A DNA stretch of 55,313 nucleotides from Candidatus Pelagibacter communis (lineage in GTDB: Bacteria > Pseudomonadota > Alphaproteobacteria > Pelagibacterales > Pelagibacteraceae). The notes below the pieces were generated by a model, which saw nothing but the letters and a program-made list of their open reading frames with translations, was not told the origin of the DNA and did no database searches. Of this stretch, positions 1 through 55,313 are shown piece by piece. How positions within the stretch are numbered: the first letter of the stretch is position 1; every line of letters starts with the position of its first letter. The translations under genes and the position numbers were made by a program. Location: positions 7,501 through 62,813 of the forward strand of contig CVSD01000053.1 of assembly GCA_001179885.1 (NCBI GenBank), in the 5' to 3' direction.

Positions 1-341
1 TATCTTGTGGCAATGATTTAAATCAAATAAAGATAATAATTTCATTAATAGAACTTTATCTAAAAAAAAAGGGGTTATTTATTGGAGTTGATTTGTACTC
101 TAAAAGCTCATCATATTTTAAAAATAAAGTTAACAATAAAATTTCGAAAAAAAATTACTTCTCATTTAATTCAGGGCCTTTTGCAGGAATGGGGAATATA
201 TTTTTCTTTAGTTTTAATGATATTAAAAAAAAATTTAAAAATTTTAATATTATTGATTTGAATGAAAAAAAAATTTCGAATTATAAATCAATTAAAAAAA
301 ATATATTTGCTTCATGGACGCTAGTCGCAAAAAAAAGATAA
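1..341 (+). CDS. C-terminal part of a class I methyltransferase-like protein (5' end outside window)
   Basis: The reading frame is open from base 3 and stops at 341, so the start lies left of the window. The tail has a strand-like segment (KKGLFIGVD), a long lysine-rich stretch and a terminal FASWTLVAKK. This matches the last two beta strands of SAM-dependent class I methyltransferases, where the final strand usually reads like SWhLhhKK. The SAM-binding part is not visible, so the substrate is unknown. The next gene starts inside this one (28 base overlap), suggesting co-transcription. The family call rests only on the tail and is tentative. Confidence 0.45.
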   Translation, partial: SCGNDLNQIKIIISLIELYLKKKGLFIGVDLYSKSSSYFKNKVNNKISKKNYFSFNSGPFAGMGNIFFFSFNDIKKKFKNFNIIDLNEKKISNYKSIKKNIFASWTLVAKKR

Positions 342-1576
342 CAATTGTAGGTGGGGGAATAATAGGTTGCCTCATAGCAATACATTTTAAAAAAAAAAAT
401 TATGAAGTAACAATTTTAGAGCAAAAAAAATATCTAGGCGGTGTGTTAAGAGATTATGAGATAAAAAATGATTTTTTTTTCAGGGGTTGTCAATATTTAG
501 AAAATGGTATTGATTGGATAGATCAACTTAAAATGATCTCGAGAGAAAAATTTAATAGTTTTAAATATAATTATGCATCTAATAATATTTTTAATGAAGA
601 AACTTTATTAAAAAAAGATCTCGCTGTACCAATATTCAAATTCAAAAATATCTCAAAAAAAAAGTTTAAATTAAACAATACTAAAAATTCGTCTTTAGTT
701 GATAAAATTTCATTTTTTCCAAAAGAAATTAAAAAAAAATTAATCAATTTCATCAAAAATTGTGGACTGGATCCAAAAGAAATTCATTACGATTGTGCTC
801 AAAATTTACAAATATCAAGAATAAATATTTTAAATTCAGATTTAGAGTTAATGAAATTAAAGAGCGATAAATCAATTTTTGATGAGAATTTAGCTGTTTC
901 AAGAAAAATAAAAAAAGCAAATGATTTATTTTATTCAACACCCTTAAATGGATATAGTAAAATGTTTGATAAAATTTTATTAAATTTAAAAAAAATGGGT
1001 ATTCAAATTATATTGAATACGAAAGTAGAACCTGTCTGGATTGAAAATAAATTAATTTTGAAATATGATGAAAAAAAAATATCTGACTCACTTATATTTT
1101 GGAGCGGGAACCCTACAAATTTGATTTATAATTTTAATAAAAAAAAAATAAAGTCAAATATTTTTAAAACATTACAGATAAGTGCAAATATTTCTTCTCA
1201 TTATAAAAAAAATTTTTTTCTTCAAAATTTTTCCGATAAAAGTAAAATTCTGAGAATTCAAACATACATTCTAAGAAAAAAAAATAAAATTGGAGTAGAA
1301 TGTCTTTTTACAAATAATCCTTCTAGCAACATATTAAATGAATCAAGAAAAATTTTGTCTAAATTAAAAATAAATTTTAAAATATTTGATAAAACAATAG
1401 TTAAGTATCCATTACCTAGATTTGATGTTTATACGGTATCTGACCAAAAAATTATAAATGAATTTCAAAATAAAACAAAAAATTCAAATTTGCTTTACTC
1501 ACCCTGGTTAATTTATGGAAGAAGAAAAAAAATTGAGAAAATAATTGATTTTTTGGTTAGAAAAAAAATTTATTAA
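314..1576 (+). CDS. FAD/NAD(P)-binding oxidoreductase (amine-oxidase-like)
   Basis: The N-terminus carries a dinucleotide-binding fold with the glycine motif GGGIIG at residues 13-18, then an acidic strand end (LEQ) and a LGG motif near residue 42. This is typical of FAD-dependent amine oxidase, phytoene desaturase and UDP-galactopyranose-mutase-like proteins. The 420 residues fit such families. The C-terminal part is lysine-rich and not recognisable in detail. Relatives in polysaccharide clusters are usually annotated only as NAD(P)-binding proteins. ATG 314 overlaps the preceding gene and the stop lies 4 bases before the LIC12162-type start, so it is probably translationally coupled to both. 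The reaction is unknown. Confidence 0.7.
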   Translation: MDASRKKKITIVGGGIIGCLIAIHFKKKNYEVTILEQKKYLGGVLRDYEIKNDFFFRGCQYLENGIDWIDQLKMISREKFNSFKYNYASNNIFNEETLLKKDLAVPIFKFKNISKKKFKLNNTKNSSLVDKISFFPKEIKKKLINFIKNCGLDPKEIHYDCAQNLQISRINILNSDLELMKLKSDKSIFDENLAVSRKIKKANDLFYSTPLNGYSKMFDKILLNLKKMGIQIILNTKVEPVWIENKLILKYDEKKISDSLIFWSGNPTNLIYNFNKKKIKSNIFKTLQISANISSHYKKNFFLQNFSDKSKILRIQTYILRKKNKIGVECLFTNNPSSNILNESRKILSKLKINFKIFDKTIVKYPLPRFDVYTVSDQKIINEFQNKTKNSNLLYSPWLIYGRRKKIEKIIDFLVRKKIY

Positions 1577-1580
1577 TTTT

Positions 1581-3308
1581 ATGAAAAGTCTATTTTTAAC
1601 AGATATCGAGAGTTCTGAAATAAAAAATTCAAATGATGTTTTGTTCTTGGGAAATTGGGTGAAAGAAAATCATGTATTTGAAAAAAAATTAAACGAAAAT
1701 TATGAAATTTTTGACTCAAAGATTTTTAATAAAAAAAAGATTTATGAAATTGATCAATATTATAAAAAATTTAAGTTATCAGTTTTTGATAATTTGATTG
1801 GTCAACTCAATATTTACCATGGTAGAGATTATAGTAAAAGATACTGGCAAATTATTTTAGAACCTTGGTATACTCATTTTTTTGAGACAATCTTATATAG
1901 ATGGAAAATTGTAGAAGGAATAATAAATTCAAAAACATATTTAAATTCAAAATTTATTGATTTTATAAATGATCCCATATTTTTTGACTATGATCATTTC
2001 ATTGATGAAGCGTGTTCAGATGACCATTATAATCAATACTTGTTTCAAAAAATGATTAATTATTTGAATATAAATAAGAATATTAAAATTGTTTATGGAC
2101 CAAAATATGAATTCAAAATAAAAAAAAAGAAAATTAAAAAAAATTTAAATTTTTTTAACTTTTTTTTTTCAAAACTTTTTAAATCAAAAAAATATTATTT
2201 TGATTTAAGTATTGGAATTAAGAAATATGTTTTTTTAAATTTATTTCTTAAAGATTTTCCTTTTAAGGATAAAAATACATTTTCAAAAAATAAGAATAAT
2301 ATTTTATTTAACAAAATGTCACCTATTAATCTGGAAAAAAGAAATAAAATTAAAATTTCTTTAAACCCAAACTCAGAATTTGAAAAATTTTTTTTGAGCA
2401 TTATTAAATTACAAATCCCAATCTCTTTTTTAGAAGATTTTAAAAAAATAAATGAATATTTAGAAAAAGAAGTTATTTTTAAACCAAGATGCATTATAAG
2501 TGATATGAATTACGCATCAAATACAACCTTTAAAATTTGGCTAGCAAACTCTCACTTGAATGGCACCAAAATTATAATAACAGATCATGGTGGTTCATAT
2601 GGTTTATTAAATGGTGAATTTATAAATGAACAAATTTCAGATAGGTCTTTTAGATATTTTAGATCTAAGTTTGAGAATAGTTTACATGTTCCAGTAATTC
2701 ATAAATTACAAAAAAGAAAAAAAAACTTTTTGAGTAAACTTTTAATTATTTCTTATAGTGTACATAAATATCCACATTATGTAACAACTTTACCTGTCTC
2801 TGGTCAGGTTTTGGACCAAATTACGATGGTTAAAGATTTTTATGAAAATTTACCAAAAGATATTAAAGAAAATTTTTTTATTAGACCTTATCAAATTAAA
2901 GGATGGAATTTCAATAATAGATATAAGGATATATTTAAAAATAAGGTTTTAATAAAAAAAAAAGATTATGTAAATGTTTACCAAAATTCAAAAATAATTA
3001 TTTCCACATATCCCAAGACTTCATTTTATGAATCTTTTTTATCGGGTCCATCTATTTTATTAACAAATTTAAATTATTTTAAAATAAAAGATGATTTTGA
3101 TGAACTTCATGATGTACTAAAAAAAAATAACATGCTATTTGAAAGTAGTTTAGATGCATCTAATTTTGTAAAAAAAGTATGGGATGATGTTGATGATTGG
3201 TGGTACTCTAAAGATGCTCAAAAAGCATTGGAAGTTTATAGATCATATTTGGCTTATGAAAAAAGAAATAGCCTAAAATACTGGGCTGATTTAATAGAAA
3301 AAACTTAA
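1581..3308 (+). CDS. LIC12162-family putative transferase
   Basis: The opening (LFLTDIESSEI, then VLFLGNWVKENHVFEKKL) and the later HGGSYGLLNGEF and ISTYPKTSFYESFLSGPSILL segments match the LIC12162 transferase family (TIGR04331) as I remember it. These proteins occur in O-antigen and nonulosonic-acid clusters and look like GT-B glycosyltransferases. I chose ATG 1581, four bases after the preceding stop; an in-frame ATG at 1545 would force a 32 base overlap and adds a non-conserved leader. Length is then 575 residues. The neighbours (neuB, SpsF-like gene) support a role in transferring or making a nonulosonate-type sugar. Biochemistry is not established for the family. Confidence 0.75.
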   Translation: MKSLFLTDIESSEIKNSNDVLFLGNWVKENHVFEKKLNENYEIFDSKIFNKKKIYEIDQYYKKFKLSVFDNLIGQLNIYHGRDYSKRYWQIILEPWYTHFFETILYRWKIVEGIINSKTYLNSKFIDFINDPIFFDYDHFIDEACSDDHYNQYLFQKMINYLNINKNIKIVYGPKYEFKIKKKKIKKNLNFFNFFFSKLFKSKKYYFDLSIGIKKYVFLNLFLKDFPFKDKNTFSKNKNNILFNKMSPINLEKRNKIKISLNPNSEFEKFFLSIIKLQIPISFLEDFKKINEYLEKEVIFKPRCIISDMNYASNTTFKIWLANSHLNGTKIIITDHGGSYGLLNGEFINEQISDRSFRYFRSKFENSLHVPVIHKLQKRKKNFLSKLLIISYSVHKYPHYVTTLPVSGQVLDQITMVKDFYENLPKDIKENFFIRPYQIKGWNFNNRYKDIFKNKVLIKKKDYVNVYQNSKIIISTYPKTSFYESFLSGPSILLTNLNYFKIKDDFDELHDVLKKNNMLFESSLDASNFVKKVWDDVDDWWYSKDAQKALEVYRSYLAYEKRNSLKYWADLIEKT

Positions 3309-3379
3309 AGTGATTTTTTTCTTTAGGTTTTTAATTTAAAAGGTTATGAAAAAAACTTTTAAAAACACAAATTAAGAAA

Positions 3380-4432
3380 ATGAATTTTTTAAAAAAAAAA
3401 AATATTTTTGGATTAAAATCTCCGTATTTTATTGCAGAGATTGGTGTCAATCATGGATGTTCTATGTCTTTGGCAAAAAAACAAATTCTTTTAGCAAAGA
3501 AAAATGGTGCACATGCAGTAAAATTTCAATCCTATAAAGCTGAAACCATTGCCTCTGTTCATAGCCCCTCATATTGGGATAAAAAATTTAACAAAACATC
3601 AAATCAATATGACCTGTTTAAAAAATATGATAAGTTTAATTTTAAAGAATATTTCATATTATCAAATTTTTGTAAAAAAAATGGTATAGATTTTGCTTGT
3701 ACACCATTTGATTTGGAGGCTGTAAGATTTTTAAAGCCGTTAATGAAGTTCTTCAAAATTGCGTCTGCTGACATAACAAATGTTCCTTTACTTCAGGAAG
3801 TTGCTAAAACAAAAAAACCAGTAATTTTAAGTACTGGAGCTTCAAATATAAGTGAAATTAGAAATGCTTTAAAAATTTTAAAAAAAAATGGATCTAAAGA
3901 AATTATTATTTTACACTGCATATTAAATTACCCAACATCAGACAATAATGCAAATTTAAACATGATTAAAGATCTAAAATTTAACTTTAAAAAACATATC
4001 ATTGGATATTCAGACCACACTTTGCCAGACAAAGAAATGTTAAATTTAACCTTATCTTTTTTAATGGGCGCTAAGGTAATTGAAAAACATTTTACACATG
4101 ATAAAAAAATAAAAGGTAATGACCATTTTCATTCACTGGATGGAAAAGATTTAAATAACTTTTTTAATAAAATTTTAAAAGTAAATAAAATTTCAGGATT
4201 GAGTAAAAAGATTGCAATACCTAGTGAAAAGATATCTAGAATAAATGCTAGAAGAAGCATTGTCCTAAATATAGATGTAAAAAAAAAAGAAGTTATAACA
4301 AATAAAAATATTACAACCAAAAGACCTGGAACAGGTATAACTGCTGATAACTGGAACAAGGTTTTAGGAAAAAGGTTTAGAAGAAACCTAAAATCAGATC
4401 ATATTTTAAAATGGGGAGATATTACAAGCTAA
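3380..4432 (+). CDS. neuB: NeuB-family nonulosonate synthase (PEP-dependent) with SAF domain
   Basis: NeuB enzymes condense PEP with a six-carbon amino sugar to give sialic, legionaminic or pseudaminic acid. The protein has the N-terminal barrel with EIGVNH (residues 20-25) and KFQSY. The HCILNYPT, GYSDHT and IEKHFT segments contain the metal- and substrate-binding histidines. A C-terminal antifreeze-like SAF domain covers about residues 290-350 (RRSIV...RPGTGI). The 350-residue length is normal. Which nonulosonate is made cannot be read here, because the aminotransferase, acetyltransferase and epimerase steps are absent and may lie to the left. A run of 12 A falls within codons 4-8, a possible slippage site. 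Its stop overlaps that of the convergent SpsF-like gene. Confidence 0.9.
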   Translation: MNFLKKKNIFGLKSPYFIAEIGVNHGCSMSLAKKQILLAKKNGAHAVKFQSYKAETIASVHSPSYWDKKFNKTSNQYDLFKKYDKFNFKEYFILSNFCKKNGIDFACTPFDLEAVRFLKPLMKFFKIASADITNVPLLQEVAKTKKPVILSTGASNISEIRNALKILKKNGSKEIIILHCILNYPTSDNNANLNMIKDLKFNFKKHIIGYSDHTLPDKEMLNLTLSFLMGAKVIEKHFTHDKKIKGNDHFHSLDGKDLNNFFNKILKVNKISGLSKKIAIPSEKISRINARRSIVLNIDVKKKEVITNKNITTKRPGTGITADNWNKVLGKRFRRNLKSDHILKWGDITS

Positions 4433-5157
4433 TTTATTTCTATATTTTTAGAATATTTTGAATTTAACATTTTTAGTCTAGGATTTTTATCTAAGATATT
4501 TAATATATTTTTTAGATTAATTTTTTTATTTTTATTTTTCTTAAATATTTTTCTAATTAATTTTAGATCTTCTTTAAAGTCTAAAGTTAATCTTATGTCT
4601 GGTCGATGAAATCTTTTAGTTGCTAGATAATTATAAGTTTTGAATTTTTTAATATTTTTTAAATAATAGTAGCATGTGTGCTCTCGTTTTTTTTTTTGTA
4701 TTTTAGAAATTTTTAATAAACTTTTTAATGAAAAAATTCTTATATCTGTGCCTATTGGAAAACTTCTAATAATAGAATTTGAAACAAAATCAAAATTTTT
4801 TTTTAAATAAATATTAATCATGTTTTTCATTACATCCAAATCGATTAAAGGGTTATCGGCTGTTAGTTGAACAATATGATCAATTTGATAAAGTTTTGCT
4901 GCTCTACTAACTCTTTTAACAAGGTCATTTACTGGACCTCTATAAATATTGATACCTTTTTTTTTTGCAATTTTTTCAATTATATCATCTTGTTTTAATT
5001 TTGTAGTAGCAATTATTTTTTTTATTTTTTTAAAATTTTGAATTCGATCAATTAAAATTTCTAAAATTGTTTTATTATTAATTTTTTTCAAACATTTTGA
5101 AGGAAGTCTTTTTGATCCAGTTCTAACTTCTATAATAATACCTAGTTTTTTTCTCAT
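4429..5157 (-). CDS. SpsF-like nucleotidyltransferase (CMP-sugar synthetase family)
   Basis: This 242-residue protein has the nucleotidyltransferase signature at its N-terminus (GIIIEVRTGSKRLPSK). It also has LTADNPLID in the metal/nucleotide site and FPIGTDIRIFS followed by EHTCYYYL, as in SpsF and related cytidylyltransferase-domain proteins. Beside neuB, activation of a nonulosonic acid with CTP is the natural guess, but SpsF-type proteins differ from classical NeuA. The gene is on the minus strand, and its TAG stop overlaps the TAA of neuB in the opposite orientation. It starts from the 129 base divergent region shared with the GAPDH-like gene. Confidence 0.8.
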   Translation of the reverse strand: MRKKLGIIIEVRTGSKRLPSKCLKKINNKTILEILIDRIQNFKKIKKIIATTKLKQDDIIEKIAKKKGINIYRGPVNDLVKRVSRAAKLYQIDHIVQLTADNPLIDLDVMKNMINIYLKKNFDFVSNSIIRSFPIGTDIRIFSLKSLLKISKIQKKKREHTCYYYLKNIKKFKTYNYLATKRFHRPDIRLTLDFKEDLKLIRKIFKKNKNKKINLKNILNILDKNPRLKMLNSKYSKNIEIN

Positions 5158-5286
5158 TTAAGGTTGGTTTATTGTTAATTCAATTTTAATACTAATTTTT
5201 ATTTTATATTTGCATTTATTTATTAATTAATTAAACATAAACTTTATTTAATTTATAATTATCAATTTGTCATTTTTTAATTTTTT

Positions 5287-6330
5287 ATGAGTATTAATAT
5301 AGGCATAAACGGTTTTGGAAGAATAGGTAGAGTAATTGCAAGAATATTATCAACAAAAAAAAAATTTAAGATTGTTTTAATTAATGAAATCGATGAAGAT
5401 GTAAATAATTTAGCCTATTTATTCAAATATGATTCTCACTATGGAAAATTTAATGGATCTGTATCAACAAATAAAAAAACAATTAAAATTAATAAGAATA
5501 AAATAGATATAACAAACATCGAAAAAGTAGAAAATATTCCCTTGAAAAAAAAAAAAGTTGATATTTTAATAGATGCGTCTGGTGTCGACACAAATGTTAA
5601 TTCAGCAAAAAAAGTTTTAAAACAAGGTGTGAAAAAAGTAATTGTAACCCATTCGCCTAAAAAAAATGTAGATTTTACAATGATAATGGGAGTAAACGAA
5701 AAAAAATATAAAAATGATATTCATAATATAATTAGTAGCAGTATATGCGATGCTACAGCCATTGCTCCAGTATTAAATCAAATTGAAAAAAACTGGGGAA
5801 TTGAAAGTGGTTTTATAACGACGCTACATTCAAGACTCTCATACCAAAATTTATTAGATGGATCTGTTAGATCAATATCCAGTCCTGGTCATAAATGGAA
5901 AGATTATTCTTTAGGCAGAAATAGCATGGCAAGTTTAATTCCAAAAAAAACTACTGCAGTTGATGCAGTCATTAGGACTATACCGTGTTTGGAAGGTAAG
6001 TTAGCAGGTTTATCTTTTAGAGTGCCTACAGCTATAGTTTGTGGATCTGATTTGACTATAAAATTAAAAAAAAATGTTAGCCTTTTAGAAGTAAAAAAAT
6101 TTTTAAATTTAACGGCAAAAAAAAATAGTAAAATTTTTGAATTTCAAACTGAACCTTTGGTTTCTATAGATCATTTAAAAACAACAAAATCATCAATAAT
6201 TGATTCTAATTATATTGATGTTTTAAATTCTGACCTACTAAAGCTAGTCATATGGTATGATAATGAATGGGGTTATGGAAATAGAGTAGTAGATATATTA
6301 AATTATATTACTACAAAAAATAGAAATTAG
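5287..6330 (+). CDS. divergent GAPDH-family dehydrogenase (not the glycolytic enzyme)
   Basis: The fold is type I glyceraldehyde-3-phosphate dehydrogenase: N-terminal GINGFGRIGR, KYDSHYGKF and C-terminal YDNEWGYGNRV over 347 residues. The catalytic Cys154 and His181 are kept. The usual SCTTNC has become ICDATA and the usual HAYT has become HSRL, so two threonines that bind the phosphates in GAPDH are lost; Arg245 in RVPT remains. A normal gap gene lies at 45186-46187, so this paralogue probably oxidises another aldehyde or sugar phosphate. It heads a tight six-gene set (gap of 4 bases to the next gene) that includes kdsB and a 2-hydroxyacid dehydrogenase, implying a role in making an unusual activated sugar acid. 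Erythrose-4-phosphate dehydrogenase activity is an alternative. Confidence 0.85.
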   Translation: MSINIGINGFGRIGRVIARILSTKKKFKIVLINEIDEDVNNLAYLFKYDSHYGKFNGSVSTNKKTIKINKNKIDITNIEKVENIPLKKKKVDILIDASGVDTNVNSAKKVLKQGVKKVIVTHSPKKNVDFTMIMGVNEKKYKNDIHNIISSSICDATAIAPVLNQIEKNWGIESGFITTLHSRLSYQNLLDGSVRSISSPGHKWKDYSLGRNSMASLIPKKTTAVDAVIRTIPCLEGKLAGLSFRVPTAIVCGSDLTIKLKKNVSLLEVKKFLNLTAKKNSKIFEFQTEPLVSIDHLKTTKSSIIDSNYIDVLNSDLLKLVIWYDNEWGYGNRVVDILNYITTKNRN

Positions 6331-6334
6331 CTTT

Positions 6335-6982
6335 ATGAAAGAGTATGATTTTAATTTTTTTGATTATTTTAAACCACCATTAAAAAATAAAGTTATTGGT
6401 TTAGCATTTAATTACAAAAGCCTTGTTGGTAAAGAAAACAAAAGTCAAGAACCTTTAATATTTCTAAAGTCAAGCACTAGCTTGATTTTTAATAATGAAG
6501 AAATAATTTATAATAATTTTTTTAAAAAAGTTTGGATAGAAGCTGAGCTATGCATTATAATTGGAAAAGAGGGTAAGAATATTAAGTCTAAAGATGCAAA
6601 AGAACATATTTTAGGATATACTTGTGGAAATGATGTTACTGCAGAAAATATTTTGAATAGGGATTGGCATTTAGCAAGATCAAAAGCTTCTGATACATTT
6701 GCCCCGATAGGACCAAAAATTATAAATGATATAGATACTTCAAATTTGAGAATTCAATCATTTATTAATGGAAAAAAAACACAAGACAGCACAACAAATG
6801 ACAGAATATTCAATGATTTTGAATGTGTGGAGCTAGTATCAAAATTTTTTAAATTAATTCCAGGAGATATTATTTTTACTGGTACTCCTGCTGGAGCTAC
6901 AGATGCTATAGTTAAACCAGGAGATGAAGTAACCATCGAAATAGAAAAAATAGGAAAAATAACTAATTCAATTAAAAGCTAA
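6335..6982 (+). CDS. fumarylacetoacetate hydrolase-family protein
   Basis: The 215-residue protein has the FAH core: KVIGLAFNYKS near the N-terminus, the metal-site E-x-E in WIEAELCIIIG, then YTCGNDVTAE, LARSKASDTFAPIGP and the C-terminal FTGTPAGA loop. The family splits C-C bonds or decarboxylates and hydrates 2-keto acids (acylpyruvase, oxaloacetate decarboxylase, 2-keto-4-pentenoate hydratase types). The protein consists of the catalytic domain only. It sits between the GAPDH-like gene and kdsB with gaps of 4 and 6 bases. In that setting it may act on a 2-keto sugar acid rather than in aromatic catabolism, but this is inference. Confidence 0.88.
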   Translation: MKEYDFNFFDYFKPPLKNKVIGLAFNYKSLVGKENKSQEPLIFLKSSTSLIFNNEEIIYNNFFKKVWIEAELCIIIGKEGKNIKSKDAKEHILGYTCGNDVTAENILNRDWHLARSKASDTFAPIGPKIINDIDTSNLRIQSFINGKKTQDSTTNDRIFNDFECVELVSKFFKLIPGDIIFTGTPAGATDAIVKPGDEVTIEIEKIGKITNSIKS

Positions 6983-6988
6983 TATTTG

Positions 6989-7720
6989 ATGAGACAGGTA
7001 ATAGTTATTCCAGCAAGAATGAAAGGAACTAGACTACCAGGAAAGCCCTTAATAAAAATTCTAAACAAACCAATGATTCAACATGTTTGGGAAAGATGTG
7101 AGCAAGTTATTAAAAGAGATGATATTTATGTTGCAACAGAAGATCAAGAAATAAAAAATTTTTGTCAAAAAAATAATATAAAATGTATTATTACCAAACC
7201 TGCAGAAACAGCTATTGATCGAATAAAATTATTTAGTGATGAGGTTGAAGCAGACTCTTATATAAACGTTCAAGGCGATGAACCAATTGTAAATATAGAT
7301 GATATAAAGTCTCTTTTGGACTATAATCTTAAATTTCCAGATAGGGTTGTATTTGGTAAGACAAATGCTAATGAACAAGAATTTTATGATTTTTCTAAAG
7401 CGAAAGTTGTTTGTGAAAAAAATGGAAGATTGCTTTATTCATCTAGAGCAGGAATACCATTAACCAACAAAGGAAAATTTTTTCAGGCAGAGAGGGCAAT
7501 TTGGCTATATGCATTCAACAAAATTTCTTTGAACAAATATTTTCAAAATTCTGGAAAAACTAATCTAGATCAAATTGAAGATAATGAAATAATTAGATTT
7601 TTAGAAATTGGTGTACCAGTTTATTGTATTGATATGATTGGAGATAGTTGGGCTGTTGATGAAAAAAAAGATATAGAAATTGTAGAAAATAGAATAAAAA
7701 GTTATGAAAAAAAAATATAA
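6989..7720 (+). CDS. kdsB: 3-deoxy-manno-octulosonate cytidylyltransferase (CMP-Kdo synthetase)
   Basis: KdsB activates Kdo with CTP to give CMP-Kdo. The N-terminal VIVIPARMKGTRLPGKPL motif, the INVQGDEPIV metal/CTP segment, YSSRAGIP and the C-terminal IEDNEIIRFLEIG helix are all typical. The length of 243 residues is normal. ATG 6989 is preferred over the TTG three bases before it. It overlaps the next gene by 17 bases. A second KdsB-like gene lies at 13127-13882. One may be the housekeeping enzyme and the other specific for another acidic sugar; the sequence does not say which. The neighbours here suggest a special substrate for this copy too. Confidence 0.85.
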   Translation: MRQVIVIPARMKGTRLPGKPLIKILNKPMIQHVWERCEQVIKRDDIYVATEDQEIKNFCQKNNIKCIITKPAETAIDRIKLFSDEVEADSYINVQGDEPIVNIDDIKSLLDYNLKFPDRVVFGKTNANEQEFYDFSKAKVVCEKNGRLLYSSRAGIPLTNKGKFFQAERAIWLYAFNKISLNKYFQNSGKTNLDQIEDNEIIRFLEIGVPVYCIDMIGDSWAVDEKKDIEIVENRIKSYEKKI

Positions 7721-8711
7721 AGTAGTAATTACTGATTATTTTAAAGACTCAATTATAGAAAAAAAGATATTTGGTAACAAAGCAGATATTATTTGCTTAG
7801 ATCAAATTGAAGAAGGCAAACTAACAGATGATATCAACGATGCTGATATTTTGTTAGTTTGGCATACAGAAATTAGTGAAAAAACTTTAGTAAGACTTAA
7901 AAATTGTAAAGCAATTATTAGATATGGTGTGGGTATTGATAATATAGATATTAAAAGTGCAAGATTAAAAAATATTGATTGTGCTAATACTCCTGATTAT
8001 GGCATTACAGAAGTTGCAGATACAACTTGTTCCATGATTTTAAATTTGGCTAGAAAAATTAATTTATATAATTTTAAGTGCAAGAAATACAAAAATGACT
8101 GGCAAGAAAATGTATTGGGTGAAAACCTTGAAAATCCCGTTAAGAGACTTAATGAACATAAGCTTGGAATTATAGGGCTAGGCAGAATAGGATCGTTAGT
8201 ATCAAAAAGAATGAAAGAATTTGGATTAGAAATAGGATTTTATGATCCCTATGTTGAAAAAAATCAAAATGAATTTTCTTTTTTAAAAAAATTTAATTCA
8301 ATCCAAGAACTGATCAATTTTTCTAGTATTATATCTGTAAATTGTGTTTTAAATAATGAAACAAAATCATTAATAAATTCATCTTTGATTAAAAAGATGA
8401 ATGATAATACAATTTTAGTTAATACAGCTAGAGGAAAGATAATTGAAAATTTAGACTGTTTAATGTTTGGATTAAAGTCTAAAAAAATTGGGGGATTAGG
8501 TTTGGATGTTTTACCTGAGGAACCACCAAATTTTAATGATGAATTAATTAATGCTTGGATTAATGAAAAACACCCAGATCATTCTAAAATAATTATTAAT
8601 CCACATTCCGCTTACTATTCAAGTAAATCGGTTATAGATATGAGAGAAAAAGCTTCTATAAATGCATTAAGAGTCTTGAATGGGGAAACAATTTTAAACA
8701 AAGTAAATTAA
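7704..8711 (+). CDS. D-2-hydroxyacid dehydrogenase (PGDH/CtBP-like)
   Basis: The two-domain NAD-dependent D-2-hydroxyacid dehydrogenase pattern is clear. It has RYGVGIDNID and NTPDYGITEVADTT in the substrate domain, the Rossmann motif GLGRIG followed by YDPY, and the catalytic Arg in VNTARG, Glu in LPEEPP and His in NPHSAYYS. The NPHSAYYSSKS ending resembles C-terminal-binding-protein-like members more than SerA, and there is no ACT domain at 335 residues. ATG 7704 overlaps kdsB by 17 bases. Together with the GAPDH-like protein it recalls the Epd-PdxB pair (aldehyde to acid, then hydroxyacid to keto acid), so it may form a 2-keto sugar acid. The substrate is unknown. Confidence 0.85.
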   Translation: MKKKYKVVITDYFKDSIIEKKIFGNKADIICLDQIEEGKLTDDINDADILLVWHTEISEKTLVRLKNCKAIIRYGVGIDNIDIKSARLKNIDCANTPDYGITEVADTTCSMILNLARKINLYNFKCKKYKNDWQENVLGENLENPVKRLNEHKLGIIGLGRIGSLVSKRMKEFGLEIGFYDPYVEKNQNEFSFLKKFNSIQELINFSSIISVNCVLNNETKSLINSSLIKKMNDNTILVNTARGKIIENLDCLMFGLKSKKIGGLGLDVLPEEPPNFNDELINAWINEKHPDHSKIIINPHSAYYSSKSVIDMREKASINALRVLNGETILNKVN

Positions 8712-8712
8712 A

Positions 8713-9720
8713 ATGAAGAAAGCAATTGTAATAGGTTTAGGAGGTATGGGTCAAAGATATATAAAAGCCCTAAATATATTGAACTATAAATTGGTAGGCA
8801 TTTGTGATCAGAAAAAAGAAAAACTTGAAAAATTTAATAATATTTCTTGTTTAAAAAAAACAAAATATAAAGATTTATTAAAATTAGATGCTGATATTGT
8901 ATGCATATCATCTAATACGTCCTCTAGAGAAAATATAATAAGAGATTTTTTTATTAAATCAAAAATCAATAAAATATTAACAGAGAAACCTCTTGCAACA
9001 TCTTATGAGAAAAGCTTAAAAATTTTAAGATTAATAAATAAAAATAAAAAAAAAAGAATTTTAGTTAATACTTTCAGGAGTCTTTCACCAAACTTCAAAA
9101 AAATTAAGAAAATTTTTTTAAAAAAAAAAGAAATAATTACTCATATCTCAATTATATCTCCTTCAGCTGGTCTTGGGAATATGGGATCAATTTTTTTTGA
9201 TTTATGTAATTATTTCTTAGATGAAAAAACGATATCTGTCAGCTGTCAAATAGATAAGACTGGCACAATTAATCCTAGAGGTAAACAATTTAAAGATCCT
9301 GGTGGTTATGGAATTGTAAAATATGATAATAATAAAAAAGTATTTTTTGATTTGAGTGAAAATACATCCATGCCATATCAAATAATTTTAAAAAGTAAAA
9401 ATTTAGAGGTTTATATAGATGAGATAAATAAAGAATTTATAATAAAGGAGAGACCGGAAAAACTTAAAAAAAAACCTACATATTATTACCTTTATAAACC
9501 CAACAAGAAAAGATTATTAAAAATGCAAAATTATGATGTAGTTGAATTAACAAAATATTCAATAAATGAATTGTTTAAAAGAAAATTTAAAAATAACATC
9601 AATCAATCAGTTAAAGCAATGGAAATAGTTTTTGGGTGCCATGCTTCAAAAAAAATAGAAAAAAATATAAGTTTTCCTTTAAAAAAAAGACATCATAAAA
9701 TTAATATTAATTTCCCATAG
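8713..9720 (+). CDS. Gfo/Idh/MocA-family oxidoreductase
   Basis: The N-terminal Rossmann fold has GLGGMGQRY at residues 8-16, and the family's hallmark EKP motif is at residues 91-93 (TEKPLATS). The rest is the alpha/beta C-terminal domain with a GNMGSIFFDLCNYFLD segment. The length of 335 residues is normal. Such enzymes oxidise or reduce ring hydroxyls of sugars and nucleotide sugars with NAD(P). It follows the 2-hydroxyacid dehydrogenase after one base and precedes the DUF4910 gene by three. This makes it part of the operon starting at 5287, where it probably modifies the same sugar. Confidence 0.85.
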   Translation: MKKAIVIGLGGMGQRYIKALNILNYKLVGICDQKKEKLEKFNNISCLKKTKYKDLLKLDADIVCISSNTSSRENIIRDFFIKSKINKILTEKPLATSYEKSLKILRLINKNKKKRILVNTFRSLSPNFKKIKKIFLKKKEIITHISIISPSAGLGNMGSIFFDLCNYFLDEKTISVSCQIDKTGTINPRGKQFKDPGGYGIVKYDNNKKVFFDLSENTSMPYQIILKSKNLEVYIDEINKEFIIKERPEKLKKKPTYYYLYKPNKKRLLKMQNYDVVELTKYSINELFKRKFKNNINQSVKAMEIVFGCHASKKIEKNISFPLKKRHHKININFP

Positions 9721-9723
9721 ATA

Positions 9724-10998
9724 ATGAACAAAAAATTAAATTTTAAAATGATGAAGTGGGCTAAAGACTTATTTCCAATATGTAGAAGTCTTACTGGAGA
9801 AGGAAATAGAAAAACTTTGAGATATTTAAAAAAAATTAATAAAAATTTTAAAATTAAAAACTTCAAATCCGGAGAAAGGTTTTATGACTGGAAGATACCT
9901 CTTGAGTGGAAAATAAAAGATGCGTATATTCAAGATAAATTTGGATCAAAAATTGTTGATTTTAAAAAAAATAATCTTTATGTCTTAAACTATTCAATTC
10001 CAATAAAAAGAAAGTTAAACTTCTCAAGACTTAAAAAAAATATTTTTACCTTAAAAAAGAGCCCATCACTAATACCTTATACAACATCTTATTACAAAAA
10101 TAGATGGGGTTTTTCTATGGAATATAAAAAGTTTAAAAGATTAAGAAACAATCAAAAATTTGATGTATTAATTGATAGCAAACATTTTAAAGGTAAAATG
10201 GATTATGCTGAACTAGTAATAAAAGGAAAAAGTAAAAAAACTATTTTAATTTGTTCATATATTTGTCACCCATCGCTAGCAAATAATGAACTTTCAGGAC
10301 CATTAGTATTGACTGCTCTTTCTAAAATCTTAAAACCCTCAAAGTATACAATTAAACTATTATTAATCCCTGAAACAATAGGTGCGATAGCATATATTAA
10401 TAAAAACATAAATTTTTTAAAACAAAATCTAGTAACAGGAATAAATATTTCATGCGTAGGGGATAAAGGAAAATTTTCTTTAATATCATCACTTAATGAA
10501 AATACATATGCAGATAAAGTATGTCTAAGGATTTTGAAAAATAAAAAATTTAAGAAATATTCTTTTTTAGACAGGGGTAGCAATGAAAGGCAGTTTGGTT
10601 GTCAAAACTTAAACTTGCCTTTTGTAACTATTTGTAGGAGCAAATTTGGAGACTATAAACAGTATCATACATCTGCTGACAATTTAAAACTTTTGACTGA
10701 AAAAAATCTTAGAGAAAGTGCTTTTTTAATAAAAGAGATTGTTGACGAAATCCAAAAAAACAAAATATTTTTAAAGCAAACAACATGTGAACCTTTTTTA
10801 ACTAAATATAATTTGGTAAATTTAATTGGTGGACCCCAAAAAAAAAAATATTTTGAAGAAGTTCAAAATATAATTGCTTATGTGGGAAAAGACTTTGATA
10901 TTAAAGAATTAAGTTTAAAATTAAAAATAAATTTTAAAAAAATTTTTAAGATTATGATGCATTTAAAAAAAAAGAATATCTTAAAAGAATTTATATAA
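9724..10998 (+). CDS. DUF4910/DUF2172 aminopeptidase-like protein
   Basis: The opening (KDLFPICRSLTGEGNRKTLRYL...SGERFYDWKIP) is diagnostic of the DUF2172/DUF4910 family, an M28-peptidase-like domain found in polysaccharide clusters. The zinc-site segments CSYICHPSLANNELSGP and YHTSADNL are present. A C-terminal winged-helix-like part (about residues 355-424) follows, as in full-length relatives. The length of 424 residues is typical. The family's substrate is unproven; it may remove an acyl or amino-acid group from a sugar rather than cut peptides. It is the last plus-strand gene of the set, and the next gene converges on it with a 2 base gap. Confidence 0.85.
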   Translation: MNKKLNFKMMKWAKDLFPICRSLTGEGNRKTLRYLKKINKNFKIKNFKSGERFYDWKIPLEWKIKDAYIQDKFGSKIVDFKKNNLYVLNYSIPIKRKLNFSRLKKNIFTLKKSPSLIPYTTSYYKNRWGFSMEYKKFKRLRNNQKFDVLIDSKHFKGKMDYAELVIKGKSKKTILICSYICHPSLANNELSGPLVLTALSKILKPSKYTIKLLLIPETIGAIAYINKNINFLKQNLVTGINISCVGDKGKFSLISSLNENTYADKVCLRILKNKKFKKYSFLDRGSNERQFGCQNLNLPFVTICRSKFGDYKQYHTSADNLKLLTEKNLRESAFLIKEIVDEIQKNKIFLKQTTCEPFLTKYNLVNLIGGPQKKKYFEEVQNIIAYVGKDFDIKELSLKLKINFKKIFKIMMHLKKKNILKEFI

Positions 10999-11000
10999 AT

Positions 11001-12158
11001 TTAATTTAGAATTTTATTTATTATTTTAAAAAAAATTTGATTATTTTCATCAAATTGGATAACTTTTTTTAATTTTTTAAATTCTTTAATCCACTCATTT
11101 TTTTTTCCTTTTATTACAAAATTAAATATTCTTTTGAATTCCTTAGGACTATTTTCTACAGTCCAATATTTTCCATTTTTATTTAAGTTTTCATTCCAAC
11201 CGAACTTTCTTGTAGATAATGGATAAGAATTTGGTGTATTACCTATGAAACCAGTTCTTCCACCTCTTGCTAAATTTTCGAGGCCCAAAGTAGAGTCAAT
11301 TGCAAAAACATATTCAAACTTGTCTAACAATTTGTAGGTTTCTCGTTTATCACTTGCAGGAAAATAATTAAATTTAATTTCTTTTAGATTTTGTTTATAG
11401 TAGTCTTCTTCAATTATTCCTGCTATACCAAAATTTTTTCCAATTATATTTATTTTCAGATTATTTTTTCTAGAATACATCGCTAACCACTTAAGAAAAA
11501 AATTAAAATTTTTATTATAATATCCCCATGTTAAATTGGATGCATAAATTTGATTTTCTTTAAGAGCTCTAAAACTTGAAATAAAACATATTTCCTTGAT
11601 TTTTTTTTTTAATGTTTTTTTTTGAAAATTATTTTTAAAAGAACCTATTGAACGAATAGTTCCATTTATAAATGAATTATATTTAATTCCATAAAAATCA
11701 TTGATAACAAACATAAAATCGACTGTGTATTTTTTTTTCTTTTTTTTCTTAGTAAAATTTTTTCTATAAAAATTATCAGCAAAAAAATGACATCTCATTC
11801 CCGGTTGTATAAATATTGTTTTAGCTTTTATATTTTCTTTTAACATCCAGAATTTTTTTGAGTTATCAATCAATGACAAAACAATTTTAGGATCAGATTC
11901 ATTAATATAATGTTTATAATATTCCTGAGAGTTTATTTTGAAATTCATTAGACACTTAAATAAAATAAAAATATTTATTTTTTCAAAGTTAGTGTGAATA
12001 ACTTCAAAACCTACATCAGCTAAATATCTTTTAAAAAATTTTGAATTTATTCTTTTAAATCCTAAATTGTTAAATCCCAAAATTTTACATTTATTTGGTC
12101 TTCTAAATATCCATTTTGCTTTAAAAAATTTAAATAATAAATTGAAAAAATTATTCAT
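11001..12158 (-). CDS. putative surface-carbohydrate biosynthesis protein (GT-B-like)
   Basis: This is a 385-residue soluble protein of no firm family. Segments such as TIFIQPGMRCHFFADNF, then DFMFVINDFYGIKYNSFI and later KYLLDKFEYVFAIDSTLGLENLARG, resemble the two Rossmann halves of GT-B-like surface-carbohydrate proteins (the TIGR04396 type) that bind a nucleotide sugar with a late Asp-Ser-Thr-Leu-Gly-Leu-Glu loop. I did not identify catalytic residues. It is one of three minus-strand genes in the plus-strand island and is transcribed from the 225 base divergent region at its right. A glycosyltransferase or polyglycerol-phosphate-like transferase are both possible. Confidence 0.5.
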   Translation of the reverse strand: MNNFFNLLFKFFKAKWIFRRPNKCKILGFNNLGFKRINSKFFKRYLADVGFEVIHTNFEKINIFILFKCLMNFKINSQEYYKHYINESDPKIVLSLIDNSKKFWMLKENIKAKTIFIQPGMRCHFFADNFYRKNFTKKKKKKKYTVDFMFVINDFYGIKYNSFINGTIRSIGSFKNNFQKKTLKKKIKEICFISSFRALKENQIYASNLTWGYYNKNFNFFLKWLAMYSRKNNLKINIIGKNFGIAGIIEEDYYKQNLKEIKFNYFPASDKRETYKLLDKFEYVFAIDSTLGLENLARGGRTGFIGNTPNSYPLSTRKFGWNENLNKNGKYWTVENSPKEFKRIFNFVIKGKKNEWIKEFKKLKKVIQFDENNQIFFKIINKILN

Positions 12159-12383
12159 TAAATTGTTCTATTTTTTAAAGATTTGTTTCTTGTTATTAAA
12201 CTTATTAAACATCTAAAATATTCATATAATCTAAAAACTATAAAAATGGTATATAAAACAATATTTCTTTAATCTGCCATATTTTACAATTAGATAAGTA
12301 AATACTTTATTAAATTTGTAGAATTATTAATAAAAATTGTTAAAGAAATGATTTAATCAAACTTATAAATTTATATTTAAATT
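12159..12383. other. divergent intergenic region, probable promoters
   Basis: These 225 bases are the longest gene-free stretch in the window and separate the minus-strand gene on the left from the fourteen-gene plus-strand run on the right. No open frame of note, RNA gene, repeat or hairpin is visible. It must hold the promoters for both directions. Its extreme A+T content gives many near-matches to a -10 box (for example CATATAAT around 12220), so I do not name one. Confidence 0.5.
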
Positions 12384-13130
12384 GTGAAAAAAGATTTAAC
12401 AAAAAAAATTGTGTTTATTACTGGTGCGGGGAAAGGTATCGGAAAATCATTAGTGACTAGTTTACTTGAAAGTGGGGCATATGTTTATGCTTTAACAAAA
12501 TCTAACAAAACTTTAGATGATTTAAAAAAAAATAAAAACTTAAAGATATTTTATGGAAACGTAAATAATTTACAACTTATTAAAAAAATTTTCAATTTTT
12601 CAAAAAAAAATAAAAGGTTAATAAATTCGGTTGTGAATAATGCTGGTATGAGACAACGAAAAAAATTTGAAAAAATATCTTCACAAGACCTTGAGGATAT
12701 TTTTAAAGTCAATTTTTTTTCTATTTTTAAAATAATGCAAGAATTTGCAATATATTCAAAAAAAAATAAAATTAAATCCTCAATAGTAAATATAGGTTCA
12801 ATTGTTGGAGAAAATGGATTTAAAGAACTATCTGGCTATGCATCTACTAAAGGAGCGTTAAAAAGTTTAACAAAATCTTTTGCAATTGAATATGCAAAAG
12901 AAAATATAAGAGCGAATATTATAAATCCAGGATTCATTAAAACGTCATATTATGATGATTTCAAATCAAAAAAAAAAAAATTATATAATTGGACTTTAAA
13001 AAAAACTCCTATGGGTAGATGGGGAACTTCTTCTGAAGTTGTAAGTTTAATTGAGTTTTTGATTTCTGATGAATCAAGTTATATGACTGGTGCCACAATT
13101 AATGTTGATGGAGGTTGGTTAAGTTCATGA
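12384..13130 (+). CDS. short-chain dehydrogenase/reductase (SDR)
   Basis: This is a classical SDR of 248 residues: the cofactor motif TGAGKGIG at residues 13-20, NNAG at 85-88, catalytic Ser139, Tyr152 and Lys156 (YASTK), and the C-terminal TGATINVDGG. It oxidises or reduces a hydroxyl or ketone with NAD(P). It starts at GTG and is the first gene of the long plus-strand run, with its TGA overlapping the ATG of the KdsB-like gene. A second SDR follows three genes later. The context (cytidylyltransferase, cyclase, radical SAM enzyme) suggests it modifies a ring position of a carbocyclic or keto sugar. Confidence 0.88.
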   Translation: MKKDLTKKIVFITGAGKGIGKSLVTSLLESGAYVYALTKSNKTLDDLKKNKNLKIFYGNVNNLQLIKKIFNFSKKNKRLINSVVNNAGMRQRKKFEKISSQDLEDIFKVNFFSIFKIMQEFAIYSKKNKIKSSIVNIGSIVGENGFKELSGYASTKGALKSLTKSFAIEYAKENIRANIINPGFIKTSYYDDFKSKKKKLYNWTLKKTPMGRWGTSSEVVSLIEFLISDESSYMTGATINVDGGWLSS

Positions 13131-13882
13131 AAAATAAAAAAAAAATTTTGGCATTAATTCCTACTAGACTTAACTCTAGAAGATTACCAGCTAAAGCACT
13201 ATTACCTATAAATAATTTACCATTAATTATGCATGTTTATAAAAGAGTAAAATTATCTAAAAAAGTTGATGATGTAATTATATGTTGTGATGACAAAAAA
13301 ATCTCTAAAGTGGTCAAAAAATTTGGTGCCAATGTTATGCTTACGTCAAAGCATCATCAAAATGGGACAGATAGAATTTGTGAGGGATATAAAAAAATAA
13401 AAAAAAATTATGACTTAGTTTTAGATGTTCAAGGTGACGAGCCACTTATCAGTCCTATTCATATTGATAAGGTAATTGAATTTCACTTAAAAAATTTAAG
13501 TTATGATATTATTTTACCTAATTTAAAAATAAAAGCCACAAACAATACTAATATAGTTAAGATTGTATCAAATAAAAAAAATGAGGTAATGTATATATCA
13601 AGAGCTAATATTCCCTATGAATTTAAATTTAAAGTTCCATTTTTTAAAAAACATTTATCTGTAGTTTCCTTTAAACCAGAATCTTTATTAAAATTTGGTA
13701 AATCTAAAAGATCTGATTTGGAAAAATCTGAAGATATTGAGTTAGTGAGAGCATTAGATTTGGGAATGAAGATAAAAACAATAAATTTAAAAGGTGATAG
13801 TTTTTCTGTAGATGTTTTTGAAGATTATACAAAAGCTCAATCTCAAATACAAAAAGACAGATATCTTAAGTTTTATAGGTAA
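13127..13882 (+). CDS. KdsB-like cytidylyltransferase (second copy)
   Basis: The protein shows the KdsB fold: LIPTRLNSRRLPAKAL at the N-terminus, LVLDVQGDEPLI in the metal/CTP site, YISRANIPY, and the LEKSEDIELVRALDLG helix. It is more divergent than the copy at 6989. For example, the usual H-x-GIYaYR segment reads HLSVVSFK, which hints at a different acceptor sugar. I chose ATG 13127, coupled to the preceding TGA; an upstream TTG at 13115 is less likely. It is followed after 3 bases by the cyclase gene. Activation of a cyclitol phosphate or of an acidic sugar by CTP are both possible. Confidence 0.8.
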   Translation: MKNKKKILALIPTRLNSRRLPAKALLPINNLPLIMHVYKRVKLSKKVDDVIICCDDKKISKVVKKFGANVMLTSKHHQNGTDRICEGYKKIKKNYDLVLDVQGDEPLISPIHIDKVIEFHLKNLSYDIILPNLKIKATNNTNIVKIVSNKKNEVMYISRANIPYEFKFKVPFFKKHLSVVSFKPESLLKFGKSKRSDLEKSEDIELVRALDLGMKIKTINLKGDSFSVDVFEDYTKAQSQIQKDRYLKFYR

Positions 13883-13885
13883 TAA

Positions 13886-15007
13886 GTGAAGCTAAAATAC
13901 AAAATACATGATAATCAGCATCAAATATATTTTTGTAAAAAAAAAGAACTTCATAAAATAACTGAATGCCTAGAAAAATCAAATTCAGATAAAAATATCT
14001 TGTTTGTTTATGATGACAATGTAAACAAAAAAATTGTAAATAATATATTGGATGAACTAAATTCATTTGGTTGTAATTTATTTGTAATGGAATGCAAAGG
14101 AAGTAAGCAAAATAAAAATGAAAAGTTTTTATTCAAAATACTTGATATTTTGCTTAAAAATAAATTTACCAAAAAATCTATAATTATTTCATTTGGTGGT
14201 GGTGTCGTTGGTGATGTAACTGCATTAGCTAGTAGCTTGTATTTAAGAGGTTTAATCTATTTTTGTATACCCACTACAATGACCGCAATTGTTGATAGTT
14301 CAATAGGTGGCAAAACAGCCATAAATTATAAAGGTGTAATAAACTCTATTGGAAATTATTATCATCCAAATACTGTTTTTATTTTAGAGGAAACTGTAAA
14401 AGAAATTCCTGATAGAGAGTATTTTGCAGGTTTTGCTGAAATCATTAAATGTGGATTGATCGGTAAAAATAAAATTTTAACATTTCTTGAGGAAGAAAGA
14501 AGTGGTTTAATAAATAGAAAAATTGAAAAAGTTTTTAAAATTTGTTTGATGACATTGGACACAAAAATTAAGTTTTTTTCTGGAGATATTTATGAAAAAA
14601 ATCTTCGTTTAATGTTGAATTTTGGCCATACTTTTGCTCACGCAATTGAGATGGCAATTGAAAATAATCTTAAAAAAGATTTTATAAGACATGGTGAAGC
14701 TGTCGGAATAGGTATCTTATGTGAGATATATTATTCAAATAAAAAAAAAAATAACTTATTTAAAAGTGTTTTTAATTTTTTAAAAAGTTTTAATTTACCA
14801 GTCAATTTAGATAATTCGAATATTCCAATTAAAAAAATAAAAATTCAAAACGAAATTTATAAAAATCTTTTTTTGGACAAAAAAAAAGTTGATAAACATC
14901 CTCGATATATTAGTTTAAAAAAAAAAGGCGATCCATCAATTAAAGAAATGAAAGATTATGACTTTATAAATGATACTATTTTACAAGTTATTTTTGAAGA
15001 CAAATGA
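13886..15007 (+). CDS. dehydroquinate-synthase-like sugar phosphate cyclase
   Basis: The 373-residue protein belongs to the sugar phosphate cyclase family (DHQ synthase, 2-deoxy-scyllo-inosose synthase, epi-valiolone synthases). The NAD-binding GGGVVGD is at residues 104-110, followed by PTTMTAIVDSSIGGKTA. The metal ligands are Glu185 (FAEIIK), His252 (AHAIE) and His269 (RHGEAV). The segment that reads GKN in DHQ synthase is VIN here (residues 151-153), so one conserved active-site lysine is an isoleucine, hinting at another substrate. It starts at GTG, and its TGA overlaps the radical SAM start by four bases. Location between sugar genes argues against a plain shikimate-pathway aroB, though that cannot be excluded without the rest of the genome. 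Confidence 0.85.
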   Translation: MKLKYKIHDNQHQIYFCKKKELHKITECLEKSNSDKNILFVYDDNVNKKIVNNILDELNSFGCNLFVMECKGSKQNKNEKFLFKILDILLKNKFTKKSIIISFGGGVVGDVTALASSLYLRGLIYFCIPTTMTAIVDSSIGGKTAINYKGVINSIGNYYHPNTVFILEETVKEIPDREYFAGFAEIIKCGLIGKNKILTFLEEERSGLINRKIEKVFKICLMTLDTKIKFFSGDIYEKNLRLMLNFGHTFAHAIEMAIENNLKKDFIRHGEAVGIGILCEIYYSNKKKNNLFKSVFNFLKSFNLPVNLDNSNIPIKKIKIQNEIYKNLFLDKKKVDKHPRYISLKKKGDPSIKEMKDYDFINDTILQVIFEDK

Positions 15008-15915
15008 AAGATAAAATTAATTTAAAATATTTTGATCCTCAAATTACAGTAAAAGATAAAGCTGTTGGAGATAGATTGCAATTTATACCTGGAACAAAAA
15101 TACCAATGCCATCTGAAATCGAAATAAGTGAGTCAGGAATGTGCAACAGAAAGTGTCATTTTTGCCCTAGAAGTGATCCTGATTATGAACATGTAAATCA
15201 ATTTATAAAAAATTCATTATTTGAAAAACTATGTAACGAATTAAAAGATTTAAATTTTGCAGGACTTTTTATTTTTTCTGGTTTTGTAGAACCCTTATTA
15301 GACAAAAATATCTACAATTTAATTAGCTATGCAAAAAAAACTTTGCCTTCTGCAAGAGTTGAAATAATTACGAATGGTGATGTATTAAATTTAAAAAGAT
15401 TAAAAAAACTTTATGATTCTGGATTAGATAGAATGCAGGTAAGTTTGTATGATGGAGAACATCAAAATGAGGTATTTATTCAGATGGGAAAAAAACTCAA
15501 TCTTACTGAGGATCAATATGTTTTAAGAGCAAGATATCTTCCTGAAGAAAAAAATTTTGGCATCACATTGACTAATAGAGGTGGAATGCTAGAAAATGCT
15601 GATTATAAAATTCCAGCTAGATCAACTAGCTTAAAGCAAGTTTGTTATTATCCAAGTTATAAATTTTTTTTAGATTATAATGGAGATGTTTTAATGTGTT
15701 CACATGATTGGGGAAAAAAAAATATTCTTGGTAATTTAAATAAAGAAAAATTAGTAGATATTTGGTTGTCAAAAAAATGGAAAGAAACTAGAAAATTACT
15801 TAGTAATGCAGATAGATCAATAAAACCTTGTAATGTATGTGATGTATCTGGAACACTAATAGGAAAAAAACATTTTGAAAGTTGGGAAAAAATTATTAAT
15901 GAAAAAAAAAACTAA
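15004..15915 (+). CDS. radical SAM/SPASM-domain enzyme
   Basis: The [4Fe-4S]-binding motif CNRKCHFC supplies Cys47, Cys51 and Cys54, followed by strands typical of a radical SAM barrel (FSGFVEPLLDKN, ARVEIITNGD). A C-terminal SPASM-like region has further cysteines in VCYYP, VLMCSHDW, and the pair in KPCNVCDVSG, to bind extra clusters. Length is 303 residues. SPASM enzymes include dehydrogenases such as BtrN, which oxidises an aminocyclitol made by a cyclase related to the preceding gene product. That makes oxidation or epimerisation of a cyclitol a sensible guess, though many SPASM enzymes act on peptides. ATGA overlap with the cyclase gene shows tight coupling. Confidence 0.85.
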   Translation: MKDKINLKYFDPQITVKDKAVGDRLQFIPGTKIPMPSEIEISESGMCNRKCHFCPRSDPDYEHVNQFIKNSLFEKLCNELKDLNFAGLFIFSGFVEPLLDKNIYNLISYAKKTLPSARVEIITNGDVLNLKRLKKLYDSGLDRMQVSLYDGEHQNEVFIQMGKKLNLTEDQYVLRARYLPEEKNFGITLTNRGGMLENADYKIPARSTSLKQVCYYPSYKFFLDYNGDVLMCSHDWGKKNILGNLNKEKLVDIWLSKKWKETRKLLSNADRSIKPCNVCDVSGTLIGKKHFESWEKIINEKKN

Positions 15916-16627
15916 TAAAAAAGTTTTAATTCTGGGAGCTAGTTCAGATATTGGAATTGAGATCTTAAAGATTTACTTAAAAAATAATTATTTTATAATT
16001 GCACATTATTCTAAAGGTAATCAAAAATTTTTTGATTTTATAAAGAAAAATGAATCTAAAATAAAAAAGACTAAATTTAACTTTATTTCTAATTATAATA
16101 AAATAGAAAATTTTTTAAAAAAAAAAGAACATTTGTCAGCTGATGTTATTGTGAATGCCCTTGGTTATGTTCAGCAAATAGATTACAATAATCTTAAAAT
16201 TTCGGATATTGATAAAAGTTTTAAAGTAAATTTATACCCAGGCATTTATTTAACCAGTCGAGTGGGTGAAGAAATGATTAAAAAAAAATGGGGTAGAATA
16301 GTGAATCTTGGCTCAATTGGAGTTAAATTTGGAGGTGGTATGAGCAATTTACCATATTCTCTATCAAAGTTTGGTTCAGAATTTTTTCCCAATAATACAA
16401 AAAAATGGATAAAAGATAATGTATTTATAAATACATTAAGAGTTGGTGCAACAAATACAAAATTACATAAAAATCTCCCAAGTAAAAACCTAAAAAAAAG
16501 AGCTGATCTTATTCCAATTAAAAGAATGGCAAATCCAAAAGAAATAGCTGAATTTGTTTTTTTTATAGGTTCTGAAAAAAATACTTATATATCACATCAA
16601 GTAATTTCTATTTCTGGTGGTGAATAA
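15899..16627 (+). CDS. short-chain dehydrogenase/reductase (SDR)
   Basis: The protein has the SDR cofactor motif GASSDIG near the N-terminus, NALG, catalytic Ser in NLGSIG and YSLSK as the Tyr-Lys pair, and ends in SISGGE as in FabG-like reductases. ATG 15899 overlaps the radical SAM stop by 17 bases; a TTG 24 bases upstream is less likely. Length is 242 residues. It is the second SDR of this five-gene block and probably catalyses another ketone/alcohol step of the same product. The substrate cannot be read from the sequence. Confidence 0.85.
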   Translation: MKKKTNKKVLILGASSDIGIEILKIYLKNNYFIIAHYSKGNQKFFDFIKKNESKIKKTKFNFISNYNKIENFLKKKEHLSADVIVNALGYVQQIDYNNLKISDIDKSFKVNLYPGIYLTSRVGEEMIKKKWGRIVNLGSIGVKFGGGMSNLPYSLSKFGSEFFPNNTKKWIKDNVFINTLRVGATNTKLHKNLPSKNLKKRADLIPIKRMANPKEIAEFVFFIGSEKNTYISHQVISISGGE

Positions 16628-16633
16628 GAATAA

Positions 16634-17950
16634 ATGAGTAATAAAGTTTTAGAAAATATTAATCAAACTAAAAATTATTTAGATAATTTTTTATCTGATA
16701 AATATGGGCCAGAATTTAATTCAGCTATTTATCTAGCATCTTATACTAATTCTGTAGGTAACGTTTTTTTAAAAAAAATTTTTAGAGTAAGTGATAAGAG
16801 TTTCTTTAAAAATATTTTTTTGGATATTATTTCAGGTTTGAAAATCTCTGGAAAAATTATTAAAAATGATACAATAGAGAAAAAATTTTCAAAAATTGTT
16901 TTTAGCTGGGGTTTTAAAAAAAACTTTGAAGATAACGGAAGTTTTAATGATAAATATTTCAATATTAATTCAGCAAAAAAAAATAATTTTTTATGGTTCA
17001 TAATCTATATGGATAAAAAAATTCCCGATAAAATAGATAAAAATATAGTTATATTTAAAGTCTACGGAAATTTACTTTTAAATTTTTTTTCTTGGTTAAA
17101 ATTTATTTTGATAAATTTCAAATTTCTCTTTAAGGGTATTGATTATTTTTTACATAATATATCAAGTTCAAATTTTTTATCTAAAAAACTGATTAATTCA
17201 TCAAAAGAAATTTTTTCAAAAGATTTTGATGAAATTTTATTTCCATATGAGGGTCAACCTTTTCAAAATGAAATAATTAAATATTTTAAAAAAAAAAAAA
17301 ATAAAGTTATAAGTATTGGCTATATTCATTCACCTCCGTTAGCTGTACCAACAAATTTTATTTATAAAGATAGTTGCCCAGATAAAATTTTTTTAAATGG
17401 ATCAGATCAACGATTTTGTTTTGAGAATATTCTTGGATGGCCAAGTAAAAAAATTGTTGAAATTCCATCATTAAGATTTAATGAAATTGCTGAGGATATT
17501 GAAGACTCAATTTTTTTTCCAAATGTGATTAATCAACCAGAGAAAATTTTGGAAAGTTTAATTTACATTAATAATAATATTATTGAATTAAATAATTTTA
17601 ATATAAGAAATCATCCAGCATCATTAAAAAATAAAACAAATTTAGAATTAATAAAAAAAATAAAAGAAAAATTTAATATTAAAGATAATAAAACAATTAA
17701 TTTTAACAAAAAATTGATTTTTATAGGTAATTCTGGAGCAATAATTGAGTCGTTAGAAAGAGGATATGATGTGATACAAATTTGTGAAAATTCTTCTTTT
17801 GATTTTTATTCAAACAATGTTTGGAAAAGTATTAAATCAGAGCTAATAGCAAAAGATATTTACGCATATAGATTAAAAGAAAAAGGAAATCTGATTTCTT
17901 TTGGTAAAATCGATACTAATATAGATACAATATTGAATGATAAAAAATAA
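16634..17950 (+). CDS. uncharacterised protein, possible glycosyltransferase
   Basis: I do not recognise a firm family. The protein is 438 residues and soluble apart from one hydrophobic stretch near residues 145-165. In its second half it has ILFPYEGQPFQNEII, then IGYIHSPPLAVPTNF, KIFLNGSDQRFCFENILGWP and RNHPAS. These resemble the nucleotide-sugar side of GT-B-like surface-carbohydrate proteins, where a predicted helix and an H-P loop follow. A run of 14 A (17288-17301), the longest I saw, lies inside the frame. It is spaced 6 bases after the SDR and 3 before rfbG, so it belongs to the same transcript. Glycosyltransferase is a guess from context. Confidence 0.5.
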   Translation: MSNKVLENINQTKNYLDNFLSDKYGPEFNSAIYLASYTNSVGNVFLKKIFRVSDKSFFKNIFLDIISGLKISGKIIKNDTIEKKFSKIVFSWGFKKNFEDNGSFNDKYFNINSAKKNNFLWFIIYMDKKIPDKIDKNIVIFKVYGNLLLNFFSWLKFILINFKFLFKGIDYFLHNISSSNFLSKKLINSSKEIFSKDFDEILFPYEGQPFQNEIIKYFKKKKNKVISIGYIHSPPLAVPTNFIYKDSCPDKIFLNGSDQRFCFENILGWPSKKIVEIPSLRFNEIAEDIEDSIFFPNVINQPEKILESLIYINNNIIELNNFNIRNHPASLKNKTNLELIKKIKEKFNIKDNKTINFNKKLIFIGNSGAIIESLERGYDVIQICENSSFDFYSNNVWKSIKSELIAKDIYAYRLKEKGNLISFGKIDTNIDTILNDKK

Positions 17951-17953
17951 AAA

Positions 17954-19033
17954 ATGAATTTCACAAAATATTATAAAAATAAAAAGGTTTTAATCACTGG
18001 TCATACAGGTTTTAAAGGTGCTTGGCTCACATTATGGTTAATAAAATGTGGAGCCAAAATCATGGGATTATCAAATAATACATTAACAAAACCATCAATT
18101 TTTAAAGTGTTAAAAATTAAAAAAAAAATATCGCACGTTAATTGCGATATTAGAAATATAAAAAAACTTGAAAATGAAATATTAAATTTTAAACCGGATT
18201 TTGTTTTTCATTTTGCAGCACAAGCATTAGTTAAAAAATCCTTTTTAGAGCCATATAATACTTGGACTACTAATTCGCTAGGTACAATTAACGTTCTAGA
18301 AGTATTGAGAAGAAACAATTTTACCAGGAAAATAACTGCTGTAATAATTACTAGTGATAAAAGCTATAAGAATATTGAAAAGCAAAAAGCTTATATTGAG
18401 ACCGATACTCTTGGAGGCTCAGATCCATATAGTGCTTCGAAGGCTTCAGCTGAATTAGCACTAAAATCTTACGTAGATAGTTTTTTAAAAAAAAAAAAAG
18501 ATGTTTTAGTTGGTATTGCTAGAGCAGGGAATGTAATTGGTGGAGGAGATTGGTCTGATGATAGGTTAGTTCCTGACTGTATTAAATCATGGAGTCAAAA
18601 AAAATCAGTGGTCATAAGAAATCCAAAATCAACAAGACCTTGGCAACATGTTTTGGAAGCAATAAGAGGTTACTTAATTTTTGGCATTAAACTAAAAAAT
18701 AATAGAAAATTAGATGGGGAAGTTTTTAATTTTGGACCAAATAATAAGTTAAATCATAATGTTGAAGATTTAGTAAAAAAAATTAAAATTTTTTGGAAAA
18801 ATATCAAATGGATTGTCAAACCAGATAAATTAAAATTAGAGTCTAATCTCTTAAAAATAAATTCAAATAAAGCAAAAAAAAAATTAAATTGGCAATGTAT
18901 TTTAACTTTTTCTGAAACAGCAGAATATGTTTCAAAATGGTATATTAATTACTTCAATAAACATACAAATATGTTTGATTACTCACTAGAACAAATTTCA
19001 TCATATGAAAAAAAAATTAGGAGTAAAAATTGA
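17954..19033 (+). CDS. rfbG: CDP-glucose 4,6-dehydratase
   Basis: RfbG converts CDP-glucose to CDP-4-keto-6-deoxyglucose. The protein has the very characteristic KVLITGHTGFKGAWLTLWL start with the GHTGFKG motif at residues 16-22. ALVKKSFLEPYNTWTTNSLGT, TSDKSY and the catalytic YSASK (GGSDPYSASKASAEL) follow. The 359-residue length is standard. Its TGA stop overlaps the TTG start of rfbF, the gene providing its substrate. The product is the branch point for 3,6-dideoxyhexoses and other CDP-linked deoxysugars; the only obvious downstream enzyme is the epimerase-like gene at 19718. Confidence 0.93.
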   Translation: MNFTKYYKNKKVLITGHTGFKGAWLTLWLIKCGAKIMGLSNNTLTKPSIFKVLKIKKKISHVNCDIRNIKKLENEILNFKPDFVFHFAAQALVKKSFLEPYNTWTTNSLGTINVLEVLRRNNFTRKITAVIITSDKSYKNIEKQKAYIETDTLGGSDPYSASKASAELALKSYVDSFLKKKKDVLVGIARAGNVIGGGDWSDDRLVPDCIKSWSQKKSVVIRNPKSTRPWQHVLEAIRGYLIFGIKLKNNRKLDGEVFNFGPNNKLNHNVEDLVKKIKIFWKNIKWIVKPDKLKLESNLLKINSNKAKKKLNWQCILTFSETAEYVSKWYINYFNKHTNMFDYSLEQISSYEKKIRSKN

Positions 19034-19728
19034 AGGTTGTTATTTTAGCAGGTGGATTGGGTACTAGAATTAAAGAATATACAAAAACAATCCCAAAGCC
19101 AATGATTAGAGTTCATGGAAAACCTTTAATTGAACATATTATGCAACACTATTCAAACTTTGGATTTAAAGAATTTTATATTGCCCTTGGATATAAGGGC
19201 GAGGTAATAAAAAAATACTTTAAGAAAAGAAAAAAGAATTGGAAAATAAACTTAATTCCAACAGGAAAAACAACAATGACTGGAGGAAGAATTAAAAGAT
19301 TAAAAAGATACTTAAAAAATGAAACGTTTTTATTGACTTATGGGGATGGAATTGCAAACGTTAACTTAAAAAAATTAGTAAGTTTTCATAAAAAATATAA
19401 TAATATTGTTACTTTAACTTCAGTAAGACCTCCTGCAAGATTTGGTTCCGTAAAATTTAAGAATAATAAGATAATAAAATTTAGGGAAAAATCATCTCTA
19501 GATGAGGGGTGGATAAATGGAGGCTTTTTTGTCATGGATCCAAAAATTTTTAATTATTTAAAAAATGATAGAACATATCTAGAAAGATATCCCCTAGAAG
19601 CTATTTCTAAAAAAAACTTATTGGGTGGTTATAAACATACAGATTTTTGGCAGTGCATGGATACAGCAAGAGATAAAGAAATATTAGAAAAAGCTTTTAA
19701 AAAAGGGTTAATTAATTTTGATAAATAA
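19030..19728 (+). CDS. rfbF: glucose-1-phosphate cytidylyltransferase
   Basis: RfbF makes CDP-glucose from glucose-1-phosphate and CTP. The N-terminus has the nucleotide-binding LAGGLGTR (residues 6-13) followed by IPKPMIRVHGKPLIEHIM, and the rest includes LTYGDGIANV, RPPARFG and DEGWINGGFFVMDP, as in known RfbF proteins. It is 232 residues, slightly shorter than the usual 255 or so. Translation starts at TTG within the rfbG stop (TTGA), so the two genes are coupled. It overlaps the next gene by 11 bases. Confidence 0.92.
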   Translation: MKVVILAGGLGTRIKEYTKTIPKPMIRVHGKPLIEHIMQHYSNFGFKEFYIALGYKGEVIKKYFKKRKKNWKINLIPTGKTTMTGGRIKRLKRYLKNETFLLTYGDGIANVNLKKLVSFHKKYNNIVTLTSVRPPARFGSVKFKNNKIIKFREKSSLDEGWINGGFFVMDPKIFNYLKNDRTYLERYPLEAISKKNLLGGYKHTDFWQCMDTARDKEILEKAFKKGLINFDK

Positions 19729-20638
19729 TAAAAAAAATATTTTAATTGTAGGTGGCACAGGTTTTATTGGGGCAAATCTTTGTAAATCAATACCAAAAAA
19801 AAATTTTAATGTTTTCTCTTGCTCAACAAAAAAACCTAATAAATTGAATAAATTATCAGGTGTGAAGTACATTCAGTGCGATATATCTAAAAAAAAACAA
19901 ATTAAAAAAAAGTTAAATAGAAAATTTGATTATATTGTGAATTTGTCTGGATATATTGACCATTCTAATGCAAAAAAAGTAAAATTATCTCATTATCAAG
20001 GTTGTATAAATTTAGCAAATTTTTTTAAAAAAAAAAAAATAAAAAAGTTTATTCAATTTGGAAGTAGTGTAGAATATGGTTTTTCTAGAAGTCCCCAGAA
20101 CGAAAAAAAAATCTTATCTAGCAAAAAACTTAAATCTAATTATGGAAAAGCTAAAAATGACTCTACAAAATATTTATTAAAACTACTTAAAGAAGACAAT
20201 TTTCCCGTAGTTATTTTTCGACTTTATTTGGCTTACGGTCCTGGACAAAACATTAAAAGATTGATTCCATTTATAATTAAAAAATCCTTAGAAAATAAAA
20301 AATTTCCTTGTTCAAATGGGAAACAAGTAAGAGATTTTGTTTATGTTAAGGACATAATCAGATTAATTAAAAAATCATTAAAAAAAAATTTTTATGGAAT
20401 ATATAATTTAGGATCTGGAAAACCTATTAAAGTTAAAAATGTAATAATTAAAATTATCAGAATTATTGGAAAAGGAGAACCAGATTTCGGAAAAATTAAA
20501 CTTAGAAATGATGAACCATTAATTTTATTTCCAAATATACAAAAAGTTAAAAAACATTTTAATTGGAAACCAAATGTAAATATTGATCAAGGTTTAAAAA
20601 AAACAATTAATTTTTATAGAAATGAGATATTCAGTTAG
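19718..20638 (+). CDS. NAD-dependent epimerase/dehydratase, probably CDP-sugar reductase or epimerase
   Basis: This extended SDR has GGTGFIG at residues 12-18, FGSSVEYG, the catalytic pair in YGKAK, and RLYLAYGPGQ and RDFVYVKDI later in the chain. At 306 residues it is typical of nucleotide-sugar 4-reductases and 4-epimerases. It starts at TTG inside rfbF and directly follows rfbG-rfbF. The likely job is therefore reduction or epimerisation of CDP-4-keto-6-deoxyglucose, as in abequose or related pathways. No RfbH-type C-3 deoxygenase is visible, so a CDP-6-deoxyhexose is more likely than a 3,6-dideoxy sugar. It overlaps the next gene by 17 bases. Confidence 0.8.
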   Translation: MINNKKNILIVGGTGFIGANLCKSIPKKNFNVFSCSTKKPNKLNKLSGVKYIQCDISKKKQIKKKLNRKFDYIVNLSGYIDHSNAKKVKLSHYQGCINLANFFKKKKIKKFIQFGSSVEYGFSRSPQNEKKILSSKKLKSNYGKAKNDSTKYLLKLLKEDNFPVVIFRLYLAYGPGQNIKRLIPFIIKKSLENKKFPCSNGKQVRDFVYVKDIIRLIKKSLKKNFYGIYNLGSGKPIKVKNVIIKIIRIIGKGEPDFGKIKLRNDEPLILFPNIQKVKKHFNWKPNVNIDQGLKKTINFYRNEIFS

Positions 20639-21416
20639 CATAATTATAAATTGTTATAATGGAGAAAAATATTTAGAACAGTGTTTAAAAAGTTTAAAAA
20701 ATCAGATTTTTAAAGATTTTGAGGTAATTTTTTGGGATAATTGCTCAAATGATAAAAGTGAGGAAATTTTTAAAAGATTTGAGAATGATCAATTTAAATA
20801 CTTTAAATCAAAAGTATTTTTGAATTTGTATGAAGCAAGAAATCAAGCCTGTAAACAAGCAAGAGGCACTCATATTGCATTTTTAGATACAGATGATTTT
20901 TGGCATGAAAATTTTTTATCTTCCAGAGAAAATTTTTTTAATCAACTTAATCAAAAATTTTCATATTCAAATTGTTTTCATTTATATGAGCTATCTTCAA
21001 AAAAAGAAATTTTCACAAACATAAAGTTAAAAAGTGGCAATATCTTAAATTTTTTGTCTAAAAATTATTTAGTAAAAATTAGCTGTTTAGTTATTAAAAA
21101 AGATATTTTAGAAAAAGAAAATTTTTTTTATGGTAATTATAATATCATCGGAGATTTTGATTTAGTGATGAGACTTGCCAGCAAATATGAAGCTCACGCT
21201 ATTCAAGATCCTTTAGCTACAGTAAGATTTCATTCAAATAATTATTTAGATAAAAATAGAAAAATGTTTTTTAATGAATATTATGATTGGTTTACTAGAA
21301 AAAAAAATATCAATTTTTCTTTTGTTTCATTTTATCATTTTTTCAAATTTTTATCAAAATTATTCATAATAAGCATGTTGCCTAAAAAATTTTTATATAT
21401 GATTAAAAAAAAATGA
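20622..21416 (+). CDS. glycosyltransferase family 2
   Basis: The GT-A fold is visible in VSIIINCYNGEKYLEQCLKSLKNQ at the N-terminus, FEVIFWDNCSNDKS with the first Asp, and AFLDTDDFWHENFL as the DxD-type metal site around residue 90. A later GDFDLVMRLA fits the ED-like acceptor segment. It has 264 residues with a hydrophobic tail but no clear membrane domain. It transfers a sugar to the lipid-linked O-unit. It overlaps the epimerase gene before it (17 bases) and the GT4 gene after it (ATGA). Confidence 0.85.
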   Translation: MRYSVSIIINCYNGEKYLEQCLKSLKNQIFKDFEVIFWDNCSNDKSEEIFKRFENDQFKYFKSKVFLNLYEARNQACKQARGTHIAFLDTDDFWHENFLSSRENFFNQLNQKFSYSNCFHLYELSSKKEIFTNIKLKSGNILNFLSKNYLVKISCLVIKKDILEKENFFYGNYNIIGDFDLVMRLASKYEAHAIQDPLATVRFHSNNYLDKNRKMFFNEYYDWFTRKKNINFSFVSFYHFFKFLSKLFIISMLPKKFLYMIKKK

Positions 21417-22408
21417 ATAAAATTTTAGTTGTTTCAAATGACAATATCTTTTTTTCAAAAAAAAGTATTTTTTCAGACTATAATGATACACTCAATATAA
21501 TTAACACAATTTCAAAAAAATTTAAAATTTATTTACTTTCTAGAAAAGCAAGGGTTAAACAAACACACGCTATAAATAGAAATTCAATCAAAAAAATTTC
21601 ACTTTTAGATTTGTTAAGATTAAATAAGTTGGATTTTAAGGTATTCTTTATATCAATAACTCCACTGAATTTAATTTATTTTATAATTTTATGTTCACTC
21701 TTTAAAGGTATTGAGGGTTATGTATACATTAGAAGTGATGGCTATAAAGAGTATTTTTTAAAATATGGGAGTTTTGGAAAATATTTTTATGATTTAATGT
21801 ATAAAATTATAAATCGAAAATTAAAAGTAATATCAGTTAATTCAAAATTAACTAACATAAATACAAAACTAAAACTATTTCCATCCGAAATAACTAGTCG
21901 ATGGAAAATTAGAAAACTTAATTCGTTTAATAAATATATGCCCAAACTTTTATATTTTGGAAGATTTCGTAAAGAAAAAGGTGTTTATTCTCTCATAGAG
22001 ATGTTTGAAAAAATTAATCAAAATTATAAGCTTACACTAGCTGGTGATGATAAACTTAACTTAAATCACAAAAATTTAAGTTATGTTGGAAAAATTTCCT
22101 CAATAAAAAAAATAATCGAATTATATGACAAACATGATATTTTTATTTTACCTTCTTATACAGAGGGTTATCCAAAAGTCATTTTAGAGAGTTTAAGTAG
22201 AGAAAAACCTATAATTATTTTTGATGATATTAAACATGTCAAAAATAATTTTAAAGGTATATATGTAGCTCAAAGAAATTATAAAGATTTAAAAAAAAAA
22301 ATTAAATTCATAATAAATAATTATAAATTAATAAAAAAAGAATTAAAAAAAAACAATATAAGTACAAAAAAGGATTTTCAAAAAAGTTTACTTAAAGTAT
22401 TAATATGA
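21413..22408 (+). CDS. glycosyltransferase family 4 (GT-B)
   Basis: The C-terminal half is the GT4/group 1 domain: LLYFGRFRKEKGVYSLIEMF, then YKLTLAGD, and HDIFILPSYTEGYPKVILESLSREKP with the E-x7-E motif that binds the donor sugar phosphate. The N-terminal half is weakly conserved, as is usual. Length is 331 residues. ATG 21413 overlaps the stop of the GT2 gene and its own stop overlaps the next start by four bases. It probably adds one sugar of the O-unit. Confidence 0.85.
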   Translation: MNKILVVSNDNIFFSKKSIFSDYNDTLNIINTISKKFKIYLLSRKARVKQTHAINRNSIKKISLLDLLRLNKLDFKVFFISITPLNLIYFIILCSLFKGIEGYVYIRSDGYKEYFLKYGSFGKYFYDLMYKIINRKLKVISVNSKLTNINTKLKLFPSEITSRWKIRKLNSFNKYMPKLLYFGRFRKEKGVYSLIEMFEKINQNYKLTLAGDDKLNLNHKNLSYVGKISSIKKIIELYDKHDIFILPSYTEGYPKVILESLSREKPIIIFDDIKHVKNNFKGIYVAQRNYKDLKKKIKFIINNYKLIKKELKKNNISTKKDFQKSLLKVLI

Positions 22409-23697
22409 AAATAGTAAACCAAAAAACAATTATTTTCTTTATTTTATCTTTTCTTCCAATTACTTATATTGTTGGTATTGCTGTTACAGAGTTTTTTTTT
22501 TTAATTTTATTAATTTATTTTTTTTTCCAAAAAAATATTAAATCATTTTTTTTTGATAAGAAGTTTTTATTTCTTTTTTTGTTTTCTATTTATATTTTTA
22601 TAAATGCTATAATTCAAATTAACCATTCAGACCTACTTTATTCTTCCATTTTTTATTTTAGATATTCTCTATTTTCATTATTAATTTATTTTTTTTACGA
22701 AAAATTTGACAGTATCCCAAAAAAAGATTTATTTATTAATATTGGCTTTTTATTTTATTTTTTAATTTTTATAGATAGTTTTTTTCAATTTTTTACTGGA
22801 TATAATACTTTAGGATATAAAGTTGATGCTTTTAGAGTTTCTAGTTTTTTTGAAAAAGAACTTATATTAGGAGGTTTCCTAATAAAATTATTACCATTAT
22901 TAATTTGGGGGCTAATTTATAATGATTTTAACTTTAAAAATAATTTTTTATTTTTAACTTTATTTTTCTTTTTATATTTTTCAGTAATTTATATTTCTGG
23001 AGGAAGATCTGCTATCGGACTCATGATTATTTTTATTTCTTTTATTTTATTATTTGTTAAAAATTTAAGAAAAATTTTTATTTCATCTTTTGTTTTATTA
23101 CTGATATTTATTTGTTTAATCTCCTTCTTTAGCATTGGTAAAACAAATGTTTCTAGCAGAGTATTTGAAAAAACATTCAATGACATTACTAATAATATTA
23201 TCACAGAAAAGAATGATAAATCAGAAGAAACATCTGAAAATAAATCAAAAATAAAAAATTTCAAAATTTTTTCAAGAGATCACCACGGACATTATGTTTT
23301 GGCTTTGGATCTTTTTAAAAAGAATAAATTTTTTGGTGTTGGTCCAAAAGGATTTAGATACCACTGTAGAAAAATTGAATATGACTCAAAAATAGGAATT
23401 TGTACCACACATCCTCATAATATTTTCATTCAATTTTTATCTGAACTTGGAATCGTGGGAGTGGTTTTTTATGTGTATGGTTTAGCTTTTATCCTTTTGA
23501 GTATTTTTAAAGTTTATAAAAAAAAAGATATTAATGAAAAATTTCAAAATAGTTTATACGTTGCTAGTTTAGCTGTATTCATTAACTTATTCCCATTTTT
23601 GCCTAGTGGAGATTTTTTTAACAATTGGATTTCAATTATTTGTTTTTATAGTATAGGAGTGTTTATTTATTCATATAATAAAGCCTATAATAAATGA
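22405..23697 (+). CDS. O-antigen ligase/polymerase-type membrane protein (Wzy/WaaL family)
   Basis: The 430-residue protein consists of about ten to twelve hydrophobic helices and a large loop between about residues 245 and 325 in the second half. That loop runs into FGVGPKGFRYHC and THPHNIFIQFLSELGIVGVVFYVYG, the conserved H-x-x-N-x-x-x-x-x-x-x-E-x-G motif of the O-antigen ligase family. Polymerases (Wzy) and ligases (WaaL) share it, and sequence alone does not separate them. In this operon, beside glycosyltransferases and the initiating transferase, it would polymerise O-units or join them to lipid A at the periplasmic face of the inner membrane. Confidence 0.85.
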   Translation: MKIVNQKTIIFFILSFLPITYIVGIAVTEFFFLILLIYFFFQKNIKSFFFDKKFLFLFLFSIYIFINAIIQINHSDLLYSSIFYFRYSLFSLLIYFFYEKFDSIPKKDLFINIGFLFYFLIFIDSFFQFFTGYNTLGYKVDAFRVSSFFEKELILGGFLIKLLPLLIWGLIYNDFNFKNNFLFLTLFFFLYFSVIYISGGRSAIGLMIIFISFILLFVKNLRKIFISSFVLLLIFICLISFFSIGKTNVSSRVFEKTFNDITNNIITEKNDKSEETSENKSKIKNFKIFSRDHHGHYVLALDLFKKNKFFGVGPKGFRYHCRKIEYDSKIGICTTHPHNIFIQFLSELGIVGVVFYVYGLAFILLSIFKVYKKKDINEKFQNSLYVASLAVFINLFPFLPSGDFFNNWISIICFYSIGVFIYSYNKAYNK

Positions 23698-24689
23698 TAG
23701 AATTATATATTTGTTTAATATTATTAAATTCAATTTTCTATATTAATTTAAATCGTATATCAAAAATTTTAAATATTTATGATGTTCCAGATAAAAAGTT
23801 AAAATTACATAAAAAGCGTACACCTTTAATAGGTGGTCCATTATTATTTTTAAATTTAATTTTAATTTTATTATTTTATTTGATTAACGATGAATTAATA
23901 ATCAGCTTTAAATTGAGAGAGATAATATCTTTTTTTTTATTAATTTGTGGTTTCTTTATAGTAGGACTATATGATGATAAATATAATTTAGCCCCAGAAA
24001 AAAAAATAATTTTAACTATAACAATTATTTTTTTCTCAATAATATTTAATAGTAAATTACTTATTAATGAATTTTCATTAAGTTTTTATGATTCTAGAGT
24101 CTTTTTTGATAAGTTTGCTTATATTTTTACCATTTTTTGTATTTTGATTTTGACTAATTCTTTTAATTTTTATGATGGGATAAATGGTCAATCGCTTATA
24201 AATTTTATATTTATATTTTTTCTTTTATTTTTTTTAACTAATTTTAATTTTTTTTATTTAACTATTATTTTTATTTTTTTATTTATTTTGTTCCTTAATT
24301 TATCTGGAAAAATTTTTCTTGGTGATAGTGGAATTTACTTAATTAGTGCAATTATATCAATATTATTTATTTATGAACACAATATAATAAAAACATTTAA
24401 ATATGCTGACACTATATTTTATCTAGCATGTGTGCCCGGCTTTGATTTAGTGAGATTGACTATAACAAGATTACTCAATAATAAAAATGTATTTTATGGT
24501 GATAGAAATCATATACATCATTTATTAATAAAAAAATTTTCTATTTTAAAATCAAATACAATTTTAATTTTCTTAATAGCTTTACCATCAGCAATGTTTT
24601 TTTTATTAGAGTTAAGTTTTTTTAATATAATAATTATCTTTACAATTATATATTTAGTATTAGTTCAATATCTATTAAAAAATGATTAA
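23694..24689 (+). CDS. WecA/MraY-family initiating sugar-phosphate transferase
   Basis: This integral membrane protein of 331 residues has the family landmarks. These are KKRTPLIGG in the first cytoplasmic loop, FIVGLYDDKYNL with the metal-binding aspartates, LTNSFNFYDGINGQ (NxxxxxDGxxG), FLGDSG, and the late cytoplasmic GDRNHIHHLL with the HIHH motif. It moves a sugar-1-phosphate, usually GlcNAc-1-P or similar, to undecaprenyl phosphate and so starts the O-unit. The next gene, a PglF-type dehydratase, could provide its UDP-sugar donor. It overlaps both neighbours. Confidence 0.88.
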   Translation: MIELYICLILLNSIFYINLNRISKILNIYDVPDKKLKLHKKRTPLIGGPLLFLNLILILLFYLINDELIISFKLREIISFFLLICGFFIVGLYDDKYNLAPEKKIILTITIIFFSIIFNSKLLINEFSLSFYDSRVFFDKFAYIFTIFCILILTNSFNFYDGINGQSLINFIFIFFLLFFLTNFNFFYLTIIFIFLFILFLNLSGKIFLGDSGIYLISAIISILFIYEHNIIKTFKYADTIFYLACVPGFDLVRLTITRLLNNKNVFYGDRNHIHHLLIKKFSILKSNTILIFLIALPSAMFFLLELSFFNIIIIFTIIYLVLVQYLLKND

Positions 24690-26916
24690 AACAATAATTA
24701 TCGGGAAAAGAAGTGTTTTAACTAACTCTCTCAAAAGACAATTAAATAATTTTGAAATTATATCACAAAATGATGAAAATTTAGAAAATATTCAAAAATC
24801 TAAATCAAAAAAAATAAATTTAATTTTTAATAATTTTTTTCCATCTTCAAAACTAAATGAATTGAGCCCAAATTATTTTGATAAATTTTCAGAATTATCA
24901 ATATTAAGGTTGTCCCAAATCTTAACCAAATTAAATAAAAAAAAAATAAACAAAATAATTTATACAAGTAGTTCTTCAGTGTATAATATTTCACAAAATA
25001 TTAATTCCACGAAAGCTGATAATTTAAATAGGGTTTTGTATTCATCATTCAAAATGTCAGCAGAAAAACTTATTAAGAATTTCTGTGATAAAAATAATAT
25101 TAATTATTATATTATGCGTATTTTTAATTTATATGGAGACTCAAATGATAATTTTTCATTTATTGAAAATCTTATTAAAAAAAAAAAAAGAAATGAAAAG
25201 ATAAAGTTAATAAATAATGGAGCATCAATAAGAGATTTTATTCATGTTGATGATGTTTCTAAAATATATTCGAAATTTTTAGAAAATAAATTTAAATCTG
25301 GTTATTATGATCTTGGAACAGGCAAGGGCTATTCAATAAAAAGTATTGTTGATTTAATTAATTTTGACCAAAAAAATATTACTAAAGTCAATAAAATTGA
25401 GGAATTGAGTAATTCAATAGCCAACACATTTGAAATAAAAAAACAAATTCCAAATTTTAAATTTAAAGATTTAAATTTATACTTAAAAAAAAAAAATAAC
25501 TTAAGCAAATTCAAAAAAATAAAACCGATCTTAAAATTTAACAAAAATAGAAATATTCAGAGTGGCTCAGTCATTTATGGAGCCGGTTTTGCTGGTAAGG
25601 CAATTTTAAAAGAATTAATTAAAATTAATGAGGATGTAATTTTTTATATAGATGATAATCCATATAAACATAACACTTTTTTAAATGGGGTTCCTATAAT
25701 TAGTTATGAGAATTTATTGGAATTAAAAAATTACTTTAACTTTAAAAAAATATATCTTGCGATTCCATCTTTAAATAAAGAGAAGCAAAATTTCATAATC
25801 AAAAAATTAAAAAAAAACTTTTTTGATGTAAGATTTTTGCCAGAAAAAAAATTTTTGATCTCAGACAAAATTGATGTAAATGATTTAAATATTAATGAAA
25901 TAAATGATATTCTTAAAAGGAAACAATTTTACTTAAAAAAGATAAAAAAATTACGAAAACAAAATATTCTTGTCACTGGCGCAGCTGGTACAATAGGTTC
26001 AGAGATTTGCAGGCAATTAATTTTTCAAAAAACAAAAAAGGTAGTTGGAATTGATAAGTCAGAAATAGGAATCTACAATTTAGATAAAAAACTCAATAAC
26101 AAGATTACTTATTGTTTAGGTGATGTAAATGATTCTAAACTTGTAGATAAAATTGTTAAAAAAAATAAGATAAATCTTATAATTCATACCGCTGCATATA
26201 AGCATGTAAATATTCTTGAAAAGAATATTTTTTCAGCTGTGAAAAATAATATATTTGCAACAAAAAATTTATGTGACGTTGCAATTAGAAATTCATGTAA
26301 CTTTCTATTTATTTCAACAGACAAAGCAGCAAACCCTAAATCAATTCTTGGAATAACAAAAAAGATTGCAGAACAAATTTGTTTAGAATACAGCTCTATT
26401 TCAGATAAAAAAAAATTCATCAACATAGTTAGATTTGGTAACGTTTTTGGAAGTTCAGGATCTGCTATTACAAATTTTTTAGATCAAATTAATAATGAAA
26501 AACCTGTAACAATTACAGATAAAAAAGCTACTAGATTTTTTATGACCATCCAAGAGGCTTGTTATTTGGTTTTACAAACAATAAATATTAAAAAAAAAGG
26601 TGAAATTTTTATTTTGAATATGGGTAAACCTGTTAAAATTTTTCAATTAGCTAAAGATTTAGCTAAGATTAAAAATAGAATTAATCCTTTTTATAATTTT
26701 TCTTATAAAAAAATAGGTTTACAACCAGGTGAAAAATTACATGAAACTCTGATTGATAATAAAGAAATTAAAGTAAAATTAAGTGATGAAATTTTTTTAG
26801 TGAAAAGTAAACAAAAAATTAAAAAAAATTTAACCAATTCAATAAAATTAATTTATGAATATTATGACAAATTACAAAGTAAAAAGTTACTCAAAGTATT
26901 AAAAAAAATTATTTAA
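24682..26916 (+). CDS. epimerase-PglF fusion: N-terminal SDR domain plus UDP-GlcNAc 4,6-dehydratase-like domain
   Basis: Residues 1 to about 270 form an extended SDR with TSSSSVY, catalytic YSSFK (Tyr120, Lys124), RIFNLYGD and RDFIHVDDV, but its first glycine motif is degenerate (IIIGKRSVLT). Residues 297-395 are a Rossmann nucleotide-binding module (GAGFAG, 300-305). Residues 427-744 are the CapD/PglF dehydratase with TGAAGTIG (432-439), Thr546-Asp547-Lys548, and ILGITK, where Leu556 stands at the usual catalytic tyrosine, as Met does in PglF. Ordinary PglF/WbpM proteins carry four membrane helices at the N-terminus; here a soluble epimerase domain replaces them. The protein would make a UDP-4-keto-6-deoxy sugar and perhaps process it in the same chain. 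It ends the fourteen-gene run. Confidence 0.88.
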   Translation: MIKTIIIGKRSVLTNSLKRQLNNFEIISQNDENLENIQKSKSKKINLIFNNFFPSSKLNELSPNYFDKFSELSILRLSQILTKLNKKKINKIIYTSSSSVYNISQNINSTKADNLNRVLYSSFKMSAEKLIKNFCDKNNINYYIMRIFNLYGDSNDNFSFIENLIKKKKRNEKIKLINNGASIRDFIHVDDVSKIYSKFLENKFKSGYYDLGTGKGYSIKSIVDLINFDQKNITKVNKIEELSNSIANTFEIKKQIPNFKFKDLNLYLKKKNNLSKFKKIKPILKFNKNRNIQSGSVIYGAGFAGKAILKELIKINEDVIFYIDDNPYKHNTFLNGVPIISYENLLELKNYFNFKKIYLAIPSLNKEKQNFIIKKLKKNFFDVRFLPEKKFLISDKIDVNDLNINEINDILKRKQFYLKKIKKLRKQNILVTGAAGTIGSEICRQLIFQKTKKVVGIDKSEIGIYNLDKKLNNKITYCLGDVNDSKLVDKIVKKNKINLIIHTAAYKHVNILEKNIFSAVKNNIFATKNLCDVAIRNSCNFLFISTDKAANPKSILGITKKIAEQICLEYSSISDKKKFINIVRFGNVFGSSGSAITNFLDQINNEKPVTITDKKATRFFMTIQEACYLVLQTINIKKKGEIFILNMGKPVKIFQLAKDLAKIKNRINPFYNFSYKKIGLQPGEKLHETLIDNKEIKVKLSDEIFLVKSKQKIKKNLTNSIKLIYEYYDKLQSKKLLKVLKKII

Positions 26917-26937
26917 TCAGCTAGATCAAATTTTTTT

Positions 26938-27870
26938 TTATAGGAACTTATTAAAAGCCGTTTGAATTTCAAATTTTTTTGAATCTTTAATAAGACTTTT
27001 TATTTTTTTTAAATTTCTAATAAAAATCGTATTTTTATTAAATTTTAGTCTCTCTATTTCTTTAATTTCTTTTTTTATTGGATCATATTCTATTGGAAAT
27101 AATCCAAAAGAATTTATTAAATTTGCTATTTCTATATTTTTGTATCCATATTTTTCTACCATTGAATTTGTTTCTATAATTATTCCTATTAATTTTTCAC
27201 TCTGAAGTATTTTTTTTCCACCTCTTAAAACATCATATTCATAGCCCTCAACATCGATTTTTAAAAGATATTCAGAATTAATATTTATCTCTGTGTCTAG
27301 CGTTGTGATATCAATATTTATATCATTCTCATTTTTTAAACTTGTAGATATTTTATTTAATGGTCCCTTATCATCTACAAAATTCGAGAATTTTTTTTTA
27401 CCAATCTCTGATCCTATTCCTTTGCAGATTGTTTTCACAGAACCCTCGATAGAATTTAAATTAATATTTTTGATTAATTTTTTAAATGTAAATGGGTGAG
27501 GTTCAAAAGCAATTGATTTTGAGCCTACAACCTTAGATGCAAGAATCGTATAAATTCCAATATTTGCACCTACATCAATAAATGTATTATTTGATCTTAA
27601 GACATGAAGTAAAAACATCATTTCTTCAAAATCAGTAAGACCATGGTATATGTTCCATTTAAGTTGTGGATCCTTTTTAGAATAAATAAACTTTGAATTA
27701 TCTACCCAAGAAACTATAATTTCTCTTTGAGGATTAATTTTCTTTTTTAAAAAAAAACTAATAATTTTAAAAATTGTTTTAACCTTTTCATCTTTATTCA
27801 AGGGGTGTTCCAATGAACTTTTGAGCACAAAAAGAAAACTTTTTATTTTTTTTGTTAATAATTGATACAT
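26938..27870 (-). CDS. FkbM-family methyltransferase
   Basis: The FkbM domain shows NTFIDVGANIGIYTILAS as the SAM-binding motif I, AFEPHPFTFKKLIKNI as motif II, and LLKIDVEGYEYDVLRGG, all diagnostic. The protein has 310 residues with a lysine-rich N-terminal extension of about 90 residues. It would O-methylate a sugar hydroxyl of the surface glycan. It is a lone minus-strand gene, converging with the fusion gene (21 base gap) and divergent from the ABC flippase gene. Confidence 0.88.
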   Translation of the reverse strand: MYQLLTKKIKSFLFVLKSSLEHPLNKDEKVKTIFKIISFFLKKKINPQREIIVSWVDNSKFIYSKKDPQLKWNIYHGLTDFEEMMFLLHVLRSNNTFIDVGANIGIYTILASKVVGSKSIAFEPHPFTFKKLIKNINLNSIEGSVKTICKGIGSEIGKKKFSNFVDDKGPLNKISTSLKNENDINIDITTLDTEININSEYLLKIDVEGYEYDVLRGGKKILQSEKLIGIIIETNSMVEKYGYKNIEIANLINSFGLFPIEYDPIKKEIKEIERLKFNKNTIFIRNLKKIKSLIKDSKKFEIQTAFNKFL

Positions 27871-27945
27871 TGATGTTTTATAATTACTATTTTTTTTACA
27901 TATGAATTGATCTTTATCAAGTACTTGTTTAAATATAATTATTTA

Positions 27946-29685
27946 ATGAATATTTTTTTTAATTTTTGGTCATTTTTAGATTTAAAAAAAAAATTATTAT
28001 TTTATTTTATAATATTTCTATCATTTATTGTTGCTTTTTTAGAGTTGCTAGGTATTTCAGCCGTAATCCCTTTTGCAGCTATTTTAATAAATCCAGATGC
28101 CTTGATTGAATTTGAGATTATTTCAAAATTTATTGATCTTAGTTTTATTAAAAATGATAATAATGACGATTTAATATATGTTTTTGGAGCAATTTTTTTT
28201 CTAATTTTTTTAATAAAAAATTTAATGATAATTTTCACTTTAAGAATTATGTATTTTTTCGTATTTAATTTTAGATCAGATATCTATTCAAATTTATTAT
28301 CAAAAATTTTACATCAAGATTATCTATTTTTTGTCAGAAATGGATTGTCAAAAATATTGAATGTTCTTATGTCCCAAATTGATAATTATAGCCTAAATGT
28401 AGTTAGGCCCATAATTACAATAATAAGTGAACTATTAGTTTTCTTTGGAATAATTTTATTGATTATATACTTCGACTTAATAAATGGTCTTTTTTTGATT
28501 TTACCAATAATAGCAATTATAGGATTAATTCTTAAGAGAATTAATAAATCAATTAAGTTTTGGTCAAATGAGAGAATAGTAAACAACGAAAATTTAATTT
28601 TAATGAATTATAATTTTATTAATGGAATTAAAGAATTGTTTTTATTTGGAAAAGTTCAAGAATTACAAAACAAACAGTCAAATACTTTTAAAAATTTAGA
28701 AAATATAGATATCAAAAACAATACTATTACTGCTTTACCAAAAGCTATGCTTGAACAGTCTATGGTATTAGTTTTTATTTTTATATTAATTTATATGATT
28801 TCAATAGGAGAAAAATATGATGATATCATTATAGTGTTAACTTTTTATTTGGCAGCAGCATATAGATTGGTACCATCATTCAATAAAATTTTTATTTCTT
28901 ATCAAGGTTTAAAATTTGGCAAACCATCATATAAATATATTTTAAAATACTACAATCTTGAGAAAAAAAATTATCATCTAGATAATAAAGATCAAAAAAT
29001 AACATTTAACTCTAATATTGAAATGAGAGATGTATCTTTTAACTACAAAGAAGATATAAGAATATTTAAAACATTAAATTTTAAGATTAAAAAAAATGAA
29101 ACAATTGGTATTTTGGGAGAAAGTGGTTCTGGTAAATCAACATTTATCAATCTTTTAACTTGCCTGATTAAACCATCAAAAGGTCAGATATTCATCGATG
29201 GAAAAGAGATTAAAAGTTTAGAAGAAATAAGAAATTATCAAAATTTATTTTCAATTACATCACAGGACTCCTTTTTGCCAGTCGATACAATTAAGGAAAA
29301 TTTAGTTTTTGGATCAAATGGAGAAATATCAGAAAAAAGAATTAAAGAGTCTATTAAATTTGCAAGGTTAGAAAATTTGATAAAAGAAATTCCAGAAGGA
29401 ATAAACGCTGATATTGGATCAAATATAAAGCAACTGTCATCAGGACAAAAACAACGATTGTCTATTGCTAGATCTATATACAATGATAGAGAAATATTAA
29501 TTTTTGATGAGGCAACTAATGCATTAGATGAGGAAAATGAAAAAATAATTTATGAAAATATTGCAGAATTAAAAAGTAAAAAAACAATAATCATAATATC
29601 ACATAATCGAGAAAATCTAAAAATATGTGACAAGGTTTATTTAGTAAAAAATAATTCTTTAATAGAGAATTCGAAAGACACTTAA
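27946..29685 (+). CDS. ABC transporter with fused permease and ATPase, PglK/MsbA-like glycan flippase
   Basis: The N-terminal half has about six membrane helices, beginning with FLELLGISAVIPFAAIL, which resembles PglK/WlaB. The C-terminal half is a full ABC ATPase with Walker A GESGSGKST at about residues 391-399, the signature LSSGQ near 496, and Walker B ILIFDEAT near 518. I prefer ATG 27946 (579 residues) over a TTG at 27907, since the extra 13 residues are not conserved-looking. PglK-type proteins turn lipid-linked oligosaccharides across the inner membrane. This fits a Wzy-type or en bloc pathway without a separate Wzx, which I do not see here. Confidence 0.88.
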   Translation: MNIFFNFWSFLDLKKKLLFYFIIFLSFIVAFLELLGISAVIPFAAILINPDALIEFEIISKFIDLSFIKNDNNDDLIYVFGAIFFLIFLIKNLMIIFTLRIMYFFVFNFRSDIYSNLLSKILHQDYLFFVRNGLSKILNVLMSQIDNYSLNVVRPIITIISELLVFFGIILLIIYFDLINGLFLILPIIAIIGLILKRINKSIKFWSNERIVNNENLILMNYNFINGIKELFLFGKVQELQNKQSNTFKNLENIDIKNNTITALPKAMLEQSMVLVFIFILIYMISIGEKYDDIIIVLTFYLAAAYRLVPSFNKIFISYQGLKFGKPSYKYILKYYNLEKKNYHLDNKDQKITFNSNIEMRDVSFNYKEDIRIFKTLNFKIKKNETIGILGESGSGKSTFINLLTCLIKPSKGQIFIDGKEIKSLEEIRNYQNLFSITSQDSFLPVDTIKENLVFGSNGEISEKRIKESIKFARLENLIKEIPEGINADIGSNIKQLSSGQKQRLSIARSIYNDREILIFDEATNALDEENEKIIYENIAELKSKKTIIIISHNRENLKICDKVYLVKNNSLIENSKDT

Positions 29686-29743
29686 TTAATTATGAAAATT
29701 TAGATATTTTTGTAAATAATTCTTTTTTTTTTACTATTTTTTG

Positions 29744-29749
29744 TATAAT
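29744..29749 (+). promoter_or_regulatory. candidate -10 box upstream of the GDP-mannose epimerase gene
   Basis: A perfect TATAAT lies 26 bases before the ATG of the next gene, in the 90 base gap after the ABC transporter gene. The -35 region 17 bases upstream (TCTTTT) is poor, so this is a weak prediction in such AT-rich DNA. Confidence 0.3.
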
Positions 29750-29775
29750 TACTCTTATCATTTTTCTGAACTTAT

Positions 29776-30786
29776 ATGATTACAAATAAAAAAATTTTAA
29801 TTGTTGGAGCAGGTGGATTTATTGGAGGTCATTTAGTAAGAAAATTATTAAATGATGGAAATACAATTATAGCTTCTGATATAAAACCAAGAGAATATTG
29901 GTTTCAAGATATTGATGAAGTAGAAAATCATTATGCAATGGATATGAAAGATATAAATAACTGCAGAATAGTCTCAAAAGGTGTTGATTATGTATTCAAT
30001 ATGGCTTGCAATATGGGTGGTATGGGATTTATTGAAAATAATAAAGCTGAATGCATGCAGTCAGTTTTAATTAATACAAACTTATTAATCGCGAGCAAAG
30101 AGAATAAAGTTAAAAAATATTTCTTCTCATCAAGTGCATGTGCTTATAATAAAAACAAACAACAAGATACATTTATTGAAGGATTAAAAGAGGAAGATGC
30201 ATATCCAGCAGATCCAGAAGATGGGTACGGTTGGGAAAAATTATTTAGCGAGAGAATGTGTAGACATTTTATGGAAGATTATGGAATTGAAATAAGAATT
30301 GCAAGATATCATAATATTTATGGTCCTTATGGAACTTATGCTGGAGGAAGAGAAAAAGCTCCAGCAGCATTATGTAGAAAAATTATTCAAGCTAAAAAAA
30401 GTAATTCAAATAAAATAGAAGTTTGGGGTGATGGAAAACAAACTAGAACTTTTTTGTATATAGATGATTGTCTAGAGGGAACTTTAAGATTATTTGAGTC
30501 AAATTATTCTGAGCCCGTTAATATTGGCAGTGATGAACAAGTTTCTATAAACCAAATGATAGAAATTATTGAAGGAATATCTGGATTAAAAAAACTTGAA
30601 AGAGAATATCAATTAGATAAACCAAAAGGAGTCAGAGGTAGATCCAGTAACAATGATTTGGTTAAAGAAGTATTAAATTGGAGTTATAATATAAAATTAA
30701 AAGATGGTTTAACAAAAACTTATAATTGGATTTCTTCTGAAATGGATAAAGAAGGAGCTAATTTAAGTAGATTCACAAAGTCTTAA
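29776..30786 (+). CDS. GDP-mannose 3,5-epimerase-like protein
   Basis: The 336-residue extended SDR has GAGGFIG at residues 11-17. It also has a string of segments very like plant GDP-mannose 3,5-epimerase: NMGGMGFIENN, SSACAYN, ED(A)YPADPEDGYGWEKL with the Tyr-Lys pair, RYHNIYGPYGTYAGGREKAPAALCRK, WGDGKQTRTFLYIDDC, PVNIGSDE and GVRGRSSNNDL. That enzyme turns GDP-D-mannose into GDP-L-galactose (and GDP-L-gulose). The gmd and fcl genes nearby make another GDP-mannose-derived sugar, so a shared GDP-mannose pool is likely. This is a rare activity to find in bacterial O-antigen clusters. Confidence 0.87.
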   Translation: MITNKKILIVGAGGFIGGHLVRKLLNDGNTIIASDIKPREYWFQDIDEVENHYAMDMKDINNCRIVSKGVDYVFNMACNMGGMGFIENNKAECMQSVLINTNLLIASKENKVKKYFFSSSACAYNKNKQQDTFIEGLKEEDAYPADPEDGYGWEKLFSERMCRHFMEDYGIEIRIARYHNIYGPYGTYAGGREKAPAALCRKIIQAKKSNSNKIEVWGDGKQTRTFLYIDDCLEGTLRLFESNYSEPVNIGSDEQVSINQMIEIIEGISGLKKLEREYQLDKPKGVRGRSSNNDLVKEVLNWSYNIKLKDGLTKTYNWISSEMDKEGANLSRFTKS

Positions 30787-30808
30787 ATAATATTTAAATT
30801 ATTTATCA

Positions 30809-31540
30809 ATGATCAAGAAAATAATTTTTAAAAAAATAAAATTTCATAATATCAATTACAAAAATTTCAATAAATATATTGTTAAAAAAGGTTTATTTGT
30901 TTTTCCTGCAGGACCAGCTTTGGTTAATATTGAAAAGTCAAAGAAATACCATGAATCAATCAAACAAGCTGATCTAGTTTTTTTTGATAGTGGTTTTTTT
31001 GTTTTATTGCTGAAGATTTTTAAAAAAATTAACGTAAGTAAGTTTTCTGGATATAAATTTTTGAATTTATTTTTTGGTTATTTGAAAGAAAACAAAAGAA
31101 AAACAATTTTTTGCATTGATCCAAACATAAAATTTTCTAAATCAAATAAATTATTTTTAAAAAATTTAGGTATTAAAAAAATATATAGTTATTTAGCTCC
31201 AAATTATGATCCTTTAAATATATCGGATAAAAAACTTTTAGATTTACTTAGAAAAAAAAGACCTAATTATATATTAACTAATATAGGAGGGGGCACCCAA
31301 GAAATTTTAGGATTGTATTTAAGAAAAAAATTAAAATTTAAAACAACTATTTTATGTACAGGTGGGGCAATTTCTTTCTTTACGGGAGATCAGGCACCAA
31401 TAAATGATTTTATTGATAAATTTTATCTAGGTTGGTTAATTAGGTTATTTTTTAATCCATTCGTTTTTTTTAAAAGATATTTAATTGGATTGAGATTAAT
31501 ACCAATGGTGATTTTTAATAAAGTTACAATTATTAATTAA
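30809..31540 (+). CDS. WecG/TagA/CpsF-family glycosyltransferase (GT26)
   Basis: The 243-residue protein keeps the family pattern: VFPAGPALV near residue 35, ADLVFFDSG where the family has a catalytic Asp segment, RPNYILTNIGGGTQEI, and CTGGAISFFTGDQAPINDFIDKFYLGWLIRLFFNP. It is soluble or membrane-associated through its basic, hydrophobic C-terminus. It adds a second sugar to the undecaprenyl-linked primer, as WecG and TagA do. It follows the GDP-mannose epimerase by 22 bases and precedes gmd after a 77 base gap. Confidence 0.85.
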   Translation: MIKKIIFKKIKFHNINYKNFNKYIVKKGLFVFPAGPALVNIEKSKKYHESIKQADLVFFDSGFFVLLLKIFKKINVSKFSGYKFLNLFFGYLKENKRKTIFCIDPNIKFSKSNKLFLKNLGIKKIYSYLAPNYDPLNISDKKLLDLLRKKRPNYILTNIGGGTQEILGLYLRKKLKFKTTILCTGGAISFFTGDQAPINDFIDKFYLGWLIRLFFNPFVFFKRYLIGLRLIPMVIFNKVTIIN

Positions 31541-31617
31541 TATTTCATTAATTAAAGGACTTACTTGAAATGTATGGATAAAATGAATAGACAATATATA
31601 ATTTATTAAAAATCTAA

Positions 31618-32655
31618 ATGAAAAAAAAAATAGCATTAATATTTGGAGTTACCGGTCAAGATGGTGCATATTTATCAAGGTTTTTGCTGAAAAAAAATTA
31701 TAAAGTCTTTGGTGTTAAGAGAAGATCATCAATCATAAACACACAAAGAATAGACGATATATATAGAGATATTAACTTAAAATCTGATTTTGTTCTTTTA
31801 TATGGAGATTTAACAGACTCATCTTCAATATCTCATTTGATTAAAAAAACTAAGCCAAATGAAATTTATAATCTCGCAGCACAATCACATGTTAAAGTTT
31901 CATTTGAGGTACCAGAGTATTCTGCAGATGTTAACAGTCTTGGAACTTTAAGAATTTTAGATGCTATTAAAAATTTAAATTTAGAAAAAAAGATTAAATT
32001 CTATCAAGCAGGAACATCAGAAATGTTTGGAAGAACAAAAGAAAAATTTCAAAATGAAAAAACCCAATTTTATCCCGCAAGTCCCTATGGTGTTTCAAAA
32101 TGTTTTGCACACTGGATTACAGTAAATTATAGAGAGGCATATAATATTTTTGCTTGTAATGGAATTTTGTTTAATCATGAGAGTCCTATTAGAGGAGAAA
32201 CTTTTGTGACAAGAAAAATTATTCAAGGGTTAATTAGAATAAAAAATGGAAATCAAAAAAAATTATTCTTGGGTAATCTTTATTCTAAAAGAGATTGGGG
32301 TCATGCAAAAGACTATGTTGAGGCAATGTGGAAAATGCTACAACAAAAAAAACCAGATGATTATGTAATAGGTACTGGCAAAACATTTACAATTAAAGAA
32401 TTTGCTAATAGGGCTGCAAAAAAAATTGGATTTAAAATCAAATGGATTGGAAAAGGAATTAATGAAAAAGCTGTTGATATTGCAAATAATAAAGTTTTGA
32501 TTGAATGCAAAAAGAGATATTTTAGGCCAGTAGAAGTTGATTATTTAAAAGGTAATGCACAAAAAGCTAAAAAAATATTAAAATGGTCACCAAAAAATTC
32601 GATAGATAATTTAATTGATGAAATGATTGAGCATGAATTAAAAAATCCATCATGA
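31618..32655 (+). CDS. gmd: GDP-mannose 4,6-dehydratase
   Basis: Gmd converts GDP-mannose to GDP-4-keto-6-deoxymannose with bound NADP. The N-terminus ALIFGVTGQDGAYLSRFLL and the next VKRRSSIINTQRID are diagnostic, as are YNLAAQSHVKVSF, QAGTSEMFG, the catalytic YGVSK and the FNHESPIRGETFVTRKI stretch. At 345 residues it has the usual length. It shares a four base ATGA overlap with fcl, giving the standard gmd-fcl pair for GDP-L-fucose or a related sugar. Confidence 0.95.
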   Translation: MKKKIALIFGVTGQDGAYLSRFLLKKNYKVFGVKRRSSIINTQRIDDIYRDINLKSDFVLLYGDLTDSSSISHLIKKTKPNEIYNLAAQSHVKVSFEVPEYSADVNSLGTLRILDAIKNLNLEKKIKFYQAGTSEMFGRTKEKFQNEKTQFYPASPYGVSKCFAHWITVNYREAYNIFACNGILFNHESPIRGETFVTRKIIQGLIRIKNGNQKKLFLGNLYSKRDWGHAKDYVEAMWKMLQQKKPDDYVIGTGKTFTIKEFANRAAKKIGFKIKWIGKGINEKAVDIANNKVLIECKKRYFRPVEVDYLKGNAQKAKKILKWSPKNSIDNLIDEMIEHELKNPS

Positions 32656-33584
32656 TAAATATCCATAGTAAAATATTCATTGCAGGACATAATGGTATGC
32701 TTGGTTCTTCAATTTTGAGAATATTAAAAAAAAAAGGTTATAAAAATTTAATTACTATAGATAGAAAAAAGTTAGATTTAACAAATCAAGCATTAGTTAA
32801 AAAATTTTTCAAAATTAAAAAACCACATGCAGTAATTATAGCAGCAGCAAAAGTTGGAGGTATAAGAGCTAATATGGATTATCCAGTTAGTTTTATTAAT
32901 GATAATTTGCAAATACAAACAAATTTAATTACATCAAGTTTTGAAAATAAAGTAGAAAAATTAATTCTTTTTGGTTCCAGTTGTATATATCCAAAAAATT
33001 TGAAAAAACCCATAAAGGAGAATCAGATATTAACTGGTGTTCTTGAGAAAACCAATGAAAGTTATTCAATTGCTAAAATAGCTGGAATTAAATTGATAGA
33101 GGCTTTTAATAAACAATATAAAACAAATTATATTTGTTTAATGCCTTGTAACCTTTTTGGCCCAAATGATAACTACGATTTAAAAAATTCTCATTTTCTT
33201 CCAGCATTAATCAGAAAAATATTTACAGCTAGTAAAAAAAATAAAATTGTAAAATTATGGGGAACAGGAAAACCTTTAAGAGAAATTTTATATGTAGATG
33301 AAGTAGCTGAAGCTTGTGAATTTTTTTTAAAAAAAAAAAATTATTATAGCTTAATAAATATTGGTTCTTCTATAGAGATGTCAATTAAAGATTACGCCTA
33401 TAAAATAAGAGATAAAATTGATCCAAAAGTTTTAATTAAATTTGACAATAATTTTAAGTTGGATGGTGTTAAAAGAAAAAAATTGGATACATCATTGGCA
33501 AAACGAAATGGCTGGAAAGCAAAAATGAATTTTTCAAAAGTACTTGATAAAACTATTGAGGATTACATAAATTCTCAAAGATAA
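32652..33584 (+). CDS. fcl: GDP-L-fucose synthase
   Basis: Fcl (WcaG) epimerises and reduces the Gmd product to GDP-L-fucose. Features seen are FIAGHNGMLGSSILR, AAAKVGGIRANMDYP, FGSSCIYPK, the catalytic Tyr and Lys in YSIAK, and the CNLFGPNDNYD segment. Length is 310 residues. Its start overlaps the gmd stop. GDP-L-fucose or a derivative is therefore probably part of the surface glycan. Confidence 0.93.
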   Translation: MINIHSKIFIAGHNGMLGSSILRILKKKGYKNLITIDRKKLDLTNQALVKKFFKIKKPHAVIIAAAKVGGIRANMDYPVSFINDNLQIQTNLITSSFENKVEKLILFGSSCIYPKNLKKPIKENQILTGVLEKTNESYSIAKIAGIKLIEAFNKQYKTNYICLMPCNLFGPNDNYDLKNSHFLPALIRKIFTASKKNKIVKLWGTGKPLREILYVDEVAEACEFFLKKKNYYSLINIGSSIEMSIKDYAYKIRDKIDPKVLIKFDNNFKLDGVKRKKLDTSLAKRNGWKAKMNFSKVLDKTIEDYINSQR

Positions 33585-33589
33585 TAACT

Positions 33590-35242
33590 ATGATTTTTTT
33601 CGAAATTCTTCTTTTCTTAATGAGTATTCTATTACTTTCGTTATCAGTTTCTGGTTACGGAAAATTATTAAGACTTAAAATAGAAAATAATTTTTTTTTA
33701 GAAATTTTATTAGGATTTGTATTAGTAACATTGATCGTAACTGTACTTCATTTTTTTTTTAAAATTAATTTAGCTATTAGTTTCACACTATTTTTGTTTG
33801 GATGGATATTTTTTTTTAAAAAAAAAAATTATAACTTTTTATTAATTTTCAAAAAAAAAAATATTCCTTATATAATTATAGTCTTTTTATTCATTCCTAT
33901 GTTTTTATCTCAAAAATATCACGAAGATTTTGGTTATTATCATCTTCCATATGCTTTGGGTTTTATAGAGGAAAAAATAATTTTAGGATTTGCAAATATT
34001 GATAAATCATATGTCTATAATTCAATATGGTTGAATCTTTATTCTTTATTCTTTTTGGATGATAAAAATTTTGACTTTTTAACTTTACCAAGTTTTATTT
34101 TATTTTTAAGTTTTATTTTGTTTTCATTTAATCAGGTAATTTTTAAAAAGAGTGCACTTACAAGTGATTATTTTTTAATTGTTGTATTATTTTATTTTAT
34201 TTTAAAATTTACCAGGATTTCAGAATTTGGAGTTGATTTACCTGCTGTAATTTATTCTACTTTGGCAATTTATTATTTTTTAAAATTTTTTGAAACAAAT
34301 TTACTTAAAGAAAAAAAAATATATTTTTTTTTAATTTTGACTTTTTCTATATTTTCAGTTCTCATTAAACTTAGCACACTAACGGTTATTCTACTTCCAT
34401 TATATATATTGCTAAGAAATTTTAAAAATTTAAATTTTGTCATATTTGAAATTAAACTTATTTTTATTTTTCTATTATTTTCATCTTTTTTAATTCAGCA
34501 ATTCATCTATACAGGATGTTTTTTTTTCCCAAATAAACTTACGTGCTTGAATGTAAGTTGGTTTAATCCTGAATATTTGAATTTATCTGAAAAACTTGAA
34601 TTGATTAATAAAAGTTATTCTCAAGAAGCCAAAAAAATTTTCACTCCAGAACAATATTTAGAAAATTTTAATTGGTTACATTTTTGGATAAAAAGTAATT
34701 TTATTGAATTACTAGAACATCTTTTAACAATTTTAATACCATCTTTAATTTTCATATTTTTTTTAAAAAAAAAAGATCAAAATAGTCATATTTTTAAAGA
34801 AAAATTTTTCCTTTATTTCTTTTTATTTTTTAGTTTATTATTTTGGTTAAATTTTTCACCAGTTTACAGATTTGCAATTCATTTATTCGTGACATTGGTG
34901 TTTATTTTATTATTAGATTTTTTCACATATAAAAAATTTTCTAAAAAAGTTTTTGTAATATTTTTAACAATATTTATTTTTTTTAGTTTCTCAAAAAACA
35001 TTATTAGATTGAATAAGACCGATAATATTTTCCTAGGAATTCAAAAATTTGATAATCAATATATATTAAATAAAAACAGCAAAAGTAGATTTGTTGAATT
35101 TTTTCGTCCCGATGTAAAAAATAATTCTAAGAATGGCTGGCAGGGTAGACTTTGTTGGGATATACCATTTATATGTTCTTACAGTAAGCTTCAAGTAGAT
35201 AAAAAAAATGGATATTTGATAATTAATAAATTAAATAATTAA
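33590..35242 (+). CDS. polytopic membrane protein, possible GT-C glycosyltransferase
   Basis: The 550-residue protein has about eleven or twelve strongly hydrophobic helices. A loop after the first helices contains FHEDFGYYHLPYALGF-like residues (an acidic-His-Tyr motif around positions 110-122), like the catalytic loop of GT-C enzymes that use polyprenyl-phosphate sugars. The C-terminus is soluble-looking (GRLCWDIPFICSY). It is followed by a DPM1-like synthase after three bases, which could provide the polyprenyl-phosphate donor. This pairing supports a GT-C role. I did not match it to a named family. Confidence 0.55.
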   Translation: MIFFEILLFLMSILLLSLSVSGYGKLLRLKIENNFFLEILLGFVLVTLIVTVLHFFFKINLAISFTLFLFGWIFFFKKKNYNFLLIFKKKNIPYIIIVFLFIPMFLSQKYHEDFGYYHLPYALGFIEEKIILGFANIDKSYVYNSIWLNLYSLFFLDDKNFDFLTLPSFILFLSFILFSFNQVIFKKSALTSDYFLIVVLFYFILKFTRISEFGVDLPAVIYSTLAIYYFLKFFETNLLKEKKIYFFLILTFSIFSVLIKLSTLTVILLPLYILLRNFKNLNFVIFEIKLIFIFLLFSSFLIQQFIYTGCFFFPNKLTCLNVSWFNPEYLNLSEKLELINKSYSQEAKKIFTPEQYLENFNWLHFWIKSNFIELLEHLLTILIPSLIFIFFLKKKDQNSHIFKEKFFLYFFLFFSLLFWLNFSPVYRFAIHLFVTLVFILLLDFFTYKKFSKKVFVIFLTIFIFFSFSKNIIRLNKTDNIFLGIQKFDNQYILNKNSKSRFVEFFRPDVKNNSKNGWQGRLCWDIPFICSYSKLQVDKKNGYLIINKLNN

Positions 35243-35245
35243 AAA

Positions 35246-35968
35246 ATGATAAATAAAGAAAACTTTAAGTTAACAATTGTAATTCCTTGTTATAACGAAA
35301 AAAAAACAATTAAAAATATTTTGCAAAAAATTTTTAACAGTCTCGAACTATACAAAATTTTAAATTATGAAATAATCATAGTTGATGATAATTCAAATGA
35401 TGGAACAAAAGAAATATTAAAAAATTTAGAAAATAATAAAAATATTAATATTCATTTTCACGAAAAAAACCTAGGTAAAGGTGCTGCGATTCAAACAGCG
35501 ATAAGATTTATAACAGGTGATGTTACTATTATACAAGATGCAGATCTTGAATATGACCCCTTTGACTATAATAAATTACTTTTACCATTTTTTGAAACTA
35601 ATGCAGATGTAGTTTATGGTTCTAGATTTTTGGGTGGTGGCAAATATGTAAGAATACATTTTTTTTGGCATTATTTAGCAAATAAAATTTTGACATTTAT
35701 TTGTAATTTGTTTGTTAATTTAAACTTAACAGATATGGAAACAGGCTATAAAGTTTTTAAAAGCCAATTATTAAAAGAAATTTCATTAAATGAAAAAACT
35801 TTCGCATTCGAACCTGAGGTCACAATAAAATTATCGAAAAAAAAATGTAGATTTTATGAAGTTCCTATTACCTATAATGGTAGATCTTATGAAGAGGGAA
35901 AAAAAATTGGTCTAAAAGATGCTTTTATTGCGCTAAAAACTATAATTTTATATTCATTTAAAAATTAA
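35246..35968 (+). CDS. polyprenyl-phosphate sugar transferase (DPM1-like GT2)
   Basis: The 240-residue protein is a DPM1/ArnC-like GT2. It has TIVIPCYNEKKTI at the N-terminus, IIIVDDNSNDGTKEIL, GKGAAIQTAI and IIQDADLEYDP with the metal-binding DAD, then YGSRFLGGG and the later DMETGYKVF and FAFEPEVTIKL. It makes a polyprenyl-phosphate hexose on the cytoplasmic face, a donor for periplasmic GT-C enzymes. Only the soluble domain is present, without the C-terminal helices of some relatives. It is the last gene of the island before the 5S rRNA. Confidence 0.87.
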   Translation: MINKENFKLTIVIPCYNEKKTIKNILQKIFNSLELYKILNYEIIIVDDNSNDGTKEILKNLENNKNINIHFHEKNLGKGAAIQTAIRFITGDVTIIQDADLEYDPFDYNKLLLPFFETNADVVYGSRFLGGGKYVRIHFFWHYLANKILTFICNLFVNLNLTDMETGYKVFKSQLLKEISLNEKTFAFEPEVTIKLSKKKCRFYEVPITYNGRSYEEGKKIGLKDAFIALKTIILYSFKN

Positions 35969-35986
35969 TTAACTTTGAATTTATCT

Positions 35987-36014
35987 TTGACTATAATTTT
36001 TCTATGGGTATAAA
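35987..36014 (+). promoter_or_regulatory. promoter of the lone 5S rRNA gene
   Basis: TTGACT (35987-35992) and TATAAA (36009-36014) are separated by 16 bases. The predicted start, seven bases after the -10 box, is the mature 5S 5' end at 36021. Five of six bases match the consensus at each box. This is the best promoter I saw in the window, and it explains how a 5S gene cut off from the 16S-23S genes can be expressed. Confidence 0.7.
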
Positions 36015-36020
36015 TACATC

Positions 36021-36136
36021 GCCTGGTAATTATAGCGAAGAGGTAATACCCGATCCCATTCCGAACTCGGAAGTCAAGCTTTTCAGCGCCGATGGTACTT
36101 TGTCTTAAGACATGGAAGAGTAGGACTTTGCCAGGC
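36021..36136 (+). rRNA. rrf: 5S ribosomal RNA
   Basis: The 116 base sequence starts GCCTGG and ends with its complement CCAGGC, giving helix I. Between them lie the conserved elements of 5S rRNA: the CCCGATCCCATTCCGAACTCGGAAG block forming loop B and helix III, and GCGCCGATGGTACT plus GGAAGAGTAGG near the 3' end. The 16S and 23S genes are not in the window. In SAR11 genomes, as I recall, 5S is separated from 23S by hypervariable region 2, and this gene sits exactly at the island edge. The next coding gene starts 14 bases later. Confidence 0.95.
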
Positions 36137-36150
36137 TAAACTCTGATAAT

Positions 36151-36276
36151 ATGAAAATAAAAAGTTCATTAAAATCTGTTAAAAAAAGAGACCTGAACTC
36201 TAAACTTGTAAGAAGAAGAGGGAGAGTCTACGTGATAAATAAAACAAATCCTAAATATAAAGCCAGACAAAAATAA
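36151..36276 (+). CDS. rpmJ: 50S ribosomal protein L36 (41 aa)
   Basis: The tiny protein of 41 residues begins [14 protein letters not shown] and contains [14 protein letters not shown] followed by KYKARQK. This is the C-minus form of L36 (YkgO type), common in alphaproteobacteria, with no zinc-binding cysteines. It begins only 14 bases after the 5S rRNA, with no terminator or separate promoter visible between them, so the two may share a transcript. No good Shine-Dalgarno sequence precedes the ATG. Confidence 0.95.
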
Positions 36277-36281
36277 TTTTT

Positions 36282-36392
36282 ATGGATAATGAAAACCACA
36301 AAAATACGTGGAATAATTTTACCAAGTTTGTGTTGTGGGGAACTGTCGCGGTAATATTAGTTTTGGTTTTAATGGCCATATTCTTACTGTAA
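36282..36392 (+). CDS. aa3-type cytochrome c oxidase subunit IV-like small membrane protein (36 aa)
   Basis: A 36-residue frame follows rpmJ after five bases. It encodes a short polar N-terminus (MDNENHKNTWNNF) and one hydrophobic helix (VLWGTVAVILVLVLMAIFLL). The arrangement, with W-x-x-F-x-K-F-x-x-W-G before the helix, is that of the bacterial aa3 oxidase subunit IV family found ahead of pntA in many alphaproteobacteria. It lies in the inner membrane. The stop is nine bases before pntA. Confidence 0.75.
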   Translation: MDNENHKNTWNNFTKFVLWGTVAVILVLVLMAIFLL

Positions 36393-36401
36393 AGTTTTTT
36401 C

Positions 36402-37490
36402 ATGAAAATCGGTTCAGTTTCAGAAAATATAAAAATTGAAAAAAGAATTGCTGTGACACCTGAAACAGCAAAAAAATATATTTCATTTGGATTTGAAGTT
36501 ATTTTATCTAAAAATTATGGTCTTCACTTAGGCATCACTGATGAAGAATATAAGAATTTGGGTGTAAAAATTTCTAATGATGAAAAAGAAATTTTAAATA
36601 ACACAAATATTGTTGTCCAGTTAGGACTATTATCAGATGAAAAATGTTCTTTACTAAAAAAGGATCAAATTTTAATTGGAATTTTAAACCCTTATGATAA
36701 CAAAAATAAATTAGATAATCTTGTAAAGAAAGAAATAAATTTTTTTTCCTTAGAATTACTTCCAAGAATAACTAGAGCACAATCAATGGATATTCTTTCC
36801 TCACAAGCTAATCTAGCTGGATATAAGGCTGTTGTAGAATCATTTGCAAATTTTGAAAAAGCGATACCAATGATGATGACTGCAGCTGGCACGGTTCCAG
36901 CAGCAAAAGTTTTAGTTGTTGGAGCCGGTGTTGCGGGGCTTCAGGCAATAGCTACAGCTAAAAGAATGGGAGCAATTGTTTTTTCTACAGATGTAAGAAT
37001 GGCTTCAAAAGAACAAGTTGAGAGTTTAGGGGGAAAATTTTTAACTGTCGAAGGAGCAGAAAATTTAGAAACAGAAGGGGGCTATGCAAAAGAAGCTTCT
37101 GAAGACTTTAAAAAAAAACAAGAAGATTTACTCTCTGAAACTTTGAAAAAGATTGATATTGTAATTTGTACTGCATTAATTCCTGGAAAAAAAGCACCAC
37201 TAATAATTAAAGAAAATATGATTAATAATCTACAACCCGGCTCTGTAATATATGATCTTGCAGCAGTTCAAGGGGGAAATACAGCCTTAACTGAAGTAGA
37301 CAAAATTATTGAAAAAAATGGGATAAAAATAATGGGTGAAAGTAATATCTTAAATAAATTACCAATATCCGCTTCTAGCTTATATGCAAAAAATATGTTT
37401 AATTTTGTAGAGAATTTATTCGATAAAGAGAATAAGAAAATTAATATTAACTTAGAAGATGAAATAATAAAAAAAACATTAATTAAATAA
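36402..37490 (+). CDS. pntA: NAD(P) transhydrogenase subunit alpha part 1
   Basis: This is the NAD-binding dI component of proton-translocating transhydrogenase, which reduces NADP+ with NADH using the proton gradient. MKIGSVSENIKIEKRIAVTPE at the N-terminus, LPRITRAQSMDILSSQANLAGYKAV, and the Rossmann VLVVGAGVAGLQAIATAKRMGA match the PntAA family. The helical dII part is a separate small gene next to it, as in alphaproteobacteria. It has 362 residues and lies four bases before that gene. Confidence 0.94.
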   Translation: MKIGSVSENIKIEKRIAVTPETAKKYISFGFEVILSKNYGLHLGITDEEYKNLGVKISNDEKEILNNTNIVVQLGLLSDEKCSLLKKDQILIGILNPYDNKNKLDNLVKKEINFFSLELLPRITRAQSMDILSSQANLAGYKAVVESFANFEKAIPMMMTAAGTVPAAKVLVVGAGVAGLQAIATAKRMGAIVFSTDVRMASKEQVESLGGKFLTVEGAENLETEGGYAKEASEDFKKKQEDLLSETLKKIDIVICTALIPGKKAPLIIKENMINNLQPGSVIYDLAAVQGGNTALTEVDKIIEKNGIKIMGESNILNKLPISASSLYAKNMFNFVENLFDKENKKININLEDEIIKKTLIK

Positions 37491-37494
37491 AAAA

Positions 37495-37806
37495 ATGGAA
37501 ATAGATCCTTTAATTTTCAGATTAAGTATATTCATCTTGTCAATCTTTGTTGGATATTATGTTGTTTGGAGCGTTACACCATCTTTGCATACTCCATTAA
37601 TGTCTGTAACAAATGCGATTTCATCTGTAATTATAGTTGGGGCAATAATTGCAGGATTATCAGGAAACGCTGATAGCGTATTTAATTCATCGAGTATTTT
37701 TGGTTTTTTAGCAATAGCATTGGCAGCAATTAACATTTTTGGTGGGTTTTTAGTAACGCAAAGAATGCTGGCAATGTATAAAAAAAAGAAAAAGGATAAG
37801 AAATGA
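37495..37806 (+). CDS. pntAB: NAD(P) transhydrogenase subunit alpha part 2
   Basis: The 103-residue protein has three or four membrane helices, including GYYVVWSVTPSLHTPLMSVTNAIS, the hallmark of PntAB, then an alanine/glycine-rich helix and NIFGGFLVTQRMLAMYKKK. It forms part of the membrane proton channel (dII) with PntB. It overlaps pntB by four bases and so completes the pntAA-pntAB-pntB operon. Confidence 0.94.
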   Translation: MEIDPLIFRLSIFILSIFVGYYVVWSVTPSLHTPLMSVTNAISSVIIVGAIIAGLSGNADSVFNSSSIFGFLAIALAAINIFGGFLVTQRMLAMYKKKKKDKK

Positions 37807-39200
37807 TATCTGCAAATTTATCAGCAATCTTTTATTTATCTTCAGGAGTGCTATTTATTTTAGCTTTGCGAGGCCTATCATCTCCAGAAACATCTAGACA
37901 AGGTAACTTTTTTGGAATTTTAGGAATGATTATTGCTATAACAGTTACTTTTCTATCTGTAGGTAATTTTTCAAGTGGATTTATTTATGTTTTATTATTT
38001 ATTTTAGTTGGTGGTTCAATTGGAGCTTTTATAGCTTATCGTATACCAATGACTGCTATGCCAGAGTTAGTAGCAGGCTTTCATAGTTTAGTAGGACTAG
38101 CAGCAGTATTTGTTGCTATTTCTGCTTTTATTAACCCTGAGGCGTTTAATCTTGGGATACAAGGAAATATTAAGCTTGGAAGCTTAATTGAAATGTCTAT
38201 TGGGGCGGCGGTTGGAGCTATTACATTTTCAGGTTCAGTAATTGCATTTTTAAAACTTCAAGGAATAATGTCTGGTTCACCAATCATATTTAAAGGTCAA
38301 CATCCATTAAATGCAATTATTTTAATTTCAATTATTATTTTGATTTATTTATTGTGTTCAACACAATCATCAAATTTATTTTGGATATTAATTGCGGTAT
38401 CATTTTTAATTGGTTTTCTTTTAATTATTCCGATTGGTGGAGCTGATATGCCTGTAGTAATTTCTATGCTTAACTCTTATTCAGGATGGGCGGCTGCTGG
38501 AATAGGATTTACTTTAGAAAATACAGCTTTAATAATAACGGGAGCTCTGGTTGGTTCATCCGGTGCAATTTTGTCTTACATAATGTGCAAAGGTATGAAC
38601 CGTTCATTTTTCAATGTTATCCTTGGTGGATTTGGCGCCGTAGATGACAAATCTAGCATCTCTTCAAAAGAACAGAGACCAGTCAAAAGTGGTAATGCTG
38701 ATGATGCGGCTTTTTTAATGAAAAATGCTTCATCAGTTATAATTGTCCCAGGTTATGGAATGGCGGTTGCTCAAGCTCAACATGCACTTAGGGAAATGGT
38801 AGATACTCTTAAGAAAAATGACATTAAAGTTTCTTACGCTATTCATCCTGTAGCTGGAAGAATGCCAGGCCATATGAATGTATTATTAGCAGAAGCAAAC
38901 GTACCTTATGATGAAGTATTTGAATTAGAAGAAATAAATAACGACTTTGCAAATGCTGATGTTGCATTTGTAATTGGTGCTAACGATGTAACAAATCCAG
39001 TTGCTAAAACTGATCCTCAAAGTCCAATATATGGAATGCCAGTGTTAGATGTAGAAAAATGTAAATCTGTATTATTTGTCAAGAGAAGTCTTTCACCAGG
39101 ATATGCAGGCATAGATAATGATTTATTTTATAAAGAAAACACACTTATGTTATTTGCTGATGCAAAAAAAATGACAGAAGATATCACTAAGAATTTATAA
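37803..39200 (+). CDS. pntB: NAD(P) transhydrogenase subunit beta
   Basis: The 465-residue protein has an N-terminal membrane domain of about nine helices (e.g. RIPMTAMPELVAGFHSLVGLAAV) and a C-terminal NADP-binding dIII domain. The dIII domain has VIIVPGYGMAVAQAQHALREM, HPVAGRMPGHMNVLLAEANVPYD and GANDVTNPVAKTDP. Together with PntAA and PntAB it forms the inner-membrane transhydrogenase. In a small-genome marine heterotroph this is a likely main source of NADPH. It is four bases from the transaldolase-like gene. Confidence 0.95.
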   Translation: MISANLSAIFYLSSGVLFILALRGLSSPETSRQGNFFGILGMIIAITVTFLSVGNFSSGFIYVLLFILVGGSIGAFIAYRIPMTAMPELVAGFHSLVGLAAVFVAISAFINPEAFNLGIQGNIKLGSLIEMSIGAAVGAITFSGSVIAFLKLQGIMSGSPIIFKGQHPLNAIILISIIILIYLLCSTQSSNLFWILIAVSFLIGFLLIIPIGGADMPVVISMLNSYSGWAAAGIGFTLENTALIITGALVGSSGAILSYIMCKGMNRSFFNVILGGFGAVDDKSSISSKEQRPVKSGNADDAAFLMKNASSVIIVPGYGMAVAQAQHALREMVDTLKKNDIKVSYAIHPVAGRMPGHMNVLLAEANVPYDEVFELEEINNDFANADVAFVIGANDVTNPVAKTDPQSPIYGMPVLDVEKCKSVLFVKRSLSPGYAGIDNDLFYKENTLMLFADAKKMTEDITKNL

Positions 39201-39204
39201 ATAA

Positions 39205-39903
39205 ATGAGTATTAAAATTTTTTGTGATATAGCAGATTTAAACCTTATTAAAAAGTTTAATAAAAAAAAGATAGTAAAAGGTTTTACTACGAACCCTAGC
39301 TTAATGAGGAAAGCTGGTGCGAAAGATTATAAATCTTACTCAAAAAAGATACTTAACATATGTAGAAATAAACCTATTTCATTAGAGGTATTTGCCGATG
39401 ACTATTTTTCTATGGTTGAGCAGGGAGTAGAAATAAATGATTGGGGTAAAAATATTTACGTAAAAATACCTGTGGTAAACTCAAAAAATAAATTTACAGG
39501 TAAAGTTATAAAAAATTTAAATAGTAGAAATATAAAATTAAATGTAACAGCAGTTTATACAGCAAGACAAACAGCTAAAATTTTAAAGGTAATTAATAAA
39601 AAAACAAAAGTTATAATTTCTATTTTTGCTGGAAGAGCAAGTGATACTGGTAAGGATCCAGTGCCAGAATTTTTAAAAAGTATAAAATTGGCAAAAAGCT
39701 TTAAAAATGTTGAAATCTTATGGGCAAGTGTAAGAGAACCTTATAATTACATTCAAGCAAAACAATTAGGTTGTCATATAATTACAATACCTCCATTAAT
39801 AATAGAAAAAATAGAAAAATTTGGAAAATCTTTTGATCAATTGACAAAAGAAACTGTAAAAGCTTTTTTAGTTGATAGTAATAAATCGAAATTTAAAATA
39901 TAG
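39205..39903 (+). CDS. tal: transaldolase family protein
   Basis: The 232-residue barrel protein has the short transaldolase/fructose-6-phosphate aldolase pattern. This includes IFCDIADLNLIKKF, GFTTNPSLMRKAG, ISLEVFAD, IYVKIPVVNS with the Schiff-base lysine, LNVTAVYTARQTAKIL and ISIFAGRASDTG. Whether it is a true transaldolase or an aldolase cannot be told apart here. With transketolase (46184-48124) it would complete the non-oxidative pentose phosphate route. It lies at the end of the pnt operon and converges with the tRNA gene. Confidence 0.87.
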   Translation: MSIKIFCDIADLNLIKKFNKKKIVKGFTTNPSLMRKAGAKDYKSYSKKILNICRNKPISLEVFADDYFSMVEQGVEINDWGKNIYVKIPVVNSKNKFTGKVIKNLNSRNIKLNVTAVYTARQTAKILKVINKKTKVIISIFAGRASDTGKDPVPEFLKSIKLAKSFKNVEILWASVREPYNYIQAKQLGCHIITIPPLIIEKIEKFGKSFDQLTKETVKAFLVDSNKSKFKI

Positions 39904-39909
39904 TTTAAT

Positions 39910-39986
<77 letters not shown>

Positions 39987-39992
39987 GTATAA

Positions 39993-40199
39993 TTAAATTC
40001 TGTTCTTTAATTTGTTTAATTTTTTTACTCTTTTAATATTTTCTTGAAGAATTCTCTTTTTTTTTTCAGAGGGTTTTTCATAAGTATTTTTCAGTTTAAT
40101 AACTTTAAAAAAACCATCTCTTTGGAGTTTTCTTTTTAAAACTCTTAGAGCTTGTTCAACATTATTGTCTTTAACTTCTATTTTAATAACTACCTCCAA
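39993..40199 (-). CDS. rpsU: 30S ribosomal protein S21
   Basis: The small basic protein shows the S21 core VKDNNVEQALRVLKRKLQRDGF followed by RKKRIL-like basic residues. Up to 68 residues can be read from TTG 40199. That start has no ribosome-binding site, and a GGAGG (40197-40193) lies just inside it. Spacing and the usual S21 N-terminus fit an ATT codon at 40187-40185 better (five bases after GGAGG), giving a 64-residue protein starting M-K-I-E-V-K-D. I list the TTG coordinate only as the conventional choice. It may share a transcript with the fMet tRNA downstream. Confidence 0.9.
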   Translation of the reverse strand: MEVVIKIEVKDNNVEQALRVLKRKLQRDGFFKVIKLKNTYEKPSEKKKRILQENIKRVKKLNKLKNRI

Positions 40200-40243
40200 A
40201 AAGATGAGTAATTATCATTTTTATATTTTTATGTCTATAAATT

Positions 40244-40831
40244 TTATTCATTATTTTTTGATTGTTGGGACTGTTTAAGTTTCTCTTTTTCTTTTTTTTC
40301 TCGTTTTATTCTTCTTTCCGCTTTTTCTATCGCATTAATTAAATCTTTTTGAGCGAATAAATTTAAAGCTACAGGATCCTTAGGATTTAAATTATTATAA
40401 TTCCAATAACTTTTATTTCTTATTGATGTGACAGAATTTTTTGTAATTCCTACAAGCTTAGCTATTTGAGAGTCTTTTAAAATATTATGATGTTTAATAA
40501 GCCATAAAGCAGAGTCTGGTTTATCTTGTCTTTTTGATAAAGGTACATATTTTTTAATTTTTTTTTCTGAGTTTGATATTTCAATATCAGTATTTTTTAT
40601 TTCTAAAGGTCTTGTCTCATCCTTAGAAGATAATTCAATTTCTTCTCTTGAAAGCTGTCCAGAAATTATAGGATTATAAGCTTTTATTCCTTTTGCCACT
40701 TCACCATCAGCAATTCCTTGAACTTCTACTTCGTGAAGTTTACAAAAATCTGCTATTTGTTTAAACGTGAGTGTTGTATTTTCTACAAGCCACATAGCAG
40801 TTGCCATTGGCATTAAAGGTGCATTTGACAT
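40244..40831 (-). CDS. DUF1013-family regulator (TrcR-like)
   Basis: The 195-residue protein has the DUF1013 N-terminus (PLMPMATAMWLVENTTLTFKQIADFC...EVQGIADGEVAKGIKAYNPI), and a second similar helix-turn-helix-like repeat (SALWLIKHHNILKDSQIAKLVGITKNSV...). This is the alphaproteobacterial TrcR family, linked to cell-cycle transcription. The C-terminal tail is charged. It overlaps rpmE by one base and is followed by rpsU after 44 bases, an arrangement with ribosomal protein genes that suggests growth-linked expression. Confidence 0.85.
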   Translation of the reverse strand: MSNAPLMPMATAMWLVENTTLTFKQIADFCKLHEVEVQGIADGEVAKGIKAYNPIISGQLSREEIELSSKDETRPLEIKNTDIEISNSEKKIKKYVPLSKRQDKPDSALWLIKHHNILKDSQIAKLVGITKNSVTSIRNKSYWNYNNLNPKDPVALNLFAQKDLINAIEKAERRIKREKKEKEKLKQSQQSKNNE

Positions 40832-41061
40832 TAATTTTTATTTTCAGATCTAAAGTTTTTGAATTTTTTATTGAATTTACTAATTCGACCTTTATCCATT
40901 AGTTTTTGTTTTCCACCAGTCCAAGCTGAATGAGACTTTGGATCAATTTCAAGCTTTAATAAATCTCCCTCAGCACCCCATGTAGATCTCGTTTCAAATT
41001 GTGATCCATCCGTCATCTCTACTTTAATTGTGTGGTAGTTTGGATGTATTTTTTTTTTCAT
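40831..41061 (-). CDS. rpmE: 50S ribosomal protein L31
   Basis: The 76-residue protein begins [22 protein letters not shown] and contains RSTWGAEGD and [21 protein letters not shown], the signature of alphaproteobacterial L31. It lacks the zinc-binding cysteines (C-minus form). It lies between suhB (35 bases upstream) and the TrcR-like gene, with a one base overlap with the latter. Confidence 0.94.
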
Positions 41062-41096
41062 GACGAGATTTATAGCAAAAGAATCTTTTAAAACAA

Positions 41097-41834
41097 TTAA
41101 AAGTTACCTATTTTTTCAATAAATTTAGCATTAATTTCAGCACTCGACGCCAAAACTTTTATATTCCTAATGTTAGATAGATCAATTTCATTAATTATTC
41201 CTCCTGCTTCTTTTATTAATAAAATTCCTGCAGCAATATCCCATAAATTTAAATTTTTTTGAAAATATCCATCGTATCTACCAGACGCAACATATGCCAT
41301 ATCTAGTGCTGCACATCCAGAACTTCTACAAATTAAATTAAGATCATCTTTTATTTTTCCGACAGCAAATAGGCATTCTTGAATATCATTTTTTTTAGAG
41401 ACCCTTATTCTTTGATTGTTAAAAAAGGCACCATTATCTTTTTCTGCATAAAACATTTCATCTTTAATTGGATCATAAATTAATCCACAAATAATTTCAT
41501 TTTTTGTTTTCAAGGCTATTGAAATTGCAAAGTGCGGAACTCCATGTAAAAAATTAATTGTTCCGTCAATTGGATCAATAATCCAAAAGTTAGTTTCATC
41601 TTTGTTTTTTTCTATTCCATTTTCTTCACTTATTATTGAATAATTTGGTCGAGCTTTTTTAAGTTCATCAATTATAATTTTTTCTGCTTTGATATCAGAA
41701 TTAGTTACAAAATCTTTGGGACCTTTTTTGGATACTTGTAATTTTTCTAATTCTCCAAAATCTCTAATTAAAATTTTTGATGCTTTTTCACAAGCTTTTA
41801 TCATTACATTAAGATTTGCTGAGATAGAATTCAT
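41097..41834 (-). CDS. suhB: inositol monophosphatase family protein (SuhB-like)
   Basis: The 245-residue protein has the IMPase motifs: [29 protein letters not shown] with the metal ligands, and the C-terminal [15 protein letters not shown]. It dephosphorylates inositol or related sugar phosphates, and SuhB-like members also act in rRNA synthesis. The gene sits close to ribosomal-protein genes and efp. It is four bases from efp. Confidence 0.9.
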
Positions 41835-41837
41835 GAT

Positions 41838-42398
41838 TTAAACTTTTTTAACGTATTCTAATGTTCTAGTGTCTACTATAATATTGTCGTCTGCTTCAAT
41901 AAAAGGAGGGACTTGAATACTTAATCCATTATTTAAAATTGCTGGCTTGTAGGAAGAAGACACAGTTTGACCTCTTAATGCTGCATCTGTGCTTTCAATT
42001 TTGCATGTGACTTGATTTGGCAATTCTACAGAAATAGGCTTTTCATTATAAAAACTTACTGTTACCTCAAGATTTTCAGTTAATAATTTACCTTTATCAC
42101 CAACGATACTTTTTTTTATCTCTGTTTGTTCAAAAGTTTTAGGATCCATAAAAAAGTAATTTTGTTCATCCTGGTATAAATAATTGAAACTAATTTCATC
42201 CAAGGAGGCTTTTTCTACAGTTTCACTAGATCTAAACCTCTCATTTAGCTTTGTATTTTTGTTGACACTTTTCATCTCAACTTGAGCAAATGCACCACCC
42301 TTTCCAGGTTTTACATGTTGTGTTTTTAATACTTGCCATAAATCATCTTTATGCTCTAAAAGCATACCAATTCTAATTTCACCAGCATTAATTTTCAT
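41838..42398 (-). CDS. efp: elongation factor P
   Basis: EF-P relieves ribosome stalling at proline stretches. The protein has MKINAGEIRIGMLLEHKDDLWQV at the N-terminus. The loop KHVKPGKGGAF carries the lysine at the tip that is modified in many bacteria. The middle and C-terminal beta domains include NYFFMDPKTFEQ and GLSIQVPPFIE. Length is 186 residues, as usual. No epmA gene is seen nearby. It overlaps thiE by 4 bases. Confidence 0.95.
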   Translation of the reverse strand: MKINAGEIRIGMLLEHKDDLWQVLKTQHVKPGKGGAFAQVEMKSVNKNTKLNERFRSSETVEKASLDEISFNYLYQDEQNYFFMDPKTFEQTEIKKSIVGDKGKLLTENLEVTVSFYNEKPISVELPNQVTCKIESTDAALRGQTVSSSYKPAILNNGLSIQVPPFIEADDNIIVDTRTLEYVKKV

Positions 42399-43009
42399 AT
42401 TAGTTTTTTTATTGCATCTTTGGGTTTTAATTTTTTATTTTTCCAAATGTAGCTTGAGATAGCTAAAAAGTTTGCTTTATTCAACAAGAGATTTTTATAG
42501 TTATCTTGATTAATTCCACCAATAGCAACAATTGGAGTTTTTGTTATCTTCCTAGCTTTTTTGAGTAAACTAATTGATGCTTTAAATTTAACCTTTTTAG
42601 TTATCGAGGAATTGAAGGCTCCAAAAGCTAAGTAGTCAGCTTTATTTTTATTAGCAATTTTTGCTAATTTTATTGAGTTATGACATGTAATTCCTATTAT
42701 CTTATCTCCAATTAATTTTCTTGCTTGAGAGATATTCATATCGCTTTGACCCAAATGGCATCCATCAGCGTTTAATTTTTTAGCAAGATAAACATCATCG
42801 TTTACCAAAAATTTTACATTAAATTTTTTGCATATTTTTTTGATTTTTTTTCCTATTTTTAATTTTTTTTTGAAATTTTCTTTTTTAAGTCTTAGTTGAA
42901 AAAAACTAACTTTTTTTTGTTTTAAAACTTTAATTAAATCTACATAGAATAATTTGTAAATTTTAGCTGGAGAAATAAGATAAATAAATTTTTTTTTATT
43001 AAATCTCAA
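42395..43009 (-). CDS. thiE: thiamine-phosphate synthase
   Basis: ThiE joins HMP-pyrophosphate and thiazole phosphate to thiamine phosphate. The small barrel protein of 204 residues has FFQLRLKKEN, FLVNDDVYLAKKLNADGCHLGQSDM, IIGITCHNS and the phosphate-binding IVAIGGIN. SAR11 is known to need external pyrimidine precursor, so a retained ThiE fits a partial salvage pathway. It starts at TTG inside the aldolase gene, overlapping by 11 bases. Confidence 0.9.
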   Translation of the reverse strand: MRFNKKKFIYLISPAKIYKLFYVDLIKVLKQKKVSFFQLRLKKENFKKKLKIGKKIKKICKKFNVKFLVNDDVYLAKKLNADGCHLGQSDMNISQARKLIGDKIIGITCHNSIKLAKIANKNKADYLAFGAFNSSITKKVKFKASISLLKKARKITKTPIVAIGGINQDNYKNLLLNKANFLAISSYIWKNKKLKPKDAIKKLI

Positions 43010-44006
43010 GCTCTTTAGACCATTTTCCTTGAGCAGCTAAAGTATTCATTTTTGCTCGGTGGTTAAAAATTTTTTGAGTACCTTCAATATTATTTAAATC
43101 CTTCGACCAGAATTTTAATGCACTTTGTTGAAGGGCTCTTCCATAAGAATAGCTCATTATAAAGTTTGTTTTATTAAGTTTATTTATTAAATTTAAATTT
43201 TCTGTTGCCTCTATTTCTGATTGACCCCCAGATAAAAAAGCAATTCCAGGCACCTCTGATGGAACTGAACTCTTTAAACATTGTAAGGTTAATTTTGCAA
43301 CTTCCTCTTTAGAAATTTTTTCTTTAGATTTATTCCCAGCCAAGATCATGTTGGGTTTTAATATAATTCCTTTTAAATCAACTTTATGTAAAATTAATTC
43401 TTCAAAGCATTTTTTGATTACTTCAGAAGTTTTTTCATAACATTCTTTTGCTGAGTGTTCACCCTCCATAAGAACCTCAGGTTCTACAATTGGAACCATA
43501 TTGCATTCTTGAACTAATGCAGAGTATCTTGCTAATGCATGGGCGTTAGATTCTATCGAGAGTTTACTTGGATAATTTTTAGAGATAATGTAAACACCTC
43601 TCCATTTTGTAAATTTTGCCCCAAGCTCGTAATATTCTTTTAATCTTTCTCTTAAGCCATCCAGACCTTCAGTAATTTTTTCATCTGGTGAGCCTGATAG
43701 GACTTTAGCTCCAGTATCAACTTTAATACCAGGATTTGAACCAATTTTTGAAATTAATTCTGGGATCTTATTTTTTCTTGAAGATATTTGTTTTATTGTT
43801 TCGTCATATAGAATTACACCTCCAATACATTCATTCATACTTGAGGCAGTAAAAAGTGTTTCTCTAAATAGCAATCTATTTTGTGGAGTTGATGGAACGT
43901 TGACACTTTCCAATCTTTTGGTCATTGTTCCGGTACTTTCATCAGCAGCTAATATACCCTTTCCATTTTCAAGAATTTTTAATGCAATGTTATTTAATTC
44001 TGACAT
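42999..44006 (-). CDS. fba: class I fructose-bisphosphate aldolase
   Basis: This is the eukaryote-like Schiff-base aldolase: GKGILAADESTGTMTKRL near the N-terminus, VNVPSTPQNRLLFRETLF, FTKWRGVYII, VEPEVLMEG, KVDLKGIILKPNMILAG with the catalytic lysine, and FLSGGQSEIEAT. Length is 335 residues. It interconverts fructose-1,6-bisphosphate with DHAP and glyceraldehyde-3-phosphate, next to pgk, gap and tkt. Most bacteria use class II, so class I is notable but not rare in this group. Confidence 0.95.
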   Translation of the reverse strand: MSELNNIALKILENGKGILAADESTGTMTKRLESVNVPSTPQNRLLFRETLFTASSMNECIGGVILYDETIKQISSRKNKIPELISKIGSNPGIKVDTGAKVLSGSPDEKITEGLDGLRERLKEYYELGAKFTKWRGVYIISKNYPSKLSIESNAHALARYSALVQECNMVPIVEPEVLMEGEHSAKECYEKTSEVIKKCFEELILHKVDLKGIILKPNMILAGNKSKEKISKEEVAKLTLQCLKSSVPSEVPGIAFLSGGQSEIEATENLNLINKLNKTNFIMSYSYGRALQQSALKFWSKDLNNIEGTQKIFNHRAKMNTLAAQGKWSKELEI

Positions 44007-44007
44007 A

Positions 44008-45186
44008 TCAATTTAGAGCTTTTATACCAGGAAGTTCTTTTCCTTCAAGGTATTCTAAAAATGCACCACCAGCAGTTGAAACAAAATTAAAATCTTTTAT
44101 TGCATTGATTTGATTTATAACCGCTACTGTATCTCCACCTCCTACGACAGAGTAAATTGATTTATTTTTATTTTTTTTTATAATTGATTTTGCAATCTCA
44201 TAACTACCATTTGCAAAACTTGGATTTTCAAAATAACCAGCTGGACCATTCCAGAGAACAGTTTTACTAGTTTCAATAATATATTTAATTTTTTCAATTG
44301 TTTTTGGCCCAATATCTAAAATCAAATCTTCATTTTTAATATCAACTAATTCTTTAACTTTTGACTTATCATCCATAGTTTTTCCAACCAAAACATCAAT
44401 AGGAAATACAATTTTACATAAGTTATTTTTTGATGACTCGAAAATTTCTTTAATAATTTTTTCACAATTTTCCTCTTTAATTGATTTACCTATATTGTAA
44501 CCTCTATACTTAATAATATTATTACCCATCCCTCCCACAATAATTATGTTATCAAATTTTGGTATTAAATTTTTGATTATTCCAATTTTAGTTGAAATTT
44601 TTGAACCCCCAATAATACAAGTAATTGGTTTTTTAATTTCTGTTGTAACTTTTTTGAGGGCGTTTATTTCTGTTTCTAATTGTAATCCAGCAAATGATGG
44701 AAGAAATTCTGTAATTTTACTTACAGATGCGTGAGCTCTATGAGAACAAGAAAATGAGTCATTAACATAAAGATCAGCAAGGTTAGCCAAATGTTTTGCA
44801 AAAGATACATCATTTTCTTCTTCTTCTTTATAAAATCTTATATTTTCTAAAAAAACTATTTGATTATCAGAGCTTTTAAATAAATCCTCTTTTTTTAATT
44901 GAAAAATATTATCATCAATTAGTTTAATTTTTTTTTTTATTTTTTTTTCTAAATTTTCACAAATTGGTTTAAGTGATAGTTCTTTATTTACTTTTCCTTT
45001 TGGTCGACCAACATGGGAAATTATAATAATTTTTGATTTTTTCTCAGTTAAAAAATTAATAATTGGGATAATCTTGTTAATTCTTGTTTCATCAGTGATA
45101 ATACCATTTTTTAATGGAACATTTAAATCTAGTCTTAACAAAACTCTTTTTTGATAAAGATTTTCTTGATCTTTAATATTATTCAT
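44008..45186 (-). CDS. pgk: phosphoglycerate kinase
   Basis: Pgk interconverts 1,3-bisphosphoglycerate and 3-phosphoglycerate with ADP/ATP. Motifs are VLLRLDLNVPLKNG, IIIISHVGRPKG, FLENIRFYKEEE, the SFSCSHRAHASV substrate site, and the nucleotide-binding VLWNGPAGYFENP, then SVVGGGDTVAV and FVSTAGGAFLEYLEG. Length is 392 residues. It lies directly after gap (1 base overlap) and before fba (1 base gap). Confidence 0.95.
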   Translation of the reverse strand: MNNIKDQENLYQKRVLLRLDLNVPLKNGIITDETRINKIIPIINFLTEKKSKIIIISHVGRPKGKVNKELSLKPICENLEKKIKKKIKLIDDNIFQLKKEDLFKSSDNQIVFLENIRFYKEEEENDVSFAKHLANLADLYVNDSFSCSHRAHASVSKITEFLPSFAGLQLETEINALKKVTTEIKKPITCIIGGSKISTKIGIIKNLIPKFDNIIIVGGMGNNIIKYRGYNIGKSIKEENCEKIIKEIFESSKNNLCKIVFPIDVLVGKTMDDKSKVKELVDIKNEDLILDIGPKTIEKIKYIIETSKTVLWNGPAGYFENPSFANGSYEIAKSIIKKNKNKSIYSVVGGGDTVAVINQINAIKDFNFVSTAGGAFLEYLEGKELPGIKALN

Positions 45187-46187
45187 TAAGAAATCTTGTG
45201 AAGATATTCAGCTATATCACACATTCTGTTAGAAAAGCCCCACTCATTATCATACCAAGCTGAAATTTTACCCATATTATTTCCCACTACACTGGTTAAA
45301 TCTGCGTCAACAATTGATGAGGCAGGATTGTGATTAAAATCTACAGATACAAGTTTTTCTCTGGTGATTTTAAGAATTTTATTTTTTTTGCTAAATTTTT
45401 CAAATGCTGAATTAATTTTTTCAATACTTAAACTTTTTTTTGTACAAAAAACAAGCTCAATTAAAGAAACATTTGGAGTAGGCACTCTCATAGCCACTCC
45501 TTCTAATTTTCCTTTTAGAGATGGGATAATTTCACCAATTGCTTTAGATGCGCCAGTTGAAGTTGGCACAATTGATTGACTTGCAGATCGAGCTCTTCTT
45601 GGATCCTTATGTGAGTTATCTAAAATTCTTTGATCACTGGTAAAAGCATGTATTGTTGTCATAAAACCTTTTTCAATTTCAAAGTTTTCATTTATAACAT
45701 GAGCAACTGGTGCTAGGCAATTTGTAGTACATGATGCAGCAGAAATAATTTTATCATCTTTTTTTAATTCTGACTCATTGACACCATAAACGATAGTTTT
45801 GTCTGCATTTTTACATGGAGCTGATACTATAACTTTTTTTGCTCCATTTTTAAGATGTGGTAATAATTTATCTTTAGAATTAAATTTACCAGTGCATTCA
45901 AAAACATAATCAACGCCATATTTTTTCCAATTAATCTTATTAGAATCTGTTTCTTGGCTAAATGTAATTTTGTTTTTGTTTATAATTAAATGCTTGTTAT
46001 CAAAACTAATATTTGTATTAAATTTTCCATGTATAGAGTCATATTTTAAAAGAGATGAGCAAGCTTCAGAATTAGTTCTGTTATTGATATGTTTTATTTC
46101 AATATCTTGATTTTCTTTTTCAATAATAGATCGGATTATCATTCTCCCAATTCTACCCATTCCATTAATTCCAATTTTTATGCTCAT
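45186..46187 (-). CDS. gap: glyceraldehyde-3-phosphate dehydrogenase (canonical)
   Basis: The 333-residue enzyme has the intact active site [16 protein letters not shown] with the catalytic cysteine and both phosphate-site threonines. [41 protein letters not shown] and [11 protein letters not shown] follow. It contrasts with the altered paralogue at 5287-6330. It overlaps tkt by four bases and pgk by one, forming tkt-gap-pgk-fba. Confidence 0.96.
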
Positions 46188-48124
46188 AATTTTTCTTTAA
46201 TCTTTCTAACTAAGTTTTCTGTATTCAATCCAAAATGATTATAAATTTTTTTATATGGTGCACTTTTTCCAAAATCATTTATCCCGAAGTTTATTCCGTT
46301 GTTGCCAGTATATTTTTTCCAATAACCTGTTTCAGAAGCTTCAATTGAAACAACAAGTTTAGTTTCATTTAAAATTTTATTTTTGTAGTCCTCATTTTGT
46401 TGATCAAATAATTTTTGGCAAGGCATTGATATTATTTTGGAATAAATGCCATCTATGGCTAATTTATGACTAACTTCACTTGCTAAACTAGTTTCAGATC
46501 CAGTGGCTATAATTGTAACACTTATATTGTCTCCTGTTCTTAAAATTTCATAAGCTCCAGCTGATGACTCATTTTTTAAGGAACTTTTTACTCTTACCGG
46601 ATTTATTGCTTGTCTTGTTAAAGCTATAACGCTTGGCGTATTTTTACTTTCGAGAGCTAATTGCCAACATTCAAAAGTTTCAATGAGGTCTGAAGGTCTA
46701 AATACATTTAAGTTTGGAATTGATCTAAGACTTGTTAATTGTTCTATTGGTTGATGAGTAGGACCATCTTCACCTAAACCAATAGAATCATGTGTAAATA
46801 TATAGATAACTCTTTGCTTCATCATTGCGGCCAATCTGATAGATGGCTTACAATAATCACTAAATATTAAAAACGTTCCTCCATAAGGAATTAAATTACT
46901 ATGCAAGGCTATACCATTCATTATTCCACACATGGCATGTTCCCTAACTCCATAATGAATATAGTTTCCTGAAAAACTACCTGGTTTGATTATTTTATGA
47001 TTTTTTGTTTTGGTGTTATTTGAGCCTGCTAAATCAGCTGACCCACCAATTAAATTTGGTAATTTAGTAGCAATATCTAAAAACATTTCAGAGGTTTTTC
47101 TTGTTGCTATTGATTTTAAATTTCTTAAATATTCATTTTTTTTCTTTTCAATTAAATTTTTTAAAGAAGTTATCTTATTATTTTTAAAATTTATTTTAAA
47201 TTTCTTTTCATGTTTTTTTGCTTTTTGTTCAGCTTTTTTTCCAATATTTCTCCATTCAATTAATAAATTATCTGGAATTTTAAAAGGTTCATAAGTCCAC
47301 TTTAATTTTTTTCTCACTAACTTAATTTCATCTTCTCCTAATGGGCTTCCATGTGATGATGCACTACCACTTTTATTAGGGGATCCATAACCAATTGTTG
47401 TTTTACAAGAAATTGCAATAGGTCTTTTAGATTTTTGAGCTTTAATTAGTGCTCTTGATATTTCTCTATAATTATGCCCATTAATTTTAAGATAATTCCA
47501 ACCATAACTTTTGAATCTTTTTTCATGATTATCTGAAACAGCCAAATTAGTTGGACCATCAATTGAAATAGAATTATTATCAAATAATAAAATAAGATTT
47601 TTTAATTTTAAATGTCCGGCTAGACTCAAAGCTTCGTGACTTATTCCTTCCATTAAACAACCATCACCAGCTAGAACATAAGTTTTGTGATCAATTTTTT
47701 TTTTTCCAAATCTATTTTTTAGGATTTCTTCTGAAATTGCGAAACCAACAGCATTAGAAATTCCTTGTCCTAAAGGACCGGTTGTAGTTTCAATACCAGT
47801 ATTTGGTTGATACTCAGGATGACCTGCACATATTGAGTCCAGCTGTCTAAAGTTTTTAATGTCATTTAATGAAATGCTTTTATAGCCAGTAAGGTAAAGT
47901 AATGAATAAAGTAGCATGGATCCATGACCTGCAGAAAGAACAAATCTATCCCTATTAATCCAACTTGGATTTATTGGATTAAAATTTAAAAAATCTTTAA
48001 AAAGAACTGTTACTACATCTGCCATTCCCATGGGCATACCGGGATGACCAGAATTGGCATTTTGAACAGCATCGATAGATAAAAATCTGATGCAATTAGC
48101 CAATTCTTTATAAAGTTTACTCAA
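46184..48124 (-). CDS. tkt: transketolase
   Basis: The 646-residue protein has all TPP-binding and substrate segments. These include [35 protein letters not shown], the [18 protein letters not shown] motif with DNN (about residues 152-184), and [22 protein letters not shown] and [14 protein letters not shown]. It starts at TTG 48124 with AGGA seven bases upstream. It transfers two-carbon units in the pentose phosphate pathway. Bases 47434-47496 of this gene (residues 210-230) reappear inverted at the right end of the window. Confidence 0.95.
47434..47496 (-). repeat. tkt segment duplicated (inverted) at the window end
   Basis: The reverse complement of these 63 bases is identical to 55251-55313. 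It is ordinary tkt coding sequence here, so this copy is the original. Confidence 0.9.
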
Positions 48125-48179
48125 GCAATTATCCTGTCTAGACTAAGAAGATTCTATTTAATAATATAAATATATATAT

Positions 48180-48503
48180 ATGAATTCTGTATCTGAAAAA
48201 GAAAAAAAACTTAATTTGGCGTTAACAAAATTAAAAAATTTAAATCTTAAAAACTCAGACATAAAAAAAGATATTGAAAATTTAAGTAATCAAAAAAATC
48301 AATTAGAAATTGAAAAACAAGAATTAGAGGAAAAATATAAAAGTTTAGTAACTGATTATGATGATTTAAGTAAAAAATTAGAGGAATTTGAAAATCAAGA
48401 AAAGGTGGAACAAAAAAAACATTTAGAGCTCTCTGAAAAAATTGATGAATTAAATCAAGAAACGGATATTTTACTTGATGAGGTAGATAAATGGCAAACG
48501 TAA
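48180..48503 (+). CDS. DUF4164-like coiled-coil protein upstream of zapA
   Basis: The 107-residue protein is almost wholly charged coiled coil (residues about 5-105, rich in K, E, L heptads), without membrane or catalytic motifs. A DUF4164-type coiled-coil gene directly before zapA is the usual alphaproteobacterial arrangement, so I give that family by position and form. It overlaps zapA by 13 bases. It probably helps the Z-ring or its regulation, but this is inferred. It is divergent from tkt with a 55 base gap. Confidence 0.7.
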   Translation: MNSVSEKEKKLNLALTKLKNLNLKNSDIKKDIENLSNQKNQLEIEKQELEEKYKSLVTDYDDLSKKLEEFENQEKVEQKKHLELSEKIDELNQETDILLDEVDKWQT

Positions 48504-48934
48504 GTATTAAATTTAATGGAAAAGAATTTTTGTTGTCATGTGAAGACGGTCAAGAAGAACATTTAGAGGAATTATTAATTCAAATTAATCAAAAATTTAA
48601 TAATCTTAAAAATGATTTAGGAAATCTTGGAGAAAATAAGCTTTTATTGATTACTGCAGTAAAAGTTATGGATGAATATTACGAGACAAAAAAAAAAGTA
48701 GAGCAAAAAAAAGTTGAGTTGAAAAATCTTTCTGAGAAATTTAAAGAACTAAAATCTTTGGTATATGAATATAAAGATAGAAAAGAAAATGAAATAAAAG
48801 AGTTAAACGATAATCATTATAGGCTTAAAAATGAAATTGAAATCAATCAAAAAAACTATGAGAAACTAATAGATGAAGCGGCTGACGAAATTTCAAATTT
48901 TGTTGAAAAAGCAAATCTAGAGAATTTATCTTAA
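48491..48934 (+). CDS. zapA: cell division protein ZapA
   Basis: ZapA binds FtsZ and stabilises the Z-ring. The N-terminal globular part (VSIKFNGKEFLLSCEDGQEEHLEELLIQIN) is the conserved ZapA domain and the C-terminal half (about residues 60-145) is a long coiled coil that extends the dimer. With 147 residues it is longer than the E. coli protein by about 35, in the coil. It precedes the formyltetrahydrofolate ligase gene by nine bases, so no 6S RNA fits between them, although that is its place in many proteobacteria. Confidence 0.88.
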   Translation: MANVSIKFNGKEFLLSCEDGQEEHLEELLIQINQKFNNLKNDLGNLGENKLLLITAVKVMDEYYETKKKVEQKKVELKNLSEKFKELKSLVYEYKDRKENEIKELNDNHYRLKNEIEINQKNYEKLIDEAADEISNFVEKANLENLS

Positions 48935-48943
48935 TTAATTTTT

Positions 48944-49486
48944 GTGAATAAGTCTGAAATTAGAAAAAAAATACTTAAAACTAGAAAACAAAATATTTCT
49001 AATAATTTAGTAATTAATTTTAAATACATATTAGACATTTTAAGAAAATATAAAGGGTGCAGAAAAACTATCGGTGGTTATTATCCTTATAATTATGAAG
49101 TAAACCCAATTGATATCTTAGAGAAATTTGAAAAACAAAATTACCAAATTTCTTTACCAAAAATAAAAAAAAATTTTAAAATGGATTTTTTTCGATGGTC
49201 AATTAATGACCCTCTTTCAATAAATAAATATGGAATACCTGAACCTACTTCAAATAAAATTGTTAACCCAAGTATTTTATTAGTTCCACTAGTCGCATTT
49301 GATAGAGATCTATATAGGATTGGTTACGGTGGTGGATTTTACGATAGATATATCCATAGAATAAAAAAAAATAAAAAAATTATAACAATTGGATTAGCTT
49401 ATTCCTTTCAAAAGGTTAAAAAGATACCAGTAAATAAATATGATTTAAAACTGGATCATATTGTGACAAATAAAGGAATTATATGA
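48944..49486 (+). CDS. 5-formyltetrahydrofolate cyclo-ligase
   Basis: The enzyme (YgfA/Fau) converts 5-formyl-THF to 5,10-methenyl-THF with ATP. The 180-residue protein has KSEIRKKILKTRK at the N-terminus, KKTIGGYYPYNYEVNP, LLVPLVAFDRDLYRIGYGGGFYDRYI with the ATP-binding glycines, and IGLAYSFQKV. It starts at GTG. It lies between zapA and the YmdB-like gene, with a four base overlap with the latter. Confidence 0.92.
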   Translation: MNKSEIRKKILKTRKQNISNNLVINFKYILDILRKYKGCRKTIGGYYPYNYEVNPIDILEKFEKQNYQISLPKIKKNFKMDFFRWSINDPLSINKYGIPEPTSNKIVNPSILLVPLVAFDRDLYRIGYGGGFYDRYIHRIKKNKKIITIGLAYSFQKVKKIPVNKYDLKLDHIVTNKGII

Positions 49487-50286
49487 GAATTTTATTTTTA
49501 GGAGATGTTGTTGGAACTTCAGGTTGTTCTAAGATTATGAATAATCTTCTTAACCAAATTAAGAAAAATAATATTGATTTCGTCATAGTTAACGGAGAAA
49601 ACGCTGCTGAGGCAGGCGTAGGATTAACAAAAGAAATATGTCAAGATTTTTTTAATTGCGGAGTTAATGTAATTACAACTGGGAATCACGTATGGGATCA
49701 AAAAGATATAATGGATTTTATCGATAAAGAAAATCGGTTGCTCCGCCCAAAAAATTTATTTGAACCTTCTCCTGGAAAAGGATTCGAAGTTTATAAAACT
49801 GAACAAAATATAAAAATTGGTGTTCTAAATTTAATGGGAAATGTTTTTATGAAAAAATGTGATGATGTTTTTGAAATTTCAAAAAATTTTTTAAAAAAAT
49901 ATAAATTAAAAGAAGATTATGATTTTTTAATTGTAGACTTCCATGGAGAAATCACAAGTGAAAAAAATGCTATAGGACATTTCTTTGATGGGAAAGCAAC
50001 TCTAGTAATAGGTACTCATACTCATATCCCAACCAATGACGCTAGAGTTTTAAAAAAAGGTACGGCTTATCAAACTGATGCAGGTATGTGTGGAGATTAT
50101 GATTCAGTTATAGGAATGAATAAAGATAATTCATTAAATAGATTTATGAAAAAAGATTCAGTTAAACATTATCCTTCAAAAGGTGATGCTACTTTATGTG
50201 GCGTTATTGTAGATTGTAATATAGAAACTGGTTTAGCAAATAAAATAGAAAGTTATATTTTTGGAGGTCAGCTTAACAGTGCTTAA
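49483..50286 (+). CDS. YmdB-family metallophosphoesterase
   Basis: The 267-residue protein is of the TIGR00282/YmdB family. It has MRILFLGDVVGTSG with the first metal-binding Asp, NFVIVNGENAAEAGVGLT, TTGNHVWDQKDI, IVDFHGEITSEK, GTHTHIPTNDARVL and GTAYQTDAGMCGDY. YmdB-like enzymes are phosphodiesterases acting on 2',3'-cyclic nucleotides or cAMP. It sits between the folate gene and yebC, six bases before the latter. Confidence 0.9.
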   Translation: MRILFLGDVVGTSGCSKIMNNLLNQIKKNNIDFVIVNGENAAEAGVGLTKEICQDFFNCGVNVITTGNHVWDQKDIMDFIDKENRLLRPKNLFEPSPGKGFEVYKTEQNIKIGVLNLMGNVFMKKCDDVFEISKNFLKKYKLKEDYDFLIVDFHGEITSEKNAIGHFFDGKATLVIGTHTHIPTNDARVLKKGTAYQTDAGMCGDYDSVIGMNKDNSLNRFMKKDSVKHYPSKGDATLCGVIVDCNIETGLANKIESYIFGGQLNSA

Positions 50287-50292
50287 ATAATT

Positions 50293-51012
50293 ATGGCAGG
50301 GCATTCGCATTGGGCAGGAATAAAGCATAAAAAGGGTAAGGCCGATAAACAGAGGTCTAAAATTTTTTCTAAGTTATCTAAGGAAATTACTGTAGCAGCA
50401 AAACTTGGTGATAAAGACCCCGCCATGAATCCTAGATTAAGATCCGCAATCCAAGCCGCAAGAACAGCAAATATGCCTAAAGATAATATTGAGAGAGCTA
50501 TAGATAAATCATCTGTCAATACAGAGTTAAACTTTGAAAATCTAAGATATGAAGGTTTTGGGCCTGAGAAAGTGGCTGTAATAGTAGAAACTTTAACTGA
50601 AAATAAAAATAGAACTGCATCAAATATAAGGACAATTTTTCAAAAAGCAGGGGGAAGTCTTGGAACCCAAGGTTCAGCTTCACATAATTTTAATCAACTA
50701 GGAATTATTAAAATTGATAAAAAGGAGATTTCAGATGAAAATATTTTTGAATTAGCTATTGAGGCAGGTGCAGATGAATGTAAAACAAACGATGATTTTC
50801 ATGAAATTCAATGCTCTGTAAATGAAATTTATAATGTTAAAAAAGAATTAGAGAAAAAAATAACTAATTTTATATCAACAGAAATTGAGTGGATTCCACT
50901 CAGCAGTGTTGAGATTTCAAAAGAAAAAAATGAGAGTTTGATTAATTTTTTTGACTCATTACAAGAAGATGACGATGTACAAAATTTTTATTCAAATGCT
51001 AAATTTGTTTAA
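50293..51012 (+). CDS. yebC: YebC/PmpR-family protein
   Basis: The protein starts MAGHSHWAGIKHKKGKADKQR, the family hallmark, and continues with NPRLRSAIQAARTANMPKDNIERAI and the GGSLGTQGSASHNF segment. It is 239 residues, the usual length. YebC proteins are DNA-binding regulators or, by recent work, translation factors that relieve ribosome stalling. It precedes ruvC by six bases, the standard bacterial order yebC-ruvC. Confidence 0.95.
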   Translation: MAGHSHWAGIKHKKGKADKQRSKIFSKLSKEITVAAKLGDKDPAMNPRLRSAIQAARTANMPKDNIERAIDKSSVNTELNFENLRYEGFGPEKVAVIVETLTENKNRTASNIRTIFQKAGGSLGTQGSASHNFNQLGIIKIDKKEISDENIFELAIEAGADECKTNDDFHEIQCSVNEIYNVKKELEKKITNFISTEIEWIPLSSVEISKEKNESLINFFDSLQEDDDVQNFYSNAKFV

Positions 51013-51018
51013 TAAACT

Positions 51019-51513
51019 ATGTTAATAATTGGAATAGACCCTGGCATATCTGGATCAATTTGTTTTTTAGAGAATGGTAAAATCATTGATGTAATTGAAA
51101 TGCCAACAATGGCAGAAGGAAAAAAAAATAAAAGACAAGTAAATGGATCACAAATTTTTAATGAAATTTCAAAAAGAATTCATAAATATACAAATCAAGA
51201 TATTAGAGTTGTAATTGAACAAGTATCAGCTATGCCCGGGCAAGGGGTCACCAGTATGTTTAATTTTGGACAGTCGTTTGGTACTTTAAAGGGAATCTGT
51301 TCTGCAATGCAATTACCTATGTATTTTGTTAGACCTGCAAAATGGAAAAAATATTTTGGTTTAATAAAATCAGAAAAAGATGCTAGTAGGACAAAAGCTA
51401 TAGAAACGTTTCCATATTTTTCATCTAAACTCTCAAAAAAAAAAGATTCTAACAAAGCAGATGCAATATTAATTGCTAGTTTTTATCATGAAACGTATAA
51501 AATTGAGGAATAA
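51019..51513 (+). CDS. ruvC: Holliday junction resolvase RuvC (or RuvC-like)
   Basis: The 164-residue protein begins LIIGIDPGISGSICFL, with the first catalytic Asp, followed by VVIEQVSAMPGQGVTSMFNFGQSFGTLKGI with the Glu, and the C-terminal KADAILIASF with the late Asp. RuvC cuts Holliday junctions with RuvAB. The pattern is close to the shorter, phage-like RuvC form seen in some alphaproteobacteria. No ruvA or ruvB follows here. The location after yebC supports the name. Confidence 0.85.
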   Translation: MLIIGIDPGISGSICFLENGKIIDVIEMPTMAEGKKNKRQVNGSQIFNEISKRIHKYTNQDIRVVIEQVSAMPGQGVTSMFNFGQSFGTLKGICSAMQLPMYFVRPAKWKKYFGLIKSEKDASRTKAIETFPYFSSKLSKKKDSNKADAILIASFYHETYKIEE

Positions 51514-51564
51514 TCTAATAAATTGAAGACAAATTCATGACACAATTAAGTGTGAGAAGGCATT

Positions 51565-52239
51565 ATGGAAGCTGATATTTCATCTCAAGCAGTAGGACTA
51601 GCGTCAAATACTGATTTCTCTCTGCTAAGTTTATTCATTCGTGCAGACATTATAGTCAAATCTGTAATTATAATATTGATAGCTTGTTCTATTTATTCTT
51701 GGGCTGTTATTATAGAAAAAATCAGATTATTTAAAAAGATAAACCAATCTACAGAAGATTTTGAGAGGAAATTTTGGAATTCTAAGTCTGCAGAGTCATT
51801 TTATAATAATTTACCAGCAAATACAGAAGATCCTATGGCATTAGTTTTTAAAGATGCAATGCAAAATTTATTAAAGAGAAGATCAAAAGCTGATTTACAC
51901 GATAGAATGACTACAATGTTAGAAACAGGTATTGAAAAACAAATGTCCAAAATAAGTAAAGGGTATACTTTTTTAGCTACTGTAGGTTCCACAGCACCAT
52001 TTATAGGTTTGTTCGGAACTGTTTGGGGAATTATGAATTCATTTCAGTCCATTGCTATTTCACGAAATACAAGCTTAGCTATTGTTGCACCTGGAATTGC
52101 AGAAGCACTATTTGCTACCGCATTAGGATTGTTGGCAGCTATACCAGCTGTAATCGCTTATAATAAATTTAACAATGACTCAGGTTTATATTCTAAAAGA
52201 TTAGAAAATTTTTCAAAAAGATTTTTAACTATAATTTAG
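51565..52239 (+). CDS. tolQ: TolQ, inner-membrane proton channel subunit
   Basis: The 224-residue membrane protein has a first helix (VIIILIACSIYSWAVIIEKIRLF), a cytoplasmic segment (residues about 60-125) and a pair of helices in TFLATVGSTAPFIGLFGTVWGIMNSFQSI and IAEALFATALGLLAAIPAVIAY, as in TolQ/ExbB. It works with TolR and TolA to energise outer-membrane constriction in division. It heads the tolQRAB-pal cluster, one base before tolR. Confidence 0.93.
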   Translation: MEADISSQAVGLASNTDFSLLSLFIRADIIVKSVIIILIACSIYSWAVIIEKIRLFKKINQSTEDFERKFWNSKSAESFYNNLPANTEDPMALVFKDAMQNLLKRRSKADLHDRMTTMLETGIEKQMSKISKGYTFLATVGSTAPFIGLFGTVWGIMNSFQSIAISRNTSLAIVAPGIAEALFATALGLLAAIPAVIAYNKFNNDSGLYSKRLENFSKRFLTII

Positions 52240-52240
52240 T

Positions 52241-52657
52241 ATGGCTTTCAAATTTAATCGTTCATCCAAAGAACCAATGAGCGAAATAAATGTAACACCA
52301 TTTGTTGATGTTATGTTGGTTCTGTTAATTATTTTTATGGTTACAGCTCCATTGCTAACTGTTGGTGTTCAAGTTGATTTACCCGAAAGTTCTGCCGACT
52401 CTCTCCCTGAAGAAGCAGAACCATTAACACTCTCTATAAATTCAAAAGGTGAAATTTTTATTCAAGAATCGAAAGTAGAGTATGAAAAAATCATCGCTAA
52501 AGTATTAGCTGTATCGAAAAACAGAACAGACACGAGAATTTATGTAAGAGGTGACAAAACAATAAATTATGGAAGAGTGCTTGAAATTATGGGTTTATTA
52601 TCTGGATCTGGTTTTACAAAAGTAGCACTTATTTCCGAGCCATATAAAGAAAGGTAA
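52241..52657 (+). CDS. tolR: TolR, ExbD-family
   Basis: The 138-residue protein has MSEINVTPFVDVMLVLLIIFMVTAPLLTVGVQVDLP, a single membrane helix with the conserved proton-path Asp, and a periplasmic domain ending in DKTINYGRVLEIMGLLSGSGFTKVALIS. It pairs with TolQ. A five base gap separates it from tolA. Confidence 0.94.
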   Translation: MAFKFNRSSKEPMSEINVTPFVDVMLVLLIIFMVTAPLLTVGVQVDLPESSADSLPEEAEPLTLSINSKGEIFIQESKVEYEKIIAKVLAVSKNRTDTRIYVRGDKTINYGRVLEIMGLLSGSGFTKVALISEPYKER

Positions 52658-52662
52658 CAAAA

Positions 52663-53472
52663 GTGAATAGAAGTATTTTAATTTCTTCTGTTTTACATTT
52701 AATTTTGATAATGATTACAGCATTTAGTTTACCTTTTTTAGCAAAAAAACCCATTGATCTCCCCCCAATAGTCTCAGTAGAGTTAATACAAATTACAGAT
52801 AAAACAAATATTCCATATGCGCCAAAAGCAAAAAAAACTATCGAAAAAATTAAAGAAAAAGAAAAAAAATTAGTATCAGAACAAGCTCCACCAAAAAAAG
52901 TAAAAAAAATAAAGCCAGATTCTGTACCAATGCCAGATGATAAAGTTAAAAAAATAGAGGAAATAAAAGAGGACAAGCAAAATCCAGAAAAAATTGATAA
53001 CGAGGTAAAACAAGTTTCTGAGTTTGAAAAAAAAGAATTATTTGATCCAAATAATATTGCTGCATTAATCGACAAATCTAAAACTGAAAGCGCTGAGACA
53101 ACAACAAAAACAGATAAAGTAACACAAGACCAACAAAAAAATCTTGAAAACTTAGGATTATCTTTAAGTGAAGAAGATGCTTTAAAAGCACAAATATTTG
53201 GATGCTGGAGTATTCCTTTGGGATTACCTTATAATGAAAATTTATTGGTGAGAATTAAATTGCAATTAAATCCAGATGGAACAGTGATGCAATCAGAAAT
53301 ATTAGATCATGCCAGAATGAACAGACCAGGTCAAGGATTCTACAAAGTTCTTGCTGAAAGTGCTTTAAGAGCAATTAAATTATGTCAACCATTAAGAGTT
53401 CCAACAACGGGGTATGAAAGATGGAAAGAATTACAATTAAATTTTGATGCAAGAGAGATGCTAGAAGGATAA
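52663..53472 (+). CDS. tolA: TolA-like periplasmic protein
   Basis: A single N-terminal helix (ILISSVLHLILIMITAFSLPFL) is followed by a long charged, proline- and lysine-rich spacer (about residues 30-165). A C-terminal domain follows (IFGCWSIPLGLPYNENLLVRIKLQLNPDGTVMQSEI...ALRAIKLCQPLRVP) that resembles the TolA/TonB C-terminal fold. At 269 residues the spacer is much shorter than in E. coli TolA (about 420 in all). It spans the periplasm to the outer membrane and Pal. Start at GTG, five bases after tolR. Confidence 0.87.
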   Translation: MNRSILISSVLHLILIMITAFSLPFLAKKPIDLPPIVSVELIQITDKTNIPYAPKAKKTIEKIKEKEKKLVSEQAPPKKVKKIKPDSVPMPDDKVKKIEEIKEDKQNPEKIDNEVKQVSEFEKKELFDPNNIAALIDKSKTESAETTTKTDKVTQDQQKNLENLGLSLSEEDALKAQIFGCWSIPLGLPYNENLLVRIKLQLNPDGTVMQSEILDHARMNRPGQGFYKVLAESALRAIKLCQPLRVPTTGYERWKELQLNFDAREMLEG

Positions 53473-53481
53473 TATAAAATT

Positions 53482-54822
53482 ATGAAAAAAATTATTATTT
53501 TATTTTTTGTTTGGTTATTACAAAGTAATGCCTTAGCTTTAATTGAGGTGGACATTACTAGAGGAAACTTAAATCCACTCCCAATAGCAGTGTCTCCATT
53601 ATCAATTGATGATGAGTCTCGAAAAAGTTTTGAAAAAATTTTAAAAAAAAAGAATATTGGCTCAGAAATTTCCACAGTAGTTGAGAATAATTTAAAAATT
53701 TCTGGACTTTTTAATCCATTAGATAAAGATGCTTTTTTACAAGCACCTGATATTGCAAATTTAAAACCACGTTTTGAAGATTGGAATTTGATTAAAGCCC
53801 AAGCTTTAATTACTGGAAAAGTAAAATTTATTGATGATAAGTTAAGAGTTGAATTTAGATTATGGGATGTATTAGCAGGTAAAGAAATGATGGCACTTGC
53901 TTTTACTACAGTTCCAAATAATTGGAGACGTGTTGGACATATTATAACTGATAAAGTTTACGAGAGATTAACTGGGGAAAAAGGTTATTTTGATACAAGA
54001 ATTATTTATGTTGCTGAGGAAGGACCAAAAACAAAAAGAATAAAAAAATTGGCCATTATGGATCAAGATGGTGCAAATAATAAATTTTTAACTTTAGGAA
54101 ATGAACTTGTTTTAACACCTAGATTTAACCCCACAAATCAGATGGTTACATATTTGTCTTACTTTAGAAATTTACCAAGAGTATATCTTCTTGATATAGA
54201 AACAGGAATTCAAGAGGTTGTAGGTGATTTTCCTGGAATGACTTTTGCCCCTAGATTTTCACCAGATGGAAAAAAAATAATTATGAGTTTTGCAAAAGAT
54301 GGAAATTCAGATATTTATACGATGGATTTAGAAAATAGAATTGTAGAAAAAATTACTAATCATCCTTCGATTGATACATCACCTTCGTATTCCCCAGATG
54401 GAAAATTTATATGTTTCAATTCTGATAGAAGCGGATATCAACAAATTTACGTTATGAAAAGTGATGGAACTAATGTTAAAAGAATTTCGTTTGGAAAAGG
54501 TTTATACGGTACTCCAGTATGGTCCCCTCGAGGAGATTTAATTGCATTTACAAAATTACATAAAGGAAAATTTTATATTGGTGTAATGAGAACCGATGGC
54601 AGTGGGGAAAGATTGCTCACAGAAAATTATTATCAAGAAGCTCCATCATGGTCACCAAATGGAAGAGTACTAATTTTTTATAGAGAGACCAAAACAGATA
54701 ACAAGGGAGATGGTTTTTCAGCTAAATTATGGTCAATTGATTTAACAGGCTATAATGAAAGGCTTGTTGATACCCCGTCAGATGCCTCAGACCCATCATG
54801 GTCATCATTATTAACTAATTAA
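53482..54822 (+). CDS. tolB: TolB, periplasmic beta-propeller
   Basis: A signal peptide ([18 protein letters not shown]) leads a 446-residue protein with an N-terminal domain (about residues 20-160). A six-bladed propeller built from WD-like repeats follows, such as [42 protein letters not shown] and [11 protein letters not shown], which are TolB hallmarks. It binds Pal and shuttles between Pal and the Tol complex. It lies 9 bases after tolA. Confidence 0.95.
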
Positions 54823-54907
54823 CTTAAAATATCTTGATTTTTTAACTTGAAACATCTAATTAGTTGTGAAAAAGTTAATAATAAGAAATATTGACCAAGG
54901 AGCAATA

Positions 54908-55313
54908 ATGAAATTAAACAAAATTCTAAAAAACGCCTTTTTAGTAACAGTTGCGTGTTTAGTATTATCTGCATGTGCCACTTCAAAGAAATCATCAGGC
55001 CAAATGCAAAGTGATGTTTACACAGGAACTGACACTGTAGAATATTTAGCATCAGGGGTACCTGACAGAGTTTTCTTTGCAACAAATGAAACAGTATTAA
55101 CGACTGCTTCAAGAGAGACTTTAAGAAAACAAGCGGCATGGTTAAGAAAAAATTCTAAAATCACAATTGTTTTAGAAGGACATGCTGACGAAAGAGGAAC
55201 TAGAGAATACAACTTGGCTCTTGGAGAAAGAAGAGCTAATGCTGCTAAAGATTATCTTAAAATTAATGGGCATAATTATAGAGAAATATCAAGAGCACTA
55301 ATTAAAGCTCAAA
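54908..55313 (+). CDS. pal: Pal peptidoglycan-associated lipoprotein, partial; 3' end replaced by tkt sequence
   Basis: The protein begins with a lipoprotein signal (lipobox LSAC, Cys23) and shows the OmpA-like peptidoglycan-binding domain: [44 protein letters not shown] strong AAGGAG (54897-54902) precedes the ATG by five bases. The true Pal sequence ends at about base 55250 (residue 115). After that the reading frame is an in-frame copy of transketolase residues 211-230 ([18 protein letters not shown]), which is not Pal sequence. The real gene should continue for about 40 residues. Confidence 0.9.
55251..55313 (+). repeat. 63 base exact inverted copy of tkt joined to pal (likely chimera)
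   Basis: These bases are the exact reverse complement of 47434-47496. They have no business in pal, and they end at the window edge, so this is most likely an amplification or assembly artefact rather than real genome structure. Confidence 0.85.

Follow-up and report, generated by a model that had tools for sequence, protein, structure and literature searches.

A SAR11 (Pelagibacteraceae) genome carries, within its O-chain cluster, a five-gene block with a core of three genes, which encode a short-chain dehydrogenase (SDR1), a cytidylyltransferase resembling CMP-ulosonate synthetases (KdsB2) and a phospholyase/cyclase of the dehydroquinate synthase (DHQS) family (CYC). The best explanation for this set, which we hold tentatively, is that a shikimate-type acid would be cyclised, reduced, CMP-activated, tailored and transferred into the O-chain. 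Protein families, substrate pocket, gene order and gene exchanges between loci point in this direction, and each of the reactions is our reading of the sequences. SAR11 is one of the most abundant kinds of cell on Earth. Little is known of the chemistry that underlies the variation of its O-chain, which PMC11898729 reports to be highly diverse between strains. The block suggests that one building block of the SAR11 coat is an unusual acid, possibly with a carbon ring.

A conserved three-gene core in the O-chain cluster

The window, i.e. the whole analysed stretch of 55,313 nucleotides, carries the block at 12384-16627, with all five open reading frames on the + strand and their families confirmed by Pfam/NCBIfam. 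The relevant features are:

12384..13130, + strand: SDR1, short-chain dehydrogenase, 248 aa (PF13561, 1.8e-48)
13115..13882, + strand: KdsB2, CMP-ulosonate-synthetase-like cytidylyltransferase, 255 aa (PF02348, 3.1e-43)
13886..15007, + strand: CYC, DHQS-family phospholyase/cyclase, 373 aa (PF01761/PF24621)
15004..15915, + strand: BtrN-like radical SAM/SPASM protein (BtrN match by family profile)
15875..16627, + strand: SDR2, short-chain dehydrogenase (PF13561, 5.7e-20)
16634..17950, + strand: X438, candidate glycosyltransferase with a predicted GT-B-like fold, outside the block as first delimited
17954..20638, + strand: genes that we take, from recognition of their sequences, to be CDP-glucose 4,6-dehydratase-like, glucose-1-phosphate cytidylyltransferase-like and epimerase-like
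36022..36136, + strand: 5S rRNA, which marks the right end of the O-chain cluster (Rfam RF00001, 91.1 bits; PMC11898729)

A preliminary description of this DNA, made from the sequence alone, had listed the five genes in this order, overlapping or within 3 bases of each other, and the longest open reading frames bear this out with spacings of -16, +3, -4 and -41 bases. Since the KdsB2 and SDR2 frames start with TTG (13115 and 15875) and have in-frame ATGs 12 and 24 bases on (13127 and 15899), the true overlaps may be shorter. Downstream of the block is the 5S rRNA, by which PMC11898729 marks the right end of the Pelagibacterales O-chain cluster; the left marker (23S) is outside the window. Homologues of the genes at 17954..20638 adjoin many of the compared loci, and these genes are probably a neighbouring CDP-sugar route for a different residue.

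SDR1, KdsB2 and CYC are contiguous and on the same strand in all 13 cyclase loci compared, which goes beyond chance. Unrelated neighbours would have counted against a common function; the CYC orthologues keep the same two upstream genes. A close KdsB2 is found in 14 of 297 SAR11-family genomes, including all 12 that have CYC. Two observations speak against the proposed reading: genomes G015 and G271 have a close KdsB2 and X438 with neither CYC nor SDR1 in the stretch, and the triad is present in L036, L042 and L045 with neither X438 nor the radical SAM gene seen in the stretch fetched. A set of SDR, DHQS-like and CMP-transferase genes also recurs with cyclases that are 23-34% identical to CYC (L043, L208, L210, L221 and L248). 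The five genes are not the single unit proposed earlier; the radical SAM and SDR2 genes are exchangeable and mostly occur without CYC.

The cyclase and its substrate pocket

The predicted fold of CYC (pLDDT 90.9) has DHQ synthases as its best Foldseek matches. As had been described, the NAD motif GGGVVGD is present, the metal ligands align (E185/H248/H269) and the GKN segment of DHQ synthase reads VIN, with Ile152 in place of the lysine. This position is Ile or Thr in 13/13 members of the CYC group (window included) and Val in the divergent L043 cyclase. Because the conserved lysine is absent, the activity of CYC may differ. Ile152 was also considered as a sign of DOI- or valiolone-type activity, an idea that was dropped as the DOI synthases and sedoheptulose 7-phosphate (SH7P) cyclases tested keep the lysine. 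CYC scores 255.9 bits against the AroB equivalog model TIGR01357, under the cut-off of 305, and 169.6 bits against TIGR04425, under the cut-off of 400; the L043 cyclase passes the aroB cut-off (320.2 over 305).

Two checks proposed in the preliminary description concern the relation of CYC to AroB, and neither refuted its proposal. The same genome has a separate aroB with a shikimate kinase gene (aroK) adjoining; in all 13 genomes with CYC or its L043 cousin, DHQS is matched a second time (E<=1e-5), and the eight second matches listed are 33-38% identical with E<=1e-40. In the phylogeny, the CYC group forms its own clade (support 100/100). That CYC is a dedicated member of the DHQS family and not the AroB of its genome is supported. 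AU tests on a 39-row set rejected none of the unions of this clade with SAR11 AroB (0.248), DOI synthases (0.508) or SH7P cyclases (0.271), and because the tree gave no decision on the sister group, active-site residues were used to judge CYC.

The DAHP pocket was taken as 11 residues in S. aureus numbering, as listed in PMC6262012. By alignment all 11 are retained in CYC, and likewise in 13/13 group members. Spacings relative to the reference are identical within D130-K181 and K221-H246, and between segments are 39 vs 40 and 80 vs 68. The two annotated DOI synthases differ from this pocket at R235, N239 and K314 (A/G, E and N), where CYC keeps R, N and K; the two annotated SH7P cyclases differ at K221, R235, N239, H246 and K314 (M, K/E, D, P and V/A), where CYC keeps K, R, N, H and K. 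A Gloeothece protein that carries a DHQ synthase annotation was also aligned and has four pocket positions changed; it was omitted from the comparison, its activity not being stated. The pocket alignment also uses A. nidulans numbering. Since the pocket residues that are changed in the DOI and SH7P cyclases tested are all kept, the sequence of CYC indicates a carboxylated DAHP-type substrate and neither a hexose phosphate nor a neutral heptulose phosphate. The product would presumably be a carbocycle. The analogy with DOI and valiolone synthases drawn earlier is thus not supported.

Proposed activation, transfer and tailoring

KdsB2 scores 220 bits against NF003952 (cut-off 193) and 141.3 against the KdsB equivalog TIGR00466 (below the cut-off of 155.2), and matches KpsU (1gq9) at 3e-31. 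The CTP/Mg motifs IPTR...RLPAK, QGDEP and SVD are retained, with Glu at the second Asp in L041. Several C-terminal-domain positions are unlike E. coli KdsB, for which the Kdo-contact positions used in the comparison are assumed. To our knowledge, CTP_transf_3 enzymes act on alpha-keto-acid sugars. KdsB has two Mg-binding Asp residues (PMC3149649).

X438 has no Pfam/NCBIfam match. Its predicted model (pLDDT 79.8) has a GT-B-like fold, with Foldseek matches to TagF and WbnH at E about 1e-4 and a weak TM of about 0.3. Compared with polysialyltransferase 5wc6_A the model gives Z 10.9 (261 aligned, rmsd 4.7), and UDP-GlcNAc 2-epimerases, which share the GT-B-like fold, outrank it at Z 12.4. H327-P328 and E206 are invariant in 10/10 sequences; at the D/E-D/E-G motif the Glu is invariant, the Gly is present in 8/10 and the first acidic residue is absent. 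That motif is defined in PMC2169525, which also states that the histidine of the sialyltransferase HP motif binds the CMP phosphate and the sugar carboxylate. X438 occurs in 43 genomes, and a CMP-transferase-type gene lies within 7 kb in 32 of the 33 loci examined, which were picked by profile match and not at random. The distance is 6.8 kb in L181 and 4.8 kb in L221, and the putative matches in L215, L222 and L224 are weak (32-44 bits). L182 and L183 have KdsB2 and X438 without CYC, and in 9/33 loci, from other SAR11 clusters, X438 with or without the radical SAM gene is found beside KdsB and an HMGL-type protein similar to 4-hydroxy-2-oxovalerate aldolase (below cut-off); aldolases of that type make 2-keto acids from pyruvate. 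X438 is, on its model, a candidate glycosyltransferase using a CMP-activated acid. Of the earlier proposal of a CMP-activated product for the surface glycan, the link by gene order to a CMP-transferase, within a cluster for surface glycans, is supported and the neutral cyclitol is not.

At E<=1e-5 the radical SAM family profile matches BtrN (4m7t/4m7s, about 1e-33) and no other PDB sequence. CxxxCxxC and C214, C232, C276 and C279 are invariant in 7/7 sequences, and Arg152 of BtrN, with the role we assume for it, aligns by our count with R192. BtrN-type enzymes have CxxxCxxC and a four-Cys auxiliary cluster, and BtrN oxidises 2-deoxy-scyllo-inosamine in butirosin biosynthesis (PMC9012708). By analogy, the protein is a putative two-electron oxidant of a ring hydroxyl. 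Its gene is present in 36/297 SAR11-family genomes, seven of them with CYC, and in all 15 loci examined from these 36, picked by profile match and not at random, it belongs to the same run of genes as an SDR2-like gene or an aminotransferase gene; SDR2 is swapped for a HisC-like aminotransferase in other loci. This pairing is as expected for oxidise-then-epimerise or oxidise-then-aminate chemistry. The radical SAM and SDR2 genes are an optional, exchangeable tailoring module. Reading the radical SAM gene as proof of a carbocycle was dropped, as it occurs in clusters without CYC.

A proposed route, its rivals and known systems

In the proposed route, which would branch off the early shikimate pathway, CYC would act on DAHP or on a ulosonate 7-phosphate closely related to it, oxidise C5, eliminate phosphate and re-reduce, and its product would close as in DHQ synthase to a six-carbon ring with a tertiary hydroxyl and a carboxylate (a dehydroquinate-type acid). 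SDR1, presumably the reductase of this product, would convert the ring ketone to give a quinate-type acid, and KdsB2 would add CMP to the hydroxyl adjoining the carboxylate, the same head group as in Kdo. The radical SAM enzyme may then turn one ring hydroxyl into a ketone, which SDR2 would reduce back, probably with inversion; the aminotransferase of sister loci would give an amine. Finally, X438 would detach the residue from its CMP and join it to the O-chain. We infer the exact substrate, the ring closure, the hydroxyl tailored and whether tailoring comes before or after activation. Transfer from a CMP-quinate-type donor would be chemically demanding, because the oxygen in the ring, by which normal glycosyl transfer is stabilised, is missing from a carbocyclic donor. 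The cluster has no dedicated DAHP synthase, and neither a DAHP synthase nor the single PF00793 gene, which we take to be KdsA, was found in the home genome, which is 55% complete.

It is less likely that CYC is a phospholyase that does not cyclise: it would eliminate the DAHP phosphate, the enol would be protonated, SDR1 would reduce the 6-ketone to a 3,7-dideoxy-heptulosonic acid pyranose and KdsB2 would activate the anomeric carbon. An ordinary ulosonic acid donor would suit KdsB2 and the sialyltransferase-like X438 with its HP pair, the same back end beside aldolase-like front ends would be accounted for, and the CYC active site is indeed altered at the GKN lysine. Against this, the characterised DHQS-family members known to us are cyclases. 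Protonation would moreover need a gained function, none of which is visible in the sequence, because what follows the redox step is considered largely spontaneous (PMC7144000). Less probable again is that CYC simply makes dehydroquinate, as a second or horizontally acquired aroB, with KdsB2 and X438 handling an unrelated Kdo-like acid. The full pocket, the L043 score and the loci with KdsB2 and X438 alone would fit; the genome, however, already has a full aroB, CYC of the window falls below the TIGR01357 cut-off, the triad is kept 13/13 and other cyclase lineages show the same combination.

The model of the preliminary description, in which a hexose or heptulose phosphate gives a neutral DOI- or valiolone-like cyclitol that is then CMP-activated, is improbable: the pocket residues changed in the DOI and SH7P cyclases tested are kept, the BtrN-like genes are mostly found without CYC and the CTP_transf_3 enzymes known to us act on alpha-keto-acid sugars. 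In its favour are the shared enzyme family and a BtrN-like partner as in butirosin biosynthesis (PMC9012708). We give the least weight to a feed from an ulosonate phosphate other than DAHP, made outside the cluster and giving a ring of unexpected configuration. Beside the TIGR04425-type cyclases of L208, L210, L211 and L248 there are genes for SIS-domain proteins (GmhA-like ones in L211 and L248, under the cut-off) and for inositol-2-dehydrogenase-like Gfo/Idh proteins (also under the cut-off), a hint that this branch may be fed by other sugar phosphates. In the block of the window, however, no gene of this kind was recognised, and the 11 pocket residues of CYC are those of DHQ synthase.

CYC resembles AroB in predicted fold, NAD and metal motifs and pocket, but differs in its sub-cut-off score, the Ile/Thr at the GKN lysine, its own clade and its position away from aroK. 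It shares a superfamily with the SH7P cyclases of valiolone and gadusol synthesis, the two tested differing at five pocket positions. With butirosin biosynthesis (BtrC, a DOI synthase, and BtrN) the block shares the cyclase family, a BtrN-type radical SAM protein and, in sister loci, oxidise-then-aminate logic; in contrast, CYC keeps residues that two tested DOI synthases lack (BtrC itself is not in the alignment), the radical SAM protein is paired with SDR2 or with a HisC-like aminotransferase, and the context is CMP activation and an O-chain. The CTP_transf_3 enzyme and a predicted GT-B-like transferase with an HP pair recall CMP-ulosonic acid pathways (KdsB/KpsU/NeuA), whose usual front end is KdsA/KdsC or NeuB, whereas here it is a DHQS-like cyclase and an SDR.

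The route is partly anticipated by the NCBI model TIGR04425 ('AroB-related putative sugar phosphate phospholyase (cyclizing)'). A DHQS-like gene lies beside an SDR gene in 4/4 of its loci and a KdsB/PseF-like gene is nearby in 2/4; L209 shows no CMP-transferase nearby, which speaks against the route. CYC differs from this family in score (169.6 vs 400) and is 23-26% identical to two members, and the TIGR04425 loci carry other accessory genes (SIS, Gfo/Idh, 2-hydroxyacid dehydrogenase). Near-members in SAR11 (L221, L248, L249) reach 350-390 bits against the cut-off of 400. A search of open-licence papers found no description of an SDR, DHQS-like and CMP-transferase route, and the words dehydroquinate, radical SAM, cytidylyltransferase and cyclitol do not occur in the main text of PMC11898729.

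The recurring set offers a concrete way to derive an unusual surface acid from central metabolism and a function for the hypothetical family TIGR04425, with X438 as an added candidate transferase family and the radical SAM protein as part of an exchangeable epimerase/aminase module. A broader claim, possible but more doubtful than the route itself, is that SAR11, and other members of the phylum with TIGR04425-type relatives, make a CMP-activated carbocyclic ulosonic acid: DAHP would be drained by a DHQ-synthase-like enzyme to a quinate-type acid, with CMP on the tertiary hydroxyl, BtrN-like tailoring and a new GT-B transferase family. If this claim is true, nucleotide-activated cyclitols would gain a new class, and a shikimate intermediate would have a new fate.

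No CYC-group member was found in 397 other genomes of the phylum (search at E<=1e-65). Among the 80 loci listed in a name-based contig survey, L045 (Pelagibacteraceae AG-447-E07) is the only clear member, the survey's two patterns, one of them generic, returning mostly aroB and so gauging rarity outside SAR11 poorly. Viral contigs gave no CYC orthologue and four loci with DHQS-like genes (L125-L128). Another 15 records came from phage and 115 from plasmid collections, all of them below 60% identity. Among the annotations listed for these phage and plasmid records, most read 3-dehydroquinate synthase, SH7P cyclase or DOI synthase, and some records are unannotated.

The gene block and its probable island

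The five open reading frames of the block lie on the + strand at 12384-16627, where the preliminary description had placed them, and its account of the encoded proteins is borne out as well. Pfam and NCBIfam assign them, in order, to the SDR (SDR1), CTP_transf_3 (the KdsB-like CMP-transferase KdsB2), DHQ synthase (DHQS; the cyclase CYC), radical SAM/SPASM (rSAM) and SDR (SDR2) families. In longest-ORF calls the successive spacings are -16, +3, -4 and -41 bases, with TTG starts at 13115 and 15875 that each have an in-frame ATG shortly downstream. Three further features of the window are:

16634-17950, + strand: X438, a candidate glycosyltransferase and the sixth gene, 6 bases after SDR2
36022-36136: 5S rRNA
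5287-10998: upstream gene run with GAPDH-like, FAA-hydrolase, second KdsB-like (6986-7720), 2-hydroxyacid dehydrogenase, Gfo/Idh and DUF4910 genes

Pelagibacterales O-chain clusters are reported to end at the 23S and 5S rRNA and, when complete, to have 23.8% G+C (PMC11898729). Because the window contains the 5S end marker and its G+C content is near that published value (22.9% for bases 1-36000 vs. 29.0% downstream of the 5S rRNA), the block most likely sits within such an island, whose 23S end lies outside the window. A pntA sRNA (Rfam RF01810, 78.4 bits) lies directly past the 5S rRNA at 36278-36339. On the - strand, 11001-12158 encodes a member of TIGR04441 (222 bits vs. a cut-off of 150), a putative Leptospira O-antigen protein family found here in a SAR11 cluster. 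The upstream run is possibly a second route to a CMP-activated acid. KdsB, 2-hydroxyacid dehydrogenase and Gfo/Idh genes likewise flank a cyclase at another locus, L208, which belongs to TIGR04425 ("AroB-related putative sugar phosphate phospholyase (cyclizing)").

A conserved triad

We compared 13 cyclase loci: that of the window, eleven (L032-L042) obtained by the family search, and L045, which comes from a named Pelagibacteraceae single-cell genome. The conserved unit is the triad SDR1-KdsB2-CYC. The three genes keep this order on one strand in 13/13 loci, with gaps of -26 to +33 bases; the SDR of L035 is more diverged (46%). CYC is present at 47% identity or more in 12 of the 297 genomes searched, including the home genome, and a thirteenth (G211) has a cyclase at 35%. 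Close-type KdsB2 (E<1e-120) occurs in 14/297 genomes, including all 12 with CYC; in the two exceptions, G015 and G271, the gene before KdsB2 and X438 encodes a protein whose N-terminal part is weakly MaoC-like. Proteins that combine a MaoC-like part (weak in L182) with a weakly SDR-like part are encoded at L182 (6464-7720) and L183 (2206-3447), near close KdsB2 and X438, with no cyclase or SDR1 within the stretch.

The same combination also accompanies other cyclases. In L043, the partners of a cyclase 34% identical to CYC are an SDR and a PseF-like CMP-transferase. Three SAR11 loci have an SDR together with a TIGR04425-like cyclase: L221 and L248, where the cyclase is 28 and 32% identical to CYC, respectively, and a KdsB-like gene is also present, and L249, where the pair lies at the end of a contig. 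The cyclases of these three loci score 350-390 bits on TIGR04425, for which the cut-off is 400. Members over the cut-off were found in 4 of 349 other genomes of the phylum searched. An SDR adjoins the cyclase in all four, of which two (L208, L210) also have a CTP_transf_3 gene close by; none was seen near the cyclase in L209, and L211 stops at the contig edge. Over these 21 loci, the SDR adjoins the cyclase in 8, and in the other 13 the CMP-transferase gene alone separates the two; 18 of the loci have a CMP-transferase gene nearby. DHQS-like genes are also present on four IMG/VR viral contigs (L125-L128), adjoining an SDR-like gene in L128 and near SDR-like and weakly KdsB-like genes in L127.

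The cyclase and its probable substrate

A separate aroB, sought in the home genome (667 kb, 55% complete), is present: a second DHQS gene adjoins what we take to be a shikimate kinase gene, and its product groups with AroB of a named Pelagibacteraceae genome (support 96/90). Two DHQS matches at E<=1e-5 occur in each of the 13 genomes with CYC or the G211 cyclase; among the matches listed, the second has 33-38% identity (E<=1e-40) for 8/13. CYC itself is set apart by score from both AroB (255.9 bits on the equivalog model TIGR01357, cut-off 305) and TIGR04425 (169.6 bits, cut-off 400).

The pocket for DAHP, the substrate of DHQ synthase, is described in the S. aureus enzyme as Asp130, Lys136, Asn146, Glu178, Lys181, Lys221, Arg235, Asn239, His242, His246 and Lys314 (PMC6262012). 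By alignment, CYC holds 11/11 of these residues (D137, K143, N153, E185, K188, K227, R241, N245, H248, H252, K332), as do the other 12 members of its group. Five positions are changed in annotated sedoheptulose-phosphate (SH7P) cyclases (n=2), three in annotated 2-deoxy-scyllo-inosose (DOI) synthases (n=2), one in the L043 cyclase and one (Lys181 to His) in L211 and the SAR11 TIGR04425-like proteins. Among the 17 positions tabulated, only the GKN lysine is altered across the whole CYC group; all aligned proteins from outside it except L043 have this lysine. The predicted structure of CYC (pLDDT 90.9) has DHQ synthases as top matches, with DOI synthase from rank 22 and ValA from rank 33. Together, pocket and predicted fold argue for a DAHP-type carboxylated ulosonate 7-phosphate as substrate. 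The DOI- or valiolone-type reading put forward in the preliminary description is disfavoured, the pocket being unlike those of the DOI and SH7P cyclases tested.

As to substrate supply, 10 of the 13 genomes with a cyclase have a class II DAHP synthase gene and 12 have a single PF00793 gene, located on other contigs or >100 kb from the cyclase; the home genome, which is incomplete, yielded neither. The PF00793 gene of G005, flanked by genes that we recognise as CTP synthase and enolase, is presumably kdsA.

Putative tailoring and transfer, and the proposed route

The rSAM enzyme is not tied to CYC: of 297 genomes, 36 encode it, and 7 of these also have CYC. The five genes first proposed as one block do not form a single unit. 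At E<=1e-5, the only PDB sequences matched by the rSAM family profile are two chains of BtrN, described as oxidising 2-deoxy-scyllo-inosamine and as having a single auxiliary cluster, ligated by four cysteines (PMC9012708). The single-protein query additionally matched 7wzv (2.7e-4). The rSAM motif and four auxiliary-domain cysteines are invariant in 7/7 relatives. In one gene run, rSAM pairs with an SDR2-like gene in 7/15 loci examined (window, L032, L035, L179, L189, L221, L223) and with a HisC-like aminotransferase in 8/15 (L037-L040, L180, L181, L184, L190). Most simply read, the enzyme would oxidise its substrate to a ketone, which the partner would then reduce or aminate. L033 and L034 have a different SPASM protein, and L041 another, accompanied by a less closely related aminotransferase (33% to that of L037); none was seen in the stretches fetched for L036, L042 and L045. 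On Sodalis praecaptivus pHS1 (L130, 3724-8297), the gene of an annotated DOI synthase stands together with genes for a glycosyltransferase, a PIG-L deacetylase and a radical SAM/SPASM protein in an aminoglycoside-like cluster.

X438 has no match in Pfam or NCBIfam. A model built from a family of 10 (pLDDT 79.8) has a predicted GT-B-like arrangement: Foldseek places TagF and WbnH first (E ~1e-4, TM-scores ~0.3), and VIA-align puts UDP-GlcNAc 2-epimerases at the top (Z 12.4); its 17th match is polysialyltransferase 5wc6_A (Z 10.9, rmsd 4.7 over 261 aligned residues). H327-P328 and E206 are unchanged in 10/10 sequences. In the sialyltransferase PmST1 the HP histidine is reported to touch the CMP phosphate and the sugar carboxylate (PMC2169525), and the motif to be common to beta-Kdo transferases too (PMC10148158). 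X438 is present in 43/297 genomes. Of 33 of these loci examined, 32 (all but L190) have a CMP-transferase-type gene, several Pfam-confirmed, within 7 kb, and 9 also an HMGL-type protein (three Pfam-confirmed), whose nearest named model, below cut-off, is 4-hydroxy-2-oxovalerate aldolase. These neighbours make CYC and SDR1 look like one of several acid-supplying front ends to a shared type of CMP-activation and transfer machinery. The SAR11 clusters with the HMGL-type protein (515-541 aa), a KdsB-like gene and X438 (L179, L180, L189, L212, L213, L220, L223, L226, L227) may represent a further route to a CMP-activated 2-keto-3-deoxy acid; that of L179 additionally carries a HAD hydrolase.

In the most likely route, CYC would act on a DAHP-type acid, followed by SDR1 and then by CMP activation through KdsB2; the rSAM and SDR2 module would tailor the product before or after this activation, and X438 would act last. 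The main rival has non-cyclised 3,7-dideoxyheptulosonate as the product: a better fit to the chemistry of KdsB2 and X438, but one for which CYC would need a new activity. The proposed route would resemble a CMP-ulosonate pathway in its working, with a DHQ-synthase-type front end; our search of open-licence papers listed no account of this route. The hypothetical name of TIGR04425 shows that NCBI curators already suspected enzymes of this kind.
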